From a virus: a stretch of DNA of 64,000 bases. The notes beneath the pieces were generated by a model, which was not told the origin of the DNA, ran no database searches, and was given only the letters and a program-made list of their open reading frames with translations. Shown here in pieces: positions 1 through 64,000 of the stretch (positions are counted from its first letter, which is position 1; every line of letters starts with the position of its first letter). The position numbers were made by a program, and so were the translations under genes. Location: the IMG/VR virus record IMGVR_UViG_3300022602_002120, positions 62,001 to 126,000 of that record; one strand, written 5' to 3'.

Positions 1-1
1 A

Positions 2-880
2 GGCTTCCAAACCGCTGGTGGAAATGGTGGTGCAACGGCCGCAAATGAAAATGACTGGCGAGTAAGAATAAGTTTATCTCCAGGAGCCAAGATTTGGTAT
101 CAAGATCCAACATTGATATCAAATGCTCTAATGTATCCACTAGTTGAAACCAATGGTGTAGTGTTCCCATATACACCAGCTATTACTATCAACCATAATG
201 CTAACTACAGTACTGCACAGCTTACACATAGTAATTATCCCGCGCATTTCTACAACTATTCAGAAGTGGCAGACATACAGATAGGCGGCGAATTTACTGT
301 ACAAAACCCAAGCGATGGCCAATACCTAATGGCGGCCATATACTTTTTCCGTTCAGCAACTAAGATGTTCTTTGGACAAGGTGATAATGTAGGTAACCCA
401 CCACCAATGGTATATCTAGATGGATATGGAAGTCACTACTTTCCGCATGTTCCTTGCGTAGTTACTAGCTTTCAGCATCAATTACCTGATGATGTAGACT
501 ACATTCAAGTGCCTATCAGCAGAACTACTATGCAGGAGTCGCAGATTTCTCCATCTAGTGCTACAAATAATACAACACCAGACCTTGCAACCAACAGTAT
601 CACAGGTCCTAACGGTGAAACGTATACTCCAAATTGGAACTTTACCGGATCAGCAACGGGTGATGCTGCCCTAGCAGCTAACAATAACACAATGAATACT
701 ACAAAAACACAGTATAGTACTATTACAACTACTACACGCTTACCAACGAGAAGTAGCATTTCAATTACATTAAAACCAATGTATAGTCGTAAAAATCTTG
801 CTGATAACTTTGATCTTAACAAATTTGCCCAAGGAATGTTGTTGGCTAATCCAACCACAGGTGCAGGAGGATTTATCTAA
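2..880 (+). CDS. Tail tube cap / baseplate protein, gp48/gp54-like, 5' truncated
   Basis: The reading frame is open from base 2, so the gene starts left of the window; the TTG at 113 is only an internal codon. The visible part has phrases typical of T4-like tube-cap proteins: a YPYTP-like segment (FPYTPAITI), an SNYPAHFYNYSE stretch, and GEFTVQN followed by a segment ending FFRSATKMFFG. The C-terminal third is Thr/Ser/Asn-rich. It is followed, with a one-base overlap, by the gp53-like wedge gene, as expected in a T4-type baseplate block. The role would be to close the tail tube on the baseplate hub. Choice between gp48 and gp54 is inference from motif memory and gene order. Confidence 0.6.
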   Translation, partial: GFQTAGGNGGATAANENDWRVRISLSPGAKIWYQDPTLISNALMYPLVETNGVVFPYTPAITINHNANYSTAQLTHSNYPAHFYNYSEVADIQIGGEFTVQNPSDGQYLMAAIYFFRSATKMFFGQGDNVGNPPPMVYLDGYGSHYFPHVPCVVTSFQHQLPDDVDYIQVPISRTTMQESQISPSSATNNTTPDLATNSITGPNGETYTPNWNFTGSATGDAALAANNNTMNTTKTQYSTITTTTRLPTRSSISITLKPMYSRKNLADNFDLNKFAQGMLLANPTTGAGGFI

Positions 881-1182
881 TGACTGTTAATTATAGTAAA
901 TCTAGCCCATACGCTAACACAAACTTTTACGGTTTCTTTTTAGATGTCGCTACATTGCCTAATATTCCTATAGATCCTACGGATGTACTATATGAAATTG
1001 ATGCTATCTATGAAAGTCGCCCAGACTTATTAGCCTACGACTTATATGGTGATCCTAGCCTATGGTGGGTATTTTGTATACGTAATCCTAATGTACTTCA
1101 AGATCCTACATATGATTTTGTTCCTGGGGTAACTATCTATATCCCGCAAAAACAAAATTTAGTAGCGGCTCTAGGACTATAA
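880..1182 (+). CDS. 53: Baseplate wedge subunit, gp53-like
   Basis: A 100-residue protein. The segment around residues 50-90 contains the gp53-family pattern: Y-LYGDPSLWWVFCIRNPN, then a GVTIYIP ending, a LysM-like fold signature seen in T4 gp53. Length is shorter than T4 gp53 (about 196) but normal for short gp53-like proteins of marine phages. The ATG overlaps the previous stop by one base, and a strong AGGAGG Shine-Dalgarno lies at 865-870, nine bases upstream. The expected role is a structural wedge protein holding neighbouring baseplate wedges together. Neighbouring hub and gp25/gp6 genes support the call. Confidence 0.75.
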   Translation: MTVNYSKSSPYANTNFYGFFLDVATLPNIPIDPTDVLYEIDAIYESRPDLLAYDLYGDPSLWWVFCIRNPNVLQDPTYDFVPGVTIYIPQKQNLVAALGL

Positions 1183-1187
1183 TATAA

Positions 1188-4100
1188 ATGTCAATAACTC
1201 CAGCACCATCACTTAGTCAGGTAATACAAAGTGCTAGCGGCTATTTAATAGCTCTAACCACAGGCGGTGAAACAGTTAAGCTAACTGGTAATGCCAATTG
1301 GCGCAACAACAATCCTGGTAATCTGCGCCCTACAGCATTTACAAGAGCTCAACCCGGTTTCATTGGTGTAGCTGATACAAGCAGCGGACAATTTGCTGTG
1401 TTTGACACTTATGCACACGGCGCACTAGCTCAGCAGACCCTATTGTTTAGTACTACAGCGTATGCAGGACTTACTATAGCTCAGGCAATTGCCAAGTATG
1501 CTCCGGCAACTGAGAATAATGTACAATCTTATATTTCATCTGTGGTTAATGCCCTAGGAGTTGCAGCCAGCACATTAATGAACGCATTGACCCCTAGTCA
1601 ACAGCAGACATTAGTGACATCTATGCAGAAAGTGGAAGGATATGTTCCAGGACAAGTACAAAAAATATCAGACCCTTCATCTTTAACTAATGCGTCTACA
1701 CCTAATCCGTCGGAGGCTAATTCTGCAGATGCTTCTCAAGTTTATGTAGTGAATAATTCGCCACCTATACCTAACAGATTAGCTAATTATGCAAACTACA
1801 TATATTCGTTAAGTTTACACATGTTAACAAATGAGGAATATAATAATATTGTAGTCACACAACAATATACTCCTAAGAATGTTATTATTGCCAGTGCTGG
1901 CCGTCATGGTGTTAATTTTCCTCGTAACCCTAATTGGAGTGAAGATTTTTACTTTGAAAACTTTACTATGCAGACTATTATTAGTCCCAATGATGAAAGT
2001 AGAAACACCAATGCTATAAAATGTAGTTTTGAAATCATAGAACCATATGGTTTTACTATGGTTGAAAGAATTCTTAAAACCACACAAGATCTGGGTGGTA
2101 GCAACTATCTTGACATGCCATATCTAGTGCAGATTGATTTCTTCGCAATGGATGATGCAGGCACGATCACAGGAGCATTGCCTGATTTACAAAAACGTCT
2201 TCCTGTTAAATTTACCAAGATGGATATCAAGGTAACTGAGCGCGGCGCATCATATACTGTGAATGCTATACCATTTGGCCATGATGGATTTACTGGCTCG
2301 GCAATCACAGTACCATCTAACATGGAAGTTACAGCAAAAACCGTAGCAGACTTTTTCCAAAGCGTTGAAGGAACATCAGCAGACTCATTTGCACAAGCTG
2401 TAGTAGCTAGCTCAGATTTGTCACAACGTCAAACAACAGATGCTCAAGCAGCGGCTAATCTAAATGCTCCTACTATGTTGTACAATTCTCTACAACAAAA
2501 TTCTGTTATTAATGTAGATTCTTTTGGTACAGCAATTAACGCTTATTTTGCTGGTCTTAAAAATGCAGGCAAAATTTCTATAGCAGATATCTATAGATTT
2601 GAATTCTTGCCAGACCCCGATACAGGGCAGGATGTTATAGGATCATCTACTTTTGTTGATCCTGCAGCTAATACTCCTAAAGCAACGCCAATGAAGAAGA
2701 ATTCAGACGTTAAAGAAACTATTAGTATGAAATTGTCTGATGTAGGTAATAGTCAAAATACATACGATACTACCCGTGGCATTTTTAGTATTAACTATGG
2801 TACAGCAATTGATAAACTATTAGAATATGTAATACGTAATAGTTCTTATATACATGATCAATTGGTTATCCCTGATGGTATGTCAGATGCTGACTATCAA
2901 GCACGTAAAGATCAAATGAAAGATAAGCCACTTAAATGGTTTAAGATTGTGCCTAAGATTAGACTATTGGGATATGACACAATAAGAAAATTATGGGCTA
3001 AAGAATATACCTATTCAGTACAGCCTTATAAAATGTATAATCTACGTAGTGATATTGCACCACAAGGTATTGTAGTAAATCCAGTCAAGGCCTACAACTA
3101 TATATTCACAGGTAAAAATAGTGATATAATACATTTAGACATTGTTTTTAATACTTTGTTCTATACTCAACAGACAGCTTATAGAAATAATCAAGGTGAA
3201 ACAAGCCCAACAGCTGAAAGTATTAACACTGATTACCAATATCAGAATGCACCTAATTATTCTGGCGGTGATGCTCCATTAGGAGTTAATTACGATGCTG
3301 TGATGCCGTTAGTTATGAAACCTGTGGTGCAGAACTCTAAGGCTGTGGCTACGGGTAATCCGACAGATGCCAAAGCTGTGGGCGCTGCGGATTTAGCAGA
3401 AAGTATTATGAGTAGTAGTTCAGCTGACATGCTGACTATTAAGATGTCAATTATTGGTGATCCTGATTATATCAAACAAGATGACGTATTTTATGGGCCA
3501 TCGGCGGCACTTACTACTGAAATAGCCAACTCATTTGATCCACGACTATTACCAAATGGTGGTAGTTTAACTATGGATCAAAGCGGATTATATGTTCAAG
3601 TATTGTTTAAAGTTCCTAGAGATATTGATGACAGTACAGGATTTATGAAATATGATGCTGGCCAACGAAACAGTGTATTTAGTGGCTTATATCAAGTTCT
3701 TACTGTGACTAGTACTTTTACTAAAGGTGAGTTTACACAAGAACTTACAATGAATCGTATACCACGACAAGTGGCCTTTGATTATGTAAGTGCTACTAAC
3801 AATACAACCTCTAATGCAAGACCAGCATCTAGTAATGTCGCGTCAACTATAGTAAATTCAGTAACAGCAACACCAACCCCTAGTTCAGCGGCCGCAGCAG
3901 ATACCGCGGTTGATCAAACTCCAGGACAAAATCAACAAACAGCGGCAACTAATATCTCAGCTCAAGATGCAGCCGATACGCCTACACCAACAGCAGCACA
4001 ACAAGATTTAGCCAACGTAAGAGCTAGTGGTACTACTACAGATATTAATAGTCAAAATGCTCCACAAGAAACACCACAAGTACAGACACCAACAGTAACA

Positions 4101-4517
4101 GATATTAATACACAATTCTTAGGTACCGCAAAAACTACAGCAATAGAAGTTAGAGATTTAGTAATGCACAGAAATAGTGTATATAATTTAGCACGAGCTA
4201 CAGATAGTGGACTAACTAGATTAATTGACCAATATATTGCACAAGACCCTGCTAACGGTGACCTGACAGATAATGAATTGGCAGCTAAATATCCAGACGT
4301 TGCTACACTAGTAGCAAGAAAACAAAACTTATTAGCACAACAAAAACAATTGAATCAACAGATTACAGATACAGCAAATTCAATAGTTCAAAGCGAACCG
4401 CAGAAAGCTACACTCAACGTAGATATTACGTTTAATAGTACAGCTAAAGGCCCGTCGCCAACTATAGTAGTAGGCGGCCAACGACTATTAGAATTTGGAA
4501 CTACACCAGGATCATAA
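1188..4517 (+). CDS. Baseplate hub protein (gp27-like position) with N-terminal lysozyme-like domain
   Basis: A 1109-residue structural protein. Residues about 35-130 hold a NNNPGNLR motif, then a QFAVFDTY segment, a TIAQAIAKYAP segment and an ENN, the pattern of phage peptidoglycan-hydrolase domains of the NNPGN type. Residues about 215-400 look like a tail hub/gpD-like fold (SAGRHGVNFPRNPNW, then IEPYGFTMVERIL and LPVKFTKMDI). The last 250 residues are Ala/Thr/Gln-rich with a coiled-coil-like stretch near 1060. It sits between gp53-like and gp5-like genes, separated by five and three bases. The role is inferred as central hub below the tube, with a lytic domain to breach the wall. Assignment as gp27 equivalent rests on position. 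Confidence 0.55.
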   Translation: MSITPAPSLSQVIQSASGYLIALTTGGETVKLTGNANWRNNNPGNLRPTAFTRAQPGFIGVADTSSGQFAVFDTYAHGALAQQTLLFSTTAYAGLTIAQAIAKYAPATENNVQSYISSVVNALGVAASTLMNALTPSQQQTLVTSMQKVEGYVPGQVQKISDPSSLTNASTPNPSEANSADASQVYVVNNSPPIPNRLANYANYIYSLSLHMLTNEEYNNIVVTQQYTPKNVIIASAGRHGVNFPRNPNWSEDFYFENFTMQTIISPNDESRNTNAIKCSFEIIEPYGFTMVERILKTTQDLGGSNYLDMPYLVQIDFFAMDDAGTITGALPDLQKRLPVKFTKMDIKVTERGASYTVNAIPFGHDGFTGSAITVPSNMEVTAKTVADFFQSVEGTSADSFAQAVVASSDLSQRQTTDAQAAANLNAPTMLYNSLQQNSVINVDSFGTAINAYFAGLKNAGKISIADIYRFEFLPDPDTGQDVIGSSTFVDPAANTPKATPMKKNSDVKETISMKLSDVGNSQNTYDTTRGIFSINYGTAIDKLLEYVIRNSSYIHDQLVIPDGMSDADYQARKDQMKDKPLKWFKIVPKIRLLGYDTIRKLWAKEYTYSVQPYKMYNLRSDIAPQGIVVNPVKAYNYIFTGKNSDIIHLDIVFNTLFYTQQTAYRNNQGETSPTAESINTDYQYQNAPNYSGGDAPLGVNYDAVMPLVMKPVVQNSKAVATGNPTDAKAVGAADLAESIMSSSSADMLTIKMSIIGDPDYIKQDDVFYGPSAALTTEIANSFDPRLLPNGGSLTMDQSGLYVQVLFKVPRDIDDSTGFMKYDAGQRNSVFSGLYQVLTVTSTFTKGEFTQELTMNRIPRQVAFDYVSATNNTTSNARPASSNVASTIVNSVTATPTPSSAAAADTAVDQTPGQNQQTAATNISAQDAADTPTPTAAQQDLANVRASGTTTDINSQNAPQETPQVQTPTVTDINTQFLGTAKTTAIEVRDLVMHRNSVYNLARATDSGLTRLIDQYIAQDPANGDLTDNELAAKYPDVATLVARKQNLLAQQKQLNQQITDTANSIVQSEPQKATLNVDITFNSTAKGPSPTIVVGGQRLLEFGTTPGS

Positions 4518-4520
4518 CAC

Positions 4521-6593
4521 ATGGCATTAGATCATAGAGTTGGCAATAAGGTTGTTAAAAATGCTCGTCGCGAAGAAGCATCAGGTACTCGCGTTGATCC
4601 TTATCCATATATAGGCATTGTTAAAAATAATTTAGATCCAACACGTAGCGGACGTTTACAAGTTTATATTCCAGATCTAGGTGGTCCACCGGATGATCCT
4701 AAAAACTGGCGCACAGTAAGTTATAGTAGTCCGTTTATGGGATATACTAGTCAGACAGAACTTTCAACAGATCGCCCACCCACTACTAACGCATTTGGCA
4801 CAGTTCATCATACCTATGGTATGTGGATGGTCCCGCCTGATGTGGGTATAGAAGTTATTTGTATTTTTATCGCGGGTGACCCTCTACGTGGATACTGGAT
4901 AAGCTGTGTTAATCCTAACCTTAGCCACTACATGGTTCCTGGTCTAGCTGGAACGCAAAATGTCGATCTTACTAGCCTAACGCCAGGACAACGTAAAACA
5001 GTTCAAGACGGTGATATCTTACCAGTAGTTGAATTTAATGAATATACCAGCGACTTTACTAATGCCGCTTTTTACAATAACAATAAACCAGTACACACAT
5101 ATCAATGGGCAATATATCAAAAGCAAGGTCTAGATAAAGACGTCGTACGTGGCCCACAATCTAGTAGTAGTCAACGTGAAAGTCCTAGTTATGTATTTGG
5201 TATTAGTACACCGGGTCGTCCTGTAAATGATCCAGCAGATGATACTAACTATTTGTCAAACCTCACAACAGGTACAATAGATCCTAAGTACAATACTGTA
5301 AAATCACGTAAAGGTGGCCATGTATTTGTTATGGACGATGGTTCTACCCTAGGTGATGATCAACTTATACGTTTACGTACCGCAGGTGGACATCAGATAT
5401 TAATGCACGATTCGAACGAGTCGTTATATATTTCTCATGCTAATGGCTATAGCTGGGTTGAACTAACTAAGGACGGCAAGATTTTAGCCTACAGTAAGAA
5501 CGGCATGGCTTTGCGTACAGAAGGCGATTTTAATATTGTGGCAGGTGGTGACTTTAACCTTGATGTAACAGGTAAAATTAACATTAAATCAGGTGCTAGC
5601 GTAGCATTAGAAACACCGTTGGCAAACTTTCTTGTAGCTGGTAAGTTAAGTGTAACAGCCACAGGTGGAACAGAATTAAAAACAGGATCATTTAAAGTAG
5701 ATAGTGATGGCAAAATAGGTCTTAATGCAGGTGGTCCTATCGCTGTCCAAGGTGCAAGTTTTAAACAACAAAGTGGAGGTACAGATTCACTTAAAGCACT
5801 GACTCCTATTACACCTAACAAACTACCAGATACAGCATCAACAGGTGCTAGCTGGGTTAGTACTCCTGGTAAGTTAGAAACTATTGCTACAGTGGCACCA
5901 ACACATGAACCATATGCTCGAGGTACTAAGGCCACAGCATTTACTCCATCTAGCCCTGGAATTCAACCGGGCGGCTATAGCGGTAGTGTTGATCAAACTA
6001 AACAAAATGATACATCTGGAGTAAAAAATCCAGCAGGTCTTAAAGATATACGCAATCAGCCTGCGGCAACTAATGCTGTAGCAAATCTAACCAAAGATCA
6101 AACAACAGCATATCTCGCACAGATAGGCAAGAGTGAAAGTGGTGGTAACTATAATACCACTAACCAATTAGGCTATGTGGGCAAATATCAATTTGGTTGG
6201 CCTGCACTCTTTGATGGTGGCTATATTAAGAGCACAGTTAAAAGTAATGCAGGTCTACAAAATCCAAATGCCTGGACTGGCAAGAATGGCATTAGTAGTG
6301 TACAAGACTGGCTAAACAACGGCAACGAACAAGAAGCCGCTATGTTGGTATATACCCAAAGAAACTATACTAGTATGTGTAATATTGGTGCTGTATCAGC
6401 TGACCAAAGTCCGGAAGATGTTGCAGGTATGTTGGCATGCGCACACTTACTAGGCCCAGGCGGTGCTAAACAATGGCGTAATGGGCAAGGTGGATCAGAC
6501 GCTAATGGAACCACAGGTGATACATACTTCCAAAAAGGCAAATATGCTGTAGCTGTGCTAGCCCCACAATTACAGTCAGTAAATAACGGCTAA
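4521..6593 (+). CDS. 5: Baseplate hub spike, gp5-like, with C-terminal lytic domain
   Basis: A 690-residue protein. Residues about 25-130 form the gp5/VgrG-type OB-fold segment (YPYIGIVKNNLDPTRSGRLQ, then VYIPDLGG, and MWMVPPDVGIEVICIFI with GDPLRGYWI). Residues 265-410 (HVFVMDDG, HQILMHDSNESLYISHANG, DFNIVAGGDFNLDVTGKINI) are the start of the triple-stranded beta-helix spike typical of gp5/VgrG. Residues about 525-690 carry a lysozyme/transglycosylase-like domain: QIGKSESGGNY, then GYVGKYQFGWPAL, with Glu of SESGG a plausible catalytic acid. In T4 gp5 the lysozyme sits in the middle; here it is at the end. The protein would pierce the outer membrane and cut peptidoglycan. Three bases separate it from the gene before. 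Confidence 0.75.
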   Translation: MALDHRVGNKVVKNARREEASGTRVDPYPYIGIVKNNLDPTRSGRLQVYIPDLGGPPDDPKNWRTVSYSSPFMGYTSQTELSTDRPPTTNAFGTVHHTYGMWMVPPDVGIEVICIFIAGDPLRGYWISCVNPNLSHYMVPGLAGTQNVDLTSLTPGQRKTVQDGDILPVVEFNEYTSDFTNAAFYNNNKPVHTYQWAIYQKQGLDKDVVRGPQSSSSQRESPSYVFGISTPGRPVNDPADDTNYLSNLTTGTIDPKYNTVKSRKGGHVFVMDDGSTLGDDQLIRLRTAGGHQILMHDSNESLYISHANGYSWVELTKDGKILAYSKNGMALRTEGDFNIVAGGDFNLDVTGKINIKSGASVALETPLANFLVAGKLSVTATGGTELKTGSFKVDSDGKIGLNAGGPIAVQGASFKQQSGGTDSLKALTPITPNKLPDTASTGASWVSTPGKLETIATVAPTHEPYARGTKATAFTPSSPGIQPGGYSGSVDQTKQNDTSGVKNPAGLKDIRNQPAATNAVANLTKDQTTAYLAQIGKSESGGNYNTTNQLGYVGKYQFGWPALFDGGYIKSTVKSNAGLQNPNAWTGKNGISSVQDWLNNGNEQEAAMLVYTQRNYTSMCNIGAVSADQSPEDVAGMLACAHLLGPGGAKQWRNGQGGSDANGTTGDTYFQKGKYAVAVLAPQLQSVNNG

Positions 6594-6601
6594 ATATTAC
6601 T

Positions 6602-6979
6602 ATGGCTACAGTATATAAAGGTTTTAGTACAATAGGTCCAAGTAACAATTTCCGTTTAACGGATTTTGACCTAATCAAACAGGATATTATTAACCACTTT
6701 AACATTCGTAAAGGTGAGAAATTAATGAATCCTAACTTTGGTACGATTATATGGAATGTACTATATGAGCCATTCACTGAAGATCTAAAAAGTGTAATTA
6801 TCACAGATATCACAGCCGTTGCTGGCTATGATCCTCGTGTGAGCTTTGATAACATTATTGTTACAGAATATGATCAGGGCATACAAATAGAACTACAATT
6901 ACGCTACGTTTTAACCAATCAAGTCAACACTATGCTGCTTAATTTTAACGGCACAACACAGAAACTATCCGTGATGTAA
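6602..6979 (+). CDS. 25: Baseplate wedge subunit gp25-like
   Basis: A 125-residue protein matching the GPW/gp25 family in length and pattern. Diagnostic parts are the DLIKQDIINHFNIRKGEKLM segment, NPNFGTIIWNVLYEP and the following TEDLKSVIITDI. In T4 gp25 is a wedge protein that forms part of the junction between baseplate and sheath. It sits between the gp5-like spike and the gp6-like wedge gene, the usual order in T4-like phages of aquatic hosts. The ATG at 6602 follows eight bases after the preceding stop. No separate promoter is certain here, although a CTAAATA string overlaps the stop of the upstream gene. Confidence 0.85.
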   Translation: MATVYKGFSTIGPSNNFRLTDFDLIKQDIINHFNIRKGEKLMNPNFGTIIWNVLYEPFTEDLKSVIITDITAVAGYDPRVSFDNIIVTEYDQGIQIELQLRYVLTNQVNTMLLNFNGTTQKLSVM

Positions 6980-7000
6980 TTAACTACGCTGTTTATTTCT

Positions 7001-7010
7001 AAGATAAATA
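7001..7010 (+). promoter_or_regulatory. Putative T4-type late promoter box (AAGATAAATA)
   Basis: AAGATAAATA lies in the 51-base gap before the gp6-like gene, 20 bases upstream of its ATG. Exactly the same ten bases recur at 24196 and 28506, always at a late structural gene. It matches the late-promoter octamer of T4-like phages (TATAAATA in T4; NATAAATA reported for cyanomyoviruses) at seven of eight positions. No -35 element is needed for such promoters. Confidence 0.65.
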
Positions 7011-7030
7011 CATTATATTAGGAATAAAGT

Positions 7031-10000
7031 ATGGCAACCACAACGAGACAGACTAGTTTATTAGTCGCAGAAGACTGGACTAAACTATATCAAACGTTCC
7101 GCAACGCAGACTTTCAAAGTTACGACTATGAAACGCTACGTGCTTCGATGATCAGTTATCTTCAATTATACTATCCTGAAGATTTTAACGATTACATTGA
7201 AAGTTCTGAATTTATTGCGCTAATTGATATGATTTCCTTCTTAGGACAATCATTAGCCTTCCGCGGCGATTTAAATGCTCGTGAAAACTTTATCGATACA
7301 GCACAACGTCGTGACAGTATCTTAAAATTAGCACGTCTGATCTCATATAATCCTAAACGTAATATTAACAGCAAAGGCTATTTAAAATTTGACAGTGTGT
7401 CAACTACAGAAACAGTATATGATAGCAACGGGATTAATCTAAGCAATCTAATTATCAATTGGGCCGATAGTGCTAACAGTAATTGGTTAGAACAATTTAC
7501 TATCGTATTAAATGCGGCACTACAAAGCAATCAAGTAATTGGTAAACCAGCTAGTAGTCAAATTATTGCTGGAGTAACTACAGAAGAATATAACATAAAT
7601 TATATTCCTAGTAGACTAGCTATCTATCCATTTAAATCTACAGTTGGTGGTACCAGCATGGATTTTGAATTTGTAAGCCCAACCACTACAGGCCAAAATT
7701 ATGTTTATGAGGCAGCACCATTTATAAGTGCACCATTTAATTTCCTATATAAAAATGACGGTCTAGGTAATGGTAGCAACAACACAGGCTATTTCTTATA
7801 CTTTGTACAAGGTACACTACAAAGTCAAGACTTTAATTTTGCAGAAAGTATTCCAAATCGCACCTATAGTATCAACGCTAATAATATCAACAATAGTGAT
7901 ATTTGGCTTTATATGGTAAACAGTGATGGCACATTGGGTGAGATGTGGACACAAACTCCTGCTGTGGCTAACACTAATGTTATCTATAATAATAGTTCAA
8001 CACGTGACATTTATCAAGTTAATACACGTGCTAGTGATCAAATTGATCTAGTATTCGGTGACGGCGCATTTGCGACCATTCCACAAGGTAATTTCCGTTT
8101 ATACTATAGAATATCAAACGGTCTACAATACAAAATTACACCTGACGAAATGCAAGGTGTGGTTATGTCACTTAACTACCTAAGTCAATCAGGTCGTGTA
8201 GAAGTATTAAACATTACAGCTAGTCTACAGTATACAATTGCTAATGCAACTACACGTGAAAGTCTGGACGAGATTAGACAAAAAGCGCCGCAACAATTCT
8301 ATACACAGAATCGTATGATCACAGGTGAAGACTACAACATCTTACCTTATACGCTATTCTCAAACATTTTAAAAGTAAAAGCTGTTAACCGTACTAGTTC
8401 TGGTATTAGTCGTTATCTTGATGTTATTGACGTAACAGGCAAATATTCTAGTACTAATATTTTTGCTGAAGATGGCATATTGTATCGTGATAATTTTACC
8501 AGCACATTCAGCTTTGATTATTATACATCAAATGACATTTATCGTGTTATCTACGATCAAGTTGCTCATATAGCGCAGGCATCAGAAACACTTCAATTGT
8601 TCTATGCTGACTATCCACTGATTACATTAACTAACATCTATTGGCATACATCGACAACTATTGCTAATGGTAGCACAGGTTACTTTGTTGACGTAAACGG
8701 AAATATTTTACAAATCGGCAACTATGTTGCTAACAGTAACAAATATATTCAACAAGGTAGTATTGTTAGACTTAGTGCAGGTCCAGGAAACTACTTTAAC
8801 AGTCAAAATTATGTTCAAACAGGAACACCAAGCAAACCGGGTGACAAATATTATATCTACGCAGCTATCGAATTGGTTGATGCTGATGGTACTAATAGTG
8901 GTCAAGGTAACCTTGCTAGTGGTGCAGGACCTGTAACTATTAACCAAGTTATTCCAGCAACAGGGCTTAACGGATCAGCGCAAACAATCATTGGTGACAA
9001 AGTATTTGCTGTATTTAATAACAACTTTTCTAATACCTTAGTACAATCAATGGTAGGTTACATACAGGCCTATGCTAACTTCGGTCTACGTTATGATACA
9101 TCAACAGGTGCTTGGACTATTATTCTGCCAGGCAATTTAAATTTAAACGGTGAGTTTGACTTAACTTATGCAGGCGATACTAGTGGGCAAGCATTAGACA
9201 GCAGCTGGATTATTGCATTCCAGACAGTAGGTAAAACTTATACAGTACTATATCGTGGGTTAAGCTATATTTTTGAAAGTGTCCAAGAAACTAATTTTTA
9301 TTATGACGGCACAACTAAGATTTACGACTCTAAGACAGGACTAACAGTTCACGACCAAGTTAAAGTATTAAAAGTTAATAGTAATCCAGATGACAATAAT
9401 CCATTGGCTCTGGACTATACTTGGTATATTAATAAGGCCATTACTGAAGTTGATGGTTATGTAGATATTAATAAAATTTCCGTGACATTTAGTGATAATA
9501 ACAATGACGGTATTCCAGATAATCCTGAATTATTTGATCTTATTGTTAATCCAAGTGTAAACACCATTGACAAATATGTGTATTTCCAAGAAACTGTGGG
9601 GTATGATAACTTTACAGTTCAAACTCCTGTAGACAACGCTACAGTTATTTCGATGTACTCTACATTGCGTGCTATTGAACAGGCTAAAACACTATATCAA
9701 AATGGACAATTGTTCTATATTCCGGCAATTGATACATTCTATCAATTAAGTGTAAGTGGTGCTGTTTATACTGTTTCTGAAGTTACTGGTTATACAGCTA
9801 AATTAGGTCGTCAAGACCTGTACTTCCAATATCGTCATAACAGTCCAAATAATAGACGTATCGATCCCAGTCCTAATAATATTATTGACTTATATGTATT
9901 AACACAACAATATACGGCAGATTATCTAGCTTGGATACAAGATACATCGGGTCAAGTTACACAACCAATTGCACCCACTAGCGAAGAATTAGAATCAGAT

Positions 10001-10450
10001 TATAGCACACTAGATAACTATAAGGCCATCAGTGATACTATCATTTACAATCCTGCGGCATTTAAACCCTTGTTCGGTGCCAAAGCAGACCCAACACTAC
10101 AAGCAACATTTAAAGTAGTTAAGAATCCTAATGTAGTTATTAGTGATAATGAAGTTAAAACAAGTTTGATTGCTGCAATCAATAGTTATTTTGATGTAGC
10201 AAATTGGGACTTTGGTGAAACATTCTACTTCAGTGAATTAGCAAGTTATTTGCATGTTCAATTAGCTCCAAACGTTTCAAGTATTATCCTTGTTCCAGCT
10301 AACCAAGCAGAAGTATTTGGCAGTTTGTTACAGGTAAATGCTAATATCAATGAAGTTATTACAAGTGCAGCCACAGTTGATAATGTACAAATTATCACAG
10401 CAATTACAGCAGCACAAATAAATCAAACTGGTACAGTAATAGTAGCTTAA
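7031..10450 (+). CDS. 6: Baseplate wedge subunit gp6-like (baseplate J family)
   Basis: A 1139-residue protein, longer than T4 gp6 (660). The N-terminus has the gp6/J hallmark: YETLRASMISYLQLYYPEDF, then SSEFIALIDMISFLGQSLAF, and RENFIDTAQRRDSILKLARL. Further on come VFGDGAFATIPQGNFRLYYR and ATTRESLDEIRQKAPQQFYT with MITGEDYNI, both typical of the J domain. The C-terminal 150 residues end in a baseplate-dimerisation-like domain (DFGETFYFSELASYLHVQL). It forms the wedge ring of the baseplate. A late-promoter box lies 20 bases upstream and an AGGA Shine-Dalgarno eight bases upstream. The giant gene follows after 18 bases. Confidence 0.85.
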   Translation: MATTTRQTSLLVAEDWTKLYQTFRNADFQSYDYETLRASMISYLQLYYPEDFNDYIESSEFIALIDMISFLGQSLAFRGDLNARENFIDTAQRRDSILKLARLISYNPKRNINSKGYLKFDSVSTTETVYDSNGINLSNLIINWADSANSNWLEQFTIVLNAALQSNQVIGKPASSQIIAGVTTEEYNINYIPSRLAIYPFKSTVGGTSMDFEFVSPTTTGQNYVYEAAPFISAPFNFLYKNDGLGNGSNNTGYFLYFVQGTLQSQDFNFAESIPNRTYSINANNINNSDIWLYMVNSDGTLGEMWTQTPAVANTNVIYNNSSTRDIYQVNTRASDQIDLVFGDGAFATIPQGNFRLYYRISNGLQYKITPDEMQGVVMSLNYLSQSGRVEVLNITASLQYTIANATTRESLDEIRQKAPQQFYTQNRMITGEDYNILPYTLFSNILKVKAVNRTSSGISRYLDVIDVTGKYSSTNIFAEDGILYRDNFTSTFSFDYYTSNDIYRVIYDQVAHIAQASETLQLFYADYPLITLTNIYWHTSTTIANGSTGYFVDVNGNILQIGNYVANSNKYIQQGSIVRLSAGPGNYFNSQNYVQTGTPSKPGDKYYIYAAIELVDADGTNSGQGNLASGAGPVTINQVIPATGLNGSAQTIIGDKVFAVFNNNFSNTLVQSMVGYIQAYANFGLRYDTSTGAWTIILPGNLNLNGEFDLTYAGDTSGQALDSSWIIAFQTVGKTYTVLYRGLSYIFESVQETNFYYDGTTKIYDSKTGLTVHDQVKVLKVNSNPDDNNPLALDYTWYINKAITEVDGYVDINKISVTFSDNNNDGIPDNPELFDLIVNPSVNTIDKYVYFQETVGYDNFTVQTPVDNATVISMYSTLRAIEQAKTLYQNGQLFYIPAIDTFYQLSVSGAVYTVSEVTGYTAKLGRQDLYFQYRHNSPNNRRIDPSPNNIIDLYVLTQQYTADYLAWIQDTSGQVTQPIAPTSEELESDYSTLDNYKAISDTIIYNPAAFKPLFGAKADPTLQATFKVVKNPNVVISDNEVKTSLIAAINSYFDVANWDFGETFYFSELASYLHVQLAPNVSSIILVPANQAEVFGSLLQVNANINEVITSAATVDNVQIITAITAAQINQTGTVIVA

Positions 10451-10468
10451 TAGAAAAACGGAACCATA

Positions 10469-13400
10469 ATGGCAACAAGAAAAACCTATAAATTTTTACC
10501 TACAGTATTTCAAAGCGATACGAATAAGAAATTCCTAGCCGCTACGATGGATCAGTTAGTAACTGAACCTAATTTAGAAACGCTGTATGGATATATTGGT
10601 CGTAAATTTGCTCCTACTTATAGGTCAGGTGATAGTTATGTTATTGAAAATAACACTACTAGACAAGACTATCAATTAGAACCTGCGGTGGTAATTCGCA
10701 ATAATCAAAACGATGTTACCTTTGTTGCAGATTATGTAGACCTACTAGACAAGATTGGTTATTATGGTGGATTAACTAATGATCATAGTCGCTTGTTCCA
10801 ACAAGAATACTATTCATTTGATCCTAAGATTAGTTTTGATAAATTAATCAACTTTAGTCAATACTATTGGATACCTAATGGTCCTGATCCAGTGGGGGTA
10901 AGCACGACTGGAGTTCAATTAACAGAAACATACACTGTAACACGTGATGCAGCAAACGGTCGTTATGTCTATACTACTAACGGTGTAGTTGATAATAGTA
11001 TTACACTTGCACGCGGAGGTTCTTATCAATTTGTTGTAGATCAACCAGGTGTACCATTCTGGATACAAACAGAAACAGGTATAGATGGTGTAATAAGTGC
11101 TACACCGACACTAAGCTCACGTAACATATATGGTGTAACCAACAATGGTACAGACGTAGGCACTATTACATTTAACGTACCACAAATTACAGGGCAAGAT
11201 CGTTGGGTAAACATGCAGACTGTTTTCAATGCAGATTATGCTACTCCTATCCCATACACTCAATTATCAAACAAAACGCTTAGCCAGTTCCTAGCCGCGT
11301 ATCCACAATACGGTGGCATCACAGGACAATTAAATGGCAAATACACAATCTTTGTTGATGTAAGCTCATGGTCTAATGTCGGTGAAGCCGCGTGGACTAA
11401 TCCTACTGTAGTAGATGATGATGGTGATGTAATTCCAGGATATGATGCCGGAATAGTTATCCCTAATGCACAACGATATAATGTATGGCGTGTGGTTTAT
11501 GTTGATCTGGGTCAAAAATTACGTCTAGATACGCCTATTGCGGCCGATGTTGCCGCAGGCTCAAGTCTAACTGTAGGTGGTAATGTAACTGTATTATCAT
11601 ATGATGCTGTAGCTGGACAACAATATGTTTATATTCCTAGCAGTGTAGACGTACCAGCTAATGCCACAGTTAAACGTACTGATGTAGTAACATCATTGTC
11701 AGCAACACAATCAGGAACAAATTATATCACAGTAACATCAACAGTTGGATTAGAAGCTAAAATGCCTGTGGTATTTGTAGGCAATCCTGCTACCGGCGGA
11801 ATTGTATCAGGCACTACTTATTATATTAGTCAGGTAATTGATCAACGAACATTTACTATCAGTGCAACATCTGGAGGTAGTGTATTTGCGTTAACTACTG
11901 ACACTGGTATTATGGCTGTTACAGCATCTTACACTGAAATTTTACCAAGCACTATGGTAGTAAGCATATCTAAAGGTGATCCACTATTAAAATTAGTTCA
12001 CACACAAACTGTAAATGTAAATGAACAAGTATATATTAAGATTGGTCTAGTAAATGCTAATAAAAAATTCTATAAAGACTATGATGGATTCTTTTATGAA
12101 TCACCGTTGATCACAGCACCTATTAGTCAACTATGGATTCAAGATGGTAGTCTTGCTGAAATCTACTCTCCGATTAAACTCGTAGACTATTCCGGTTGGA
12201 CGATTGACGTTGAAAATGACATTATTGGCCAACAAAATTATACAAGTCCTAATGGAGTTGAATTTACCACAGGTCTTAAAGTACAATTTGGTGACGACGT
12301 AACTCCTGCATACTATCAAAATTCTCAGTTCTATGTAGAACAAGTGGGTGATCAAAATGAAGGTATTCAACTAGTAAAAGTGGATGAACTAGTAACACCT
12401 GAATTATACAATGACGAAATAGCTATCAATTACCCAGGTGAATATTTCCCTGACTATATTACAATTAACCGTGCTAGTAAAGATCGTAACGCATGGTCAC
12501 GTAATAATCGTTGGTTCCATATAGATGTAATTACAGCTACAGCGGCCTATAATGGCACTGTACCTACATTTTCAAATGGTATACGCGGTCAACGCCCTAT
12601 TGTACAATTTGAAGTTGATTTGCAATTGTTTAATGCTGGACGTATTGCTAAATTGCCTATTGACATTTTAGATACTACTATCCAGGACGCATTTACACAA
12701 TTACAAGGGCAATCTTATACTAATGTATTTGGTATAGACCTATTTGACAGCAACGGAAATCCATTATATCCAAACGGCTTACGTGTTATTTTTGGTGCAG
12801 ATAACGATCCACTTGTTAAAAATAAAATATATCTATTAACACTAGTACAATATAGTGTTGATCAATTCCAACAACCAACAGGCACATATTACATTCAACT
12901 TACCAAAGCAGATGATGGTGACGTAAGTGCTTATGATACTACCGTAGTTAATCTTGGCATACATAAAGGTAGCCAATGGTGGTATGATGGTATTAATTGG
13001 AATTCGAGTCAACAAAAAACATATCTACAACAACCGCCGTTATTTGATGTATTAGACAGTACTATAGATTTAACCACAGGTAATATAGTTGAGGGTAAGA
13101 GCCTAAGTCAATATACACGTAGCACATTTGTTGGTACACAAATATTTGGATACAATCGTGTAACTACAGGAACAGCAGATATAGTATTAAGTAGAGGTCC
13201 AGTAGCACCTATTCTTGATGCTAATGGTAATTCTATTACTGATTTCTATTTAAGTTATAAAAACTTCGCCACTCAAGGTGATATTAATTTCCAAAACTTC
13301 TTTAATACTGATACCTTCAGTTACTTTAACGATGCTGGAAAAATTATTACAGAGAATGTTAATGTTGGATATATTCAAAAGATTCTAGATAATCAAACAT

Positions 13401-16400
13401 TGGTACCAAAAAATACTTGGTTAACAGTACCTGAGCAAAGTAAACAATATCAATTATTCAGTTATGTGTATAATGGAACCAATAATCCATTTGCAATTGA
13501 TATTGCTCCAGCAAGCGGTGAACAAAGTATTCCGTATGTTAAAGTTTTCCGAAACTTTGCTTATGTGACTCCGTCTAATTGGTCATTGGCAAATAACGCC
13601 GTTACTATATCGTCTACACTGTCTACTAATGATCAAATTGATATTTTAGTATATAGCGATGAAGTTAGTAAAACAGCATTTTACCAAGTACCACAAAATC
13701 TAGACTTAAATGCGCAAAACGTTGACATCGATATGTTGACCCTAGGCCAATTGCGTAATCACCTAGTAGGACTGGCACAGAACAGTACTATCGTTACTGG
13801 TGATGTATTAGCACAAAGTAATCTACGTGATGTTGATATTAAACAGCAAGGAGGTACTATTCTTAAACATAGTGCTCCTACTCCTTATGCTAGTTTATTC
13901 TTAATTGACGACCAAGCTAACTTTATCAACAGTGTTCGCTATGCTCAACAAGAATATACTAAATTTAAAAACAAGTTCTTAGAATTAAGTATAAGTCTTG
14001 AAGGTATCGATCCTACAGATCCAGTGACTAGTGTTGATACAATTTTAACAAAAATAAATCAAGTTAAAAATAAATCATTCCCTTGGTACTATAGTGATAT
14101 GGTACCTTACGGTCCACTAAAAAATATTGTAGGCCAAATTGGCAATGTTGATGGATTTGAAATATTTGATCCATTAAAAACTAATTATGAAATTACAGCT
14201 ATTTTTAACGATACACAATTAAGCAATCAAGCTGTACTAGTTTATCAAAATAATCAACAGTTAGTCAACGGAGTAGATTATAGTTTTAGTACAGATACTC
14301 CGAGTATTAATTTTAATGTAACATTAAATGTTGGCGACATTATTAAGATTGTTGAATATAGCAATACTGATGGTAATTATATACCAGAGACTCCTACTAA
14401 ACTAGGTTTATGGCCAAGCTATATTCCAGAAATATTTTTAGATGACACATATAGAACACCAACTACAGTTATCCGTGGACACGATGGTAGTGTTACACCT
14501 AGCTTCGGTGACTACCGTGATCAATTCTTATTAGAATTGGAACTACGTATCTATAATAATATCAAGTTACCTGCAAATACAACATTCAGCGATATTTTTG
14601 CTGTAATACCGGGTAAATTTAGATCAAGTGATTATACTCTGGCTGAACTAGATCAAATTCTGAGTAAGAGTTTCTTAACTTGGATAGGCAATAACAAACT
14701 TGACTATAGTACAAACAATACATTTAATTCCAATGATCCATTTACATGGAACTATGCGACAAGTCATGATCGTATCAGCAATGAATTACTACCAGGTAGT
14801 TGGCGTGCCTGTTACCAATATTTCTATGACACATATCGTCCACATCTAACACCATGGGAAATGCTGGGCTTTACAAGTATGCCAAATTGGTGGGAAGGTT
14901 TCTATGGTCCGGCACCATACACTGGTGGTAATACTGTTCTATGGGATGACTTAGAAGCAGGAAATATTCGTTATGGTGCTCGTCAAGGAATTGACCTACA
15001 CTATGCTCGCCCCGGACTATCATCAGTAATTCCTGTGGATGCTAACGGCAATTTACTAAGCCCGGCACAAATACTTTGCCAAACATTTAATAGTAAACGT
15101 TCTGGTGCAGCATGGGCGGTAGGACAACAAGGTCCTGTAGAATTTGCTTGGCGTATGAGTAGTGACTTCCCTTATGCTGTTCAGCAGGCATTGGCATTAG
15201 CAAAACCAGCTAAGTATTTTGGTACACTAATCGATGTAACCACATACTCTCCACTAAATGCCTTGTATACATATACAACTAGTTTAGAAGGTATTACCAC
15301 AGAAGTTACACAATATCTAGAAGCTACTACAAATCAACCAATAACACAATCGGCTATTGATTTTAATGGTGATACTACATCAGGTACTACCTATCGTGGT
15401 GCTGGGTATATTAACTGGATTGCCAATTATTTAATCAATCAAGGTGTAACTCCTTCTACATATTTGTTGTCTTTAATACAAGATTTCCAAGTCAATTTAA
15501 CTTACAAAGTAAGTGGTTTTACTGATCAAAATTATCTAGAAGTCCTTGCTGAACAAGTTAGTCCAACAAGTACTAACGATAGCATTCTTATACCTAACGA
15601 AAATTACACAGTATACCTAAATGAGAAACCTGTACCTATAGATGAAATTGTTTACAGTGCGGTGATCATTGAAAAAACAACCAACGGCTACACAGTTCGT
15701 GGCTACGACCTGTTTAATAGTTACTTTACAATTATTCCTAGTGTTGTGAATAACAATGCTAGTCAGATTAAAGTATTAAACAGTACCGCAACAATCTACA
15801 AAGACTATCAAAATGTACTAATGAATGTGCCGTACGGTTACGAATTTACTACACAACAACAAGTAGTTGACTTTATGATCAGCTATGAACGTTATCTAAT
15901 GTCACAGGGTTGGACATTCACTGATGTAGATCCTCAACTAAGTGAAATTAAAGATTGGAGATTGAGCAGTAAAGAATTCTTATACTGGGCACAACAAGGT
16001 TGGAAACCGGGCAGTATTTTGGTAGTAAGTCCTGTTTCAAATAGCCTAAATGCTATTACCAGCGGTAGCATAACAGAAGGTATTGAAGACAGCCAATACG
16101 GTAGTCGTGTTGTTGACCAAAACTTTAACTTAGTTAAAAATAACAAATATACTGTATACAGAACACCTACAGAATTCAATGTACAACTACAGGATCCTGC
16201 TAGTGTTATTGGTTATGTAAAAGTATCATTGGTTCAGTATGAACACTCATTGATATTTGATAATACCACAGTGTTTAATGATGTTATCTATCAACCAGAA
16301 AGCGGTAACCGTCAATTCCGTTTAAAACTAATCGGCCAACGCACAGCTAACTGGAATGGTAGTTTGAGTCCAGAAGGGTTTATATATAACAATGGTCAAG

Positions 16401-19400
16401 TGTCTGATTGGTATCAAGGTAAAGACTACTTACAAGGGGATCTTGTACAATACAAGAGCCAATACTATACAGCCTTGCAAGATGTACCTGCGAATACTAC
16501 ATTCCAGTTCCAATATTGGCAAGTATTGAGCTCAAATGAAATACAAAAAGGCCTATTACCTAATTTTAGCACACTTGCTGTAGAAAGTCAAGGATATTAT
16601 GATAGCTACGCTGCAATACGTAACAAAAGCCAATTGGCTTACAGTCACGCTCTTATTGGCTTTAGAGAACGTCAATATCTTGCTGATCTAGGTCTAACAG
16701 AAACTAGTCAAATTGAATTCTACAAAGGTTATATTGCACAAAAAGGTACTAAAAATGCGGTAGATGCGTTTACTAAAGCAACTATCAATAACATCACAAG
16801 TAATATTGCTCTTTACGAAGAATGGGCGGTGCGTGTTGGCGAGTATGGCGCATTGACTAGTAACCCATTTGTAGAAATTCCGTTAGATGAAAAAGCATTT
16901 GGCGTAAACCCGAGTGTAGCAAGTTTTGTAGATACAGCAGATAATAACCTAGCTGATGGAATTACAACATTCAATGATACACAGTTGTTTAAATCATACG
17001 GTGCATATTCTGCCAACGTAGCATTAAATAGAACCAGTGATAGCGATTATGACAATGACATTCCTACAGCAGGTTATGTAAACATTGACGATATTGATTT
17101 ACAAATCTTTGATCTGACTAACTATGTTGATCTAGACAATAATATTGCTGATATGGGTAGTGGTTATCTTATTTGGGTAGCTAAAGACTTTACACAAAAT
17201 TGGAATGTATACCGTGTAACTGAGACCAATAATCTAATTACCGCTGTAACAAACAGCCTAAATGGATATATCACTTATACTACTGAAAAACCGCATGGAT
17301 TTGTCAAATATGACATATTCTTGGTTAAGAATTTTGATTCATTGTTTGATGGATTCTATCAAGTATTACAAGTAAACGGAGCATCAACAGTATTAGTAAA
17401 ATATGCTGGATCGATTACAGATATTGCAAACCTAACTACTAAAACTGGTAGTGGTTTATTATTCCGCATGGACAGTATGCGTTTCCCATACATGGAAAAT
17501 AGCCGTATCTATGCGCTAACAAGCCCGCCAAATGGTTGGAAAGTAGGCGATAAGATTTGGATCGACAATGATGCTGCAACTACACCTGTGCAAGGTCAGC
17601 CATTTGGCACGCAACCTAGCGGAACATGGAAAGTATATGAAAAACAACATCCGTGGACACTAGAACAAGAAGTTAAAAAAGGCCTAAGCGAATACGCTAA
17701 TACTGATGCATTTGGTTCTAGTGTTAAAATGTCGGCTGATGGATTGATCATTGTTAGTGGTGCGCCAGGACACAATTCAGGTCAAGGCCAAGTAAGTACA
17801 TTCCTACGTGATTATAGCGGTAACTTCAATGAAGCACTAACATTAAATCCTCTAGGATCTAATACATCAGGATTTGGTTATGCTGTAGATATTGCAACAA
17901 CTCCAATTGGTGATTCTTCTATTGCTGTTGGTGCTCCTACTAGTTGGTCTGGAAATGGATTAGTTTATGTATATAATAAACTGTTAAACAGTTACTCGAT
18001 TGATGTTAGTCAAATTATTTCAGGCAACGTAGCAGGTGATCAATTTGGTACAAGCATAGCGTTTAACCAAGACGGTGAATGGATGTATGTAGGTGCACCT
18101 GGTAATAATTCAGTATATGCTTACGGTTTAAAACGTTATGTTCAAACACAACGCCAAATTACCAGTGTTAACAATAAAAATACCATGTACCTAAGTGGTG
18201 CTGTTACAGCCCTGCCGGGCGATGTTATTATTCAATCTAACACAGGTGCAAGAGCAACTGTGGTTAGTGTAACATCTAGCTCAGAAATTGTTGTAAGTAG
18301 TCTTACAAACTTTGTTGCGGCATCTTTGGGTACTAGTGGTAATGTAATACTAGGCAACTTAACTGTACTTGCTAACCTTAGTGTTTTAAGTAGTGGTAAT
18401 TTAACAGCTTATACAGTATATCCATTTAACTTTGCAAGTAATGCCGTGACTAATAGTATTAATATTACAGCATTTACTCCTGATGCTACTGTGGGCGGTG
18501 ATGCTAACAGTTTATCAATTACCAGTGTAAGTAACACTTATATTCCTAATGTAGATTATACATTTGACTATGCTAATTTACGAGTTAACTTTACAGCTAA
18601 TATTTCAGCGTCATCAATTACAATTACTCAACGCCCTTACTATGCTCTAGTACAAAAATTAAACACATCTAATACATGGGCACGATTTGGTTACGCTGTA
18701 GCATCTAGCTTCGATGGCGCACAAGTTGCTGTAGGTGCCCCTGGGGATACAGTAGCAGATGCTAACGGAGTGTTACAATCTGGCGCAGGTTCTGTGTTTG
18801 TATATGATCGTGTGATTGAAGCATTTAATTCAGTTACTGATGCGGTTCCTGGTACAGGCGGCCAAGATTATCAAACAGAAAATCCTATTGCTAATGTACA
18901 CAAAGTTACAGTTGATGATATTGAAACAACCGCCTATACTGTAGTCGGTACTAATAAAATTAGATTTACAAACCCACCAGACGTTGGCCATGTAATATTT
19001 GTTGAAGTTAATACATTTAACGTGCTAGAACAATTAATTGGTGTTAACAGTCTACAAGGTGGTTTGCAAGCTATCCAAGCTAATGCACAATTCGGTACCA
19101 CACTAACTATCTGTTCAAACAACTGTGCGATTTATGTAGGTGCTCCTTACTGGAACAACGGCACTGAATATAACAGTGGTGCTGTATGGAAATTCCATAA
19201 TCGTGGCAGACTATACGGTACTAACACTGGTTATCATTTAAACCCAGTATTTACTAAAGGTGATACAATACGTCTGAACAACTTCGAAATCACAGCCGCT
19301 AATATTAGTACACCAAGTTCTAGTGTAGTGTCATTAAATGACCTAGTTACAAACATTAACAATGCCAAGATCTTAGGTGTTACGGCTGTAAATCAAAATG

Positions 19401-22400
19401 GTTATTTAAGATTAAATTCAGATGTTACTATTGTTAAAGATCAATTGCGCATTTTATCGGGTATACGTCAAACAGGTAGTGCTGGTATCTACTCAGCAGC
19501 TGACTTACGTGTATTTGCATACATGCAGATTATTGTTAACCCATATGGTCAAGCTGGTGAATATTTTGGTAGTAAGATTAAACTGGCTAGCAACGCATAT
19601 ATGCTAGTAATTGGCAGCGGGCGAGGAACTACTAAGGAATTTACAACCTTTGACGTAAACACCACAACGAAGGGAACAATATTTGACACAGCAACTACTC
19701 GTTTACATGACCCTATACCAGGTAGTGGTAGCGTTTATATTTACGAACTATACGATGATCCACGTAATGCTGTAGAGCATCCGGGACGCTATAGTTTCTG
19801 CCAACAACTAGATCCAGGTACACTAGTGCCAGGTGCAGAGTTTGGATATGCCCTAGATATCGAAGGCACATATATTACTATTTCAGCACCGGGTGCAACT
19901 GTTACTGGGGCCGCAAATAACTCAGGCACAGTATATGTATTCCGTAATCCGACACTAGCACGTGGCTGGGGATTGATTAGATACCAACAACCTAAAGTTG
20001 ACTTAGATAGCGTATCACGTGCTTATCTATATAATAGTCAAACTAGCACAATTTTAGACAATTTAGAATTTATTGATCCAGCTAAAGGGCGTATCCTAGG
20101 TCAAGCAGAAGAAAATATTTCATTTAAAACTGAATACGATCCTGCTGTGTACAACAATGGATTTAGCACCACAGCTGATATCAATACTAATGTATTCTGG
20201 GGCGCCGACCAAGTAGGCAAACTATGGTGGGATCTAAGCACTGTTCGCTTTGTTGATTATGAACAAGATACCTTGACATATCGTAGTCTACATTGGGGAG
20301 AATTATTTGCAGGTAGCTCAATTAATGTCTATGAGTGGATTGAAAGTTCAGTACCACCAAGCCAATACATTAACACATATGGCTCTGCCCACGGCACTCC
20401 TAAAAATGCAGATGACAGTGCATACGTGGAAATAATTCGTGTAGATCAAACTACTGGCATCATCAGTAATGTTTACTATTTCTGGATATATGGTGATACA
20501 CACTTAGATGCAACATTATTAAATCGTTCACTACCTGTGCAAGCGGTTGCAGATTATATAGCTAACCCAGGATCACAGGGTATTGCTTATGCGGCAATGA
20601 TCAAGAGTGACGCTATTGCATTCTACAATGTTGCTGATTACCTAAGTGCCGATAATACAATCATGCACTTAGATCATCAGTTAGTAATTAACACTGATAT
20701 GATTCACAGTGAATATGAATTGTTACAAAAAGGTAATCCCAATGATCCTATTCCAACTAAACTGGTTAATAAATTAATTGACAGTCTAGCTGGTATTGAT
20801 CAACAAGGATCTACAGTTCCGGATCCAGCACTAAGTTTAGCTGATCGTTACGGTATTGATATTCGTCCACGTCAAAGTATGTTTGTTGATAGATTGGCCG
20901 CTGTTAATCAGTTAGTAGAATTTGTTAACAGTATATTTGCTGCTAATCCTATAGCTGAGCAATTTAGTCTAGGAGATTTAAATGCTCAAGAAGCAGAACC
21001 TAGCTTTAAACGCGGCGAATATAATCAAGCGGTAGCAACAGAAGTTGAATTGTCATACATTGATACGACAGCACTTGCTCCTGGATATCTAGTGCTGGTC
21101 CACAGCGATACTACACAAGATGGACTATGGGTATTGTATAGTCTAACCGCAGATAAAACATGGTTAATTGAACGAGTACAAAGTTACAAGACTAGTATCT
21201 ACTGGAACTATGCTGATTGGTATGCTAGCGGATATAGTGCAACAACTAGACCAGACTTTAGTGTAGAAACTACAGTTGATGCTCTTGCATTACAAGCGGC
21301 AGCAGGTATTGTAATTTATATTAAAAATGCCACAGGTAACAATACATGGCAATTAGTTGTAGCTAATAGTGACGGTACATTAAGTGTAGTAGGTATCCAA
21401 AATGGTACACTACAACTAGATACTACATTAGGTGATTATGTAGATAACGGCTTAGGATTTGGTAATCAAGACTTTGACAGTAATCGTTATGATCAAAACC
21501 CTAACAATGAACTACGTGCTATTGTAACAGCCTTATATAACGATATCTTTAAAAATACCCTACAAGGTGAATTTAACAATTTATTCTTTGTATTAATCAA
21601 CTACTTATTAACAGAACAAGTGTATGTAGATTGGCTATTTAAATCTAGTTTCATTAGTATTACACATCAATTGCGTACACTAAGTCAATTCCCAAGTTAC
21701 GTTGTTGACAATCAAACATATTATCAAGACTATATTGATGAAGTTAAACCATATCGTACTAAGATTCGTGAATATTTATTGAACTACACAGGCGATGATA
21801 CATTTGGTGGTGATATTACTGACTTTGATTTGCCTGCTTACTATGATACTACAGGTACTACACCAATATTCCGTAGTCCAAGCGGCGAAGCACCTTATAC
21901 TAATGCAGATTCAAACCTATGGACATCATGGCCGTATAACCAATGGTACAATAACCGTGCTCTTGTACTTGATAGCATCAGAATTGAAAATGCTGGCACA
22001 GGATATATTCTACCTCCAGTGGTTACTATTACCAGTATAGATGGCAATGGCAACGGTGCAGCAGCCACGGCAACTATAAATGGTAGCACAGGTAGTATTA
22101 CAGCAATTACAGTTACTAACAGTGGACAAGGATATACAGCAACACCAACAGTGACAATAAATGGTGCTGTAGTCGGAAACATCACAGTTATTGGTGGTAA
22201 TGCTAACTTAACATCATTAACTTATACTGTAAATTCAACTGCTGGTTTGTTCATGGGTATGAGTGCAAATGCTGTGTTTGCATCAGACACTGTAATTATA
22301 GCTGTCGATGCTGCGAATAGTCAAATTACTATGTCGTCGGCTAACATTACCACATTTACAAGCAATGCAATTAGCTTTGGCTACGCAGGTATTAACTCGG

Positions 22401-24172
22401 GTACCCAGGCAAAAGCCTATGCTGTAATGAAGAATCCGGTAGTGCGCTCATTTGATAGTACTCTTAAATTTGACCGTACTACATATACCAGCAATGTTAA
22501 AGTATGGTCAGCTAACACTACCTACACACAAACTAGTTTTGATGCCAACGGTCGTGTAACCAGTGGCGATATTATTACATACGCAATGCAAGATGGTAAT
22601 GTAATGATACGTAAAGCATACTTTGTAAATGCAAACATTACTACTACATCGCAATTTATACCTAGTGATTATACAGTATGTCCAACTAGTTACTTTAGTA
22701 ATGCCAATGATCGTATTGTTGGTTATTATGAACCTGCTAATACTATGCCAGTAGTAGACAGCGTACAAACCGCGGTAACTGTAGCTAATGCAGCTTCAAA
22801 TACTAATACTATCTATGTCTACAATTCTGCTAGTCTTACCAAGAATATGTATATTAGCGAAAGCGGTGTTACATCAGGTTATGTAACAGGCATATTAGGT
22901 AATATTACCTTACAGGTTAATAGTTTAGGTCACTTCTATGGTAATCTACGTAATGGTAGTACAGCAATTGAAAACATCAGTAACATGTCTAATCTACAAG
23001 TTGGTCAATATGTAACTGGTGCTAATATTGGGTTTGATGCTACTATCGTCAGCATCAACTATACTACAAATAGTGTTAATTTAACTGACACAATCAACGG
23101 CAATGTTACATTGGCTAATATTAGCTTTGGTGGCATTCCAATCAAAGTAAGTCAAGTTACTCTAACCACTAATGTAACATTGGCTACTGATACAACAATC
23201 TATGCTCGTTACGACAGCTTAGAGCAACTAATACCAGGTGTAACATATCCAGGTGCATTAACGCAAGGTGCATCATTCAAATTAAGTCCGCTATTTGGTC
23301 GTAACTATGATATTGCAGCATTCGATCCAGTACAATTTAATAAAGATGGCGTTGGTTTACTATCAATCAATACTTATGATCAAGTGTTGACCAGTGACTT
23401 CACTGACCTTGCGCTAGGCACACGACCAGAAGATATTACCACTTCGGGTGGCGAGTTTGTTGATACATATCACAGTCATGCTCCAGAAGAGTTGATCCCT
23501 GGTATTACATTTGACACATTAGACATGCGTGTTTACACTAGAATTAATGGTGGTAATGGCATTATTGCTTATCGTATTTTTGATAATATGATCAATAAAC
23601 CAGCATACTTGAAAATTTCAACAGCTAATACAACATCACTGGCAACTAGTTTAAGTATTACAGATGCTAATATCTATGTTGCTGATGCTACTAGACTAAC
23701 TGATCCTAGCCCACTGTATGCTGTTCCTGGTATAGTGTTTATCAATGGCGAACGTATTACATACTACCAAAAAACAATATACACCCCTGTAGCATGGTCA
23801 GCAAATACAGTTTATGCCAACGGTACAGCAATTAGTCATGCAGGTAATAACTATATTGTTACTGGTAATGTTGATGCTACAACCTGGACAAATGTAAACT
23901 CAGCTAATATTTCATACCTACCAGGCACAAATGTATTAAGTCAACTACGTCGAGGCACACAAGGTACAGGGGCAAATGTATTGTACCCGGTCGGTACTAG
24001 TGTAGTAGATGCTAGTGCTAGTCAAGAATTGCCTAATACAAGTTACGGTACACTAATGAACTACGCTAACGTTCTATATAATCCAGGCATAGGTATAGCC
24101 ACAGATGGTAAAGGATTAGCTGCATCAACAACAGCTGCTGCACAGTTCATGAAAGCATGGCCAATACTGTAG
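10469..24172 (+). CDS. Giant baseplate/tail structural protein (gp7 position), 4567 aa, with FG-GAP propeller
   Basis: A single uninterrupted frame of 13.7 kb. The N-terminal part (KTYKFLPTVFQSDTNKKFLA, then YVDLLDKIGYYGGLTNDHSR and FSQYYWIPNGPDPV) and a C-terminal part (TEQVYVDWLFKSSFISITHQ, then YYQDYIDEVKPYRTKIREYL) are Tyr/Trp-rich segments I associate with very large structural proteins behind gene 6 in aquatic T4-like phages. Residues about 1976-2020, 4010-4040 and 4441-4474 look like small carbohydrate-binding modules (W..Y..GD.V.Y...Y.A). Residues about 2410-3160 hold seven FG-GAP repeats. Residues 3842-3897 hold two GTGY/GQGY repeats. T4 gp7 is about 1030 residues, so the gp7 equivalence is positional only. 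No signal peptide or membrane segment. Role: baseplate periphery and perhaps host glycan contact (inference). Confidence 0.6.
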   Translation: MATRKTYKFLPTVFQSDTNKKFLAATMDQLVTEPNLETLYGYIGRKFAPTYRSGDSYVIENNTTRQDYQLEPAVVIRNNQNDVTFVADYVDLLDKIGYYGGLTNDHSRLFQQEYYSFDPKISFDKLINFSQYYWIPNGPDPVGVSTTGVQLTETYTVTRDAANGRYVYTTNGVVDNSITLARGGSYQFVVDQPGVPFWIQTETGIDGVISATPTLSSRNIYGVTNNGTDVGTITFNVPQITGQDRWVNMQTVFNADYATPIPYTQLSNKTLSQFLAAYPQYGGITGQLNGKYTIFVDVSSWSNVGEAAWTNPTVVDDDGDVIPGYDAGIVIPNAQRYNVWRVVYVDLGQKLRLDTPIAADVAAGSSLTVGGNVTVLSYDAVAGQQYVYIPSSVDVPANATVKRTDVVTSLSATQSGTNYITVTSTVGLEAKMPVVFVGNPATGGIVSGTTYYISQVIDQRTFTISATSGGSVFALTTDTGIMAVTASYTEILPSTMVVSISKGDPLLKLVHTQTVNVNEQVYIKIGLVNANKKFYKDYDGFFYESPLITAPISQLWIQDGSLAEIYSPIKLVDYSGWTIDVENDIIGQQNYTSPNGVEFTTGLKVQFGDDVTPAYYQNSQFYVEQVGDQNEGIQLVKVDELVTPELYNDEIAINYPGEYFPDYITINRASKDRNAWSRNNRWFHIDVITATAAYNGTVPTFSNGIRGQRPIVQFEVDLQLFNAGRIAKLPIDILDTTIQDAFTQLQGQSYTNVFGIDLFDSNGNPLYPNGLRVIFGADNDPLVKNKIYLLTLVQYSVDQFQQPTGTYYIQLTKADDGDVSAYDTTVVNLGIHKGSQWWYDGINWNSSQQKTYLQQPPLFDVLDSTIDLTTGNIVEGKSLSQYTRSTFVGTQIFGYNRVTTGTADIVLSRGPVAPILDANGNSITDFYLSYKNFATQGDINFQNFFNTDTFSYFNDAGKIITENVNVGYIQKILDNQTLVPKNTWLTVPEQSKQYQLFSYVYNGTNNPFAIDIAPASGEQSIPYVKVFRNFAYVTPSNWSLANNAVTISSTLSTNDQIDILVYSDEVSKTAFYQVPQNLDLNAQNVDIDMLTLGQLRNHLVGLAQNSTIVTGDVLAQSNLRDVDIKQQGGTILKHSAPTPYASLFLIDDQANFINSVRYAQQEYTKFKNKFLELSISLEGIDPTDPVTSVDTILTKINQVKNKSFPWYYSDMVPYGPLKNIVGQIGNVDGFEIFDPLKTNYEITAIFNDTQLSNQAVLVYQNNQQLVNGVDYSFSTDTPSINFNVTLNVGDIIKIVEYSNTDGNYIPETPTKLGLWPSYIPEIFLDDTYRTPTTVIRGHDGSVTPSFGDYRDQFLLELELRIYNNIKLPANTTFSDIFAVIPGKFRSSDYTLAELDQILSKSFLTWIGNNKLDYSTNNTFNSNDPFTWNYATSHDRISNELLPGSWRACYQYFYDTYRPHLTPWEMLGFTSMPNWWEGFYGPAPYTGGNTVLWDDLEAGNIRYGARQGIDLHYARPGLSSVIPVDANGNLLSPAQILCQTFNSKRSGAAWAVGQQGPVEFAWRMSSDFPYAVQQALALAKPAKYFGTLIDVTTYSPLNALYTYTTSLEGITTEVTQYLEATTNQPITQSAIDFNGDTTSGTTYRGAGYINWIANYLINQGVTPSTYLLSLIQDFQVNLTYKVSGFTDQNYLEVLAEQVSPTSTNDSILIPNENYTVYLNEKPVPIDEIVYSAVIIEKTTNGYTVRGYDLFNSYFTIIPSVVNNNASQIKVLNSTATIYKDYQNVLMNVPYGYEFTTQQQVVDFMISYERYLMSQGWTFTDVDPQLSEIKDWRLSSKEFLYWAQQGWKPGSILVVSPVSNSLNAITSGSITEGIEDSQYGSRVVDQNFNLVKNNKYTVYRTPTEFNVQLQDPASVIGYVKVSLVQYEHSLIFDNTTVFNDVIYQPESGNRQFRLKLIGQRTANWNGSLSPEGFIYNNGQVSDWYQGKDYLQGDLVQYKSQYYTALQDVPANTTFQFQYWQVLSSNEIQKGLLPNFSTLAVESQGYYDSYAAIRNKSQLAYSHALIGFRERQYLADLGLTETSQIEFYKGYIAQKGTKNAVDAFTKATINNITSNIALYEEWAVRVGEYGALTSNPFVEIPLDEKAFGVNPSVASFVDTADNNLADGITTFNDTQLFKSYGAYSANVALNRTSDSDYDNDIPTAGYVNIDDIDLQIFDLTNYVDLDNNIADMGSGYLIWVAKDFTQNWNVYRVTETNNLITAVTNSLNGYITYTTEKPHGFVKYDIFLVKNFDSLFDGFYQVLQVNGASTVLVKYAGSITDIANLTTKTGSGLLFRMDSMRFPYMENSRIYALTSPPNGWKVGDKIWIDNDAATTPVQGQPFGTQPSGTWKVYEKQHPWTLEQEVKKGLSEYANTDAFGSSVKMSADGLIIVSGAPGHNSGQGQVSTFLRDYSGNFNEALTLNPLGSNTSGFGYAVDIATTPIGDSSIAVGAPTSWSGNGLVYVYNKLLNSYSIDVSQIISGNVAGDQFGTSIAFNQDGEWMYVGAPGNNSVYAYGLKRYVQTQRQITSVNNKNTMYLSGAVTALPGDVIIQSNTGARATVVSVTSSSEIVVSSLTNFVAASLGTSGNVILGNLTVLANLSVLSSGNLTAYTVYPFNFASNAVTNSINITAFTPDATVGGDANSLSITSVSNTYIPNVDYTFDYANLRVNFTANISASSITITQRPYYALVQKLNTSNTWARFGYAVASSFDGAQVAVGAPGDTVADANGVLQSGAGSVFVYDRVIEAFNSVTDAVPGTGGQDYQTENPIANVHKVTVDDIETTAYTVVGTNKIRFTNPPDVGHVIFVEVNTFNVLEQLIGVNSLQGGLQAIQANAQFGTTLTICSNNCAIYVGAPYWNNGTEYNSGAVWKFHNRGRLYGTNTGYHLNPVFTKGDTIRLNNFEITAANISTPSSSVVSLNDLVTNINNAKILGVTAVNQNGYLRLNSDVTIVKDQLRILSGIRQTGSAGIYSAADLRVFAYMQIIVNPYGQAGEYFGSKIKLASNAYMLVIGSGRGTTKEFTTFDVNTTTKGTIFDTATTRLHDPIPGSGSVYIYELYDDPRNAVEHPGRYSFCQQLDPGTLVPGAEFGYALDIEGTYITISAPGATVTGAANNSGTVYVFRNPTLARGWGLIRYQQPKVDLDSVSRAYLYNSQTSTILDNLEFIDPAKGRILGQAEENISFKTEYDPAVYNNGFSTTADINTNVFWGADQVGKLWWDLSTVRFVDYEQDTLTYRSLHWGELFAGSSINVYEWIESSVPPSQYINTYGSAHGTPKNADDSAYVEIIRVDQTTGIISNVYYFWIYGDTHLDATLLNRSLPVQAVADYIANPGSQGIAYAAMIKSDAIAFYNVADYLSADNTIMHLDHQLVINTDMIHSEYELLQKGNPNDPIPTKLVNKLIDSLAGIDQQGSTVPDPALSLADRYGIDIRPRQSMFVDRLAAVNQLVEFVNSIFAANPIAEQFSLGDLNAQEAEPSFKRGEYNQAVATEVELSYIDTTALAPGYLVLVHSDTTQDGLWVLYSLTADKTWLIERVQSYKTSIYWNYADWYASGYSATTRPDFSVETTVDALALQAAAGIVIYIKNATGNNTWQLVVANSDGTLSVVGIQNGTLQLDTTLGDYVDNGLGFGNQDFDSNRYDQNPNNELRAIVTALYNDIFKNTLQGEFNNLFFVLINYLLTEQVYVDWLFKSSFISITHQLRTLSQFPSYVVDNQTYYQDYIDEVKPYRTKIREYLLNYTGDDTFGGDITDFDLPAYYDTTGTTPIFRSPSGEAPYTNADSNLWTSWPYNQWYNNRALVLDSIRIENAGTGYILPPVVTITSIDGNGNGAAATATINGSTGSITAITVTNSGQGYTATPTVTINGAVVGNITVIGGNANLTSLTYTVNSTAGLFMGMSANAVFASDTVIIAVDAANSQITMSSANITTFTSNAISFGYAGINSGTQAKAYAVMKNPVVRSFDSTLKFDRTTYTSNVKVWSANTTYTQTSFDANGRVTSGDIITYAMQDGNVMIRKAYFVNANITTTSQFIPSDYTVCPTSYFSNANDRIVGYYEPANTMPVVDSVQTAVTVANAASNTNTIYVYNSASLTKNMYISESGVTSGYVTGILGNITLQVNSLGHFYGNLRNGSTAIENISNMSNLQVGQYVTGANIGFDATIVSINYTTNSVNLTDTINGNVTLANISFGGIPIKVSQVTLTTNVTLATDTTIYARYDSLEQLIPGVTYPGALTQGASFKLSPLFGRNYDIAAFDPVQFNKDGVGLLSINTYDQVLTSDFTDLALGTRPEDITTSGGEFVDTYHSHAPEELIPGITFDTLDMRVYTRINGGNGIIAYRIFDNMINKPAYLKISTANTTSLATSLSITDANIYVADATRLTDPSPLYAVPGIVFINGERITYYQKTIYTPVAWSANTVYANGTAISHAGNNYIVTGNVDATTWTNVNSANISYLPGTNVLSQLRRGTQGTGANVLYPVGTSVVDASASQELPNTSYGTLMNYANVLYNPGIGIATDGKGLAASTTAAAQFMKAWPIL
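17704..19950 (+). other. Seven FG-GAP repeats forming an integrin-alpha-like beta-propeller domain
   Basis: Seven copies of the pattern FG..(V/I)......(G)......GAP, each followed by G.VYVY or similar, start near 17704 (AFGSSV), 17870 (GFGYAV), 18039 (QFGTSI), 18680 (RFGYAV), 19087 (QFGTTL), 19560 (YFGSKI) and 19840 (EFGYAL). Six end in an (S)GAP, VGAP or SAPG string; the sixth ends VIGSGRG. Spacing is irregular because non-repeat domains are inserted, most clearly between the third and fourth copies. Seven is the usual blade number of integrin-type propellers. Confidence 0.7.
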
Positions 24173-24189
24173 TTTAATAGTTGTAGATT

Positions 24190-24351
24190 ATGGATAAGAT
24201 AAATAAGAATATGGATGAAAATAAACAAGAACAACAAGTAAATCCGCAACCTCAAAAGCAACCTGATGAAAGGGGTGGAGTTTATGTTCAAGGATATATC
24301 AAAATATTTGACCCTGAGACTAAAGAAGAATTTGTAAATGGAAGAGCATAA
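24190..24351 (+). CDS. Small protein sharing a KIFDP module with the next gene
   Basis: A 53-codon ORF between the giant gene and the 204-residue structural gene. The first half is Asn/Gln/Lys/Glu-rich and looks disordered. The C-terminal 20 residues (GYIKIFDPETKEEFVNGRA) parallel residues 10-30 of the next protein (GFLKIFDPISMEVYVDK), so the two proteins share one module. The AAGATAAATA box at 24196-24205 overlaps its first codons; if that box is active, translation more likely begins at the ATG at 24211, giving 46 residues. Function unknown; a virion adaptor or chaperone for a fibre is a guess from location. Confidence 0.55.
   Translation: MDKINKNMDENKQEQQVNPQPQKQPDERGGVYVQGYIKIFDPETKEEFVNGRA
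24196..24205 (+). promoter_or_regulatory. Putative T4-type late promoter box (AAGATAAATA)
   Basis: The second exact copy of AAGATAAATA, just past the end of the giant gene. It would start transcription near 24211 and serve the small KIFDP protein, the 204-residue protein and the tail-fibre genes. It overlaps the 5' end of the longest form of the small ORF, which argues for the shorter start. Confidence 0.5.
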
Positions 24352-24354
24352 GAT

Positions 24355-24969
24355 ATGATGTCGATGACGAATTTAAGCATTAAAGGTTTTTTAAAGATAT
24401 TTGACCCTATCAGCATGGAAGTATATGTTGATAAGTGTAATGCTATCCATTATGAAAATTTTAGTATTGCTCTGGCACAAAATGTCGCTAATAAAGGTAC
24501 TAATTTTATTACAGAAATGCACTTTGGTAACGGCGGCACTACCGTTGACCCTACTGGTGTTATTACATACTTGCCTACAAATACTAACGTAGCTAATGCT
24601 GATCTATATAGTCCAACATATTGGAAAATTGTAGATGACACAAATGCAGCTAACCAAGATCCAGTTAATAATAAGATGGTTGTAAACCATACTCCTGGTT
24701 TAAAATATACTGACATTGTAGTTAGTTGTCTATTAGACTATGGTGAGCCGAGTGGTCAGGCTGTATTTGATAACAGCCAATCATTAAATGGTGATTTTGT
24801 ATTTGATGAACTAGGTTTATTTGGCTATGTGCAAGGTGCAAGCGGTCTAGGAGCTGGCTTGCCACTATTAACACATGTAATTTTTAGTCCAGTGCAAAAG
24901 GCACTGAATAGACTTATTCAAATTGACTACACCGTGAGAGTTCAAACGTTAACAAACTTGACAGCATAA
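24355..24969 (+). CDS. Virion structural protein, probable fibre/baseplate adaptor
   Basis: A 204-residue protein of unknown exact role. The N-terminus carries the KIFDP module shared with the small protein upstream. The middle contains HFGNGGTTVDPTG, and the C-terminal half DFVFDELGLFGY followed by LLTHVIFSPVQKALNRLIQI and DYTVRV, a pattern common to phage tail proteins that sit at the root of fibres. It lies between the giant protein and the first tail fibre. Start at 24355 or the adjacent ATG at 24358; Shine-Dalgarno GGAAGAG about ten bases upstream. Role as adaptor is inference from position. Confidence 0.5.
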   Translation: MMSMTNLSIKGFLKIFDPISMEVYVDKCNAIHYENFSIALAQNVANKGTNFITEMHFGNGGTTVDPTGVITYLPTNTNVANADLYSPTYWKIVDDTNAANQDPVNNKMVVNHTPGLKYTDIVVSCLLDYGEPSGQAVFDNSQSLNGDFVFDELGLFGYVQGASGLGAGLPLLTHVIFSPVQKALNRLIQIDYTVRVQTLTNLTA

Positions 24970-24982
24970 TTAGGATAATAAA

Positions 24983-26677
24983 ATGTCGTACATAATTAAT
25001 TTACCAAACGGATCATTACTAACAACAATCTTAGATGGAACTATAGATAACACCGCATCGAGTTTAACGTTAGTTGGTCGTAACTATAGTGGATATGGGC
25101 AGATCATAGCTACTGACTTAGTGGCCTTGCTTGTTAATTTTAGTAACAATGTAAGCCCTGCTAGTCCATTACAAGGACAAATTTGGTACGATAGTGGTAA
25201 TAATGTATGTAAAGTATACACAGGTAGTATCTGGAAAAACATTGGCGCTGCTACAGTAGCACCGCCTACATCAATACCTAGTACAACAATTGCTGGCGAC
25301 TTCTGGTGGGATAGCCAAAACAAACAATTATATTGCTACGATGCTACATTGGGGTGGACTCTAGTAGGTCCAGGTTATAGCTATGTATCAGGTAAGAGTG
25401 GTGCAATTACCGAACAACTTTCAGACGGTACTGTGTGGCATGATGTTGTATCATTGTACTTAGATGGTAATCGTACAGCAATTATCAGCCAAAATCAATT
25501 TACTCCAAATGTCAGCATTACAGGATTCAGCGGCCAACTACAAGTTGGTTATAATATGTCTAGTTCTGGGACACAGGGTTATATCTGGGGTACAGCTAAC
25601 AACTCTAGTTACCTAGGCGGCCAACCAGCGGCTAATTATTTTACAAACTATCAAAACAATATCGGTACAGGTAGTTTAACTTTACAAAGTAATGCAGGTG
25701 TTACTCTCGGTACTCTTGGTACACTAGTGGCTAACGTTACTAGTAGCGGCACTGGTAGATTGTACAATACATATCTAGGCGGTAATGTAAGTTTCCATGT
25801 AAACTCGACATTAAACGGCCAAGAAAAATCATTATGGGTTAACGGTTACGATGGCTATGTATATGTTAACTCAGACCCAATTGGACTAATGGGTGTTACT
25901 ACTAAACAATATGTTGACGGTAACATTGTATTAAAAGCAAATATAGCAAGCCCAACACTAACAGGCACACCAGCAGCACCAACACCTACAGCAGGCGATA
26001 ACAGCACAACTATTGCTACTACAGCATTTGTGCAAGGTGCAAATTTGGCATTAAAAGGTTACGTTGATTTTGCTAACACTATTCAAAGCCAACAGACTTC
26101 ACTGAGAGCAAATATTGCTAGCCCAACCTTTACTGGAACACCACAAGCACCAACGCCATTAGTTGGTGATAATAGTGCCAATGTTGCTACAACAGGATTT
26201 GTATACCAAGCCAATGTCGGTATGCAAGGTTATGTGATAAGCAAATTTAACGACACTATATTATACGGTTCACCTACAGCACCAACAGCGCCAGTAGGTA
26301 CAGCTAACTCTATGGTTGCTACAACGGCATTTGTTGTTAATAATTCAGGTTTATTCCCATACAAAATTTATCAACAAAATAGTTGGATGTGGATCAACGA
26401 TACTGGCGTAGGCAGTGCTAACCTAGTACTTGACGGTACAACTGTATTGACAGCTACCTCAAGTGGTGTAGTATTAGCTAGCGGAGCAACCGCAACAACA
26501 CAAAGCCAAACTTATAATGGTTCTGGTGATAGCACAGTGGCTACTACACAATATGTTAAATCAGCTACAAACTGGTGGGGCGGTAGTGCTAAGTGGGTAA
26601 GTACTGATGCGCCTAACCCAGGTGTAAACGATGTTGGATCTAATGATGGTGACATCTGGTTCCAATATACTAATTAA
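24983..26677 (+). CDS. Tail fibre protein with GTPxAPTP repeats
   Basis: A 564-residue fibre. Residues 1-130 are the N-terminal domain shared with the two later fibre proteins (SLTLVGRNYSGYG, PLQGQIWYDSGN, GDFWWDSQN). Residues about 325-455 hold three copies of the phage-fibre repeat SPT(L/F)TGTP.APTP..GDNS....ATT.FV, characteristic of trimeric side-tail-fibre shafts. The C-terminus ends in a NDGDIWFQ motif, closely matched by the end of the next protein. Strong AGGA Shine-Dalgarno. It would form a trimeric fibre attached to the baseplate. Repeats are directly visible; receptor unknown. Confidence 0.75.
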   Translation: MSYIINLPNGSLLTTILDGTIDNTASSLTLVGRNYSGYGQIIATDLVALLVNFSNNVSPASPLQGQIWYDSGNNVCKVYTGSIWKNIGAATVAPPTSIPSTTIAGDFWWDSQNKQLYCYDATLGWTLVGPGYSYVSGKSGAITEQLSDGTVWHDVVSLYLDGNRTAIISQNQFTPNVSITGFSGQLQVGYNMSSSGTQGYIWGTANNSSYLGGQPAANYFTNYQNNIGTGSLTLQSNAGVTLGTLGTLVANVTSSGTGRLYNTYLGGNVSFHVNSTLNGQEKSLWVNGYDGYVYVNSDPIGLMGVTTKQYVDGNIVLKANIASPTLTGTPAAPTPTAGDNSTTIATTAFVQGANLALKGYVDFANTIQSQQTSLRANIASPTFTGTPQAPTPLVGDNSANVATTGFVYQANVGMQGYVISKFNDTILYGSPTAPTAPVGTANSMVATTAFVVNNSGLFPYKIYQQNSWMWINDTGVGSANLVLDGTTVLTATSSGVVLASGATATTQSQTYNGSGDSTVATTQYVKSATNWWGGSAKWVSTDAPNPGVNDVGSNDGDIWFQYTN

Positions 26678-26691
26678 AGTAAGGTAAAAGA

Positions 26692-27975
26692 ATGGCATAC
26701 TCAATAACGACTACATCAGGTGCTCAAGTAGCAACTGTACAAGACGCAACAATTAACACTACGTCTACAGCTCTAACACTTATTGGTAGAGACTACGCAG
26801 GATATGGTGCGTTTCTTAATGAAAACTTTGTACATCTATTAGAAAATTTTGCCAATGGTACAGCACCGGGACAAAAACTTACAGGTCAAATTTGGTATGA
26901 CACTAGTGTAAACACATTAAAAGTTTGGAACTCAAATCTAAATGGTGGTGTTTGGAAACCAATTAGCAGTTCACTGGCACAAGATTCACAACCTAGTAAC
27001 TCAACATCAAGCCAAGGTGACCTATGGTTTGATACTATTAACAATCAACTACATGCTTATAATAATGGTTGGCAATTAATTGGTCCACCTAACGCAACCA
27101 CAGGTGGTATTACATCTGGTGCGGTAGTTCAATCAGTTAAAGATAGTAGTGGTAACCCACACGTATGTGTATTCATATACATTCAAAACATTGTAATGGG
27201 TATTTGGAGTGACGTTAGTGCGTTTACTCCACAAACTTCTATCAACGGATTTACTATAATTAATCCTGGCCTTAATTTAGTTAGTTCATCAGCTGTACCT
27301 GGATCACAATTTACAGGCGATGTAAGCAACGCTCTAGCATTAAATGGTGTTACGGCTAGCCAATTTCTACGTGCAGATCAAAATACAAATACCCCATACC
27401 AATTAGGTGTTGGTAATTTAATAGTCGGCTCATCACTGGGTCTATCTCAATTTAGTAGTAATAATGAAGTAAGAGTTACTAGTTTAGTGAATGGATACAA
27501 TTTAAATATCTATTCCAATGTTGGCGTTACTCCTACTAGATCTATAGGTATTAGTGGCTCTGATGGTAGCGTTACTATAGATAATAATCTAACAGCAAGT
27601 GGCTCGTTTAATGTTGCTGGTACTACTACATTAAGTGGTGCAACTACGTTGGTTAATATAACAACATTACAAAATAAGATTGTGCCAAATGCTAATGGAA
27701 CAATTGACATTGGCGCCAGTGCAACGGCATTTAATAATGTCTATGCTACAAACTTTAATGGTACGTTAGTCGGTAATGTGGTTGCTAGTGCGGCTACAAT
27801 AGGCAATGCAACGGTTAACGGATCTATAATAATTGCTGGTAATGTGGTTGCTACGCAAACATACGTGGCAAGTTATACACAAACAGCTGGCCAAAATTCA
27901 CAAGGTGCAAAAATTATCAGTACAAGTGCACCAACTGGCGCAGCTAATCAAGGTGACATTTGGTACCAAGTTTAA
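26692..27975 (+). CDS. Tail fibre protein, paralogue of its neighbours
   Basis: A 427-residue fibre protein. Residues 1-245 align along most of their length with the 628-residue fibre at 28541: LTLIGRDYAGYGAFLNENFV, GQIWYDTSVNTLKVW, QGDLWFDTINNQLHAY, then the GNPHV segment, FTPQTSI and ASQFLRADQ. The middle is a low-complexity shaft rich in Thr, Val, Asn and Ala. The C-terminus ends STSAPTGAANQGDIWYQV, matching the last residues of the 564-residue fibre. AAGGT Shine-Dalgarno upstream. Three bases separate it from the small tip protein, suggesting the two act together as fibre and adhesin. Confidence 0.7.
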   Translation: MAYSITTTSGAQVATVQDATINTTSTALTLIGRDYAGYGAFLNENFVHLLENFANGTAPGQKLTGQIWYDTSVNTLKVWNSNLNGGVWKPISSSLAQDSQPSNSTSSQGDLWFDTINNQLHAYNNGWQLIGPPNATTGGITSGAVVQSVKDSSGNPHVCVFIYIQNIVMGIWSDVSAFTPQTSINGFTIINPGLNLVSSSAVPGSQFTGDVSNALALNGVTASQFLRADQNTNTPYQLGVGNLIVGSSLGLSQFSSNNEVRVTSLVNGYNLNIYSNVGVTPTRSIGISGSDGSVTIDNNLTASGSFNVAGTTTLSGATTLVNITTLQNKIVPNANGTIDIGASATAFNNVYATNFNGTLVGNVVASAATIGNATVNGSIIIAGNVVATQTYVASYTQTAGQNSQGAKIISTSAPTGAANQGDIWYQV

Positions 27976-27978
27976 TCT

Positions 27979-28503
27979 ATGACAATCAATGTTTATGATA
28001 ATTACCAATGGAAAACACCAAAAGCAATGTATGTTTGGAATGCCAATGCTTGGACTGAAACAAAGTCAGTAAGCATTTATTCAAATGGCTCTTGGCATAC
28101 TCTGCATAATACCGCTGTAATTTCGTCTAATGTTACTAATGCAAACTTGTATTCGATTATGGGTAGTCCTACTGAACCTATTAACATAAAGGTCACAGTA
28201 GCTGCTGGGGTATGGGTTACTAGTGTTAACGCTAACGTTGCTAGTTTTAGCGTAAGCGGATTTCCAGCAGGTAGTAGAATTTATTTGGTTAACCAAGGCA
28301 CTATTCGGGGTGCTACAGGTAATACAGGATGGCCGGGCGGCAATGCTATATCGACTGTAAATTCATTAACCATTAACAACACTGGCTCTATCATTGGTGG
28401 ATCAGCAAATGCCATCGTAAGTGCAGGACAGGGTTATTATTTAAGTGGTAGCTCACTTACTAATTTTGAGAATAGCGGAACATTGCTAGGACTAGTTAAA
28501 TAA
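27979..28503 (+). CDS. Small glycine-rich fibre-tip / adhesin-like protein
   Basis: A 174-residue protein. The N-terminal 35 residues have two W.(N/T).....(V/I).(V/S) strands (YQWKTPKAMYVWNANAW, then SNGSWHTL). The C-terminal half carries a glycine-rich stretch, IRGATGNTGWPGGNAI, and a GGSANAIVSAGQGYYLSGSS segment. Such GG.G..AI-type glycine-rich loops occur in receptor-binding tips of phage fibres. It follows the 427-residue fibre gene by only three bases and precedes a late-promoter box. I infer a receptor-binding tip or fibre-assembly adhesin; no close family is recognised. Confidence 0.5.
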   Translation: MTINVYDNYQWKTPKAMYVWNANAWTETKSVSIYSNGSWHTLHNTAVISSNVTNANLYSIMGSPTEPINIKVTVAAGVWVTSVNANVASFSVSGFPAGSRIYLVNQGTIRGATGNTGWPGGNAISTVNSLTINNTGSIIGGSANAIVSAGQGYYLSGSSLTNFENSGTLLGLVK

Positions 28504-28505
28504 CT

Positions 28506-28515
28506 AAGATAAATA
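28506..28515 (+). promoter_or_regulatory. Putative T4-type late promoter box (AAGATAAATA)
   Basis: The third exact copy of AAGATAAATA, in the 37-base gap before the 628-residue fibre gene and 25 bases upstream of its ATG, a distance close to the 20 bases seen before the gp6-like gene. Confidence 0.65.
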
Positions 28516-28540
28516 ATATAATATTAAATAGGTTACAAAT

Positions 28541-30427
28541 ATGTCATATACAGTTACTACAACAGCTGGTAAAACCGTAGCTACAGTAGCAGACGGTACA
28601 GTTAATACCACAGCTACAAGCCTTACCCTTATTGGTAAGAACTATGCTGGTTATGGTATTTTCTTAAACGAAAACTATGTTACTTTACTAGAGAACTTTA
28701 GTAATAGCACACCACCAAGCGCACCATTAACAGGTCAACTATGGTACGATAATGTAAATGATATCTTAAAAGTATATAACTCAGCTTCAAACGTTTGGAA
28801 ACCTATTTCAAGTTCAATTTCCCAAGGTACCGCACCTAGTGCTAGCATTTCAGTTACCGGTGATATCTGGTGGGACACAACTAACGCACAATTAAAAATA
28901 TGGTCAGGTAGTGCTTGGATCACGATTGGTCCTACATACACAGCAACATCTGGTACATCAGGCCCAGTTACACAAAGCATCAACGATACTGGCGGCAACC
29001 CACACGTAGTAACTATGTTCTATGTGTCGAATAGTATTATTGCTATCTTAAGCAAAGATGCTACCTTTACACCACAAACAGCAATACCTGGATTTAGTAC
29101 AATTATTCCGGGTATGAACTTAATCAGTCAAAGTACACTATCAGGTGCACAATTCACAGGTGCTACAACAGGAGCAAGTACATTGGGTGGACTATCAGCT
29201 AGCCAATTCTTGCGTAGTGATATTGCACAAACAACCAATTACGCATTTGGTGCAGCCGGCGGCTTAACTGTAGGTAGTGATCTAAGTATTACTACTAGCT
29301 CGGGTACAGCGGTATTTGCAGAAAGCACAAATAATAAAAATATTGTATTTAATATAAACCAAAGCAATACCCCAACTACAGCATTAACCCTACAAGCATC
29401 TACTAACACAGTAGCAGTAGCTGGCCCATTAACAGTAGGCAGCGGAGCAACAGTTACAGGTGCTATTACAGGTACAAGTTACTTAAACGTAGCAGGCAAT
29501 GTCATGTCTGCTGGTGGTATCTTTAACGGATTAACAGTCAATGGAGCAACAAACCATTCTGGAAATATTACACCAACAGCAAATAATGTATCGTATTTAG
29601 GTAATGCCACAAATAGATACAACACAATTTACGGTGTAAACTTAGATGTGTTGACATTAACTACTGGCGGTGCAACAACATTTACACAGGTTAATAGTAG
29701 CGGTAACGTATTAGCACAAGCTGGTACATTTAACGACATGACCATTAATGGTATTACTAGAGTTACTGGTCTTACAAACTACTTAAATGTAACTGGTAAT
29801 ATTATGGGTGCTACGGCTACGTTTGGCACAGCAAACGTAAACGGTGCGATTAACTCAACTGGCCTTATTAATACAAGCGGCAACGTAAGTGCTAGCCAAG
29901 GTAGCTTTGGATCTATTGTTATCACAGGTAGCATGACACCATCTGCTAACATTTCAGCTAGCCAAAACTTAGGTAGTGCATCTAATTGGTTTGGTACTGT
30001 ATATTCTAATAGATTCCAAGGCGTATCAGTTAACGCATTATACGCTGACTTGGCAGAAAATTATTCAGCTGACGCCGCCTATGAGCCAGGTACAGTTGTA
30101 CAACTCAGTGGCGAACAAGAAATTACTATTTGTGATATAGATCTAAGCGATAATGTATTTGGAGTAGTAAGTACTGATCCGGCATATTTGATGAACAGTG
30201 GATTAACTGGTGAATATGTTGCAGCTGTGGCGTTAATAGGACGTACACCTGTTAGAGTAACAGGACAGGTTACAAAAGGTGATCGTTTAGTATCGGCAGG
30301 TAATGGTCTAGCACGAGCAGCAACTAATGGTGAAGCAACATCATTTAATGTAATTGGCCGTAGTTTAGAAGACAAAACAACGTTGACAGAAGGCATCGTT
30401 GAAGCTATAGTTAAATTAAACAGTTAA
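28541..30427 (+). CDS. Tail fibre protein with conserved C-terminal DLAE domain
   Basis: A 628-residue fibre. Residues 1-245 are the shared N-terminal domain of the trio (SLTLIGKNYAGYG, LTGQLWYDNVNDILKVY, GDIWWDTTNAQLKIW). The middle is a repetitive Thr/Asn/Gly shaft (VNGA, TGSM and NVSA repeats). The C-terminal 110 residues hold YADLAENYSADAAYEPGTVV, then NVFGVVSTDPAYLMN, RVTGQVTKGDRLVSAGNGLA, a domain found at the end of many phage and prophage fibres, often next to a peptidase S74 domain, which is not visible here. Likely the longest fibre of the set, at the host-contact end. Confidence 0.7.
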   Translation: MSYTVTTTAGKTVATVADGTVNTTATSLTLIGKNYAGYGIFLNENYVTLLENFSNSTPPSAPLTGQLWYDNVNDILKVYNSASNVWKPISSSISQGTAPSASISVTGDIWWDTTNAQLKIWSGSAWITIGPTYTATSGTSGPVTQSINDTGGNPHVVTMFYVSNSIIAILSKDATFTPQTAIPGFSTIIPGMNLISQSTLSGAQFTGATTGASTLGGLSASQFLRSDIAQTTNYAFGAAGGLTVGSDLSITTSSGTAVFAESTNNKNIVFNINQSNTPTTALTLQASTNTVAVAGPLTVGSGATVTGAITGTSYLNVAGNVMSAGGIFNGLTVNGATNHSGNITPTANNVSYLGNATNRYNTIYGVNLDVLTLTTGGATTFTQVNSSGNVLAQAGTFNDMTINGITRVTGLTNYLNVTGNIMGATATFGTANVNGAINSTGLINTSGNVSASQGSFGSIVITGSMTPSANISASQNLGSASNWFGTVYSNRFQGVSVNALYADLAENYSADAAYEPGTVVQLSGEQEITICDIDLSDNVFGVVSTDPAYLMNSGLTGEYVAAVALIGRTPVRVTGQVTKGDRLVSAGNGLARAATNGEATSFNVIGRSLEDKTTLTEGIVEAIVKLNS

Positions 30428-30436
30428 GGAATAGAA

Positions 30437-31375
30437 ATGGCGTACTCATCAGGTGGATTAATAGCAGCAACGGACTATAACACATTTGCGTCCGGTGCAA
30501 CAACTAACGCTTCAAATAATTTAAATTTTGTTTGGAGTACGGGCAATGGATCTTATGGATATGGACAAACCGCTGTTGGGCAAGTAGCATCTACTAACAC
30601 AGTAACAGCTACTCAATGGGCTAGTCTTATTAATACATTAAATAATGCGTTAACACACCAAGCTGGTTCGGGTAGTGGTATTAGTGCGCCAACCGCAGGT
30701 GGTACTATTACTTGGTTAAGTACACTGTCAAGCAGTATTGGTACAGCATATTCTAATAGGTTAAATTATGCTGCCCAAGGTAGTACAACTACAGGTAGCG
30801 GATATGGCTATGAGATTACTGGCACAAATGCTACATTTTCTGGGACATTTACGCGAACAATAACATGGTCAAGTGGAGATGCAGCACGTTATTTCTTTAA
30901 CTGTGGTGGCCAAATTAATTGGGTAATTACAAGTGCAGCAAATAATAACGGAACGCTACGTAGTGCTGACTTAGCTACTCAGTGGGCAACATATCAAGCA
31001 GGCGGTAGCATTAAAAATAACTCAGCTGTGCCTCGTACGGGTTCCGGTGGTACAGTAAATACCAGCGCAACTAGTTTAGGATACTGGAGTTTAACGACAT
31101 CGGCTCAGACTATTAGTCAAATTACATCAGCTAATTATCGTTATGAATATAACAGTGATTATACCTATGTTCAAGCATACACAAGCGCACAGAATGCGTC
31201 AGGCAACGGCGATCACGGTGCTGTAATTTATCTAGTATTTGGTTGGTATATGTATGAAACATACGCTGGTCTAAATGACAACGTCGACGTAACGGTTAAC
31301 CATCGTATTGACATTGTAGCTCCAAGTACTAGCGGTGGTCTTTCAGCATCGTGGGGTCTTCCAACTATCACATAA
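30437..31375 (+). CDS. Virion structural protein of the fibre cluster
   Basis: A 312-residue protein, Ser/Thr/Asn/Gly-rich. The N-terminus (GGLIAATDYNTFAS, then NFVWSTGNGSYGYGQ and ATQWASLINTLNNALTHQ) is a motif set I associate with tail-associated proteins of marine T4-like phages. The C-terminal part has aromatic beta-strand character (YRYEYNSDYTYVQAYTS, AVIYLVFGWYMYETYAG). AAGGA Shine-Dalgarno nine bases upstream of the ATG. It is the last gene of the structural block: a promoter for the next operon lies just after its stop. Function not known beyond probable virion location. Confidence 0.5.
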   Translation: MAYSSGGLIAATDYNTFASGATTNASNNLNFVWSTGNGSYGYGQTAVGQVASTNTVTATQWASLINTLNNALTHQAGSGSGISAPTAGGTITWLSTLSSSIGTAYSNRLNYAAQGSTTTGSGYGYEITGTNATFSGTFTRTITWSSGDAARYFFNCGGQINWVITSAANNNGTLRSADLATQWATYQAGGSIKNNSAVPRTGSGGTVNTSATSLGYWSLTTSAQTISQITSANYRYEYNSDYTYVQAYTSAQNASGNGDHGAVIYLVFGWYMYETYAGLNDNVDVTVNHRIDIVAPSTSGGLSASWGLPTIT

Positions 31376-31379
31376 TTGG

Positions 31380-31408
31380 TTGCTTTTTGCAGCCATTGGT
31401 GCTATACT
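31380..31408 (+). promoter_or_regulatory. Putative sigma70 extended -10 promoter of the glycan operon
   Basis: TTGCTT at 31380-31385, a 17-base spacer, then TATACT at 31403-31408 preceded by TGC (extended -10). It lies in the 47-base gap between the structural block and the long accessory operon, so transcription would begin near 31415, just ahead of the ATG at 31423. The spacer also contains an imperfect six-pair hairpin (GGTTGC and GCAGCC around five T). Confidence 0.5.
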
Positions 31409-31422
31409 AGATAATTACTAGT

Positions 31423-31737
31423 ATGAGCGACTTAGACAAACTTACCCAAGAAATACGTTTAGCCACTGACTATCAAGTCAATAAGCGTATCTTACGAGAA
31501 AAAATTCAAACTGACCTACAGGTAACACATAACAGCGGACTGTTTAAGGTTAACCCAGAGCTGATAGCGTTCCTCAACGCCTGGGACTCTAGTGAATTAT
31601 ACCTAGAAGATACCTATAACAACCCAATCAAAGTAAACAGACTTGAGTTTCTAGAACTGTGTAAACAACATTATCAAATGGTAATGAACACATGGCATAT
31701 TCAACATGATGAAATCAAACGTGCCCGCAAAGTCTAG
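31423..31737 (+). CDS. Hypothetical protein, first gene of accessory operon
   Basis: A 104-residue, mostly helical, charged protein with no family I recognise. It has a basic N-terminal helix (RLATDYQVNKRILREKIQTD), a centre with FKVNPELIAFLNAWDSSELY, and a C-terminal helix containing CKQHYQMVMNTWHIQHDEIK. No membrane segment or signal peptide. It directly follows the sigma70-like promoter and overlaps the next gene by 32 bases, so it is co-translated with the first glycosyltransferase-like protein. Function unknown. Confidence 0.5.
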   Translation: MSDLDKLTQEIRLATDYQVNKRILREKIQTDLQVTHNSGLFKVNPELIAFLNAWDSSELYLEDTYNNPIKVNRLEFLELCKQHYQMVMNTWHIQHDEIKRARKV

Positions 31738-32515
31738 AGGTGTACTACTATTTGCATTTAACACAGAAAAGACCAGCTATGTTACTATAGCTGAACGTTC
31801 TGCACGCATTGTTAAACACACCACAGGGCTTCCTGTTACCTTGGTTACAGAACAAGGAACCACCGCAGAAGGGTTTGACAACATAATATATGTTGGCAAT
31901 GAACTTAAAAATTACAAAGTGGGCGAGCAAGGAAGCTGGCGTAATGGCGACCGTTGGCGTGCATATGAACTAAGTCCCTACGATGAAACTATCCTAATAG
32001 ACAGCGACTATCTAATGTTAGATGATAATTTACTTAAGTTATTAGAACAAGACTTTGACTATCGCATAATGTCATACAATAATAAACCTGCCACAGCCTG
32101 GACTCTAAAGATGGGCTTGTTTAGTCATGATTACCTTTGGGCTACTGTAGTTCTATTCCGCAAAACAGCTCGTACTAAACTGTTATTTGATCTAGTTGGG
32201 CGCATTCAACGCAATTATCTATACTATGTGAAACTCTATCACATGCGTGAAGGTAACTTCCGCAATGACTATGCTTTTACTATTGCTAACAATATCCTAA
32301 ATGGCTACGATCTAAGTTTTGGTCAAGGTATAGTTACACCTATGCTGACATTTGCTGATGTAACTACTAGCATTACAGTTAAAAACTCTATGCTAGTGGT
32401 CAAAGAACGTGAAAAAGCCTATGTAATACCTCGTCAGAACATACATGTTATGGACAAAGGATATTTACTCAGCGATAACTTTGGCAACTTTGTGGATACT
32501 GTATGCGCAGAATAG
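31706..32515 (+). CDS. Putative GT-A type glycosyltransferase
   Basis: A 269-residue protein. After a short N-terminus comes a strand GVLLFAFNTEKTSYVTIAER, then a YDETILIDSDYLML segment in which DSD fits the metal-binding DxD of GT-A (GT8-like) transferases, then ATVVLFRKTARTKLLFDLV and NDYAFTIANNILNGY. This layout (first strand, DxD near residue 95, a later NDYAF acid pair) suits a nucleotide-sugar transferase acting in the host cytoplasm. It overlaps the next gene, a distant paralogue, by 13 bases. Sugar and acceptor cannot be read. The family call is by pattern only. Confidence 0.5.
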   Translation: MMKSNVPAKSRGVLLFAFNTEKTSYVTIAERSARIVKHTTGLPVTLVTEQGTTAEGFDNIIYVGNELKNYKVGEQGSWRNGDRWRAYELSPYDETILIDSDYLMLDDNLLKLLEQDFDYRIMSYNNKPATAWTLKMGLFSHDYLWATVVLFRKTARTKLLFDLVGRIQRNYLYYVKLYHMREGNFRNDYAFTIANNILNGYDLSFGQGIVTPMLTFADVTTSITVKNSMLVVKEREKAYVIPRQNIHVMDKGYLLSDNFGNFVDTVCAE

Positions 32516-33369
32516 CTCAACATCAAGCACAGCAAGGTTTCTTTACCATTGCGCAGAATACTCCAGATGTAGATTATCTACAGCTAGCATACCTACAGGC
32601 CTTGAGCATTAAGTTAACCATGCCAGATAGCCTATATGCTGTGGCTGTTGATAAACCAACACTAGAATCTGTAACTGACCAGCATCGCCAGGTATTTGAC
32701 TATATTATTACCATAGAGCATGATGAAGCTGTCAATGACGATTGGAAGTTACGCAATGAATGGCAAGTGTTTTTCCTAACTCCGTTTAAAGAAACTATTA
32801 AATTAGAAAGTGATATTGTGTTTACCCGTAGTATTGCTCATTGGTGGCATACCTTTAGATTAAAGAACATTGTACTTAGTCAAGGATGTAAAGATTACTA
32901 TGGTAAGAACAGCATGGATAGAACATATCGCCAACTGTTTGATGATAATCAATTACCTGATGTATATAATGGACTGATGTATTATCGTTATAGCCCGGAA
33001 GCCGCTGAGTTCTTTTGGTACGCACGACACATATTTCAAAACTGGAATATAGTTAAAGACCTATTAATTAAGTGCTACGACGATGAGCCTACTACAGATG
33101 TAGTGTATGCTCTAGCGGCTAAGATAGTAGGGGTAGAAACCTGTACTATTCCTGGTGTAGATTTTATTAACTTTACACATATGAAGCCTGCAATTAACAA
33201 ATTTAGTTCAGCATTACCATGGCATGAATTAGCTGTATACGAACTTGAATTACCTATGGTTAGAATTAACAACATTAACCAATACCACCCTCTACATTAC
33301 CAAGATAAGAGTTGGGCCTCAGATGAACTAATCAAGGAATACGAAGATGGATTGGCAAGAAGAGTTTAA
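32503..33369 (+). CDS. Putative GT-A type glycosyltransferase, paralogue of preceding gene
   Basis: A 288-residue protein. The block LTPFKETIKLESDIVFTRSI matches LSPYDETILIDSDYLMLDDN of the preceding gene in spacing and in the S-D acid pair, so the two are distant paralogues from tandem duplication. Other features are DYLQLAYLQALSIKLTMPDS near the N-terminus and VYNGLMYYRYSPEAAEFFWY in the middle, again like GT-A folds reporting an acceptor site. No membrane segment. Overlaps its neighbours by 13 and 23 bases. Predicted cytoplasmic sugar transferase; donor unknown. Confidence 0.5.
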   Translation: MRRIAQHQAQQGFFTIAQNTPDVDYLQLAYLQALSIKLTMPDSLYAVAVDKPTLESVTDQHRQVFDYIITIEHDEAVNDDWKLRNEWQVFFLTPFKETIKLESDIVFTRSIAHWWHTFRLKNIVLSQGCKDYYGKNSMDRTYRQLFDDNQLPDVYNGLMYYRYSPEAAEFFWYARHIFQNWNIVKDLLIKCYDDEPTTDVVYALAAKIVGVETCTIPGVDFINFTHMKPAINKFSSALPWHELAVYELELPMVRINNINQYHPLHYQDKSWASDELIKEYEDGLARRV

Positions 33370-33700
33370 TGCGGCTATAGCTGCAATGGCAATCGTGCCA
33401 GAACCTATAGAATATCGCTTGCATTATGATGATGGCGGTAATATTATTATGTGTACGATGCAGCAACACCCAAAAGACACAGAATACTTGGTTGTAGATA
33501 AAGAAATCTACGAAAATTATGCTCGTTATCGTGTAAATGTTGATAAAAAACGTCTAATAAAGATTGACATAAACCCAGGGGTGAGTGTACAATTAAAACG
33601 TAGCAATCAAGGATTTAAAACTGTAAAACATCATGCTGGCTTATTAATAGAGCCAGATGAAACCTATGAAGATATAGAATACTATGACACAACTTATTGA
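33347..33700 (+). CDS. Hypothetical protein of the glycan operon
   Basis: A 117-residue protein without a family I recognise. It contains EYRLHYDDGGNIIMCTMQQH, then LVVDKEIYENYARYRV and an IDINPGVSVQLKRS segment, suggesting a small beta-rich fold. The final residues are acidic and Tyr-rich (EDIEYYDTTY). It overlaps its upstream neighbour by 23 bases and the downstream glycosyltransferase-like gene by 17 bases, so it is translated as part of the same unit. Function unknown. Confidence 0.45.
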   Translation: MDWQEEFNAAIAAMAIVPEPIEYRLHYDDGGNIIMCTMQQHPKDTEYLVVDKEIYENYARYRVNVDKKRLIKIDINPGVSVQLKRSNQGFKTVKHHAGLLIEPDETYEDIEYYDTTY

Positions 33701-34577
33701 TATAGCTGACTTGGACGTAATTTACCTAACATATGACGAACCTAATAAAGAACAAAATTGGATTAAAATTCAAAACATGGTACCATGGGCAAAAAGGGTT
33801 GACGGGGTTAAGGGATCTGACGCCGCACACAAAGCGTGCGCTGACATCAGTGATACAGATCGTTTTGTGGTCATTGACGGTGATAATATTCCCGATCCAC
33901 AATTTTTTAACCTTCAGCTTGCTCTCGATGATACTAGTAGCGGATGCGTATTTCGCTGGCGTGCTCGCAACTTTATTAATGGGCTACAGTACGGAAACGG
34001 AGGTCTAAGTTGCTGGACTAAAGAATTTGTCTATGCAATGAAAACGCATGAAGCCACTGACGGTGATAGTAAGAATGATGTAGAGTTTTGTTTTTACCCT
34101 AACTATTGGGCCATGGCAGATTGTTATAGTACAACTTACCCAAATCAAACACCATTTCAAGCATGGAGAGCAGGCTTTAGAGAAGGTGTTAAGATGTGTT
34201 TAGATCGAGGCACTAAGCCTAGCCTACAAGAGTTTGAAAGTAAAGTGCATCATCGCAACTATGATCATTTGTGTATTTGGCAAACAGTAGGAGCAGATGT
34301 GGAGCATGGTTTTTGGGCAATATATGGCGCACGCTTGGGCACATGTTTAACAATGCTAGAAGATTGGGATTATCGTAAGGTGCAAGATTTTGATGAACTG
34401 TCTTTGTTGTGGGAAAAATATAAAGATCCTCAGCCTGGAACGAGTACAGAATACGGCATGCGCTTACGCCAACGTCTAGGCTTGCCTATTGTAGACATGG
34501 ATGTAGAACAGAGTCGTTTCTTCAAACATCATTATAAGAGTAATTTCCGTAATCGTGGAATAATGGAGAGAGAATGA
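33684..34577 (+). CDS. Putative glycosyltransferase, paralogue of the gene at 53189
   Basis: A 297-residue protein. The segment DLDVIYLTYDEPNKEQNW, then VKGSDAAHKACADISDTDRF, VVIDGDNIPDPQF and ARNFINGLQYGNGGLSCW matches, block by block, the C-terminal half of the 438-residue protein at 53189 (LDIIYISNGEPQAEQWYEH, GRSEAYKAAANASQTDWFF, SRNPVNGLEYGHMGI). DGDN near residue 67 is a candidate DxD motif. C-terminal parts share TPFQAWRAGFREGVKM with TWRTAFREVLKL. Likely a GT-A glycosyltransferase family of aquatic phages; substrate unknown. Start overlaps the upstream gene by 17 bases. Confidence 0.5.
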   Translation: MTQLIDIADLDVIYLTYDEPNKEQNWIKIQNMVPWAKRVDGVKGSDAAHKACADISDTDRFVVIDGDNIPDPQFFNLQLALDDTSSGCVFRWRARNFINGLQYGNGGLSCWTKEFVYAMKTHEATDGDSKNDVEFCFYPNYWAMADCYSTTYPNQTPFQAWRAGFREGVKMCLDRGTKPSLQEFESKVHHRNYDHLCIWQTVGADVEHGFWAIYGARLGTCLTMLEDWDYRKVQDFDELSLLWEKYKDPQPGTSTEYGMRLRQRLGLPIVDMDVEQSRFFKHHYKSNFRNRGIMERE

Positions 34578-35428
34578 AATTACTCAATGACTCTTTAACT
34601 AACTATTTTGATTTTAAATTTAACATGGATTCTGCGGGGAATCAGGTAAGTTGGTGCCCTTATAATTTTGTGGACAATAATAAAAAGAACCTTGTAATCA
34701 CCATTGGTGATTCTTGGACCTGGGGCGCTGATATATGTGATGGCGATGCTACAGAACAAAGACTTAAGGATGTATTTGGAGCAATTATAGCAAATGAACT
34801 TTCAGCTGATTTTTTAAATTTAGGGCAAAGCGGATCTTGTAATTTTCATATACTGCGACGACTAGAAGAACTCGACGCTATCATACCACTCCTCGAATAC
34901 GACAAAATTTTAATAATTTGTGTGTACACAGAGGCATGCAGATCTATAGATAGCGAGTATGATAGAAAAATTGATTATATAAAGTGGTTTAAGAATAATA
35001 ATTTTCAAGATATATTAAAATATCACAATGGTCTATTTCAAGAAACTATTGTTGATCTAGAAAAGAAGCACCCGCATGTCAAATTAGTAATTGGCAATAA
35101 CTTTGTAGAACCAATTGGCATGGATACACGTTTAAATATATTGTCTAAAAATTGGGTAGAAGTATATAATGAACAAGCCATTCATGGCGAATATGTCAGA
35201 CCCTGTTATGTAATGAGCCATTGGGTTTTTGACAAAATTAGAGATTTTATTATTTTGATGTACCCTGATATTGACCGTGTTGAATTTAATAATTGGATGA
35301 TAGGGCTGATAGAAACAGCAAAAGACAGAAAAGAATTTACAATAAATCCAACATATTTTAAAGGTATAAGCCATCCTCTTAAGCTAGGACACAAAATATG
35401 GGCAAATTATATTCTTGAGAATTTATAA
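34574..35428 (+). CDS. SGNH/GDSL-hydrolase-like protein
   Basis: A 284-residue protein. Block I is VITIGDSWTWGAD with the candidate nucleophile Ser; block II/III is LNLGQSGSCNFHILRRL; the C-terminal His block is ISHPLKLGHKIWANYI. The Asp normally three residues before the His is missing (sequence GISH). SGNH enzymes remove or transfer acyl groups, frequently O-acetyl groups on glycans. Here the missing Asp leaves activity uncertain. Its ATG overlaps the previous stop (ATGA) and its stop overlaps the next start by one base. One of eight SGNH-like proteins in the plus-strand operon. Confidence 0.6.
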   Translation: MKLLNDSLTNYFDFKFNMDSAGNQVSWCPYNFVDNNKKNLVITIGDSWTWGADICDGDATEQRLKDVFGAIIANELSADFLNLGQSGSCNFHILRRLEELDAIIPLLEYDKILIICVYTEACRSIDSEYDRKIDYIKWFKNNNFQDILKYHNGLFQETIVDLEKKHPHVKLVIGNNFVEPIGMDTRLNILSKNWVEVYNEQAIHGEYVRPCYVMSHWVFDKIRDFIILMYPDIDRVEFNNWMIGLIETAKDRKEFTINPTYFKGISHPLKLGHKIWANYILENL

Positions 35429-36396
35429 TGAAATATACATTAGAACTTGAGAATGATATATTATGGAATATTATTCCATTGGTTGCTTTTTTAAAAAATA
35501 ACGAAGGCAAAGATATTGAATTAACCGTAAATCAAGAATCTCATTGCCTACGGTTTTGTCGAGTGTATGAACTATTAGATATATTTGAGTTTAACTCTGT
35601 GACAATTTTTACCCGTAACGCATTAGAATATCATGACAAGTATAGAATTATGAATAATAATTGTTCTTGTTCTTGGAATTATTGGTTAGATAACGGAGCA
35701 ACCTACTTTAATCAAAAAACAGATTATAGATGGAACGGAAATAAATTATTTGGATGCTTTTATGGAAGACCGACAGCTGCCAGACTAGGCATAGCAAGTC
35801 ATTTATATAAAGAATATGTTAATAAATCTTTATTGTGTATAAAATTTAAAAATATTAACGAAGATGACCGAAAATTATTTGAGTTAGAACGGTTATATTC
35901 TTGGCACCCAGAAATGTTGCATCTATTATCTAATTTAATTGATAATAATATTAATCAATATTACAATTTTCCAGCATATAACTATGCCAGCGGAGATTAT
36001 GATTTTAATCATCCATTAAACGAGTTATATAGTGATATTTTTGTTGATATAGTAGTCGAAGCACATAATTTAGGTAATAGCTTTTATCCGACAGAAAAAA
36101 TAGCTAGAGCTATATTATGTAAGAAACCGTTTATTGTAATGGCTACAAAAAATTATTTGTATTATTTAAAACAAATAGGGTTTAAAACATTTACTGACTT
36201 GTGGGATGAAAATTACGATTTTCTCTATGGAAAAGATAGATACTATGCTATAATACAATTAATTGACAAATTAGCATCGATGAGTCAAAACGAAATACAA
36301 CAATTACATGAAAAAAGTCAGGATATAGTTGAACATAACTATAATTTATTAACTTCACTTTCATTTAGTAAACTTATAGTGAGAAAGCATGACTAA
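35428..36396 (+). CDS. Putative glycosyltransferase, TEK-motif family, copy 1
   Basis: A 322-residue protein. Its C-terminal block from about residue 218 reads YPTEKIARAILCKKPFIVMA, then LKQIGFKTFTDLWDENYD. The same block occurs in the genes at 37788 and 43353, so these are three paralogues. The order Thr-Glu-Lys, then a Pro-Phe pair, then GFKTF and DE.YD resembles the C-terminal nucleotide-binding half of GT-B/fucosyltransferase-like enzymes (V-TEK-W-A), but that link is weak inference. No membrane segment. It is followed directly by a radical SAM gene, a pairing repeated at 37788/38845. Confidence 0.45.
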   Translation: MKYTLELENDILWNIIPLVAFLKNNEGKDIELTVNQESHCLRFCRVYELLDIFEFNSVTIFTRNALEYHDKYRIMNNNCSCSWNYWLDNGATYFNQKTDYRWNGNKLFGCFYGRPTAARLGIASHLYKEYVNKSLLCIKFKNINEDDRKLFELERLYSWHPEMLHLLSNLIDNNINQYYNFPAYNYASGDYDFNHPLNELYSDIFVDIVVEAHNLGNSFYPTEKIARAILCKKPFIVMATKNYLYYLKQIGFKTFTDLWDENYDFLYGKDRYYAIIQLIDKLASMSQNEIQQLHEKSQDIVEHNYNLLTSLSFSKLIVRKHD

Positions 36397-37801
36397 ATCA
36401 AAATTTATGAGCGCAGCAGAAGAAATGAAAGACAAACTAGGTCCTAGTCTTTGCTTGGCTAAATGGCAACAGGTAAGCCTACACCTACCAACAGGACTTA
36501 ACAATAGCTGTTACCATCCCCCATTACATGAGATTGATGCGGCACCTTTAGTGTTTCATCCTAGTGCCTTACATAACACAGCATATAAGAAAGAACAGCG
36601 TAAGAAAATGCTAGAGGGCACTCGTCCTAAAGAGTGTAACTACTGCTGGACCATGGAAGATGCTGGACACTTAAGTGATCGTCACTATCGTAGTGGTGAA
36701 CCCTGGGCGGCAGAACATTATGACACAATTAAAGACCTACCCTGGGATGCTGACGTTACTCCTAGTTATGTAGAAGTAAACTTCAGTCACGGCTGTAATC
36801 TAGCTTGCTCTTACTGTAGCCCACAGTTTAGTACAGAATGGCAGAAAGATATTGATCGTTGGGGTGCTTATCCTACAAGCAAACCTCATAATGCGCCTGA
36901 ACACTTCCAAGGTCGACGCAAACCTATTCCAGTTAAAGATGATAATCCTTATGTAGATGCGTTTTGGTCTTGGTGGCCTGAACTGTATCCTAAACTAAAA
37001 CATTTCCGTATGACAGGTGGTGAACCTCTAATGGACAAGAACACGCATCGTGTGTTCGACTATATCCTAGCGGCACCTAAGAGCGACTTACACGTAGATG
37101 TTACAAGTAACTTTAGCGTAGAGCCAGAACTGTTTAACAAGTATATAGACAAAGTTAAGCAGTTATGTGAAGGCACACGCATTGAACACTTCATGCAGTA
37201 TGTAAGCCTTGACACTGGTATTCCAGAACATGCTAGTTATATTCGTCGTGGCTTAAATCCTAGTAGGGTAGTTGACTATACTACTCGTTTCTTAGAAGAA
37301 ATTCCAGGACGCAATAGCCTAACGTTTATTATTACCATGAACAATCTTAGCATTTTAGGCCTAAAACGCTTGTTAGAAGAAATCTTGTTTTTGCGTAAAC
37401 AATATAGTTCAACTTATCAACGTGTTTGGTTCGATACTCCTGTGCTACGTACACCTAGTTGGCAGAGTCTACAAATACTTCCAGAAAGCTACACTGTGAT
37501 ATTAGCTGATGTAGTCAAGTATATGAAACAGAATCGATTAGACGAAAACAGTGATCGTTTTGATGGTTTCAAAGACTATGAAATACAACGCATGGAACGT
37601 GACCTAGATTGGATGAAGAAAGGCAAGAAACTCAGCGACAAGTATCTACATGAACAACGTGCTGACTTTTACCGTTTCTTCAATGAATATGACAAACGTC
37701 GTGGTGCCACTACCAAGGATGCCCGTGATGAAACATTCTTAGATGTGTTTCCAGAAATGAAAGAATTTTGGATGGAGTGCAAATATCATGCCGAAAATTA
37801 A
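36389..37801 (+). CDS. Radical SAM protein with N-terminal twitch-type cysteines, copy 1
   Basis: A 470-residue radical SAM enzyme. The core motif C136-x3-C140-x2-C143 (HGCNLACSYC) would bind the SAM-cleaving 4Fe-4S cluster, and TGGEP (near residue 212) is the usual SAM-contact motif. Ahead of the core lie C22, C41, C83 and C86, with spacing close to the four cysteines of twitch auxiliary-cluster domains such as BtrN, but placed N-terminally. I recall NCBI naming such proteins twitch domain-containing radical SAM proteins. It belongs with the copy at 38845 to subgroup 1 (shared HEID/HQID and CxYCW..ED). Substrate unknown; glycan neighbours suggest sugar or peptide modification. Confidence 0.8.
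   Translation: MTKSKFMSAAEEMKDKLGPSLCLAKWQQVSLHLPTGLNNSCYHPPLHEIDAAPLVFHPSALHNTAYKKEQRKKMLEGTRPKECNYCWTMEDAGHLSDRHYRSGEPWAAEHYDTIKDLPWDADVTPSYVEVNFSHGCNLACSYCSPQFSTEWQKDIDRWGAYPTSKPHNAPEHFQGRRKPIPVKDDNPYVDAFWSWWPELYPKLKHFRMTGGEPLMDKNTHRVFDYILAAPKSDLHVDVTSNFSVEPELFNKYIDKVKQLCEGTRIEHFMQYVSLDTGIPEHASYIRRGLNPSRVVDYTTRFLEEIPGRNSLTFIITMNNLSILGLKRLLEEILFLRKQYSSTYQRVWFDTPVLRTPSWQSLQILPESYTVILADVVKYMKQNRLDENSDRFDGFKDYEIQRMERDLDWMKKGKKLSDKYLHEQRADFYRFFNEYDKRRGATTKDARDETFLDVFPEMKEFWMECKYHAEN
37788..37798 (+). repeat. 11-bp junction repeat ATGCCGAAAAT (second copy 38845-38855)
   Basis: The same eleven bases form the overlap of gene end and next gene start at both borders of the second TEK glycosyltransferase. 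Upstream genes end in Ala-Glu-Asn and downstream genes begin Met-Pro-Lys-Ile in both places. The repeat could be a scar of recombination or duplication of the gene pair. Confidence 0.5.
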
Positions 37802-38861
37802 TCTGCATACCTTTAATAATCTTCAAGATATAAAATTTTTTGATATTTGTTATAATGTCGCAAATATTGTGCCACACGATGAAATTCATGAGGTGCTCAG
37901 ATGTGATAATCTCAATTATCCTATACTTAATAAAGTAAAAATTATGCAAAATCTTACTCCTATTAGACAATACCTACGCCAAAGTACGAGTAATAAATTA
38001 ATTGTAATTGATTACTTAGAGGGGAATAACTCTATTATGTCGTGGCTAGGTCAGGAAAGAATTGCAGAATATGTAAGATCTAATCAATTGATTATTATAT
38101 CATCGGGGGAATTTGAAAATGGTATTTTTTTAAATTTAGATTTTTTTCTAGGACATATACACAGTACTTATAACCAAGCAATTGCATTAAATACATTTGA
38201 CAAAATTTTTAATCAACTTAATAAACCTTATAAATTTTTATGTTTAAATAAAGCAAAAAGACCTCACCGGGTAGAATTATTAGAATTATTAAAAAATTTA
38301 AATCTATTAGACACCGCACTTTGGAGTGCATTATATGATAATCAGACTATTCCGATGGAATACAACGACTATTTTAATGAGCGAAAGAAAGAAACTACCA
38401 TCAATCAAACTAACCACGATAATCCCTGGATAGATGGTCTTTTAGTTCCGGATCTATATATCGATACATATTTTTCTGTTGTCACTGAGACAAATTTTGA
38501 AATTCCAAGGTGCTATCGTACAGAAAAAATATATAAACCACTATTGATAGGACATCCATTTATTGCGGTGTCGGGATATCATTTTTATCAAGGGTTACAT
38601 AAGTTAGGGTTTAAAACTTTTGGTCATCTAATAGACGAGAGCTTTGATGATATTTTAAATAATAATGATCGATTAGTTAGAATAGCAAACACTATTAACA
38701 ATTTATGTAACAGCAATCTAGTAGAATTTTTAAAAGAAGCAAAACCTATATGTGAATATAATAGAAACTTATACTTTGAATTATTGGGGACAGATCCTTT
38801 AAGAAAATACAATTCTTTAATCAATTTTTTCAATGAACTAATAAATGCCGAAAATACATAA
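37788..38861 (+). CDS. Putative glycosyltransferase, TEK-motif family, copy 2
   Basis: A 357-residue protein, Asn/Ile/Leu-rich. The C-terminal block from about residue 242 is CYRTEKIYKPLLIGHPFIAV, then LHKLGFKTFGHLIDESFDDI, shared with the proteins at 35428 and 43353. Upstream of it is FSVVTETNFE, matching FTVTVESSVD of the copy at 43353, a likely substrate-site acid. The N-terminal half is divergent. Start and preceding stop share the string ATGCCGAAAAT, which also forms the start of the following radical SAM gene. Likely sugar transferase; family placement tentative. Confidence 0.45.
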   Translation: MPKINLHTFNNLQDIKFFDICYNVANIVPHDEIHEVLRCDNLNYPILNKVKIMQNLTPIRQYLRQSTSNKLIVIDYLEGNNSIMSWLGQERIAEYVRSNQLIIISSGEFENGIFLNLDFFLGHIHSTYNQAIALNTFDKIFNQLNKPYKFLCLNKAKRPHRVELLELLKNLNLLDTALWSALYDNQTIPMEYNDYFNERKKETTINQTNHDNPWIDGLLVPDLYIDTYFSVVTETNFEIPRCYRTEKIYKPLLIGHPFIAVSGYHFYQGLHKLGFKTFGHLIDESFDDILNNNDRLVRIANTINNLCNSNLVEFLKEAKPICEYNRNLYFELLGTDPLRKYNSLINFFNELINAENT

Positions 38862-40224
38862 CGAAACAGACGTACAATACAAACGCAGAGTAATTGACAT
38901 CAAGAGTGCTAGTTTCTGTGCGGCTAAATGGTATAATGCCACTATATGGTTAGGTAGCGGACAAACTACTAGTTGTCATCATCCCTTACCACATCAAATT
39001 GATGTTAACGCGGCCTTGATTAATCCTAGTGCTATTCATAATACACCACAAAAGAAAGAACAACGTCGCCAAATGCAGATAGGCGAGCGTCCTGGTGGTT
39101 GCGAATACTGCTGGAAGATAGAAGACATGTATAAAGACTCTGGGTTATTTAATGGAGTTGATGTACCTGTGCCAATCAGTGACCGTGTGTATAAAACAGT
39201 AATATATAGTGATGAGGATTTAGATCTTGCCTATAATACCCCCGCAGAACATGATGTCAACTTACAGACTCTCGAAATTGCTTTTGATCGCACTTGCCAG
39301 TTTGCCTGTAGCTACTGTAATCCTGCTTTCAGCACTAGCTGGGTACGTGACATTAAACAAAACGGACCTTATGTCAATCTTGTCAGTGATGGTAGGAATC
39401 ACTTTACCCACGTTCATGACAGTAGCCAATTATATAAGCCCACAGAAGTAAATCCCTATGTCGAAGCATTTTTTAAGTGGTGGGAATCAGATCTACACAA
39501 GACATTAAAAGAATTACGTATCACAGGTGGCGAGCCCCTGATGTCGGGTCACACTTGGAAATTAATCGATTGGTTCAGAGAGAATCGCGGTAAGAGCTCT
39601 ACCCGATTGGCTATTAACAGTAACCTAGGATTTGAACAAGATAAATTGGAGCGATTATTAGATGCTACAGAAGGTATTGAACTTGATTTGTACACCAGCA
39701 ATGAAAGCATTGGTAGACACGCAATTTATATACGTGATGGCCTGGATTGGAATCAATGGGCTAGCAATGTTAGTTATCTATTGGATAGTAAAAGACTGCG
39801 CGGCCTACACGTCATGTGTACCATCAATGCCCTATGCTTATTAAGCCTAACAGAATTCCTATGGTCAGTTGTTAAACTTAAACAGAAGTATGGCAAGGAT
39901 TCAATTAACTTCAGTCTAAACATCTTACGCTTTCCTAGCTTCCAAAGTCCACTAATCTTACCATTGGCTATGCGTCAAGAGTTTGCTAATGAATTGAGAA
40001 GATTTGGCGATGCAACCAATGAACAGCTTCATGAATATGAGTTCAACCAATTACAACGATTAATTGAATACTTAAACAATGTAGATAGTCCGCACAGTGG
40101 AGCATTGTCACGTGAAGTATTACAACGTGACTTTAAGCACTTTTATCAGCAATACGATGAACGCCGAGGTAAAGACTTTAAATATACATTTCCACAACTA
40201 GCAGAATGGTATGACACACTATGA
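38845..40224 (+). CDS. Radical SAM protein with N-terminal twitch-type cysteines, copy 2
   Basis: A 459-residue radical SAM enzyme. N-terminal auxiliary cysteines are C25, C44, C86 and C89; the core is C151-x3-C155-x2-C158 (TCQFACSYC), followed by AFSTSW as in copy 1 (QFSTEW). TGGEPL is present near residue 231. It shares with copy 1 the N-terminal string INPSAIHNTPQKKEQRR (compare HPSALHNTAYKKEQRK) and the C-terminal FYQQYDERRG (compare FFNEYDKRRG). Copies 1 and 2 are therefore a recent pair, each preceded by a TEK-motif transferase. Cytoplasmic. Substrate unknown. Confidence 0.8.
   Translation: MPKIHNETDVQYKRRVIDIKSASFCAAKWYNATIWLGSGQTTSCHHPLPHQIDVNAALINPSAIHNTPQKKEQRRQMQIGERPGGCEYCWKIEDMYKDSGLFNGVDVPVPISDRVYKTVIYSDEDLDLAYNTPAEHDVNLQTLEIAFDRTCQFACSYCNPAFSTSWVRDIKQNGPYVNLVSDGRNHFTHVHDSSQLYKPTEVNPYVEAFFKWWESDLHKTLKELRITGGEPLMSGHTWKLIDWFRENRGKSSTRLAINSNLGFEQDKLERLLDATEGIELDLYTSNESIGRHAIYIRDGLDWNQWASNVSYLLDSKRLRGLHVMCTINALCLLSLTEFLWSVVKLKQKYGKDSINFSLNILRFPSFQSPLILPLAMRQEFANELRRFGDATNEQLHEYEFNQLQRLIEYLNNVDSPHSGALSREVLQRDFKHFYQQYDERRGKDFKYTFPQLAEWYDTL
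39251..39451 (+). CDS. Possible nested two-TM ORF inside radical SAM copy 2 (weak)
   Basis: A 66-codon +1-frame ORF (open back to 39227). It has a hydrophobic stretch of about 24 residues beginning SKLLLIALASLPVATVILL, a short NKTD turn, and a second stretch (LMSILSVMVGITLPTFMTV), then a short polar tail. Host-frame valine codons before purines are all GTC here, which avoids +1 stops. However there is no visible Shine-Dalgarno, and the homologous region of radical SAM copy 4 gives a similarly hydrophobic +1 shadow, so this may be a by-product of the host sequence. Confidence 0.2.
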   Translation: MMSTYRLSKLLLIALASLPVATVILLSALAGYVTLNKTDLMSILSVMVGITLPTFMTVANYISPQK

Positions 40225-40886
40225 CAATATTAGCGTTTGGATGTTCAGTAACACACGGTGCAGAATTAGTGCATCCAAATCAGCACGAAGATAATGTCAA
40301 ATACAGCTATCCTAATTTAGTAGCCGAAACCTTAGGAGTTGAGTGTAAGAACTTAGCCGTATGTGGTGCCAGCAACGAAGATATTTTTCACAAAACACTC
40401 AATGTATTAAAAGTTACCAAACCTGATATAACCGCGGTTATTGTGGGATGGACTAGCGATGTCAGGGAATATTGGCGAGCAGATGGCAGGGAATGGTTTT
40501 TTATACCTAGTTGGTGTGCAACTAAGCAAATTGGCTCAGACCTAGAATACTTTAAAGATTATACTAGTAAAGATATTAACCTACACCCAAGGATATGTGC
40601 TGACAAAGAAGAATATTTAGAACCGTTAGCCGTAATGTACGACTATTTAATACGTTATAAATTTGATCAAGAAGAATACAAGTATAAGAAGTATAATTAT
40701 ATATCAAGCATTAGAGATTATTGTCAACTACACAGTATTAAATTAATTGAAACTTGTTGTTTAAATCCTACACCAGAAATAATGAATTTAGACGATATCG
40801 GCACTTGGCGCCAAGGATTGGGTCATCCTACAAAAACAGACCATGAACAAATAGCACAGCAGATACTATTAAAATATGAGCGATAA
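40221..40886 (+). CDS. SGNH/GDSL-hydrolase-like protein
   Basis: A 221-residue protein. Block I is ILAFGCSVTHGAEL with Ser in a G-C-S context; block III is NLAVCGASNEDIFHKTL; then AVIVGWTSDVREYW, where the WT motif recurs in several SGNH-like proteins of this operon. The C-terminal block is GLGHPTKTDHEQIAQQIL with His but no Asp three residues before it. It sits between radical SAM copies 2 and 3, overlapping them by four and eleven bases. A role in acyl removal or transfer on a glycan is inferred from the family; loss of the catalytic Asp leaves this open. Confidence 0.6.
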   Translation: MTILAFGCSVTHGAELVHPNQHEDNVKYSYPNLVAETLGVECKNLAVCGASNEDIFHKTLNVLKVTKPDITAVIVGWTSDVREYWRADGREWFFIPSWCATKQIGSDLEYFKDYTSKDINLHPRICADKEEYLEPLAVMYDYLIRYKFDQEEYKYKKYNYISSIRDYCQLHSIKLIETCCLNPTPEIMNLDDIGTWRQGLGHPTKTDHEQIAQQILLKYER

Positions 40887-42192
40887 ACAACAAGACGACT
40901 ACTATAAAAATCATCATTACTATACACGTAAACCTGTATATATCAGTGAAGACGACCTACGCACAGATCAGTTAGATCGGTTGACTAAAAGTGATGTATT
41001 TTGTATGATACCATGGATACATATTCATGCTTTTCCGGATGGCCGCGCTTATCCATGTTGTTTAGGTGACGACCGACATCCTGTTGGCAACTTTAAGCAA
41101 GACAGTATAGAAACTGTTTGGAATCAAGACGCATATAAAACCATGCGTAAGAACATGCTTGAAGAAACTCCCTGTAAAGAATGTAGTAAATGTTACGAAC
41201 AAGAAGACAGCGGATTTATGAGTATGCGTAACAGCACTAACAAAAATTTCGGGCATCATATCAACATTGTTGATCAAACACTAGCAGATGGAACATTCCC
41301 AGAATTTAAACTACGCTATTATGATGTGCGGTTTAGTAACCTATGTAACTTTACCTGCAGAACCTGTGGTGGTTGGTTTAGTTCAAGTTGGTACACTGAG
41401 GAAGAAGACCTATACGGCAAACGTAACTATCCCAAGATCATGTTTGCAGGTCGCACTGAATTAGACATGTGGGAACAGTTAGAACCACATATACCTTACT
41501 TAGAACAGGTATACTTTGCTGGCGGCGAACCCATGATGATGGAAGAGCATTATCGTATACTTAAAGAACTAGTTAAACGTGAAATGTTTGATGTTAAGCT
41601 AATCTATAACACAAACTTTAGTCGCTTAAACTTAAAAGATGATAATGTACTTGACTATTGGAAGCTGTTCAAGAATGTCAGTGTTGGTGCTAGTTTGGAT
41701 GCTATGGGTCCACGTGCTGAATATATTCGTAAAGGTACTAAATGGGATCAAATTGAACGCAATCGTGAACAGATGTTAGAAGTATGCCCAACTACAGACT
41801 TTTATGTAAGTAGTACAGTTAGTCTATACAATGTACATCACTTACCTGACTTTCATCGAGAGTGGGTCGATAAAGGATATATTAAACATCAAGATTGGAA
41901 TATTAATATCCTTCAAGGTCCTGATCGCGATCGTATTGATGTATTACCTAACCTACTAAAAGATCAAATACGCAATAAGATTGTTGACCATATTGAATGG
42001 TTGACTCCACATGATCATTTAAAACGTGCTGTCAGTGGCTACGAAGGCATAATTAACTTTATGTATCAAAACTCTAAAACACATTTACTAAACGAATTCT
42101 TTCGAGTCAACAACGTACATGATGCGTATCGTAAAGAATCATTTGAAGCTACATTCCCAGAATTACAAACATTGAGAACGTATGTTGCCTGA
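40876..42192 (+). CDS. Radical SAM protein with N-terminal twitch-type domain, copy 3
   Basis: A 438-residue radical SAM enzyme of subgroup 2. The N-terminal domain is a textbook SPASM/twitch-like segment: FCMIPWIHIHAFPDGRAYPC (C43, C61, C62), then HPVGNFKQDSIETVWNQDA and ETPCKECSKC (C100, C103, C106). The core is C157-x3-C161-x2-C164 (NLCNFTCRTCGG), followed by WFSSSW; FAGGEPMM is the SAM motif. In most SPASM proteins this segment follows the core; here it leads. Neighbouring copies overlap by about ten bases. Substrate unknown. Confidence 0.85.
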   Translation: MSDKQQDDYYKNHHYYTRKPVYISEDDLRTDQLDRLTKSDVFCMIPWIHIHAFPDGRAYPCCLGDDRHPVGNFKQDSIETVWNQDAYKTMRKNMLEETPCKECSKCYEQEDSGFMSMRNSTNKNFGHHINIVDQTLADGTFPEFKLRYYDVRFSNLCNFTCRTCGGWFSSSWYTEEEDLYGKRNYPKIMFAGRTELDMWEQLEPHIPYLEQVYFAGGEPMMMEEHYRILKELVKREMFDVKLIYNTNFSRLNLKDDNVLDYWKLFKNVSVGASLDAMGPRAEYIRKGTKWDQIERNREQMLEVCPTTDFYVSSTVSLYNVHHLPDFHREWVDKGYIKHQDWNINILQGPDRDRIDVLPNLLKDQIRNKIVDHIEWLTPHDHLKRAVSGYEGIINFMYQNSKTHLLNEFFRVNNVHDAYRKESFEATFPELQTLRTYVA

Positions 42193-43360
42193 AAAAATTT
42201 GTATGCTACCTTGGATTAGTATTGAGACTAGCCCAATTGGTACTGCTCGCCCTTGCTGTTTGGCTAAAGATGAAATCCCTGGGTATAATCTCAGAGAGCA
42301 TACTCTTGAAGAAATATATCACAGTAACTATATGCAAGATCTACGTCAAGAATTTTTAGATGGTAACAAACCTAGTACCTGTCAACGCTGTTGGGATGAA
42401 GAAGCTGCTGGCCGTACCAGCAAGCGCATGAACAGTCGCATTAGACTAAAGGAATACTATGACAACGTTGATTGGAATAATCTTAACCCTGATCAGTTAT
42501 GGTTTATTGACCTTAAGTTGGGCAATATCTGTAATCTTAAGTGCCGTATTTGTGGAAGTTGGTCAAGTAGTAAGTGGGCTAAAGAAGAGATTGACTACGT
42601 ACCAGGTATTAATCGTAAAGAACACCTTGCTTACAAGTTTCTCGCTGATGGTGCTTGGCCTAGAGAAAATCCTCAATTCTGGGATAACCTAAAAGCTCTA
42701 CTGCCTAACATTAAATACTTTGAATTCACAGGCGGCGAACCTTTCCTTATTCAACAGCATTTTGATCTATTACAATACGCTGTAGACAACGACTATGCTA
42801 AAAATATTGAAATACACTACAACACCAATGGAACGGTGTTTCCTGACAGCTATGAAATATGGAGTCATTTTAAACACGTTGAAGTAGCATTTAGTATTGA
42901 CAATACTGCTGAACGTTTTGAATACGAAAGGTACGGAGCAGACTGGGCAGAAGTAGAGCATAATTTATGTCGATTTTTTGAACTACGTAATAAAAAATTT
43001 AGTACACAATTATGTTTAACAGTTAATATACAAAATGTCTATTATCTGCCAGAGATGTGTAATTGGTTTGCAAACTTACCATTTGACCATGTATACTTTA
43101 ACATGTTGCACGATCCTTGGCACATGTGTATTAGTAAAATGACATTAGATGCACAGGAACTAGTTATAGATAAATTATCTAATAGTGTTATAGATCCTAA
43201 GTATCGTGCAGAAATTTTACGCATTGTTAAGTTTATTCGTAACGGTGAAGGCAGTGACGGTCGAGAGTTTGTAACTAAGATGAAATTAGCGGATGAATAT
43301 CGTAACCAAAGTTTTTTAACTACTCATACAGAAATTGCCAAGGCCATGGGATATGAATAA
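42182..43360 (+). CDS. Radical SAM protein with N-terminal twitch-type domain, copy 4
   Basis: A 392-residue radical SAM enzyme, the shortest of the five. N-terminal cysteines are C7, C25, C26, C67 and C70 (ICMLPWISIETSP, RPCCLAKDE, STCQRCWDEE). The core is C117-x3-C121-x2-C124 (NICNLKCRICG), then SWSSSKW; FTGGEPF is present. It starts directly with the twitch segment, without the 40-residue leader of copy 3. Adjacent to and overlapping copy 3 by eleven bases, so the two may act as a pair. Substrate unknown. Confidence 0.85.
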   Translation: MLPEKICMLPWISIETSPIGTARPCCLAKDEIPGYNLREHTLEEIYHSNYMQDLRQEFLDGNKPSTCQRCWDEEAAGRTSKRMNSRIRLKEYYDNVDWNNLNPDQLWFIDLKLGNICNLKCRICGSWSSSKWAKEEIDYVPGINRKEHLAYKFLADGAWPRENPQFWDNLKALLPNIKYFEFTGGEPFLIQQHFDLLQYAVDNDYAKNIEIHYNTNGTVFPDSYEIWSHFKHVEVAFSIDNTAERFEYERYGADWAEVEHNLCRFFELRNKKFSTQLCLTVNIQNVYYLPEMCNWFANLPFDHVYFNMLHDPWHMCISKMTLDAQELVIDKLSNSVIDPKYRAEILRIVKFIRNGEGSDGREFVTKMKLADEYRNQSFLTTHTEIAKAMGYE

Positions 43361-44369
43361 ACGCAAGTTAATACTCATTGGCTGGACTGATTTTAATAGT
43401 AGCTACATCAATTGGTACCTATCTGAATATTTTGATATCGAACCATACAACCTGAATAAAACTTATGCCAACGACTGTATATTTGTCATTTCTCGTAGTG
43501 AATATTGGCATGAACCAATGGTTGAAAAAATTTTAGAAAAAGGACATAAATTAATATTGGCTAATCAGTGGGAAGCTCAACCGTTTTTCCTAGCAGAACA
43601 ATTTACTCCGTATCTTGATAATATTTTGGTAATACTAGGTTGTAAAAACTCATTGGGATTGGGATGGAAAAATATTATAAATGTTCCAAATTGGTTTTGG
43701 TATAATGAAAGTTTATGGTATACATGTGAGTCTAAAATGAGTTATCACAAATACATACCTAATAGGTCTAATGGTAAATTATTTTTTATGCCTATTAATC
43801 GTGTTAAAGATTTTAGAACACGTATAGTTGATCAATTTAATGATGTGCTAGATCGAGCAATTTGGAGCTATGCACAACAGCATAACGGCGGGCAACATTT
43901 ACCTGTCGGGGATGTTAATCCTGTAGCCAGAATAGCATGGGATCGTCAATTTGAGGAATGGTGGTATAATGATTCATATTTTACCGTAACAGTAGAATCT
44001 TCTGTTGACACAGATCTAACAGCACCGTGTGAATTATTTGTCACAGAAAAAACATTTAAACCTATTGCGTTTCAACATCCGTTTTTAGTATGTGGGATGA
44101 AAGGAACCCTGAAATTTTTACATGATAATGGATTTGAGACATTTAATCATATATTTGATGAAAGTTATGATCAACTTGATTTTTTTGAAAACCGTCTAGA
44201 TAGCGTGCATAATAATATTAAAAATTTTGATACTACTAAGTATTTGGATCCGTTAACTAACGAAAAAATAAAACATAATTATGATAGATTTTATAATAGA
44301 GCAATAGTACTTAACGGTCTTAAAATGGATCTATTAGATCCATTATTGGAGTGGATTAATGCAAATTAA
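43353..44369 (+). CDS. Putative glycosyltransferase, TEK-motif family, copy 3
   Basis: A 338-residue protein. The frame is open back to a TTG at 43335, but the ATG at 43353 has an AAGG Shine-Dalgarno and gives the eight-base overlap usual in this operon, so I chose it. C-terminal block from about residue 228: FVTEKTFKPIAFQHPFLVCG, then LHDNGFETFNHIFDESYDQL, the clearest copy of the TEK motif. Before it lies SYFTVTVESSVDTDL. N-terminus KLILIGWTDFNSSYINWYLS looks like the first strand of a GT-B half. Probable sugar transferase; family assignment tentative. Confidence 0.5.
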   Translation: MNKRKLILIGWTDFNSSYINWYLSEYFDIEPYNLNKTYANDCIFVISRSEYWHEPMVEKILEKGHKLILANQWEAQPFFLAEQFTPYLDNILVILGCKNSLGLGWKNIINVPNWFWYNESLWYTCESKMSYHKYIPNRSNGKLFFMPINRVKDFRTRIVDQFNDVLDRAIWSYAQQHNGGQHLPVGDVNPVARIAWDRQFEEWWYNDSYFTVTVESSVDTDLTAPCELFVTEKTFKPIAFQHPFLVCGMKGTLKFLHDNGFETFNHIFDESYDQLDFFENRLDSVHNNIKNFDTTKYLDPLTNEKIKHNYDRFYNRAIVLNGLKMDLLDPLLEWINAN

Positions 44370-45003
44370 TATACCATCACTGACATCTAATAGAGGCCAA
44401 CATGTTGATGAATTTGGAATTGTTTGGAATTTGAATTCCGATGGGTTTAGAACTATAGAATTTGATCAGATAGATTTTAATAAACCACGTGCGCTTGCAA
44501 TGGGATGTAGTCACACAAAAGGTAGCGGAGTCAAACAACACGAATCATGGCCCGAAGTACTTAAAGAAAAAATTAATATAGATCAGATCATTAATTTGGG
44601 ACAGTGGGGAGCAAGCAGTGATTATGTTATACGAATTTTACCTGATTGTTTAGAACAATTCAAGCCAGATGTTGTTTTTGTATTTTGGCCAGACTATGTC
44701 AGATTTGAGATTCTTAAAGACGGGATATACAGACAAATTATACCAACGGATAAAGATAGAATTTTATACATAGAATCACATAGTGACGAATTACTGAAAG
44801 AAAATTATGCTAATAATCTTAAAATAGCCGCTGAATTATGTAGAGATCGTGCTGTTAAGTTAATTGGTATTTCGTGGGATGATTTAATACCGGTAATGGA
44901 TCGAGCAGATAAATGGAATAAAGGCGCAGATAATTTACACTTTGATAGCGTCTGGCAACATGGAGTAGCTGAAACTTTTAAGAGATTGTATGAATCAACC
45001 TAA
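44359..45003 (+). CDS. SGNH/GDSL-hydrolase-like protein with intact DxxH
   Basis: A 214-residue protein. Block I is ALAMGCSHTKGSGV, preceded by NSDGFRTIEFDQI; block III is INLGQWGASSDYVIRIL; then VVFVFWPDYVRFEIL; the catalytic end is GADNLHFDSVWQHGVAETF, keeping Asp three residues before His. It is a close paralogue of the 261-residue protein at 51552 (GFRSCEFD, GCSHTVGVGV, GGAGAD, LWPSLYRFE, GAHFGVDWHQ). Those with intact DxxH are the best candidates for real esterase or acyltransferase activity. Lies between a TEK transferase and radical SAM copy 5. Confidence 0.65.
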   Translation: MQINIPSLTSNRGQHVDEFGIVWNLNSDGFRTIEFDQIDFNKPRALAMGCSHTKGSGVKQHESWPEVLKEKINIDQIINLGQWGASSDYVIRILPDCLEQFKPDVVFVFWPDYVRFEILKDGIYRQIIPTDKDRILYIESHSDELLKENYANNLKIAAELCRDRAVKLIGISWDDLIPVMDRADKWNKGADNLHFDSVWQHGVAETFKRLYEST

Positions 45004-46306
45004 ACCTAGCACGTTATGTATGGCACCTTGGGTACACACATATCTAAGCCCACAAACAGAAAGACGTATGTGCTGTGCTAGTCGCGAGCCTGCGCAGAAC
45101 TTTGAACAGTATATAGATACTAAGTCGGGTACGGGCAAGTATATTCCCATTACCCTAGAAGAACATTGGAACAGCCCTCACATGAAAGATGTGCGAGTGC
45201 GTATGCTGGCTGGTGAAACACTACCAGAGTGCGAAGTATGTAATGACAAGTTACTGAACACAAGCGTTTACCGTAGTTATTTTGATAGTATGTTTGGACA
45301 TAAGTATTCACAAGTACTAGAGAATACTCAACCAGACGGAACTACTACACTTCGTCCTGTTAGTTGGGACTATCGCTTTAGTAACTTATGTAATTTCAAA
45401 TGCCGTATGTGTGGAGATATGTTATCTAGTGCCTGGGAGTCAGAACAGCGCACTCACAATATGATCAATTGGAGTAATCCAAAGAATAATTGGATGCGCC
45501 CCGAAATCAAAGAACAAATAACCGAGTTTCAAGACAGTCAAATTGAACAAGAGTTTGCAAATGCTGTAGAACAACATCAAGTAGAAGAAGTATATTGGGT
45601 AGGCGGAGAGCCCTTAATGTACGAACAACATTGGCGCTACATGAAGCGCATTGTTGAACTAGGAGATGGCAAAAATGTATACGCAAGGTATAACACTAAC
45701 CTTAGCCGTGTCGACTATCGCGGTGTCAATCTTTACAGGGACATTTTATCTGGGCTACGTGACTGGCAAATCTGCGCGAGTCTCGACGGAACAGGAGCAA
45801 TTGGAGAGTACATTAGAACAGGCCTTGGATACAGTCACTGGCTTACAAACTTCCGTCAAGGAGTTAAAATCGCAAGTCACCGACGCCAAATGCGAATTGA
45901 CTTTACTCTCACGCTCCCAGGAATGTTTGAAGTCATCAACATTAGCCGCCTTGCTCAAGAAATGGGTGTAGACATACTTGCCAAAGTAGTCTTTAGTTTT
46001 AGTCCCGATATTATTATGAGTCCTTTAGCACTACCTAGGGAGTTGTTAGATCCTTGGGTAGATGAACTATTAGTTGGCCTTGACTCTGAGGGTTACCCTC
46101 AAAATAGCCCACTAAAGGACATACTGATTCAGCTTAAAACTCGCCCAACCTTTCAAGAACAGTGGCCCGATACTTGGAAAGAAAGTCTTGCTCAAGGTAA
46201 ACGGCGTGTGTTACAATTAGAGCATATCCGTGGTGACGATTACACTATGGCTGACATATTATCGACGAGAGCAGATGTTTATGAGTGGTACAAATCAATT
46301 AATTGA
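44990..46306 (+). CDS. Radical SAM protein with N-terminal twitch-type domain, copy 5
   Basis: A 438-residue radical SAM enzyme of subgroup 2. N-terminal cysteines are C10, C28, C29, C81 and C84 (LCMAPWVHTYLSP, RMCCASRE, PECEVCNDK). The core is C134-x3-C138-x2-C141 (NLCNFKCRMCGDM), then LSSAWESE; WVGGEPLMYEQ is the SAM motif. From about 45700 to 45960 its codons change: GTC, CTC, GAC, TAC and TCC replace the usual GTA, CTA and GAT. That stretch also encodes a +1-frame membrane/coiled-coil ORF, so selection on two frames would explain the shift. Substrate unknown. Confidence 0.85.
   Translation: MNQPKPSTLCMAPWVHTYLSPQTERRMCCASREPAQNFEQYIDTKSGTGKYIPITLEEHWNSPHMKDVRVRMLAGETLPECEVCNDKLLNTSVYRSYFDSMFGHKYSQVLENTQPDGTTTLRPVSWDYRFSNLCNFKCRMCGDMLSSAWESEQRTHNMINWSNPKNNWMRPEIKEQITEFQDSQIEQEFANAVEQHQVEEVYWVGGEPLMYEQHWRYMKRIVELGDGKNVYARYNTNLSRVDYRGVNLYRDILSGLRDWQICASLDGTGAIGEYIRTGLGYSHWLTNFRQGVKIASHRRQMRIDFTLTLPGMFEVINISRLAQEMGVDILAKVVFSFSPDIIMSPLALPRELLDPWVDELLVGLDSEGYPQNSPLKDILIQLKTRPTFQEQWPDTWKESLAQGKRRVLQLEHIRGDDYTMADILSTRADVYEWYKSIN
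45661..45665 (+). promoter_or_regulatory. Shine-Dalgarno AGGAG for nested ORF
   Basis: AGGAG lies nine bases before the ATG at 45675 (AGGAGatggcaaaaATG), inside the radical SAM copy 5 gene. The ATG at 45666 touches the motif directly and would not use it, so the start at 45675 is preferred for the nested spanin-like ORF. Confidence 0.55.
45675..45971 (+). CDS. Nested i-spanin-like protein overprinted in radical SAM copy 5
   Basis: A 98-codon ORF in the +1 frame inside the radical SAM gene. Residues about 6-29 (ITLTLAVSTIAVSIFTGTFY and on) form one membrane segment. From residue 36 a coiled coil runs with perfect 4-3 spacing at 36, 40, 43, 47, 50, 54, 57, 61, 64, 68, 71, 75, 78, 82 and 85; thirteen of these fifteen positions are V, L or A, the other two Gln, and the remaining positions are rich in E, Q, K, S and T. 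Two Cys (73, 84) follow. Single TM plus periplasmic coiled coil at about 100 residues is the build of phage Rz-type inner-membrane spanins. Own Shine-Dalgarno at 45661. Caveats: positive charges lie after, not before, the TM, so N-in/C-out topology is not guaranteed, and no outer-membrane spanin partner was found. Confidence 0.6.
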   Translation: MYTQGITLTLAVSTIAVSIFTGTFYLGYVTGKSARVSTEQEQLESTLEQALDTVTGLQTSVKELKSQVTDAKCELTLLSRSQECLKSSTLAALLKKWV

Positions 46307-47402
46307 TACAATAGAAATTGTCCTACGTGGGCAGGACAGCCTCTTATCTGTTTATATTGATGTATTTGATAACAGTTTGAGTCATAAATGGTTAGTATCT
46401 CTCAACACTCTACTAAAAAATAATTATCATTTAGAAAAGAATTATTGTTTCTTTGGATTTGCTGATGGTCCTCGTGATGGTAAATTAATTGTTGAGCAAA
46501 TTAATTGTAGTATACAAGCAATCAATGAAGCCAATATCGGATACAAGATTGATGATTATTTTACTTTAGAAAATAGTATAGTTTCTGGTAAAATAATTCC
46601 TGAGCACTTATATCCACTAGGACAACGGCCTGCTAATTTACCAGGCGAAGTTAACCATGATCATTTTAACAATCTGCATCGTTATTTTGAGGATCTACAG
46701 GGAGTAAGTGGTCGCATGACTGAATATTATAATCTTGCAGATTCCACTGTACGATGGCATATCAGACAATTAAATCTATTGTGTCACGAATTTGAAAGTT
46801 GGGCATTAAGTAATAGAAAAAAATATACAGCACCAGACTGGGTACGCCCTAGTCAACTTATGTGTTGGTTAACAGCACCGAGATTTATCCTTACTGAAGA
46901 TGATTATGATCTATTTGGAGTCGAAACAATGAATCGTCCTCTTGGCGGAGTATATGTGGGTGTTAACAAAGCTGTAGGCAAACATCATTGGGAAGTCTTT
47001 GTAGACGAAGCAGGATATAATCCCAATATGATAATTGAAAATTTAACCACAACTACTTTGCGTAGTCAACTTGAGGCAGCTGGCGATTTTGATATAGAGT
47101 GGGGAAATAACCCTGGTGAATATGAATGGCAAAAGAAACATCTGGCAGATTTTAGACAATGGCTAATTAATAATAATTTTGATCCAGCAGATAAAACATT
47201 AACCATTGGGCATCCGCAAGTAGGACAAGTTAATCTAATTCGCAGTTTTGGTACTGATAATTATAAAGATATTTGGGCAAAGTTAGAGCAACATTTAGAT
47301 GTATTCAGTATTAGAACCAAAGAAGAATATGCTGAATATGATTATCAATGGAGCGATAATGATTTTGCCGCTAGACAAGTTGCTATTATAGGTAATCAAT
47401 GA
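46281..47402 (+). CDS. Hypothetical protein of the glycan operon
   Basis: A 373-residue protein, family not recognised. The frame is open back to 46230, but the ATG at 46281 gives a 26-base overlap in keeping with this operon. Seen: a KNYCFFGFADGPRDGKLIVE segment, LPGEVNHDHFNNLHRYFEDL with several His and acidic residues, STVRWHIRQLNLLCHEFESW, and RPLGGVYVGVNKAVGKHHWE. The His/Asp/Glu-rich centre could be a metal site, but that is a guess. It lies between radical SAM copy 5 and the SGNH array, so a function on the same substrate is plausible. Confidence 0.55.
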   Translation: MSGTNQLIDTIEIVLRGQDSLLSVYIDVFDNSLSHKWLVSLNTLLKNNYHLEKNYCFFGFADGPRDGKLIVEQINCSIQAINEANIGYKIDDYFTLENSIVSGKIIPEHLYPLGQRPANLPGEVNHDHFNNLHRYFEDLQGVSGRMTEYYNLADSTVRWHIRQLNLLCHEFESWALSNRKKYTAPDWVRPSQLMCWLTAPRFILTEDDYDLFGVETMNRPLGGVYVGVNKAVGKHHWEVFVDEAGYNPNMIIENLTTTTLRSQLEAAGDFDIEWGNNPGEYEWQKKHLADFRQWLINNNFDPADKTLTIGHPQVGQVNLIRSFGTDNYKDIWAKLEQHLDVFSIRTKEEYAEYDYQWSDNDFAARQVAIIGNQ

Positions 47403-47959
47403 TGATTATTGCTGGCGGGGATAGTATGGTATGGGGTAGTGAGTTAGCTGATAGTCCTCATGGCGGCCACGATGGATACAGTTCTAATACTTTTGCAGCA
47501 TTATTGGCTAAAGATAACTATGTTTGTGCTGCATATCCCGGTATAGGTAATAAAGAAATAGTTCAACGAATAATAGAAGCATTAACGTTAACAGATCCAA
47601 CTGGCGTCCTAGTCTGCTGGACTTGGCCGAGCCGAGATAATAAAATTCACAGCGATGAAGAAATAATACATCTTCAAGAATATTTAGAACATTATAATAT
47701 TCCTTATTTGTTTACCTGTGTAGATAACTGTATAGTTACAGATAATCCTAAAATTAATTGGGATCACTGGTACTTATTTCCGCCAGGCATAGAATTGTAC
47801 GAAACTCTACAACCAAGAGGATTTTATCAATGGGCTGTAGAAAATAAGTACAATATAGGCCCAGAACATCATCCGTTAGAGCAAGCACACGTTGATGCGG
47901 CCAATTTAATGAGGAATAAATTCAATGAACTGGTTAAAAAATCTAATCAATCGAGTTAA
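47399..47959 (+). CDS. SGNH-hydrolase-like protein, type A copy 1
   Basis: A 186-residue protein. Block I is MIIAGGDSMVWGSELAD; then NYVCAAYPGIGNKEIVQRII and GVLVCWTWPSR; later NIPYLFTCVDNCIV and GFYQWAVENKY; the end is HHPLEQAHVDAANLM, without the canonical Asp before His. Each block has a match in the 263-residue protein at 48652 (GGDSFTYGSELSD, ICAAHPGNSNSAI, VTWSFPGR, IPYLFLGVDECIL, GFYTWARDNK, HPREPAHIEAANL), which makes a type A pair separated by a type B gene. Start overlaps the previous stop (ATGA). Confidence 0.6.
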   Translation: MMIIAGGDSMVWGSELADSPHGGHDGYSSNTFAALLAKDNYVCAAYPGIGNKEIVQRIIEALTLTDPTGVLVCWTWPSRDNKIHSDEEIIHLQEYLEHYNIPYLFTCVDNCIVTDNPKINWDHWYLFPPGIELYETLQPRGFYQWAVENKYNIGPEHHPLEQAHVDAANLMRNKFNELVKKSNQSS

Positions 47960-48026
47960 ACTAGAAATAGCATACCGCAAGAAGCTTAAAGAGCTTCGCA
48001 AAAGAGATCCTTTTATTTACAAATAA
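47925..48026 (+). CDS. 33-residue basic small protein ending DPFIYK
   Basis: A 33-codon ORF between two SGNH genes. It begins MNWLKNLINRVKLEIAYRKK and ends in LRKRDPFIYK: one amphipathic basic helix plus a conserved-looking tail. I recall similar short phage proteins with a (K)KLKE(L/I)RKRDPFIY ending, but cannot verify. It overlaps the upstream gene by 35 bases and its TAA shares one base with the next ATG (TAATG), typical of coupled translation. Function unknown; membrane-surface association would suit the helix. Confidence 0.6.
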   Translation: MNWLKNLINRVKLEIAYRKKLKELRKRDPFIYK

Positions 48027-48664
48027 TGCGTTTACTAACTGTTGGTGATAGTTTTACCTACGGGGAAGAACTAAGCGACCTGACGCTCGCTTGGCCATTT
48101 CAGTTATCTGCTACATTAGGATACGATGTAACCAATTTGGCAAAACCCGGTAGCGGCAACACACGTATGGTTAGATATGCTGTTGAAAATATAACCAAGT
48201 ATGACATGATTATTGTTGCGTGGACGCATTGGGCTAGGACTGAAATTGCAGACGAGTGCGGCTTTTATGATATTTGGCCAGGTTGTAGTCCAATACCACA
48301 CAAAGAACATACCCAATGGCGTAGTGATCTGATAGAATATTATTCTCGACACTATAATGATGAATATCTATATAGGCAATATCTATTAAACATAATTTTA
48401 TTACAAAATTATTTTAGTAAAAATAATAAGAAATATCTAATGTTAGATGCCTTTGCTAATCACCAATATCGTGGAAGGAAAACAAATGAGGATCTAATAG
48501 GACAAATTGATACTGGATATTTCGTTGGCTGGCCAGATGAATCAATGATGGAATGGACCTATGGATGCAATCAAGGTCCAATTGGACATTTTCTAGAGTT
48601 AGGGCATCAACGTGTAGCGGAAAAGATATATAATCATATGGTGAAATTAAAATGGGCTGTTTAA
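48026..48664 (+). CDS. SGNH-hydrolase-like protein, type B copy 1
   Basis: A 212-residue protein. Block I is LLTVGDSFTYGEELSD; block III NLAKPGSGNTRMVRYAVE; then MIIVAWTHWARTEI; YYSRHYNDEYLYRQYLLNII; QIDTGYFVGWP; the end is GHFLELGHQRVAEKIYNHM. Every block has its equal in the 217-residue protein at 49440 (GDSYTYGSEL, SSSNDRIFRLAIE, VICAWTEVSRLDLW, YYARHYDDRHS, QIDTDNYLGWPE, GHPLELGHKRIAEKYYEHI). The Asp of the DxxH motif is missing. Cytoplasmic, no signal peptide. Possible acyl-group enzyme or, if inactive, a glycan-binding relative. Confidence 0.6.
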   Translation: MRLLTVGDSFTYGEELSDLTLAWPFQLSATLGYDVTNLAKPGSGNTRMVRYAVENITKYDMIIVAWTHWARTEIADECGFYDIWPGCSPIPHKEHTQWRSDLIEYYSRHYNDEYLYRQYLLNIILLQNYFSKNNKKYLMLDAFANHQYRGRKTNEDLIGQIDTGYFVGWPDESMMEWTYGCNQGPIGHFLELGHQRVAEKIYNHMVKLKWAV

Positions 48665-49443
48665 TTGCAGGTGGCGATAGTTTTACCTATGGCAGTGAAT
48701 TGTCTGATTGCTTTGTATTGAGTGAATCTTCTACGCCCAAGGAAGTGCATAGTCAAAGTACCTATACAGCGTTAATTGCTAAAGAACTAGATTTAGAATA
48801 TATCTGTGCGGCCCATCCTGGTAATAGCAATAGTGCTATTAGACGAAGTGTAATGAACGCATGTGAAAGTAACACTAACATAGAACAAGTGATAGTTACT
48901 TGGAGCTTCCCTGGCAGGTACGAATTTAATTTCAACAACTCATGGGAACAAATAAATCCATGGAGTGTTGCTGATGATGCAGAAAAAACTATAAAAAAAG
49001 ATTTTCACATAGATAATCCTATAGTGTTTCAACATCATTTGGATAAACTAAAACGTGAACAAGCATTAGGTATAAGTGACTTTGCTAGAATATTTTATAG
49101 CAAGATAGGTGGATTTGAATATTGGGAAGTTTATAACAGTCTACTAGACATTGTATTACTTGAACAATATTTAAAAATAAAAGATATTCCCTACTTGTTC
49201 TTAGGAGTAGATGAGTGTATACTAATAAATGTTAATAAACATGAACATGATGTGAATATAAAGACTCTATACAACCAAATTGATATGACTAAATGGTATT
49301 GGTTTCCGAAACATAAAGGATTTTATACCTGGGCAAGAGATAATAAGTTTCCTTTTGCCACAACACATCCGCGCGAACCAGCACACATTGAAGCGGCAAA
49401 TTTAGTATATGAACATCTGAGATATATTGGTAATATTAGGTGA
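48652..49443 (+). CDS. SGNH-hydrolase-like protein, type A copy 2
   Basis: A 263-residue protein, paralogue of the one at 47399 but with an insert of about 60 residues after residue 100 (NPWSVADDAEKTIKKDFHID, then GISDFARIFYSKIGGFEYWE). Block I LIAGGDSFTYGSELSD, block III AHPGNSNSAIRRSVM, then VTWSFPGRYEF. The C-terminal His block is FATTHPREPAHIEAANL, lacking the Asp. It overlaps the upstream gene by 13 bases and its stop forms a GTGA overlap with the next gene. Confidence 0.6.
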   Translation: MGCLIAGGDSFTYGSELSDCFVLSESSTPKEVHSQSTYTALIAKELDLEYICAAHPGNSNSAIRRSVMNACESNTNIEQVIVTWSFPGRYEFNFNNSWEQINPWSVADDAEKTIKKDFHIDNPIVFQHHLDKLKREQALGISDFARIFYSKIGGFEYWEVYNSLLDIVLLEQYLKIKDIPYLFLGVDECILINVNKHEHDVNIKTLYNQIDMTKWYWFPKHKGFYTWARDNKFPFATTHPREPAHIEAANLVYEHLRYIGNIR

Positions 49444-50093
49444 TTAATAATATACTAGCCATTGGCGATAGTTATACCTATGGATCGGAACTTGAAAATC
49501 CAGGGCGTGATTCTTGGCCGATGCAATTGGCAATTAAGTTAAACAGCTATGTAACTAACTTAGGTATGCCTAGTAGTAGTAATGATAGAATCTTCAGATT
49601 GGCAATTGAACACACACTTGAATTACAATATGATTTAGTAATTTGCGCCTGGACTGAAGTGTCTAGACTAGATTTATGGGCTAATGACCGGGAGTTTCAA
49701 GTAACATCAGCTAGTGTTGATTATCATGCTAAACAGTATCCTTGGATTAAAGAATATTATGCTAGACACTATGATGACAGACATAGTACTAAAACTTGGT
49801 TAACCAGAGTGTTAGCACTACAAGAATATTTTAAAAATAAAGGTCAGCGATACATCTTTGCTAACATGCAACCTAACAATGAGTATCGCGAACATTATAC
49901 AAAATTAGGCCTAACTAAATTTATAGACCAAATTGATACTGATAATTATTTAGGTTGGCCGGAAGGCGAAGGTATGCACGCTTGGATAGGTGATGCAGAA
50001 ATTGGGTCATGTGGCCATCCACTTGAGCTTGGACATAAACGTATAGCGGAAAAGTACTATGAACATATTAGGAATATCGGCTGGCTTTCATGA
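49440..50093 (+). CDS. SGNH-hydrolase-like protein, type B copy 2
   Basis: A 217-residue protein starting at a GTG that shares four bases with the upstream stop (GTGA). Block I ILAIGDSYTYGSELENP, block III GMPSSSNDRIFRLAIEH, WT motif in VICAWTEVSRLDLW, end GSCGHPLELGHKRIAEKYY. Closely related to the type B copy at 48026; no DxxH Asp. It overlaps the carbamoyltransferase gene by 35 bases. The four genes from 47399 to here form an A-B-A-B array. Confidence 0.6.
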   Translation: MINNILAIGDSYTYGSELENPGRDSWPMQLAIKLNSYVTNLGMPSSSNDRIFRLAIEHTLELQYDLVICAWTEVSRLDLWANDREFQVTSASVDYHAKQYPWIKEYYARHYDDRHSTKTWLTRVLALQEYFKNKGQRYIFANMQPNNEYREHYTKLGLTKFIDQIDTDNYLGWPEGEGMHAWIGDAEIGSCGHPLELGHKRIAEKYYEHIRNIGWLS

Positions 50094-51555
50094 TGCCGCT
50101 GTTACATTAATCGACGAACAAGGCAAGATCTTGTTCGCAGGACATGCTGAACGTTACAGCAAGATTAAACATGACAGTGTATTAAATGTCCCTTTGATCA
50201 GAGATGCGTTGCGATATGGTAGTATAGATCAGATTGCCTACTATGAACGTCCATGGGTTAAAAAGACTCGTCAACTATATGCAGGTCAATGGAGTGAACT
50301 TAAAACTCCGTGGACTGTTGCAGGTATATTAAAAGCTCAATTACCCAAGTTACATTTACATAAATTACCAATTAAGTCGTATAATCATCACTTATCACAT
50401 GCGGCGGCAGGATTTCAAACAAGCTCATTTACAGATGCCACTGTAGTGGTTATTGATGCTATCGGTGAGTGGGATACTATTAGTATTTGGCATGCGTATT
50501 TTGATGACCACGGCAACGCTAAGTATCAAAAACTTTGGGGACAACAATATCCACATAGTATTGGACTAATGTATTCAGCATTTACCAAGTATGTGGGATT
50601 AAAACCCATGGATGAAGAATACATTTTAATGGGCATGGCTGGTTGGGGTAAACAGATCAGATGGGATGAAATAGAACAGCTTAAAGATAGTATATTAGGT
50701 GATGAAGGTAATTTTACATTCAAACATAACTTCCATCTAGGATTACCTGGTAAGTTACCTGTAGATTGGTCTGATGAAAACATAGCATTTGCAGCACAGT
50801 ATATAGCAGAAGATTTAATTGCCAGCGTAATGATGAAAGCAAGTAAATTAGGCTATAGTGAAAATTTAGTATACTGTGGCGGTGTAGCACTTAATTGTAG
50901 TGCGAATAGAATATTAGGGGAATATTATGATAACATTTGGATTATGCCTAATCCTGGCGATGCTGGGTCTAGCCTTGGCGCGGCTGCAATGGCTTTGGGC
51001 AGAAGGTTGGTTTGGAAAGATGCTTTCCTTGGCTTTAACATTCCTGGTCGTTATCCTGTTAAAGATATCATTTCCGAGTTAACCACAAATAAAATTTGTG
51101 GCGTGGCGAGCGGGCGGGCTGAGTTTGGCCCGCGAGCCCTTGGTAACCGTAGTTTATTAGCGGACCCTAGAGGTCCAGACATTAAGGATCGAGTAAATGA
51201 AATCAAACGTAGACAAAAGTTTAGACCTTTTGCACCTGTTATACTTGAGGAACTGGTACACGAATATTTCGATATGCCTCCTGGTTGGGATCGTAGCCCT
51301 TATATGCAGGTCGTGGCTCGTTGCCTGCATCCTAACCAGTTTCCTGCTATTCTACATGTTGATGGTACATCTCGCGTGCAGACAGTACCAAAAGATGGCA
51401 GTGGAATCAGACAACTCTTAGAACAATGGTATACTTGGACAGGATGTCCTATGCTGCTTAACACCAGCTTAAATGTCAGAGGCGAACCAATGGTTAATAA
51501 TCGTAAAGATGCAGATCGGTTTGAAAGACTATATGGCATAAAGGTTATGTCGTGA
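50059..51555 (+). CDS. O-carbamoyltransferase of the NodU/TobZ/CmcH family
   Basis: A 498-residue enzyme, somewhat shorter than the usual 550-600. N-terminus ILGISAGFHDAAVTLIDEQG; metal site YNHHLSHAAAGFQTS (H110, H111, H114) and VVIDAIGEWDT (D133); middle CGGVALNCSANRI and PNPGDAGSSLGAAAMALG; C-terminal domain ASGRAEFGPRALGNRSLLAD, FRPFAPVI and LNTSLNVRGEP. This family transfers carbamoyl from carbamoyl phosphate, through carbamoyl-AMP, to a hydroxyl on a sugar, antibiotic or Nod factor. A relative in viral metagenomes was reported to carbamoylate 5-hydroxymethylcytosine, so DNA is an alternative target. Neighbours favour a glycan. A nested +1 ORF lies at 51197. Confidence 0.88.
   Translation: MNILGISAGFHDAAVTLIDEQGKILFAGHAERYSKIKHDSVLNVPLIRDALRYGSIDQIAYYERPWVKKTRQLYAGQWSELKTPWTVAGILKAQLPKLHLHKLPIKSYNHHLSHAAAGFQTSSFTDATVVVIDAIGEWDTISIWHAYFDDHGNAKYQKLWGQQYPHSIGLMYSAFTKYVGLKPMDEEYILMGMAGWGKQIRWDEIEQLKDSILGDEGNFTFKHNFHLGLPGKLPVDWSDENIAFAAQYIAEDLIASVMMKASKLGYSENLVYCGGVALNCSANRILGEYYDNIWIMPNPGDAGSSLGAAAMALGRRLVWKDAFLGFNIPGRYPVKDIISELTTNKICGVASGRAEFGPRALGNRSLLADPRGPDIKDRVNEIKRRQKFRPFAPVILEELVHEYFDMPPGWDRSPYMQVVARCLHPNQFPAILHVDGTSRVQTVPKDGSGIRQLLEQWYTWTGCPMLLNTSLNVRGEPMVNNRKDADRFERLYGIKVMS
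51197..51421 (+). CDS. Possible nested two-TM ORF inside the carbamoyltransferase gene
   Basis: A 74-codon +1-frame ORF. It has a charged N-terminus (MKSNVDKSLDLLH), two hydrophobic stretches (ISICLLVGIVALIC, then WLVACILTSFLLFYMLMVHL) separated by Arg-Ser, and a polar C-terminal tail (RQYQKMAVESDNS). AAGGA at 51184-51188 lies eight bases before the ATG. Host-frame codons here include GAG, GTC and GTG where the phage usually prefers GAA and GTA. The first stretch is short for a membrane helix and hydrophobic +1 shadows are common in this genome, so this is only a candidate. Confidence 0.3.
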   Translation: MKSNVDKSLDLLHLLYLRNWYTNISICLLVGIVALICRSWLVACILTSFLLFYMLMVHLACRQYQKMAVESDNS

Positions 51556-52337
51556 AAAACTATTGGGAATTAGGAGCAACATTAGATTTAGGAACCTATC
51601 CCCGTAATCAAGAGTTATCGTTTAGCCTAAGTGATCTAGACAATGAAGAACGTTTTAATTCTTTGCCGCCTGGCAATTGGTCTAAGGATAGTTTTACCTA
51701 CAAGTATAATAGCTGCGGATTTCGTAGCTGTGAATTTGATCTCGACGGAATAAATCCTGTAATACTTACATTAGGTTGTAGTCATACAGTAGGTGTGGGT
51801 GTGCCACAGCACAATAATTGGCCTGAACAATTTGGTAGTAGATATTTTCCTGAACATAAGGTATATAATGCTGGTCTGGGGGGTGCGGGGGCAGATACTA
51901 TTGCACGATTAGCAATTAACCTAATTCCTATTATTAAACCTAGTATAGTTGCAGTCTTATGGCCAAGTTTATATCGGTTTGAAACATATGAAAATGGTGC
52001 TGTGTTTAACGGCGCTTGGACTATGGAACAAGACAATCTACAGTACGAGGACAACACAGCATACAATAATCAGACTAAAAATAAAACAATTTTAGAGTTA
52101 CTACAGCAGGTTTATCAATTTAAACTGTTAAGTATAGATTGGGATGACACTGTACAAAAAGTTTACAATACAATTTCTTGGACTAAAGGCCGTGACGGTG
52201 CACACTTTGGTGTAGATTGGCATCAACAGATTGCTTATGATTTTAATTTACAATATTGTAATCCTGATGACTTTGTGTTAAAATATACAAATCCAAAAGT
52301 CTACTGGGACAAATACAAGGATAGGAAAATTAAATGA
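51552..52337 (+). CDS. SGNH/GDSL-hydrolase-like protein with intact DxxH
   Basis: A 261-residue protein with a GTG start overlapping the carbamoyltransferase stop (GTGA). After an 85-residue N-terminal part ending YNSCGFRSCEFDLDG comes block I LTLGCSHTVGVGVPQHNNWP, then VYNAGLGGAGADTIARLAI and AVLWPSLYRFETYE. The catalytic end is GRDGAHFGVDWHQQIAYDF, with Asp three residues before His. Paralogue of the 214-residue protein at 44359. Adjacent to the carbamoyltransferase and to an APS-kinase-like gene, so it may edit the same glycan. Confidence 0.65.
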   Translation: MKNYWELGATLDLGTYPRNQELSFSLSDLDNEERFNSLPPGNWSKDSFTYKYNSCGFRSCEFDLDGINPVILTLGCSHTVGVGVPQHNNWPEQFGSRYFPEHKVYNAGLGGAGADTIARLAINLIPIIKPSIVAVLWPSLYRFETYENGAVFNGAWTMEQDNLQYEDNTAYNNQTKNKTILELLQQVYQFKLLSIDWDDTVQKVYNTISWTKGRDGAHFGVDWHQQIAYDFNLQYCNPDDFVLKYTNPKVYWDKYKDRKIK

Positions 52338-52759
52338 AAATATTAGTTATGGGCCTACCAGGAAGTGGAAAATCAACCTTGGCCGAACCGTTGGCTAATC
52401 TATTAGGTGCTGTGTGGATCAATGCTGATAAAATTAGAGAACAATACAACGATTGGGATTTTACATCAGAGGGAAGACTGCGCCAAGCTCAACGCATGAA
52501 GTATCTAGCTGACGGGGTTGTATTAGCTGGTAAGATTGCTGTGGCTGATTTTGTCTGCCCAACTGAACAAGCACGTGAATATTTTGCTCCAGACTATACT
52601 GTTTGGATGGATACTATTCGCGAAGGCCGTTACGAAGATACTAACAAAATGTTTGAACCGCCAGCAGAATGTAACTATCATGTTAAAGAATGGTTTAGCG
52701 ACACTGATAAAGAATTAATGAAAGTGGTAATGAACTACATACAAAGAACTAGCAAATGA
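52334..52759 (+). CDS. Adenylylsulfate-kinase-like P-loop kinase
   Basis: A 141-residue P-loop protein. Walker A is GLPGSGKST (residues 7-15), followed by NADKIREQYNDWDFTSEGRL, which parallels the GDN-R and DLGFS--DR region of CysC, and VADFVCPTEQAREYF, parallel to the AFISP--R segment. APS kinase makes PAPS, the sulfate donor, or in some relatives phosphorylates other small molecules. No sulfotransferase is recognisable in the window, so the acceptor is unclear. Both ends overlap neighbours by four bases (ATGA). Confidence 0.6.
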   Translation: MKILVMGLPGSGKSTLAEPLANLLGAVWINADKIREQYNDWDFTSEGRLRQAQRMKYLADGVVLAGKIAVADFVCPTEQAREYFAPDYTVWMDTIREGRYEDTNKMFEPPAECNYHVKEWFSDTDKELMKVVMNYIQRTSK

Positions 52760-53196
52760 AACCAAAATATAAACTAGCACACATGAAGGCCGCACATCTC
52801 TACGCTGAACTAAGCACAGCACGTAGATTAAAAGTGGGCGCACTTATTGTCAAAGACGATAGAATTATTAGTATCGGCTACAATGGTATGCCTAGTGGAT
52901 GGGATAACGATTGTGAGTACAAATACTACAGCATAGGTAATCCCAATGACTTTGAATTAAAAACTAAACCGGAGGTCCTACATGCTGAAACCAACGCTAT
53001 TGCGAAACTTGCTAGAAGCACTGACAGTGGTGATAATGCCACTTTATTTGTTACTCATAGTCCCTGCCTGGATTGCGCCAAACTTATTTACCAGTCCGGT
53101 ATCAGACAGGTCTACTACGCTACTGATTATCGCGATGATTCCGGGATACGTTTCCTTCATGATTCGGGTGTCACAGTGGAAAAAATAGATGTTTGA
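52756..53196 (+). CDS. cd: Deoxycytidylate deaminase (dCMP deaminase)
   Basis: A 146-residue zinc deaminase. The zinc/catalytic motif is H76-A-E78 and PCLDC (C104, C107), with GALIVKDDRIISIGYNGMPS ahead of it; length and motif order fit dCMP deaminase. The product dUMP would feed the thymidylate synthase on the opposite strand. The codons K-P-E-V before HAE are CCG GAG GTC rather than the phage's usual CCA GAA GTA, and they create a Shine-Dalgarno for a nested +1 ORF. ATGA overlap with the upstream kinase. It is out of place among glycan genes. Confidence 0.88.
   Translation: MKPKYKLAHMKAAHLYAELSTARRLKVGALIVKDDRIISIGYNGMPSGWDNDCEYKYYSIGNPNDFELKTKPEVLHAETNAIAKLARSTDSGDNATLFVTHSPCLDCAKLIYQSGIRQVYYATDYRDDSGIRFLHDSGVTVEKIDV
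52971..52976 (+). promoter_or_regulatory. Shine-Dalgarno GGAGGT for nested ORF
   Basis: GGAGGT, a full match to the core anti-Shine-Dalgarno, lies five bases before the ATG at 52982 (GGAGGTcctacATG), inside the dCMP deaminase gene and out of its frame. No other purpose for it is visible. Confidence 0.65.
52982..53188 (+). CDS. Nested holin-like protein overprinted in dCMP deaminase gene
   Basis: A 68-codon +1-frame ORF with a near-ideal Shine-Dalgarno. It has a basic N-terminus (MLKPTLLRN), a first membrane stretch of about 24 residues (LLEALTVVIMPLYLLLIVPA and on), a polar turn (TSPVSDRST), a second membrane stretch (TLLIIAMIPGYVSFMI), and a basic tail (SQWKK). Two TMs, about 70 residues and a lysine end are the build of class II holins such as that of phage 21. 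Its TAG directly abuts the next ATG at 53189. Host-frame codons within it are unusually rich in C/G endings (CCC, CTG, TCC, ATC, GTC, TTC). Holin function is inferred from architecture only. Confidence 0.6.
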   Translation: MLKPTLLRNLLEALTVVIMPLYLLLIVPAWIAPNLFTSPVSDRSTTLLIIAMIPGYVSFMIRVSQWKK

Positions 53197-54505
53197 TGTT
53201 TTTATAATGGACCTGGGCGGCAATGAAGACAATGTACAGAGTCTTGTACAGCGTTTTCCGCACGCTCGAGTGGTAAGATACTACGATAATCACTTAGCCA
53301 CGTTAAAACGCTGTATTTCACGTTGTAGAACACCTTATGCTTGGGTACTTGCTAGTGTTTGTGACTACAGTAACTTTGATTTTGACTACCGAGCTGTTCC
53401 GTGGGAAGCCTATCAACTACACTGTTGGCATAGTGATCACGAGAAGTTCGGCGACACCTTCCTGGTGAACGTAAGTGAATTTAATAAGCAACAGGATATT
53501 CCTTTACTGGAATGGTATAAGGAAGTTAATTGGCATTATCCGGGTGTACCTAGATTGCCTGTACCTGTTGTTACATACATCAGTGATGACCTAGTTGAGG
53601 TAGTCAAGGCTACTAAATTTGATACTCCATATGTCCTATTCAAACGTGACACGGACTCAACTGTAAACTTTGCGCCTATTTTATGGCGAGATCGAAGTGT
53701 ACATACCTTTAACAAGGCAAACAGTGTATCGTTAGTACCCCGTGAAATTTCCGCACATTTAAAGCATCAAATCTACGATTATCCACATATTTTGAAGCAA
53801 AAAGACTGGTTTTTAGGCGATAATAACCTCGATATTATCTACATCAGCAACGGAGAACCGCAGGCAGAACAGTGGTATGAACACTTATTATCAGTGGTAG
53901 CGGCTAGTGGTGCTACCAATTGGGTACGTAGAGTTAAAGATGTTAATGGACGTAGTGAGGCATATAAAGCTGCAGCTAATGCCAGTCAAACAGATTGGTT
54001 CTTTACTGTGTTTGCTAAATTAGAAGTAGTAGCAGACTTTGATTGGTCTTGGCAACCAGACTATCTACAAGAACCTAAACACTATATCTTTAACAGTCGT
54101 AATCCTGTTAATGGATTGGAATATGGACACATGGGCATTATTGCCTACAACAAGCAACTAGTACTTGATACAGATGAACATGGATTAGACTTTACTCTAA
54201 GCAAGCCACATGCTGTGGTCCCTGTATTAAGTGCTATTGCCCACTATAATACCACACCCGAACTAACATGGCGCACAGCATTCCGTGAAGTGTTAAAACT
54301 TGTAGATGATGTAGAAAAGACTGGAAGTATCGAAAGTCGTTATCGTTTAGATGTTTGGCTCAATGAAGGCGAGCATTGGAGCACGCAAGGTGCAACTGAT
54401 GCTGTTGAATACTACAATAATGTTGCTGGTGATATGGATAAACTCTTACTGAGTTTTGAGTGGGCTTGGTTGAAAGAATACTACTCTAAGAAGTATACTG
54501 TTTAA
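53189..54505 (+). CDS. Two-module glycosyltransferase-like protein
   Basis: A 438-residue protein with two similar halves. The second (residues about 212-438) begins NLDIIYISNGEPQAEQWYEH and contains GRSEAYKAAANASQTDWFF and SRNPVNGLEYGHMGI, matching the single-module protein at 33684. The first half (FDVFIMDLGGNEDNVQSLVQ, then ARVVRYYDNHLATLKRCISR and TPYAWVLASVCDYSNFDFDY) has the same layout of strand, R-V, helix, (D)W segment, so it looks like a diverged duplicate. Probable GT-A type sugar transferase or scaffold. Last plus-strand gene of the operon; its stop region overlaps the opposing aminotransferase gene by 20 bases. Confidence 0.5.
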   Translation: MFDVFIMDLGGNEDNVQSLVQRFPHARVVRYYDNHLATLKRCISRCRTPYAWVLASVCDYSNFDFDYRAVPWEAYQLHCWHSDHEKFGDTFLVNVSEFNKQQDIPLLEWYKEVNWHYPGVPRLPVPVVTYISDDLVEVVKATKFDTPYVLFKRDTDSTVNFAPILWRDRSVHTFNKANSVSLVPREISAHLKHQIYDYPHILKQKDWFLGDNNLDIIYISNGEPQAEQWYEHLLSVVAASGATNWVRRVKDVNGRSEAYKAAANASQTDWFFTVFAKLEVVADFDWSWQPDYLQEPKHYIFNSRNPVNGLEYGHMGIIAYNKQLVLDTDEHGLDFTLSKPHAVVPVLSAIAHYNTTPELTWRTAFREVLKLVDDVEKTGSIESRYRLDVWLNEGEHWSTQGATDAVEYYNNVAGDMDKLLLSFEWAWLKEYYSKKYTV

Positions 54506-55601
54506 TAGCATCAACTACAGCTTCAACTTCACTGTCTGACAGTTCTGGATAGATAGGCAAACTTAGGCAGGTGCGACTAAACTGTTCAGCACCTTCTAAC
54601 GCTGTGTAGTCAACTTCAAAGCCAAATGCCACATTAGATAAGTGTAAGGGTCTTTTGTAGGTAATCCTAGTTTCGATTCCTGCTTCTCCAAGGAATTGAT
54701 TCATACCATAACGTTCACGATGATGAATAACATACTTACTCCACGCATGTTCTACATTCATGTCTACACTAGGTATAGTTACATGTCCATCTAGTTCTTC
54801 TGTGTAGTATTCGGCGATTTCTTTCCTACGTTTTTGCCAAGCATCGAAGTATTTTAACTTAATCAGCATCTGTGAACAATCAACTTCTGACATCTTGCTG
54901 TTGGTACCTGAGTTGATATTGTCATTACCTTTGCCATTGTCGTGAAAGTCATTGACCTGTTCCCAGATCTCAGGATCGTCAGTGAGTATCATGCCACCCG
55001 ATCCATAGTTGTTTAGATTTTTTGTAGGGTCAAAGCTCAAGCAACTGATAGTGCCTAGCTTGCCACTTGGTACACCTTTCCAGTAGGCACCAAATGATTG
55101 TGCAGCATCTTCTATGATGGGAATATTATTCTCTGCCCACATCTGTCTATACATGGTTAATTTGTCATAGTCGATGATGTTACCAAATAAGTTAACATAC
55201 ATCACAGCGGCAATCTCATCATGATCCACTGGTATCTTATTTAGATCTATTAGACCGGTAATGGGATCTACATCACAGAACACAGGGTCAAAGCCTGATT
55301 CTATTACTACGTTGAGTGTAGCAATAAAACTCTGTGCTGGAATTAGTACTTTGTTACGAGTCTTATCGTGTATACAGGCCGCACGTAGACTAAAGATCAA
55401 GGCCTGTGTACAACTGCCTACTGCGCAGGCATACTTGCGTTCGGTCATTTTTTGAATAGTTTTTTCAAACAGAAAGGTATAGTCACCGTCAAGGACTTTT
55501 CCAGAAGAATATACATGATCTGTTGCATCAAGTATTTCTTCTTTGATACTAACGTATTGTCTATCTACGCCATAGAACGGGATTTTCGTTGTACCAGTCA
55601 T
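54486..55601 (-). CDS. DegT/DnrJ/EryC1-type PLP sugar aminotransferase
   Basis: A 371-residue enzyme. N-terminus IPFYGVDRQYVSIKEEILDA, VGSCTQALIFSLRAA (cofactor pocket), VLIPAQSFIATLNVVIESGF, IIEDAAQSFGAYW (D165) and SFDPTKNLNNYGSGGMI, where K194 would bind PLP. These are hallmarks of aminotransferases that put an amino group on a keto-sugar nucleotide. Its start overlaps the epimerase gene by 41 bases, so the two are translated together. It would supply an amino sugar to the transferases of the plus-strand operon. Stops of the two converging operons overlap. Confidence 0.85.
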   Translation of the reverse strand: MTGTTKIPFYGVDRQYVSIKEEILDATDHVYSSGKVLDGDYTFLFEKTIQKMTERKYACAVGSCTQALIFSLRAACIHDKTRNKVLIPAQSFIATLNVVIESGFDPVFCDVDPITGLIDLNKIPVDHDEIAAVMYVNLFGNIIDYDKLTMYRQMWAENNIPIIEDAAQSFGAYWKGVPSGKLGTISCLSFDPTKNLNNYGSGGMILTDDPEIWEQVNDFHDNGKGNDNINSGTNSKMSEVDCSQMLIKLKYFDAWQKRRKEIAEYYTEELDGHVTIPSVDMNVEHAWSKYVIHHRERYGMNQFLGEAGIETRITYKRPLHLSNVAFGFEVDYTALEGAEQFSRTCLSLPIYPELSDSEVEAVVDAIKQYTS

Positions 55602-56517
55602 AATACTGTTTTAAGCCTTGTTCAAAGTCAATTTTAGGATCATAGCCTAGATCGTTGCGTGCCCGATCTATATTCAAACGTCCACGTTTAGGAAAACTAA
55701 GATCACGATCTAATAATTCTATAGTGCCCTGTCCTGCTACGCTAACAGCAAGTTCGGCAGCGTCCTTTAAGGTCCAAATGCGATCAGCGGAACGGGTAAT
55801 ATTATATGTATGGCCATTTGCAGCATCTAAGGTTGTAGCTAACACAATACCTTGAGCTGTGTCAGTGACATGTGTAAAGTCTAAGACTTCACTGCCACCT
55901 TTAACACGTAGAGTTTCACCACGCATGGCGGCTGTTAGGAATTTACTTACCACACGATCCTCTACATCACGTTCACCATATACAGCACTAGGGCGAACAA
56001 TAGTATAATTTAAATAACGACCATAGTCTTCTACTAGACGCTCGCCCATGAGTTTCATAATACCATATTGTCCTACTGGGCTAGGATTTTTATATTCGCT
56101 GGTATCTGATCCAAAGTCACCATAGACCATCGAACTTGAAACATAGACAAATTTTTCACAATGCTCACGTGCTATTTCTAATAGATTAGTTAGGCCATTA
56201 CACATAACATCTGTGGCTAGTCTAGGATCTTGTTCAACTACTTTCTGACGCGGAAAACTTGCTAGGTGTACAATAACATCAATTTCGTTATTAAGTACCA
56301 AGCTGTTAATTAGTGTTTGATCACGAATATCAACTTTGTATACTTCGCTAGTAATGCGTTTTTCACGTAGACTGTTTAGATATACTAGTTCACTGGTAGG
56401 AATAAAGCCATAGGTAGTAGCTGTATCAACTACAATACACTCATGTCCTTGTGCTTCTAGTAAGCGGACAACATTGTGCCCAATGAAGCCTAATCCACCA
56501 GTGACAAGATATTTCAT
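55561..56517 (-). CDS. NAD-dependent sugar epimerase/dehydratase (SDR)
   Basis: A 318-residue extended short-chain dehydrogenase. NAD motif LVTGGLGFIGHNVVRLLEAQ (GxxGxxG), VDIRDQTLI, VIVHLASFPRQ; catalytic SSSMVYGDFGS with Y-x3-K in QYGIMKLMGERLV; then NYTIVRPSAVYGERD. These fit UDP- or dTDP-sugar 4-epimerases and dehydratases. No nucleotidyltransferase is in this window, so a host nucleotide sugar is the likely substrate. It overlaps the aminotransferase gene downstream and shares four bases (ATGA) with the small gene upstream. Confidence 0.85.
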   Translation of the reverse strand: MKYLVTGGLGFIGHNVVRLLEAQGHECIVVDTATTYGFIPTSELVYLNSLREKRITSEVYKVDIRDQTLINSLVLNNEIDVIVHLASFPRQKVVEQDPRLATDVMCNGLTNLLEIAREHCEKFVYVSSSMVYGDFGSDTSEYKNPSPVGQYGIMKLMGERLVEDYGRYLNYTIVRPSAVYGERDVEDRVVSKFLTAAMRGETLRVKGGSEVLDFTHVTDTAQGIVLATTLDAANGHTYNITRSADRIWTLKDAAELAVSVAGQGTIELLDRDLSFPKRGRLNIDRARNDLGYDPKIDFEQGLKQYYDWYNENPVLWRR

Positions 56518-56675
56518 CTACCACGCCCAGCTGATTTCTTAGCAGGCTTGTTTACTGTTACTTGGGACTTGGGCGCACCCTTACCAGTATCAACTTGGGT
56601 TTTACTATTAGTAGCCTGCTGTTCTTGTTGTTTCTTTACTAATGCTGCTTTTACTGTGTCTTTTAAACTTGCCAT
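56514..56675 (-). CDS. 53-residue Lys/Gln-rich small protein
   Basis: A 53-codon ORF just upstream of the epimerase gene. The first 20 residues (MASLKDTVKAALVKKQQEQQ) form a charged helix; the rest is Lys/Ala/Pro/Gly-rich and disordered-looking, ending in SAGRGR. A strong GGGGAGAG Shine-Dalgarno lies five bases before the ATG, and the stop shares the ATGA overlap with the epimerase start, so it is a real gene. Function unknown; the basic tail could bind nucleic acid. Confidence 0.65.
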   Translation of the reverse strand: MASLKDTVKAALVKKQQEQQATNSKTQVDTGKGAPKSQVTVNKPAKKSAGRGR

Positions 56676-56676
56676 T

Positions 56677-56919
56677 TTACTCTCCCCATTTTAATTTATA
56701 GTAGGTTAAATTTTTAGGTTCTAACCACGCATGTATTTTTACAGTATAACCATAACTGCTATAGCCACCTGGTACAATATCAAACATCATCTGCTGATAA
56801 CTATGTTCATGTAGCCATTGCCCTTTTTCAGTCTTTTCCCAATCTATAATAGGACCTGCGGCATAGATCTCAGGATCTTCTACATCACCTAGAGTAATCT
56901 TATGAACTAGTAACTTCAT
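56677..56919 (-). CDS. Hypothetical protein
   Basis: An 80-residue protein with ITLGDVEDPEIYAAGPIIDW near the N-terminus, then EKGQWLHEHSYQQMMFDIV and a beta-rich end (YTVKIHAWLEPKNLTYYKLK). I associate GDVEDPEIYAAGPI-type strings with small conserved proteins of T4-like aquatic phages but know no function. The ATG directly follows the stop of the upstream gene. No membrane segment. Confidence 0.6.
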   Translation of the reverse strand: MKLLVHKITLGDVEDPEIYAAGPIIDWEKTEKGQWLHEHSYQQMMFDIVPGGYSSYGYTVKIHAWLEPKNLTYYKLKWGE

Positions 56920-57552
56920 TTAGTCCCAAAGACCACGATAGTATTTGCCAAATAAACGTAGGCCGTTATCGATACGGTCATGATGTGCTTTAAGACCTTT
57001 GCGATCTACTTTAATCTTACTAATTTGTGTGTTGAAATTATCTTTTGGATCATCGGACTCGGAGTGATCAAAGAACTTGCTATCACCGTCATCGTCTATT
57101 AGTTGTTCATGTGCCCAGATCATTTCGTCCATGACCCAATCCCAACGTTTAAAATGATTGTCATCTGTGTCCCAGGAATTCTTTTTTGGAGGTGCGCTGG
57201 TACTGCGTAGTTCTTTAGGCACATCTTTATCTTCTACCCAAGGAGCACCATGCTTATGTTCTTTTAGCTTTTTAAGCATGGGCACAACAATAAGACTAAG
57301 TGTACTGTCCATGCTCCAAACGTCATAGTCGTCAATATGGATTTTAATAGTGCGTTGACGTTTTTCGTAAATCCAGTTACAGAACTTTGAAACCCAAGTA
57401 CTAGCTAACCAAGTGCCTAGACGATCATGTAACTGATAGTCCCAGCGTTTAGCTATGTTATCTTCTGGATATTTCTCATGCCAAAAGAACAGCATGTCTA
57501 CTAGTTGATATGGACCAACCCAGCTTAAATATTTGCCAATTTTAACTTTCAT
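56920..57552 (-). CDS. Hypothetical protein
   Basis: A 210-residue charged protein: KIGKYLSWVGPYQLVDMLFF, then WVSKFCNWIYEKRQRTIKIH and IDDYDVWSMDSTLSLIVVPM, and near the end KVDRKGLKAHHDRIDNGLRL. The middle (WDTDDNHFKRWDWVMDEMIW) is Trp- and acid-rich. This looks like an early protein conserved in T4-like phages of aquatic hosts, without assigned function. It overlaps the upstream gene by four bases and abuts the downstream one. Confidence 0.6.
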   Translation of the reverse strand: MKVKIGKYLSWVGPYQLVDMLFFWHEKYPEDNIAKRWDYQLHDRLGTWLASTWVSKFCNWIYEKRQRTIKIHIDDYDVWSMDSTLSLIVVPMLKKLKEHKHGAPWVEDKDVPKELRSTSAPPKKNSWDTDDNHFKRWDWVMDEMIWAHEQLIDDDGDSKFFDHSESDDPKDNFNTQISKIKVDRKGLKAHHDRIDNGLRLFGKYYRGLWD

Positions 57553-57878
57553 TTCCAGCTCTCGTCGTGATGATCAAAAAATCTTAAACAATAGTCTACG
57601 TATTCGCTTTCACTCAGGTCAGCATAGAAGCGTACCTGTTTGAACCAATCTATGGTATTACTATCAAAATCAAAATCAAGTTTAATGCTATTGCGTTCAA
57701 CCCAAGCATATTTGTCTGTTTGACTGAATTCTTTTGCTGCTTGGAAGTATAGAGCATCATTGCCCCAACCATTGTTGTGAATTTCGTTTATATGACTTCT
57801 ATATGCGAATAAGCGCACACGATGGGGTCGTTCAAACCGCCATGTTGGCTTTGATTGGCGGGTGATAGTTGTATCCAT
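57549..57878 (-). CDS. Hypothetical protein overlapping thyA
   Basis: A 109-residue protein whose ATG lies 47 bases inside the end of the thymidylate synthase gene. No other ATG follows in frame; a GTG at codon 20 is the alternative. Contents: [40 protein letters not shown], then [19 protein letters not shown] at the end. Aromatic and acidic; no family recognised. Four-base overlap with the downstream gene supports translation. Confidence 0.5.
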
Positions 57879-58689
57879 CTAGTCTAAAGTCCTCTATAGT
57901 AAAGTTATTGATATCTTTTACATCAGGGTTAATCCACAATGTGGGAAGAGGTAATGGTTCACGGCTTAACTGTTCTTTTACCTGCTCTACGTGATCAGAA
58001 TATATGTGTGCGTCGCCTAGTGTGTGAACAAACTCGCCTACCCCTAAACCACATACCTGTGCTATCATATGAGTTAATAGTGAGTAGCTTGCGATGTTAA
58101 AAGGTACACCTAAGAACATATCGCAACTACGCTGATACATCTGACACGACAACTTATTATCAGCACTTACGTAGAACTGTGCAAAACAATGACAGGGAGG
58201 TAAGGCCATTTGATCTAACTCACCCGGGTTCCACGCTGTGATAATATGCCTGCGGCCATATGGATCATCTTGGATACCACGTATCAGCGTAGCAATTTGA
58301 TCTACTGCTGATCGTTTACCTGGACCCATATAACTGACCCAATCTCGCCACTGTACACCGTAGACACGACCTAGGTCACCTTGGTATTTGGCTTTAGGAA
58401 TCCAATAAGGAGCAAGAGCATTGGGTGTCCAAATAGTAGTTTTACCTTCAGGGTCGCCGTGGGTAATTTCTGCTAGTCTGCGTTCATCACCCGAACCTTC
58501 AATGAACCATAACAGTTCACCTAAACAGGCCTTGAAAGCCAGTTTCTTAGTAGTCACAGCTGGAAAGCCCTTAGATAGATCGTAGCGTTGTTGCATACCA
58601 AATACCCCAATGGTACCTACACCCGTGCGATCATCACGTACTTCACCGTTCTTAAGAACGAATTCTAATGCGTCAAGATAAGTTTTCAT
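57832..58689 (-). CDS. thyA: Thymidylate synthase (ThyA type)
   Basis: A 285-residue enzyme converting dUMP to dTMP with methylene-tetrahydrofolate. Catalytic C166 is in [24 protein letters not shown] (residues 19-31), the RR pair in YGRRHII, and [17 protein letters not shown] are the family hallmarks. N198 at the dUMP-recognition position argues for dUMP rather than dCMP as substrate, so it is not a hydroxymethylase. A perfect sigma70 promoter lies directly upstream, with its expected start point at the A of the ATG, and no Shine-Dalgarno is present, so the message looks leaderless. Confidence 0.95.
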
Positions 58690-58695
58690 TTTATT

Positions 58696-58724
58696 ATTAT
58701 AACAGAATTAAGGTAGTCTGTCAA
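58696..58724 (-). promoter_or_regulatory. Consensus sigma70 promoter of thyA
   Basis: On the minus strand: TTGACA (58724-58719), exactly 17 bases, TATAAT (58701-58696), then AATAAA and the thyA ATG. Both hexamers are perfect. The expected start point, about seven bases past the -10, falls on the A of the ATG. Confidence 0.85.
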
Positions 58725-59222
58725 CTAGAATAGTACACGATCCCAGATTTCGTAAGTACAATTCGTACCTGGGATTACTGTTTTAATACGGAAACAAGCC
58801 AAATAGCGTTCTAAATTAATACGTGTATCACACCAATAATTACCTTTCATGCGTGTTAGGTACACACGTTCTACTAGGTCATTGGTAGCTTCGTATAATT
58901 TTTGCCCACCAATGATATATACATCTTGGCTAGGGTTAGCTGTTTGTACGTTAGCAATAGCGGTTTCTGGACTACTAGGAATCCAGCGTACTTGATGCTG
59001 ATATTGTTGGTCAACGTGCTTACTGCTGACTACATAATTTGTACGATTAGGTAAAGGTTTGGGCATCTTGGGATCTTCCCAAGTATTACGCCCCATGACT
59101 ACGATATTATTTGTAGTATGGGACGCAAACCAACGCATATCTTCTTTATTATGCGGCCAAGGTAAGGTACCACGATTGCCTATGCCCCCCAAGGAGGTAC
59201 TGGCGAGAATAGAGCAAATCAT
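58725..59222 (-). CDS. frd: Dihydrofolate reductase
   Basis: A 165-residue DHFR. Diagnostic pieces: SLGGIGNRGTLPWPHNKEDM (Met20-loop and PW region, with Asp near residue 28), NNIVVMGRNTWED, NRTNYVVSS and DVYIIGGQKLYE. It regenerates tetrahydrofolate used up by thymidylate synthase, whose gene follows 35 bases downstream under its own promoter. ATGA overlap with the upstream gene. Named frd after T4. Confidence 0.93.
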   Translation of the reverse strand: MICSILASTSLGGIGNRGTLPWPHNKEDMRWFASHTTNNIVVMGRNTWEDPKMPKPLPNRTNYVVSSKHVDQQYQHQVRWIPSSPETAIANVQTANPSQDVYIIGGQKLYEATNDLVERVYLTRMKGNYWCDTRINLERYLACFRIKTVIPGTNCTYEIWDRVLF

Positions 59223-59566
59223 AGACCTTTAAGCACCTTGTCTGTTTCTGGTTGGACAGTATCCACTACTTTAGCAATATCAATTAAGAAATCAACATTG
59301 GAAATATACGCATCGAGTTCGTTAAACTTAGTGTCTAATAGTTCTTCGATTGCGTCGGGATCCATGCCTTCATCGATTAGTTTTTTAATGTCGATGCTAA
59401 TATTAGTGCCATCTACTAATTTTACTTCAATTTCTTGAAGAATATGTATAGGCACTTCTTTTTTATCGACACCTTCAACTATATCTTTCCAACTTTTGTT
59501 TTTGCTTAACGTAATTTTTTTGCTATTCTTACGCAGTGGCTTTTTTGGTTTTGGTTGCTCTGCCAT
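59219..59566 (-). CDS. Hypothetical protein
   Basis: A 115-residue protein with a basic N-terminus (KPKKPLRKNSKKITLSKNKS) and an acidic helical remainder (ELLDTKFNELDAYISNVDFL, then IDIAKVVDTVQPETDKVL). No family recognised. It overlaps the upstream gene by 38 bases and DHFR by four. The charge split would suit a nucleic-acid- or protein-binding accessory factor, but that is speculation. Confidence 0.55.
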   Translation of the reverse strand: MAEQPKPKKPLRKNSKKITLSKNKSWKDIVEGVDKKEVPIHILQEIEVKLVDGTNISIDIKKLIDEGMDPDAIEELLDTKFNELDAYISNVDFLIDIAKVVDTVQPETDKVLKGL

Positions 59567-60242
59567 TTGTAGCCTTTGCTGGTGTAGGTGTTGCTTTAGC
59601 CTTCGCTGGTGTTGCTTTCTTAACAGGAGCAGGGTTCATTGAAGCTGCTTCTGCTTTTAAACGTTTAGCTTCTGCTAATAATTGTTTAGCCTGAGCTTCC
59701 ATTGATTGTGCTTGGGTTAAATTCATATTAGCTAGATCAGCGTCACTTAATACACCCGTTACAGGAGCCGCTGGCGCGACTTGTGGTCTAGAAGGATCAA
59801 TAGCAGGTTGGCCGAGTTCACGACCTTCAGTGATTTGACTACCTCTGATTCCACGATTCTTATCCATATCTGCTAATTGCTGTGCTGCTTCGCCACCAGC
59901 TTCTAATTTGTCCATGATGTCATTTAATTCATCTAGACGAACTGTTGACTTTGCTGTTGGAGTTACAATAACTTGGTTACATGGAACTTTCTTTAGGTAA
60001 CCAGCTTTATGGATATATGTAAGACAGTTATTACCATCTGGCATAATATGGCGGAATAGTGCATCTGCTAGGTCTTTAGCATTTTGACCTAATTCGCTTT
60101 CTAGGACTTTCATTGACTCATCATGTACCATTGATGGTAGATTGTCTGTATACATAACCAGGGCCATGTGACCTTCATCTGGTACTTTGCGATACACAAT
60201 AGCAACTTTACGTTGATTGTGTCTGCCGACGTGCTTAATCAT
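59529..60242 (-). CDS. Hypothetical protein, conserved in T4-like aquatic phages
   Basis: A 237-residue protein. Residues 1-120 look folded: RKVAIVYRKVPDEGHMALVM, YTDNLPSMVHDESMKVLESE, LADALFRHIMPDGNNCLTYI, VPCNQVIVTPTAKSTVRLDE and LNDIMDKLEAG. I associate the YTD-LP--HD and NQVIVTPTA-S-VRLDELNDI strings with uncharacterised proteins of cyanophages and pelagiphages. The C-terminal 60 residues are Ala/Lys/Pro/Thr repeats (KKATPAKAKATPTPAKAT), histone-tail-like, suggesting DNA or polyanion binding. Function unknown. Confidence 0.6.
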   Translation of the reverse strand: MIKHVGRHNQRKVAIVYRKVPDEGHMALVMYTDNLPSMVHDESMKVLESELGQNAKDLADALFRHIMPDGNNCLTYIHKAGYLKKVPCNQVIVTPTAKSTVRLDELNDIMDKLEAGGEAAQQLADMDKNRGIRGSQITEGRELGQPAIDPSRPQVAPAAPVTGVLSDADLANMNLTQAQSMEAQAKQLLAEAKRLKAEAASMNPAPVKKATPAKAKATPTPAKATNGRATKTKKATA

Positions 60243-60243
60243 T

Positions 60244-60498
60244 TTAGTTTTCCTCGGTAGGTGCTGTCGCAGGTGTTAATGCGCCAGTCGCTTGTAAGAA
60301 AGCGATAAGTTTGGTATATAATGTACCAACATCAGCTAGTTCTTCAGCACGGAAAGTACCGCGTTGACTGCCAATTTGAATAATCTGTGCCACTAGCACT
60401 AGATCTTGTAGGGTTAAACTTGGAGCTGCTTGCTCTGGTTGTTGTTCAACTGTTTGTTCAACAACAGGTTCTTCTTGTTTTGTTTTCTTTGTAGCCAT
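60244..60498 (-). CDS. Hypothetical protein
   Basis: An 84-residue protein. The N-terminus is disordered and Gln/Glu/Pro-rich (EEPVVEQTVEQQPEQAAP), followed by a helix LTLQDLVLVAQIIQIGSQRG and FRAEELADVGTLYTKLIAFL. The TLQDL--V--II-----RG-F-A-EL--VG--Y--L---L pattern recurs, as I recall, in small proteins of marine myoviruses; function unknown. AAGGAG Shine-Dalgarno nine bases before the ATG. The 60-base gap upstream (60499-60558) holds only this ribosome site and an AT-rich stretch (TATTAAATA) that loosely resembles a late box. Confidence 0.6.
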   Translation of the reverse strand: MATKKTKQEEPVVEQTVEQQPEQAAPSLTLQDLVLVAQIIQIGSQRGTFRAEELADVGTLYTKLIAFLQATGALTPATAPTEEN

Positions 60499-60558
60499 TA
60501 ATAAAATCTCCTTAGGGATAACTTTATTTAATAGCTCTGCAGGGGATGGAAAAATTTC

Positions 60559-60852
60559 TTAGAAGTAATCTTCGGGATTGATCTGCGGAAGATAAAGACT
60601 AAAGTAAGTAGCTTCGCTGACCAGTTCAAAGGCAACTTTAGTCTGGCGATCAATGATCTTACCGCCCGGAGTACGTGCTAGATCAATATCGCCTAGAAAA
60701 AAACGACCTTCTAGGTTTTCGTAGATCCAATTAGATAGAGTGTTAGGCGTAACATAACTGAGAAAAACTACCTGTTCAAAATGAGGCGGACACCAACTTA
60801 ACTGTCGTAGTCCGTGTACATTTAAGGGATTAACTTCGCCGTGTTTAAGCAT
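60559..60852 (-). CDS. Hypothetical protein
   Basis: A 97-residue protein: GLRQLSWCPPHFEQVVFLSY, then LSNWIYENLEGRFFLGDIDL and KVAFELVSEATYFSLYLPQI. No family recognised. The start overlaps the end of the SGNH-like gene by eight bases. The beta-rich pattern has no signal peptide or membrane segment. Function unknown. Confidence 0.55.
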   Translation of the reverse strand: MLKHGEVNPLNVHGLRQLSWCPPHFEQVVFLSYVTPNTLSNWIYENLEGRFFLGDIDLARTPGGKIIDRQTKVAFELVSEATYFSLYLPQINPEDYF

Positions 60853-61471
60853 TAATAGTCTTTCTAATTAGTTCTGCCCACAGTTCATGAGCTCGTTCAT
60901 TGGGATGAAATCCATCTTCTATATACAGTTTATGATCTTGACTTAGTTCAAATAACCCGTTGCGATCAACGTCTGTGAATATCCACTGACTAAAATCAAT
61001 TTGAAGGTCTAAGTATTCAAATCCCAATCCATATACATCTTCCCAAACATTCATATAGCTCATAAACTTATATTTAATGTTCTGAGCTTGTAGATAACTT
61101 TGTAAGCTGATTATACGTATTAAGCTGTTAAACACACGTTCACGTTGCCCAATATCTATGCTGAGGTTTTTATAAGCAGCTTGTTCGTTGTGTAGGTAGT
61201 GTATGCCAAAGTTATTAACAGATTTAAATCCTGTAGATTGAAGATAGACTTTTTCCTCTACAGCATAATCTAGGCGTTCCAATCCAGTCCACATTACCAA
61301 CACTAGGTCATATGAGTTTTCACTTAACTCTGATATAGTGCTGTCGCATATCCATTGGTTGCCTGCGGCATGCTGGGCTAGGTTTTTAACCGCATCAGTG
61401 CCTAGCAGGTATGGCCAAGTTAGATATGGACTAGGGGCTGTAAAACTACAGCCGTTAGTTAATATCTTCAC
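60845..61471 (-). CDS. SGNH/GDSL-hydrolase-like protein with intact DxxH
   Basis: A 208-residue protein on the minus strand. Block I ILTNGCSFTAPSPYLTWPYL, block III NLAQHAAGNQWICDSTI, a WT motif in LVLVMWTGLERLDYAV, and the catalytic end YIEDGFHPNERAHELWAEL with the full D-x-x-H. It shares the GCS and WT features with the plus-strand SGNH set but lies 9 kb away, among early genes. Predicted acyl esterase or transferase on a glycan. Start lies inside the upstream 47-residue membrane protein gene. Confidence 0.65.
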   Translation of the reverse strand: MKILTNGCSFTAPSPYLTWPYLLGTDAVKNLAQHAAGNQWICDSTISELSENSYDLVLVMWTGLERLDYAVEEKVYLQSTGFKSVNNFGIHYLHNEQAAYKNLSIDIGQRERVFNSLIRIISLQSYLQAQNIKYKFMSYMNVWEDVYGLGFEYLDLQIDFSQWIFTDVDRNGLFELSQDHKLYIEDGFHPNERAHELWAELIRKTINA

Positions 61472-61598
61472 CGTGATTAATCATATGCCAGCTGCGTGTT
61501 GCCTCTGCCCAAACTTTACGAGGATGACGTATAACCATATAAAGACAGATAATAGGTACTCCAACAATAACTGCTGGATATAAGATCCACTTACTCAT
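61455..61598 (-). CDS. 47-residue single-TM membrane protein
   Basis: A 47-codon ORF between the SGNH-like gene and the 114-residue gene, overlapping both by 17 and 8 bases. One membrane segment (WILYPAVIVGVPIICLYMVI) follows a two- to three-residue cytoplasmic start; the tail is basic then polar (RHPRKVWAEATRSWHMINHG). With only one TM and a short tail it is not an obvious holin or spanin. Function unknown. Confidence 0.6.
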   Translation of the reverse strand: MSKWILYPAVIVGVPIICLYMVIRHPRKVWAEATRSWHMINHGEDIN

Positions 61599-61935
61599 CA
61601 GATTTATCCTTGCCAAAGTCACCTTCTACTACATTTAGTTCAGGTTTCTTTTTTTCAGTTTTAGGATTGGCATTTCGATAATGATCTGCTACTTCTACAA
61701 TAGGAAACACCCAAATGTTTTCATCTTCCTTCTCACCGAAGAAACGTTCTAATAGTCTGCGACCAAATCCTTTGTGATTAGGGATAGCCATGACAATCAA
61801 ACGATTAGTTAGATCTTCATACTCTTCTCTAGAGATATATTCATGACGCCATAACCAACTGAGTGTATCATGTGTAGCACCTGTTAGTTGCTCTGCCATA
61901 CCAGTCGGTGTATAACTAAAACTTTGATATTGCAT
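61591..61935 (-). CDS. Hypothetical protein
   Basis: A 114-residue protein. The frame is open to a TTG at 61950, but the ATG at 61935 is preceded by GGGAG at eight bases, so I take it as the start. Contents: SYTPTGMAEQLTGATHDTLS, WLWRHEYISREEYEDLTNRL, RLLERFFGEKEDENIWVFPI, and a charged tail (ELNVVEGDFGKDKSDE). No family recognised; helical and soluble. Stop overlaps the small membrane-protein gene by eight bases. Confidence 0.6.
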   Translation of the reverse strand: MQYQSFSYTPTGMAEQLTGATHDTLSWLWRHEYISREEYEDLTNRLIVMAIPNHKGFGRRLLERFFGEKEDENIWVFPIVEVADHYRNANPKTEKKKPELNVVEGDFGKDKSDE

Positions 61936-61937
61936 TA

Positions 61938-62147
61938 TTAAATCTCCCAATCTTTAAATTTTGATAGCCAAACAGTCTTTAACTTCCAATCTAAAATACC
62001 CCACCAATTCCAGCGGTAGTAGATAGCCCAACCTCTACGACTACGAATCACAGGTCGCCAACAATCTGGAACTAGGACTAACTTGTCTTTTGATACAGGA
62101 GTACGATATATGCCCGTACCGTCTTTATTTCGATTTTGATAGATCAT
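61938..62147 (-). CDS. Hypothetical protein
   Basis: A 69-residue basic, Trp-rich protein: NRNKDGTGIYRTPVSKDKLV, LVPDCWRPVIRSRRGWAIYY, RWNWWGILDWKLKTVWLS. No membrane segment long enough to span, in spite of the Trp content. Overlaps the upstream gene by 23 bases and supplies the GGGAG site for the next. Function unknown. Confidence 0.55.
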   Translation of the reverse strand: MIYQNRNKDGTGIYRTPVSKDKLVLVPDCWRPVIRSRRGWAIYYRWNWWGILDWKLKTVWLSKFKDWEI

Positions 62148-62538
62148 TTCTATTATCCTCTGGATAGGGCACAGGACGCCATCCTAAACTAGCTAGATCT
62201 GCGCGAATTTCTTCTGTTACTGTGCTTTCACTAACATAACCATGTCTCTCCATATGACGTATATCATACTCAGTATCGTAATCTATACCGCCACCCATAC
62301 CACTACAGTACCAACTTAGGTAATCACCTTTACCCTGTAGATCTGCCACAACACCACCCGCACTGCGCCAAGTTACTGCCCAAAGCTCATTTGTAAGCAC
62401 AGGCCATACTTCACTTTTCTGCCACTGCATATTACACATAGCCGCATACAAGTTCTGCGCATATGAATCAAGCTTGACCTTTTCAAGTATCATATGGCTC
62501 CGAGACATGTCGTCAGCCATATCATGCTTAATCAACAT
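62125..62538 (-). CDS. Hypothetical protein
   Basis: A 137-residue protein counted from the ATG at 62538. A longer form from GTG 62577 would run through the 45-residue gene upstream, so I rejected it. Contents: YAQNLYAAMCNMQWQKSEVW, LTNELWAVTWRSAGGVVADL, GDYLSWYCSGMGGG, and a C-terminal helix (VTEEIRADLASLGWRPVPYP). The AVTWRSAGG--ADL--KGDYL-WYCSG string looks conserved; I recall similar uncharacterised phage proteins. Function unknown. Confidence 0.6.
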   Translation of the reverse strand: MLIKHDMADDMSRSHMILEKVKLDSYAQNLYAAMCNMQWQKSEVWPVLTNELWAVTWRSAGGVVADLQGKGDYLSWYCSGMGGGIDYDTEYDIRHMERHGYVSESTVTEEIRADLASLGWRPVPYPEDNRNDLSKSK

Positions 62539-62665
62539 TCTTGTGTTTGCGCTTTCTTGTATACTTGGTACGATCACGTTCTACCTTAGCTTTAAATGGC
62601 AAATCCTTGTTAAACAATGCCTGATGTCTACGTATATTCATTTTAATTTTCTTGGTATTTTTCAT
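62528..62665 (-). CDS. 45-residue highly basic small protein
   Basis: A 45-codon ORF too short for usual cut-offs. It starts MKNTKKIKMNIRRHQALFNK and ends with FKAKVERDRTKYTRKRKHKN: about 18 Lys/Arg in 45 residues. The string (F)K-KVERDRTKYTRK-KHK recurs, as I recall, in small basic phage proteins. Perfect sigma70 promoter seven bases upstream of the ATG, with no room for a Shine-Dalgarno. Probable early nucleic-acid- or host-target-binding protein (inference). Confidence 0.7.
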   Translation of the reverse strand: MKNTKKIKMNIRRHQALFNKDLPFKAKVERDRTKYTRKRKHKNVD

Positions 62666-62672
62666 TGTAGTA

Positions 62673-62701
62673 ATTATACAGTCAATGAATCAAAATGTCA
62701 A
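62673..62701 (-). promoter_or_regulatory. Consensus sigma70 promoter of the 45-residue gene
   Basis: On the minus strand: TTGACA (62701-62696), exactly 17 bases, TATAAT (62678-62673), then TACTACA and the ATG. Both hexamers are perfect, identical in form to the thyA promoter. The -35 overlaps the stop codon of the upstream gene. Confidence 0.85.
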
Positions 62702-63159
62702 GCGTAAGCGCCAGACCCACCATCGTCGGCATAGCCGTAACTGTGATCCATTTCTTCGTCATCATCGTCATCTTCGATGATTTCGTGCTCGCTGCCTAAC
62801 TTACCCGTGACTAACTTACCAGTTTTAATAGTCTTCATTAGATGCTTCTTACGTTCCGCATCTTCCTTGGCTGTGCGCTTTGTATTATTAGTAAGTTTAA
62901 GTGTCTCGTCATACTTGCGAGCCCACTCAATACCTTGTAGCCAATGATCAATAGCTTCAATAGTACCACTGAAGAAATAAGTGTCACGACTATAGTGCGG
63001 AAAGTGATCGTCCTTGGGCTTTACGTAAATATCACTAGTACTACCAATGCTGATCCATGCGCTGGTATTGTAAGGCGTGTCCGCGAACATAAACCCAAGT
63101 TGGTTAGCTTTGGCTTCTACGCTCTTCATACGCTGCATGTCGTTCCATGTTAATGCCAT
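62698..63159 (-). CDS. Hypothetical protein
   Basis: A 153-residue protein. N-terminal half: MKSVEAKANQLGFMFADTPY, WISIGSTSDIYVKPKDDHFP, HYSRDTYFFSGTIEAIDHWL, QGIEWARKYD. This looks like a small alpha/beta fold shared among T4-like phages of cyanobacteria (WLRGIEWAR-type motif, from memory). The C-terminus is very acidic (EDDDDDEEMDHSYGYADDGG). Function unknown. Its ATG shares one base with the preceding stop (TAATG). Confidence 0.6.
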   Translation of the reverse strand: MALTWNDMQRMKSVEAKANQLGFMFADTPYNTSAWISIGSTSDIYVKPKDDHFPHYSRDTYFFSGTIEAIDHWLQGIEWARKYDETLKLTNNTKRTAKEDAERKKHLMKTIKTGKLVTGKLGSEHEIIEDDDDDEEMDHSYGYADDGGSGAYA

Positions 63160-63389
63160 TATACTACCTTTCCTAATACAGTGCTGATTAATTCATCTAC
63201 TAGATGATCATAAGGTTGCCCACGAACGTGTTTGGCCATGTAGATATCTTGTACTATCTCGTTACCATTTGGACCAGACCACATAGAGCCAGTGGTAGAC
63301 TTACGCTTCTTAAGTTCTTCAACTAGATCCTCAGTTTCAAAGTCATCTAGGTCAACCCAAACTTCTTCTTCAACGGTTACGTATGGCAT
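63159..63389 (-). CDS. Hypothetical protein
   Basis: A 76-residue protein: YVTVEEEVWVDLDDFETEDL, VEELKKRK, then an NEIVQDIYMAKHVRGQPYD segment and LVDELISTVLGKVV. The VDLDDFETEDLVEEL string resembles small acidic phage proteins of unknown function. One-base overlaps (TAATG) at both ends place it in a translationally coupled string. Confidence 0.6.
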   Translation of the reverse strand: MPYVTVEEEVWVDLDDFETEDLVEELKKRKSTTGSMWSGPNGNEIVQDIYMAKHVRGQPYDHLVDELISTVLGKVV

Positions 63390-63883
63390 TATTTCTTCTC
63401 CAATTCTTTTAAAAAGTCTTCTGCTAAAGCCGTGCTAGCACTTGAACCTTTATAGCCAGAATCATCACCAGCAGACCACTTCTTAATATCACCCCAATCT
63501 GTTGAACTTGACCAACTTGGACCCCACATAGGCGTTGGTTTAGTTGGATCGTTGGGATTGACCCACGGTGTAGTTGGTGGTTGGTATGGCGGAGTAAATG
63601 GCTCAACTTTTTGTTTTTGTTGATTCCACTGTATCTTACGCATATCATCTTCTAAACTACTTAAACGGCGTGCTAGATTGTGATAGTCTTCAAACACACG
63701 TGCTAGCGGACCGTTCTTTAGCATTTGATCAGGATGTTCCGCTGTACACAGCACAGTTATAGTCATTAACGCACGTAAGGCGTCCTTAATGCGTTGATCG
63801 TCTGACTCAAGTGCTTGGTCAATAATGCTTACAATCTGTTCAAGATCGAAGTCTTTTTGGTCTTTCATTCTGCCTGTGCTCAT
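63389..63883 (-). CDS. Hypothetical protein
   Basis: A 164-residue protein. The N-terminal 100 residues are helical (KDFDLEQIVSIIDQALESDD, RALMTITVLCTAEHPDQML, then a coiled-coil-like LARRLSSLEDDMRKIQWNQQ); the middle is Pro-rich (PFTPPYQPPTTPWVNPNDPT), and the end polar with a Lys/Leu tail. No family recognised. One-base overlap with the downstream gene. Confidence 0.55.
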   Translation of the reverse strand: MSTGRMKDQKDFDLEQIVSIIDQALESDDQRIKDALRALMTITVLCTAEHPDQMLKNGPLARVFEDYHNLARRLSSLEDDMRKIQWNQQKQKVEPFTPPYQPPTTPWVNPNDPTKPTPMWGPSWSSSTDWGDIKKWSAGDDSGYKGSSASTALAEDFLKELEKK

Positions 63884-63886
63884 AGT

Positions 63887-64000
63887 TTAGTGCCTCGTAT
63901 TGCCTGCTGTTAAAATTGGTAGTAGTTCTAGTACTTCTTCGTCGATGTCTTCGAATTCATCAACTGGTATAGCACGTTCTGCCAATTCACCACTGGCAGC
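63887..64000 (-). CDS. Partial protein, 5' end outside the window
   Basis: The last 37 codons of a minus-strand gene that continues past the right edge, ending at TAA 63889-63887. The visible tail is acidic (AERAIPVDEFEDIDEEVLEL, then LPILTAGNTRH). Too short to identify. Four bases separate its stop from the next start. Confidence 0.6.
   Translation of the reverse strand, partial: AASGELAERAIPVDEFEDIDEEVLELLPILTAGNTRH

Follow-up and report, generated by a model that had tools for sequence, protein, structure and literature searches.

Both overprinted genes in general and lysis genes embedded in other genes have long been familiar; lambda Rz1 and phiX174 E are overprinted phage lysis genes. 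In lambda, a +1-frame gene lies wholly inside another, and Rz is a lysis protein composed of a transmembrane (TM) segment and a coiled coil. The locus described here, a +1-frame ORF wholly inside a radical SAM gene, resembles lambda in the embedding and in the TM-plus-coil architecture; however, lambda embeds the lipoprotein Rz1 in its partner Rz, whereas here the TM-plus-coil product is embedded in an enzyme gene and the phage has a separate spanin pair.

Overprinted virus genes have been reviewed (PMC8227390). Like them, the present ORF would encode a novel protein in a second reading frame of a gene that is older, is lineage-restricted and is under dual-coding constraint; it differs in being a fully nested sense-frame gene of ~300 nt in large phages, whose genomes are not obviously short of space. 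The predicted product shares the architecture of FtsB/FtsL (TM plus heptad coil), and it has a weak profile match to cytoplasmic ZapB (E 0.00075 to 0.001, under the curated cut-offs); however, it has no significant membership in these families, and it would have arisen by overprinting, not by descent. Among open-access papers, none was found that describes a radical SAM gene with a conserved TM-plus-coil gene fully nested in it. Gene callers largely ignore fully nested sense-strand genes, and comparative proof is rare for nested genes in large double-stranded DNA phages. Such proof is present here, along with internal negative controls in the form of lineages with a broken frame and a sister-gene ORF that failed. 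We consider it probable, on sequence evidence, that 45675-45971 is a real gene, overprinted on a radical SAM gene in a large lineage of phages, and that its product spans the inner membrane once and oligomerises through its coil, serving as a scaffold or effector and not as a spanin.

Layout of the nested frame

The window is the whole 64,000-nucleotide stretch that was analysed; it covers G000:C1:62001-126000 in an IMG/VR record of an uncultured virus, 188.8 kb in length. The features of the locus are as follows; nested residues are numbered from ATG 45666.

44990-46306, plus strand: host gene, twitch-domain radical SAM protein of 438 aa (NF033640, E 2.7e-86; PF04055, E 1e-6)
45661-45665, plus strand: Shine-Dalgarno-like AGGAG, from the sequence, nine bases 5′ of ATG 45675
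45666-45668, plus strand: alternative in-frame ATG, directly abutting AGGAG; ACG in some open-frame relatives
45675-45971, plus strand: nested +1-frame gene of 98 aa, predicted single-pass membrane segment and coiled coil (stop avoidance, synonymous constraint, nested-frame residue selection); stop codon at 45969-45971
45690-45764, plus strand: predicted TM helix codons, about residues 9-33, from hydropathy; the Gly30 codon is strongly selected (wobble G, z 19.9)
45780-45929, plus strand: predicted heptad coiled-coil codons, residues 39-88, from residue selection and one continuous AlphaFold2 helix

The host protein passed the curated cut-off of NF033640 (290 bits vs 170), and pattern matching found at least 600 relatives of it in IMG/VR. 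Its gene is overlapped at the 3′ end by the next gene, from 46230 or 46260 onward. The window at ~36200-51600 forms one cluster with at least four twitch-domain radical SAM copies, several SGNH-hydrolase-like copies and a carbamoyltransferase-like gene; tail-fibre genes lie upstream of this cluster.

The first-pass annotation had reported a +1-frame ORF inside the radical SAM gene with AGGAG nine bases before its ATG, and this ORF was found at 45675-45971. ATG 45675 is the likely start because AGGAG lies nine bases before it but directly abuts ATG 45666, which from its position appears the less likely start. GGAG or GGGG occupied the AGGAG site in 86% of open-frame relatives and 50% of broken-frame relatives. 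A frameshift fusion from the radical SAM N-terminus was considered and rejected: both in the window and in most family members, the +1 frame is closed just one codon 5′ of 45666. Because the frame is usually closed within a few codons upstream, there is little room for such a fusion, and an independent start is most likely. Ribosomes would start internally at ATG 45675 on the radical SAM mRNA, from the ORF's own Shine-Dalgarno sequence.

The claimed coil of seven heptads, with V, L or A at 13 of 15 core positions, matched the residues exactly (V39, Q43, L46, L50, A53, V57, L60, V64, L67, V71, A74, L78, L81, Q85 and L88).

Selection on the nested frame

To estimate how often the nested frame would be open by chance, the radical SAM protein was held fixed and synonymous codons were resampled from the codon usage of the window. 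The probability of an open frame was ~7e-7, and the frame was open in 0 of 3000 resamples. Among 680 alternative-frame stretches (183 genes, five alternative frames) the nested ORF ranked first, with log10 P -5.94. No other open alternative frame of this 189-kb genome is as unlikely. The second and third entries of the ranking are probably mis-assigned primary ORFs. Improbably long +1 open stretches were also seen in minus-strand genes at G000:148159-148456 and 140775-141135 (log10 P -4.77 and -4.61). In the host frame, mean log codon quality over the nested region was -1.26, and none of the other 277 blocks of 100 codons was as poor (mean -0.93, s.d. 0.08, minimum -1.24).

Relatives of the host gene were taken from viral contigs and bacterial MAG contigs, and the codon usage of the individual contig gave the number of stops to be expected. 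Of 83 non-identical homologues, most had 0-1 stops in the +1 frame of the region, the ORF's own stop counted, vs ~5-9 expected; stops in the +2 frame and outside the nested region were near the chance rate. The core was open in 83 of 107 homologues (>60% identity), vs 1.2 expected by chance, and in these 83 no core stop was observed where 345 were expected. A few of the open rows may be open by chance, since their open-frame probability was 0.05-0.13 and they lack the heptad. Stops in the +1 frame of close relatives had been named as evidence against a gene; in these relatives the frame was kept open.

The sister radical SAM copy at 42182-43360 (plus strand) holds a TM-like +1 ORF, 42459-42692, with log10 P -4.58. 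It was rejected as a second nested gene: almost every relative has the frame broken, the number of stops is close to that expected, and the ORF is probably due to chance. Its failure in the same stop test indicates that the method tells chance shadows apart. Frame-specific stop-avoidance screens over metagenomic phage families could, these results suggest, expose more hidden genes.

Reduced synonymous variation over the ORF in radical SAM homologues had been named beforehand as a test, and it was observed. In 30 independent open-frame pairs there were 644 synonymous differences vs 933 expected (ratio 0.69, Z -12.7), whereas seven broken-frame pairs had 229 vs 223 expected (Z +0.6). The dip in open-frame pairs was centred on the nested ORF. 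Another dip, at the 3′ end of the host gene, falls where the next gene overlaps it, and a weaker dip near 45269-45305 was seen in broken-frame pairs too.

Each wobble base of the host frame falls on the second position of a nested codon, which largely sets the hydropathy of the nested protein. This arrangement gives an unusually clean view of a structured membrane/coil protein written onto an unchanged enzyme. In open-frame rows, wobble T (hydrophobic) was enriched at nested residues 46, 50, 57, 60, 64, 67 and 71 (z 5.5 to 15.8) and wobble A at charged or polar residues 51, 52 and 66; these enrichments were missing at most of the same columns in broken-frame rows. Shared ancestry inflates the z-scores of single columns (mean chi outside the overlap was 17.8 in open-frame rows), so that the contrast between open and broken rows weighs more than the values. 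The pairwise test with its broken-frame control is less affected by phylogenetic non-independence. When the heptad register was taken from the window and kept fixed, the mean z of the contrast was 3.2 for the 30 rows with an open frame, 83% of them above 2, and -0.1 for the 24 with a broken frame; the latter set is a cleaner split than an earlier one of 26, some of which were short forms of the ORF that end near residue 75. TM hydrophobicity was above the null in both groups (mean z 1.7 in open vs 1.3 in broken rows), and is therefore supportive but unspecific.

Stop avoidance, synonymous constraint and selection on nested residues together strongly support the dual-coding selection that had been proposed. 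In these sequence comparisons, we regard coding-level selection, the heptad core and lineage-specific presence as established. It is very unlikely that the open frame is a by-product of radical SAM codon choice, whether through translation speed, an RNA element or chance, with no second protein. Codon usage does differ among genes, and TM-like hydrophobicity also occurs in frame-broken relatives; however, the constraint is limited to one frame and to open-frame lineages and is centred on the ORF, T is favoured at the nested second codon position with heptad spacing, and neither an RNA element nor an effect of codon speed would shun stops in the +1 frame alone.

Topology of the product and the spanin question

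AlphaFold2 modelled the nested protein as one continuous helix over residues 3-97 (mean pLDDT 76, pTM 0.31). This single-helix model fits the TM-plus-coil reading and proves little; a fold search with it gave no match. On average, family members have 0.08 K/R and 0.96 D/E in the flank N-terminal to the TM, vs 1.54 K/R and 0.54 D/E in the C-terminal flank, and a basic residue precedes the TM in only 6% of members. G34-K/R35, directly after the TM, is imposed by the host Trp-Gln-Ile codons. Judged from its codons, K/R35 is forced by the host yet would be a real charge of the protein. From the flanking charges and the positive-inside rule, the coil is predicted to be cytoplasmic (N-out/C-in), the opposite of an i-spanin. 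The product would be inserted as a single-pass inner-membrane protein with its N-terminus outside and its C-terminus in the cytoplasm, and the 50-residue heptad helix would form an oligomer through the coiled coil.

The first-pass annotation had suggested an Rz-type spanin; this reading was not supported. The record has a lysis cassette of its own:

G000:180327-182323 (= L098:16327-18323), minus strand: holin-like gene, second lipoprotein-like gene, Rz1-like o-spanin and Rz-like i-spanin

The holin-like gene matched phrog_3427 (E 1.4e-7). The Rz1-like gene, whose product is a lipoprotein with an LLGC lipobox, matched phrog_456 (E 1.1e-5) and adjoins the Rz-like i-spanin gene at G000 181542-181811. 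The latter matched phrog_2536 (E 3.8e-5), and its product apparently has two hydrophobic segments. Homologues of the spanin pair were found in four other ORF-bearing phages (L003, L010, L044 and L051) and in five ORF-lacking phages (L043, L056, L059, L066 and L070); the other 11 records searched gave no match, and these may be incomplete or have other spanins.

Against Rz-like PHROGs, phrog_214 was matched by 7 of 60 nested-family members with a best E of 0.0086, and phrog_8821 with E 0.06. Generic controls equalled or beat these values: E. coli FtsB reached E 0.0034 and an invented TM-plus-coil sequence E 4e-6. Profile comparison of the nested protein with the phage's own i-spanin revealed no similarity, and a search of a named-phage collection for relatives of the nested protein found none. 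The nested alignment is too weakly conserved to serve as a profile against viral contigs. The +2 frame, the one other sense frame across the ORF, has no room for an o-spanin partner, because stops occur in it at the chance rate.

The spanin was thus rejected as the main reading in view of the spanin pair of this phage and of other ORF-bearing phages, the lack of likeness to its own i-spanin, the charge pattern and the control matches; the nested protein is most likely not a spanin. A narrower version, in which the ORF encodes a second or accessory Rz-type i-spanin with a periplasmic coil and an o-spanin partner encoded elsewhere, appears quite unlikely. The single N-terminal TM and coiled coil in ~100 aa and the weak matches to several Rz-like PHROGs are compatible with it, as are the cysteines common in the nested family near residues 76, 84 and 87, since disulfides are typical of spanins (PMC6139136, also our source for spanin gene architectures). 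However, this phage and others with the nested ORF have canonical i- and o-spanins, FtsB and the invented sequence match the Rz profiles equally well or better, the own i-spanin gave no profile match, the positive-inside rule places the coil in the cytoplasm, and the nested gene lies outside the lysis cassette.

Control of lysis timing or of the holin, antiholin-like and exerted from the cytoplasmic side of the membrane, is likewise unlikely. Unlinked to the cassette and without homology, the nested ORF is variable in presence, and the spanin pair is found both with and without it; on the other side, the product is a small single-TM protein in a phage with a holin-like gene, and overprinted lysis genes such as lambda Rz1 and phiX174 E are known.

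An ordinary, non-nested TM-plus-coil gene of 78 aa was seen at G000:140373-140609 (minus strand), without a significant PHROGs match.

Origin, loss and possible roles

Remoter radical SAM homologues (43-51% identity) have stops in the nested frame. In the tree, the open state is spread over the whole group, with at least three changes of state and most simply seven. We read this pattern as a single early origin with repeated loss, several gains being the alternative. Broken-frame rows had 52 core stops vs 87.5 expected; such a deficit could fit recent loss, and the null may somewhat overstate stops. We lean, with modest confidence, towards a lineage-specific gene born by overprinting in diverse large phages and lost several times. 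Its product would be a coiled-coil protein anchored in the membrane and facing the cytoplasm, with a new function and with a hydropathy pattern written by the host wobbles.

The biological role is a guess. As an overprinted membrane protein, the product might be a membrane scaffold or effector in infection, host takeover or exclusion. Alternatively, it might anchor the surrounding radical SAM, SGNH-hydrolase-like and carbamoyltransferase-like modification enzymes. SGNH-hydrolase genes were found near the locus in 41 of 68 open-frame vs 1 of 18 broken-frame cases, a comparison confounded by phylogeny, with too few independent pairs.

The nested ORF occurs on contigs up to ~330 kb. Many broken homologues (e.g. 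L048, L056, L059, L066, L070 and L078) share a stop site at nested residue 59-60 and keep the TM half intact; these forms could be a truncated version still in use or a decaying remnant. The C-terminal lengths of the nested ORF fall at ~72, 96-98 and 101-104 aa, and are apparently clustered by lineage (e.g. L017, L021, L029, L035, L041 and L047).
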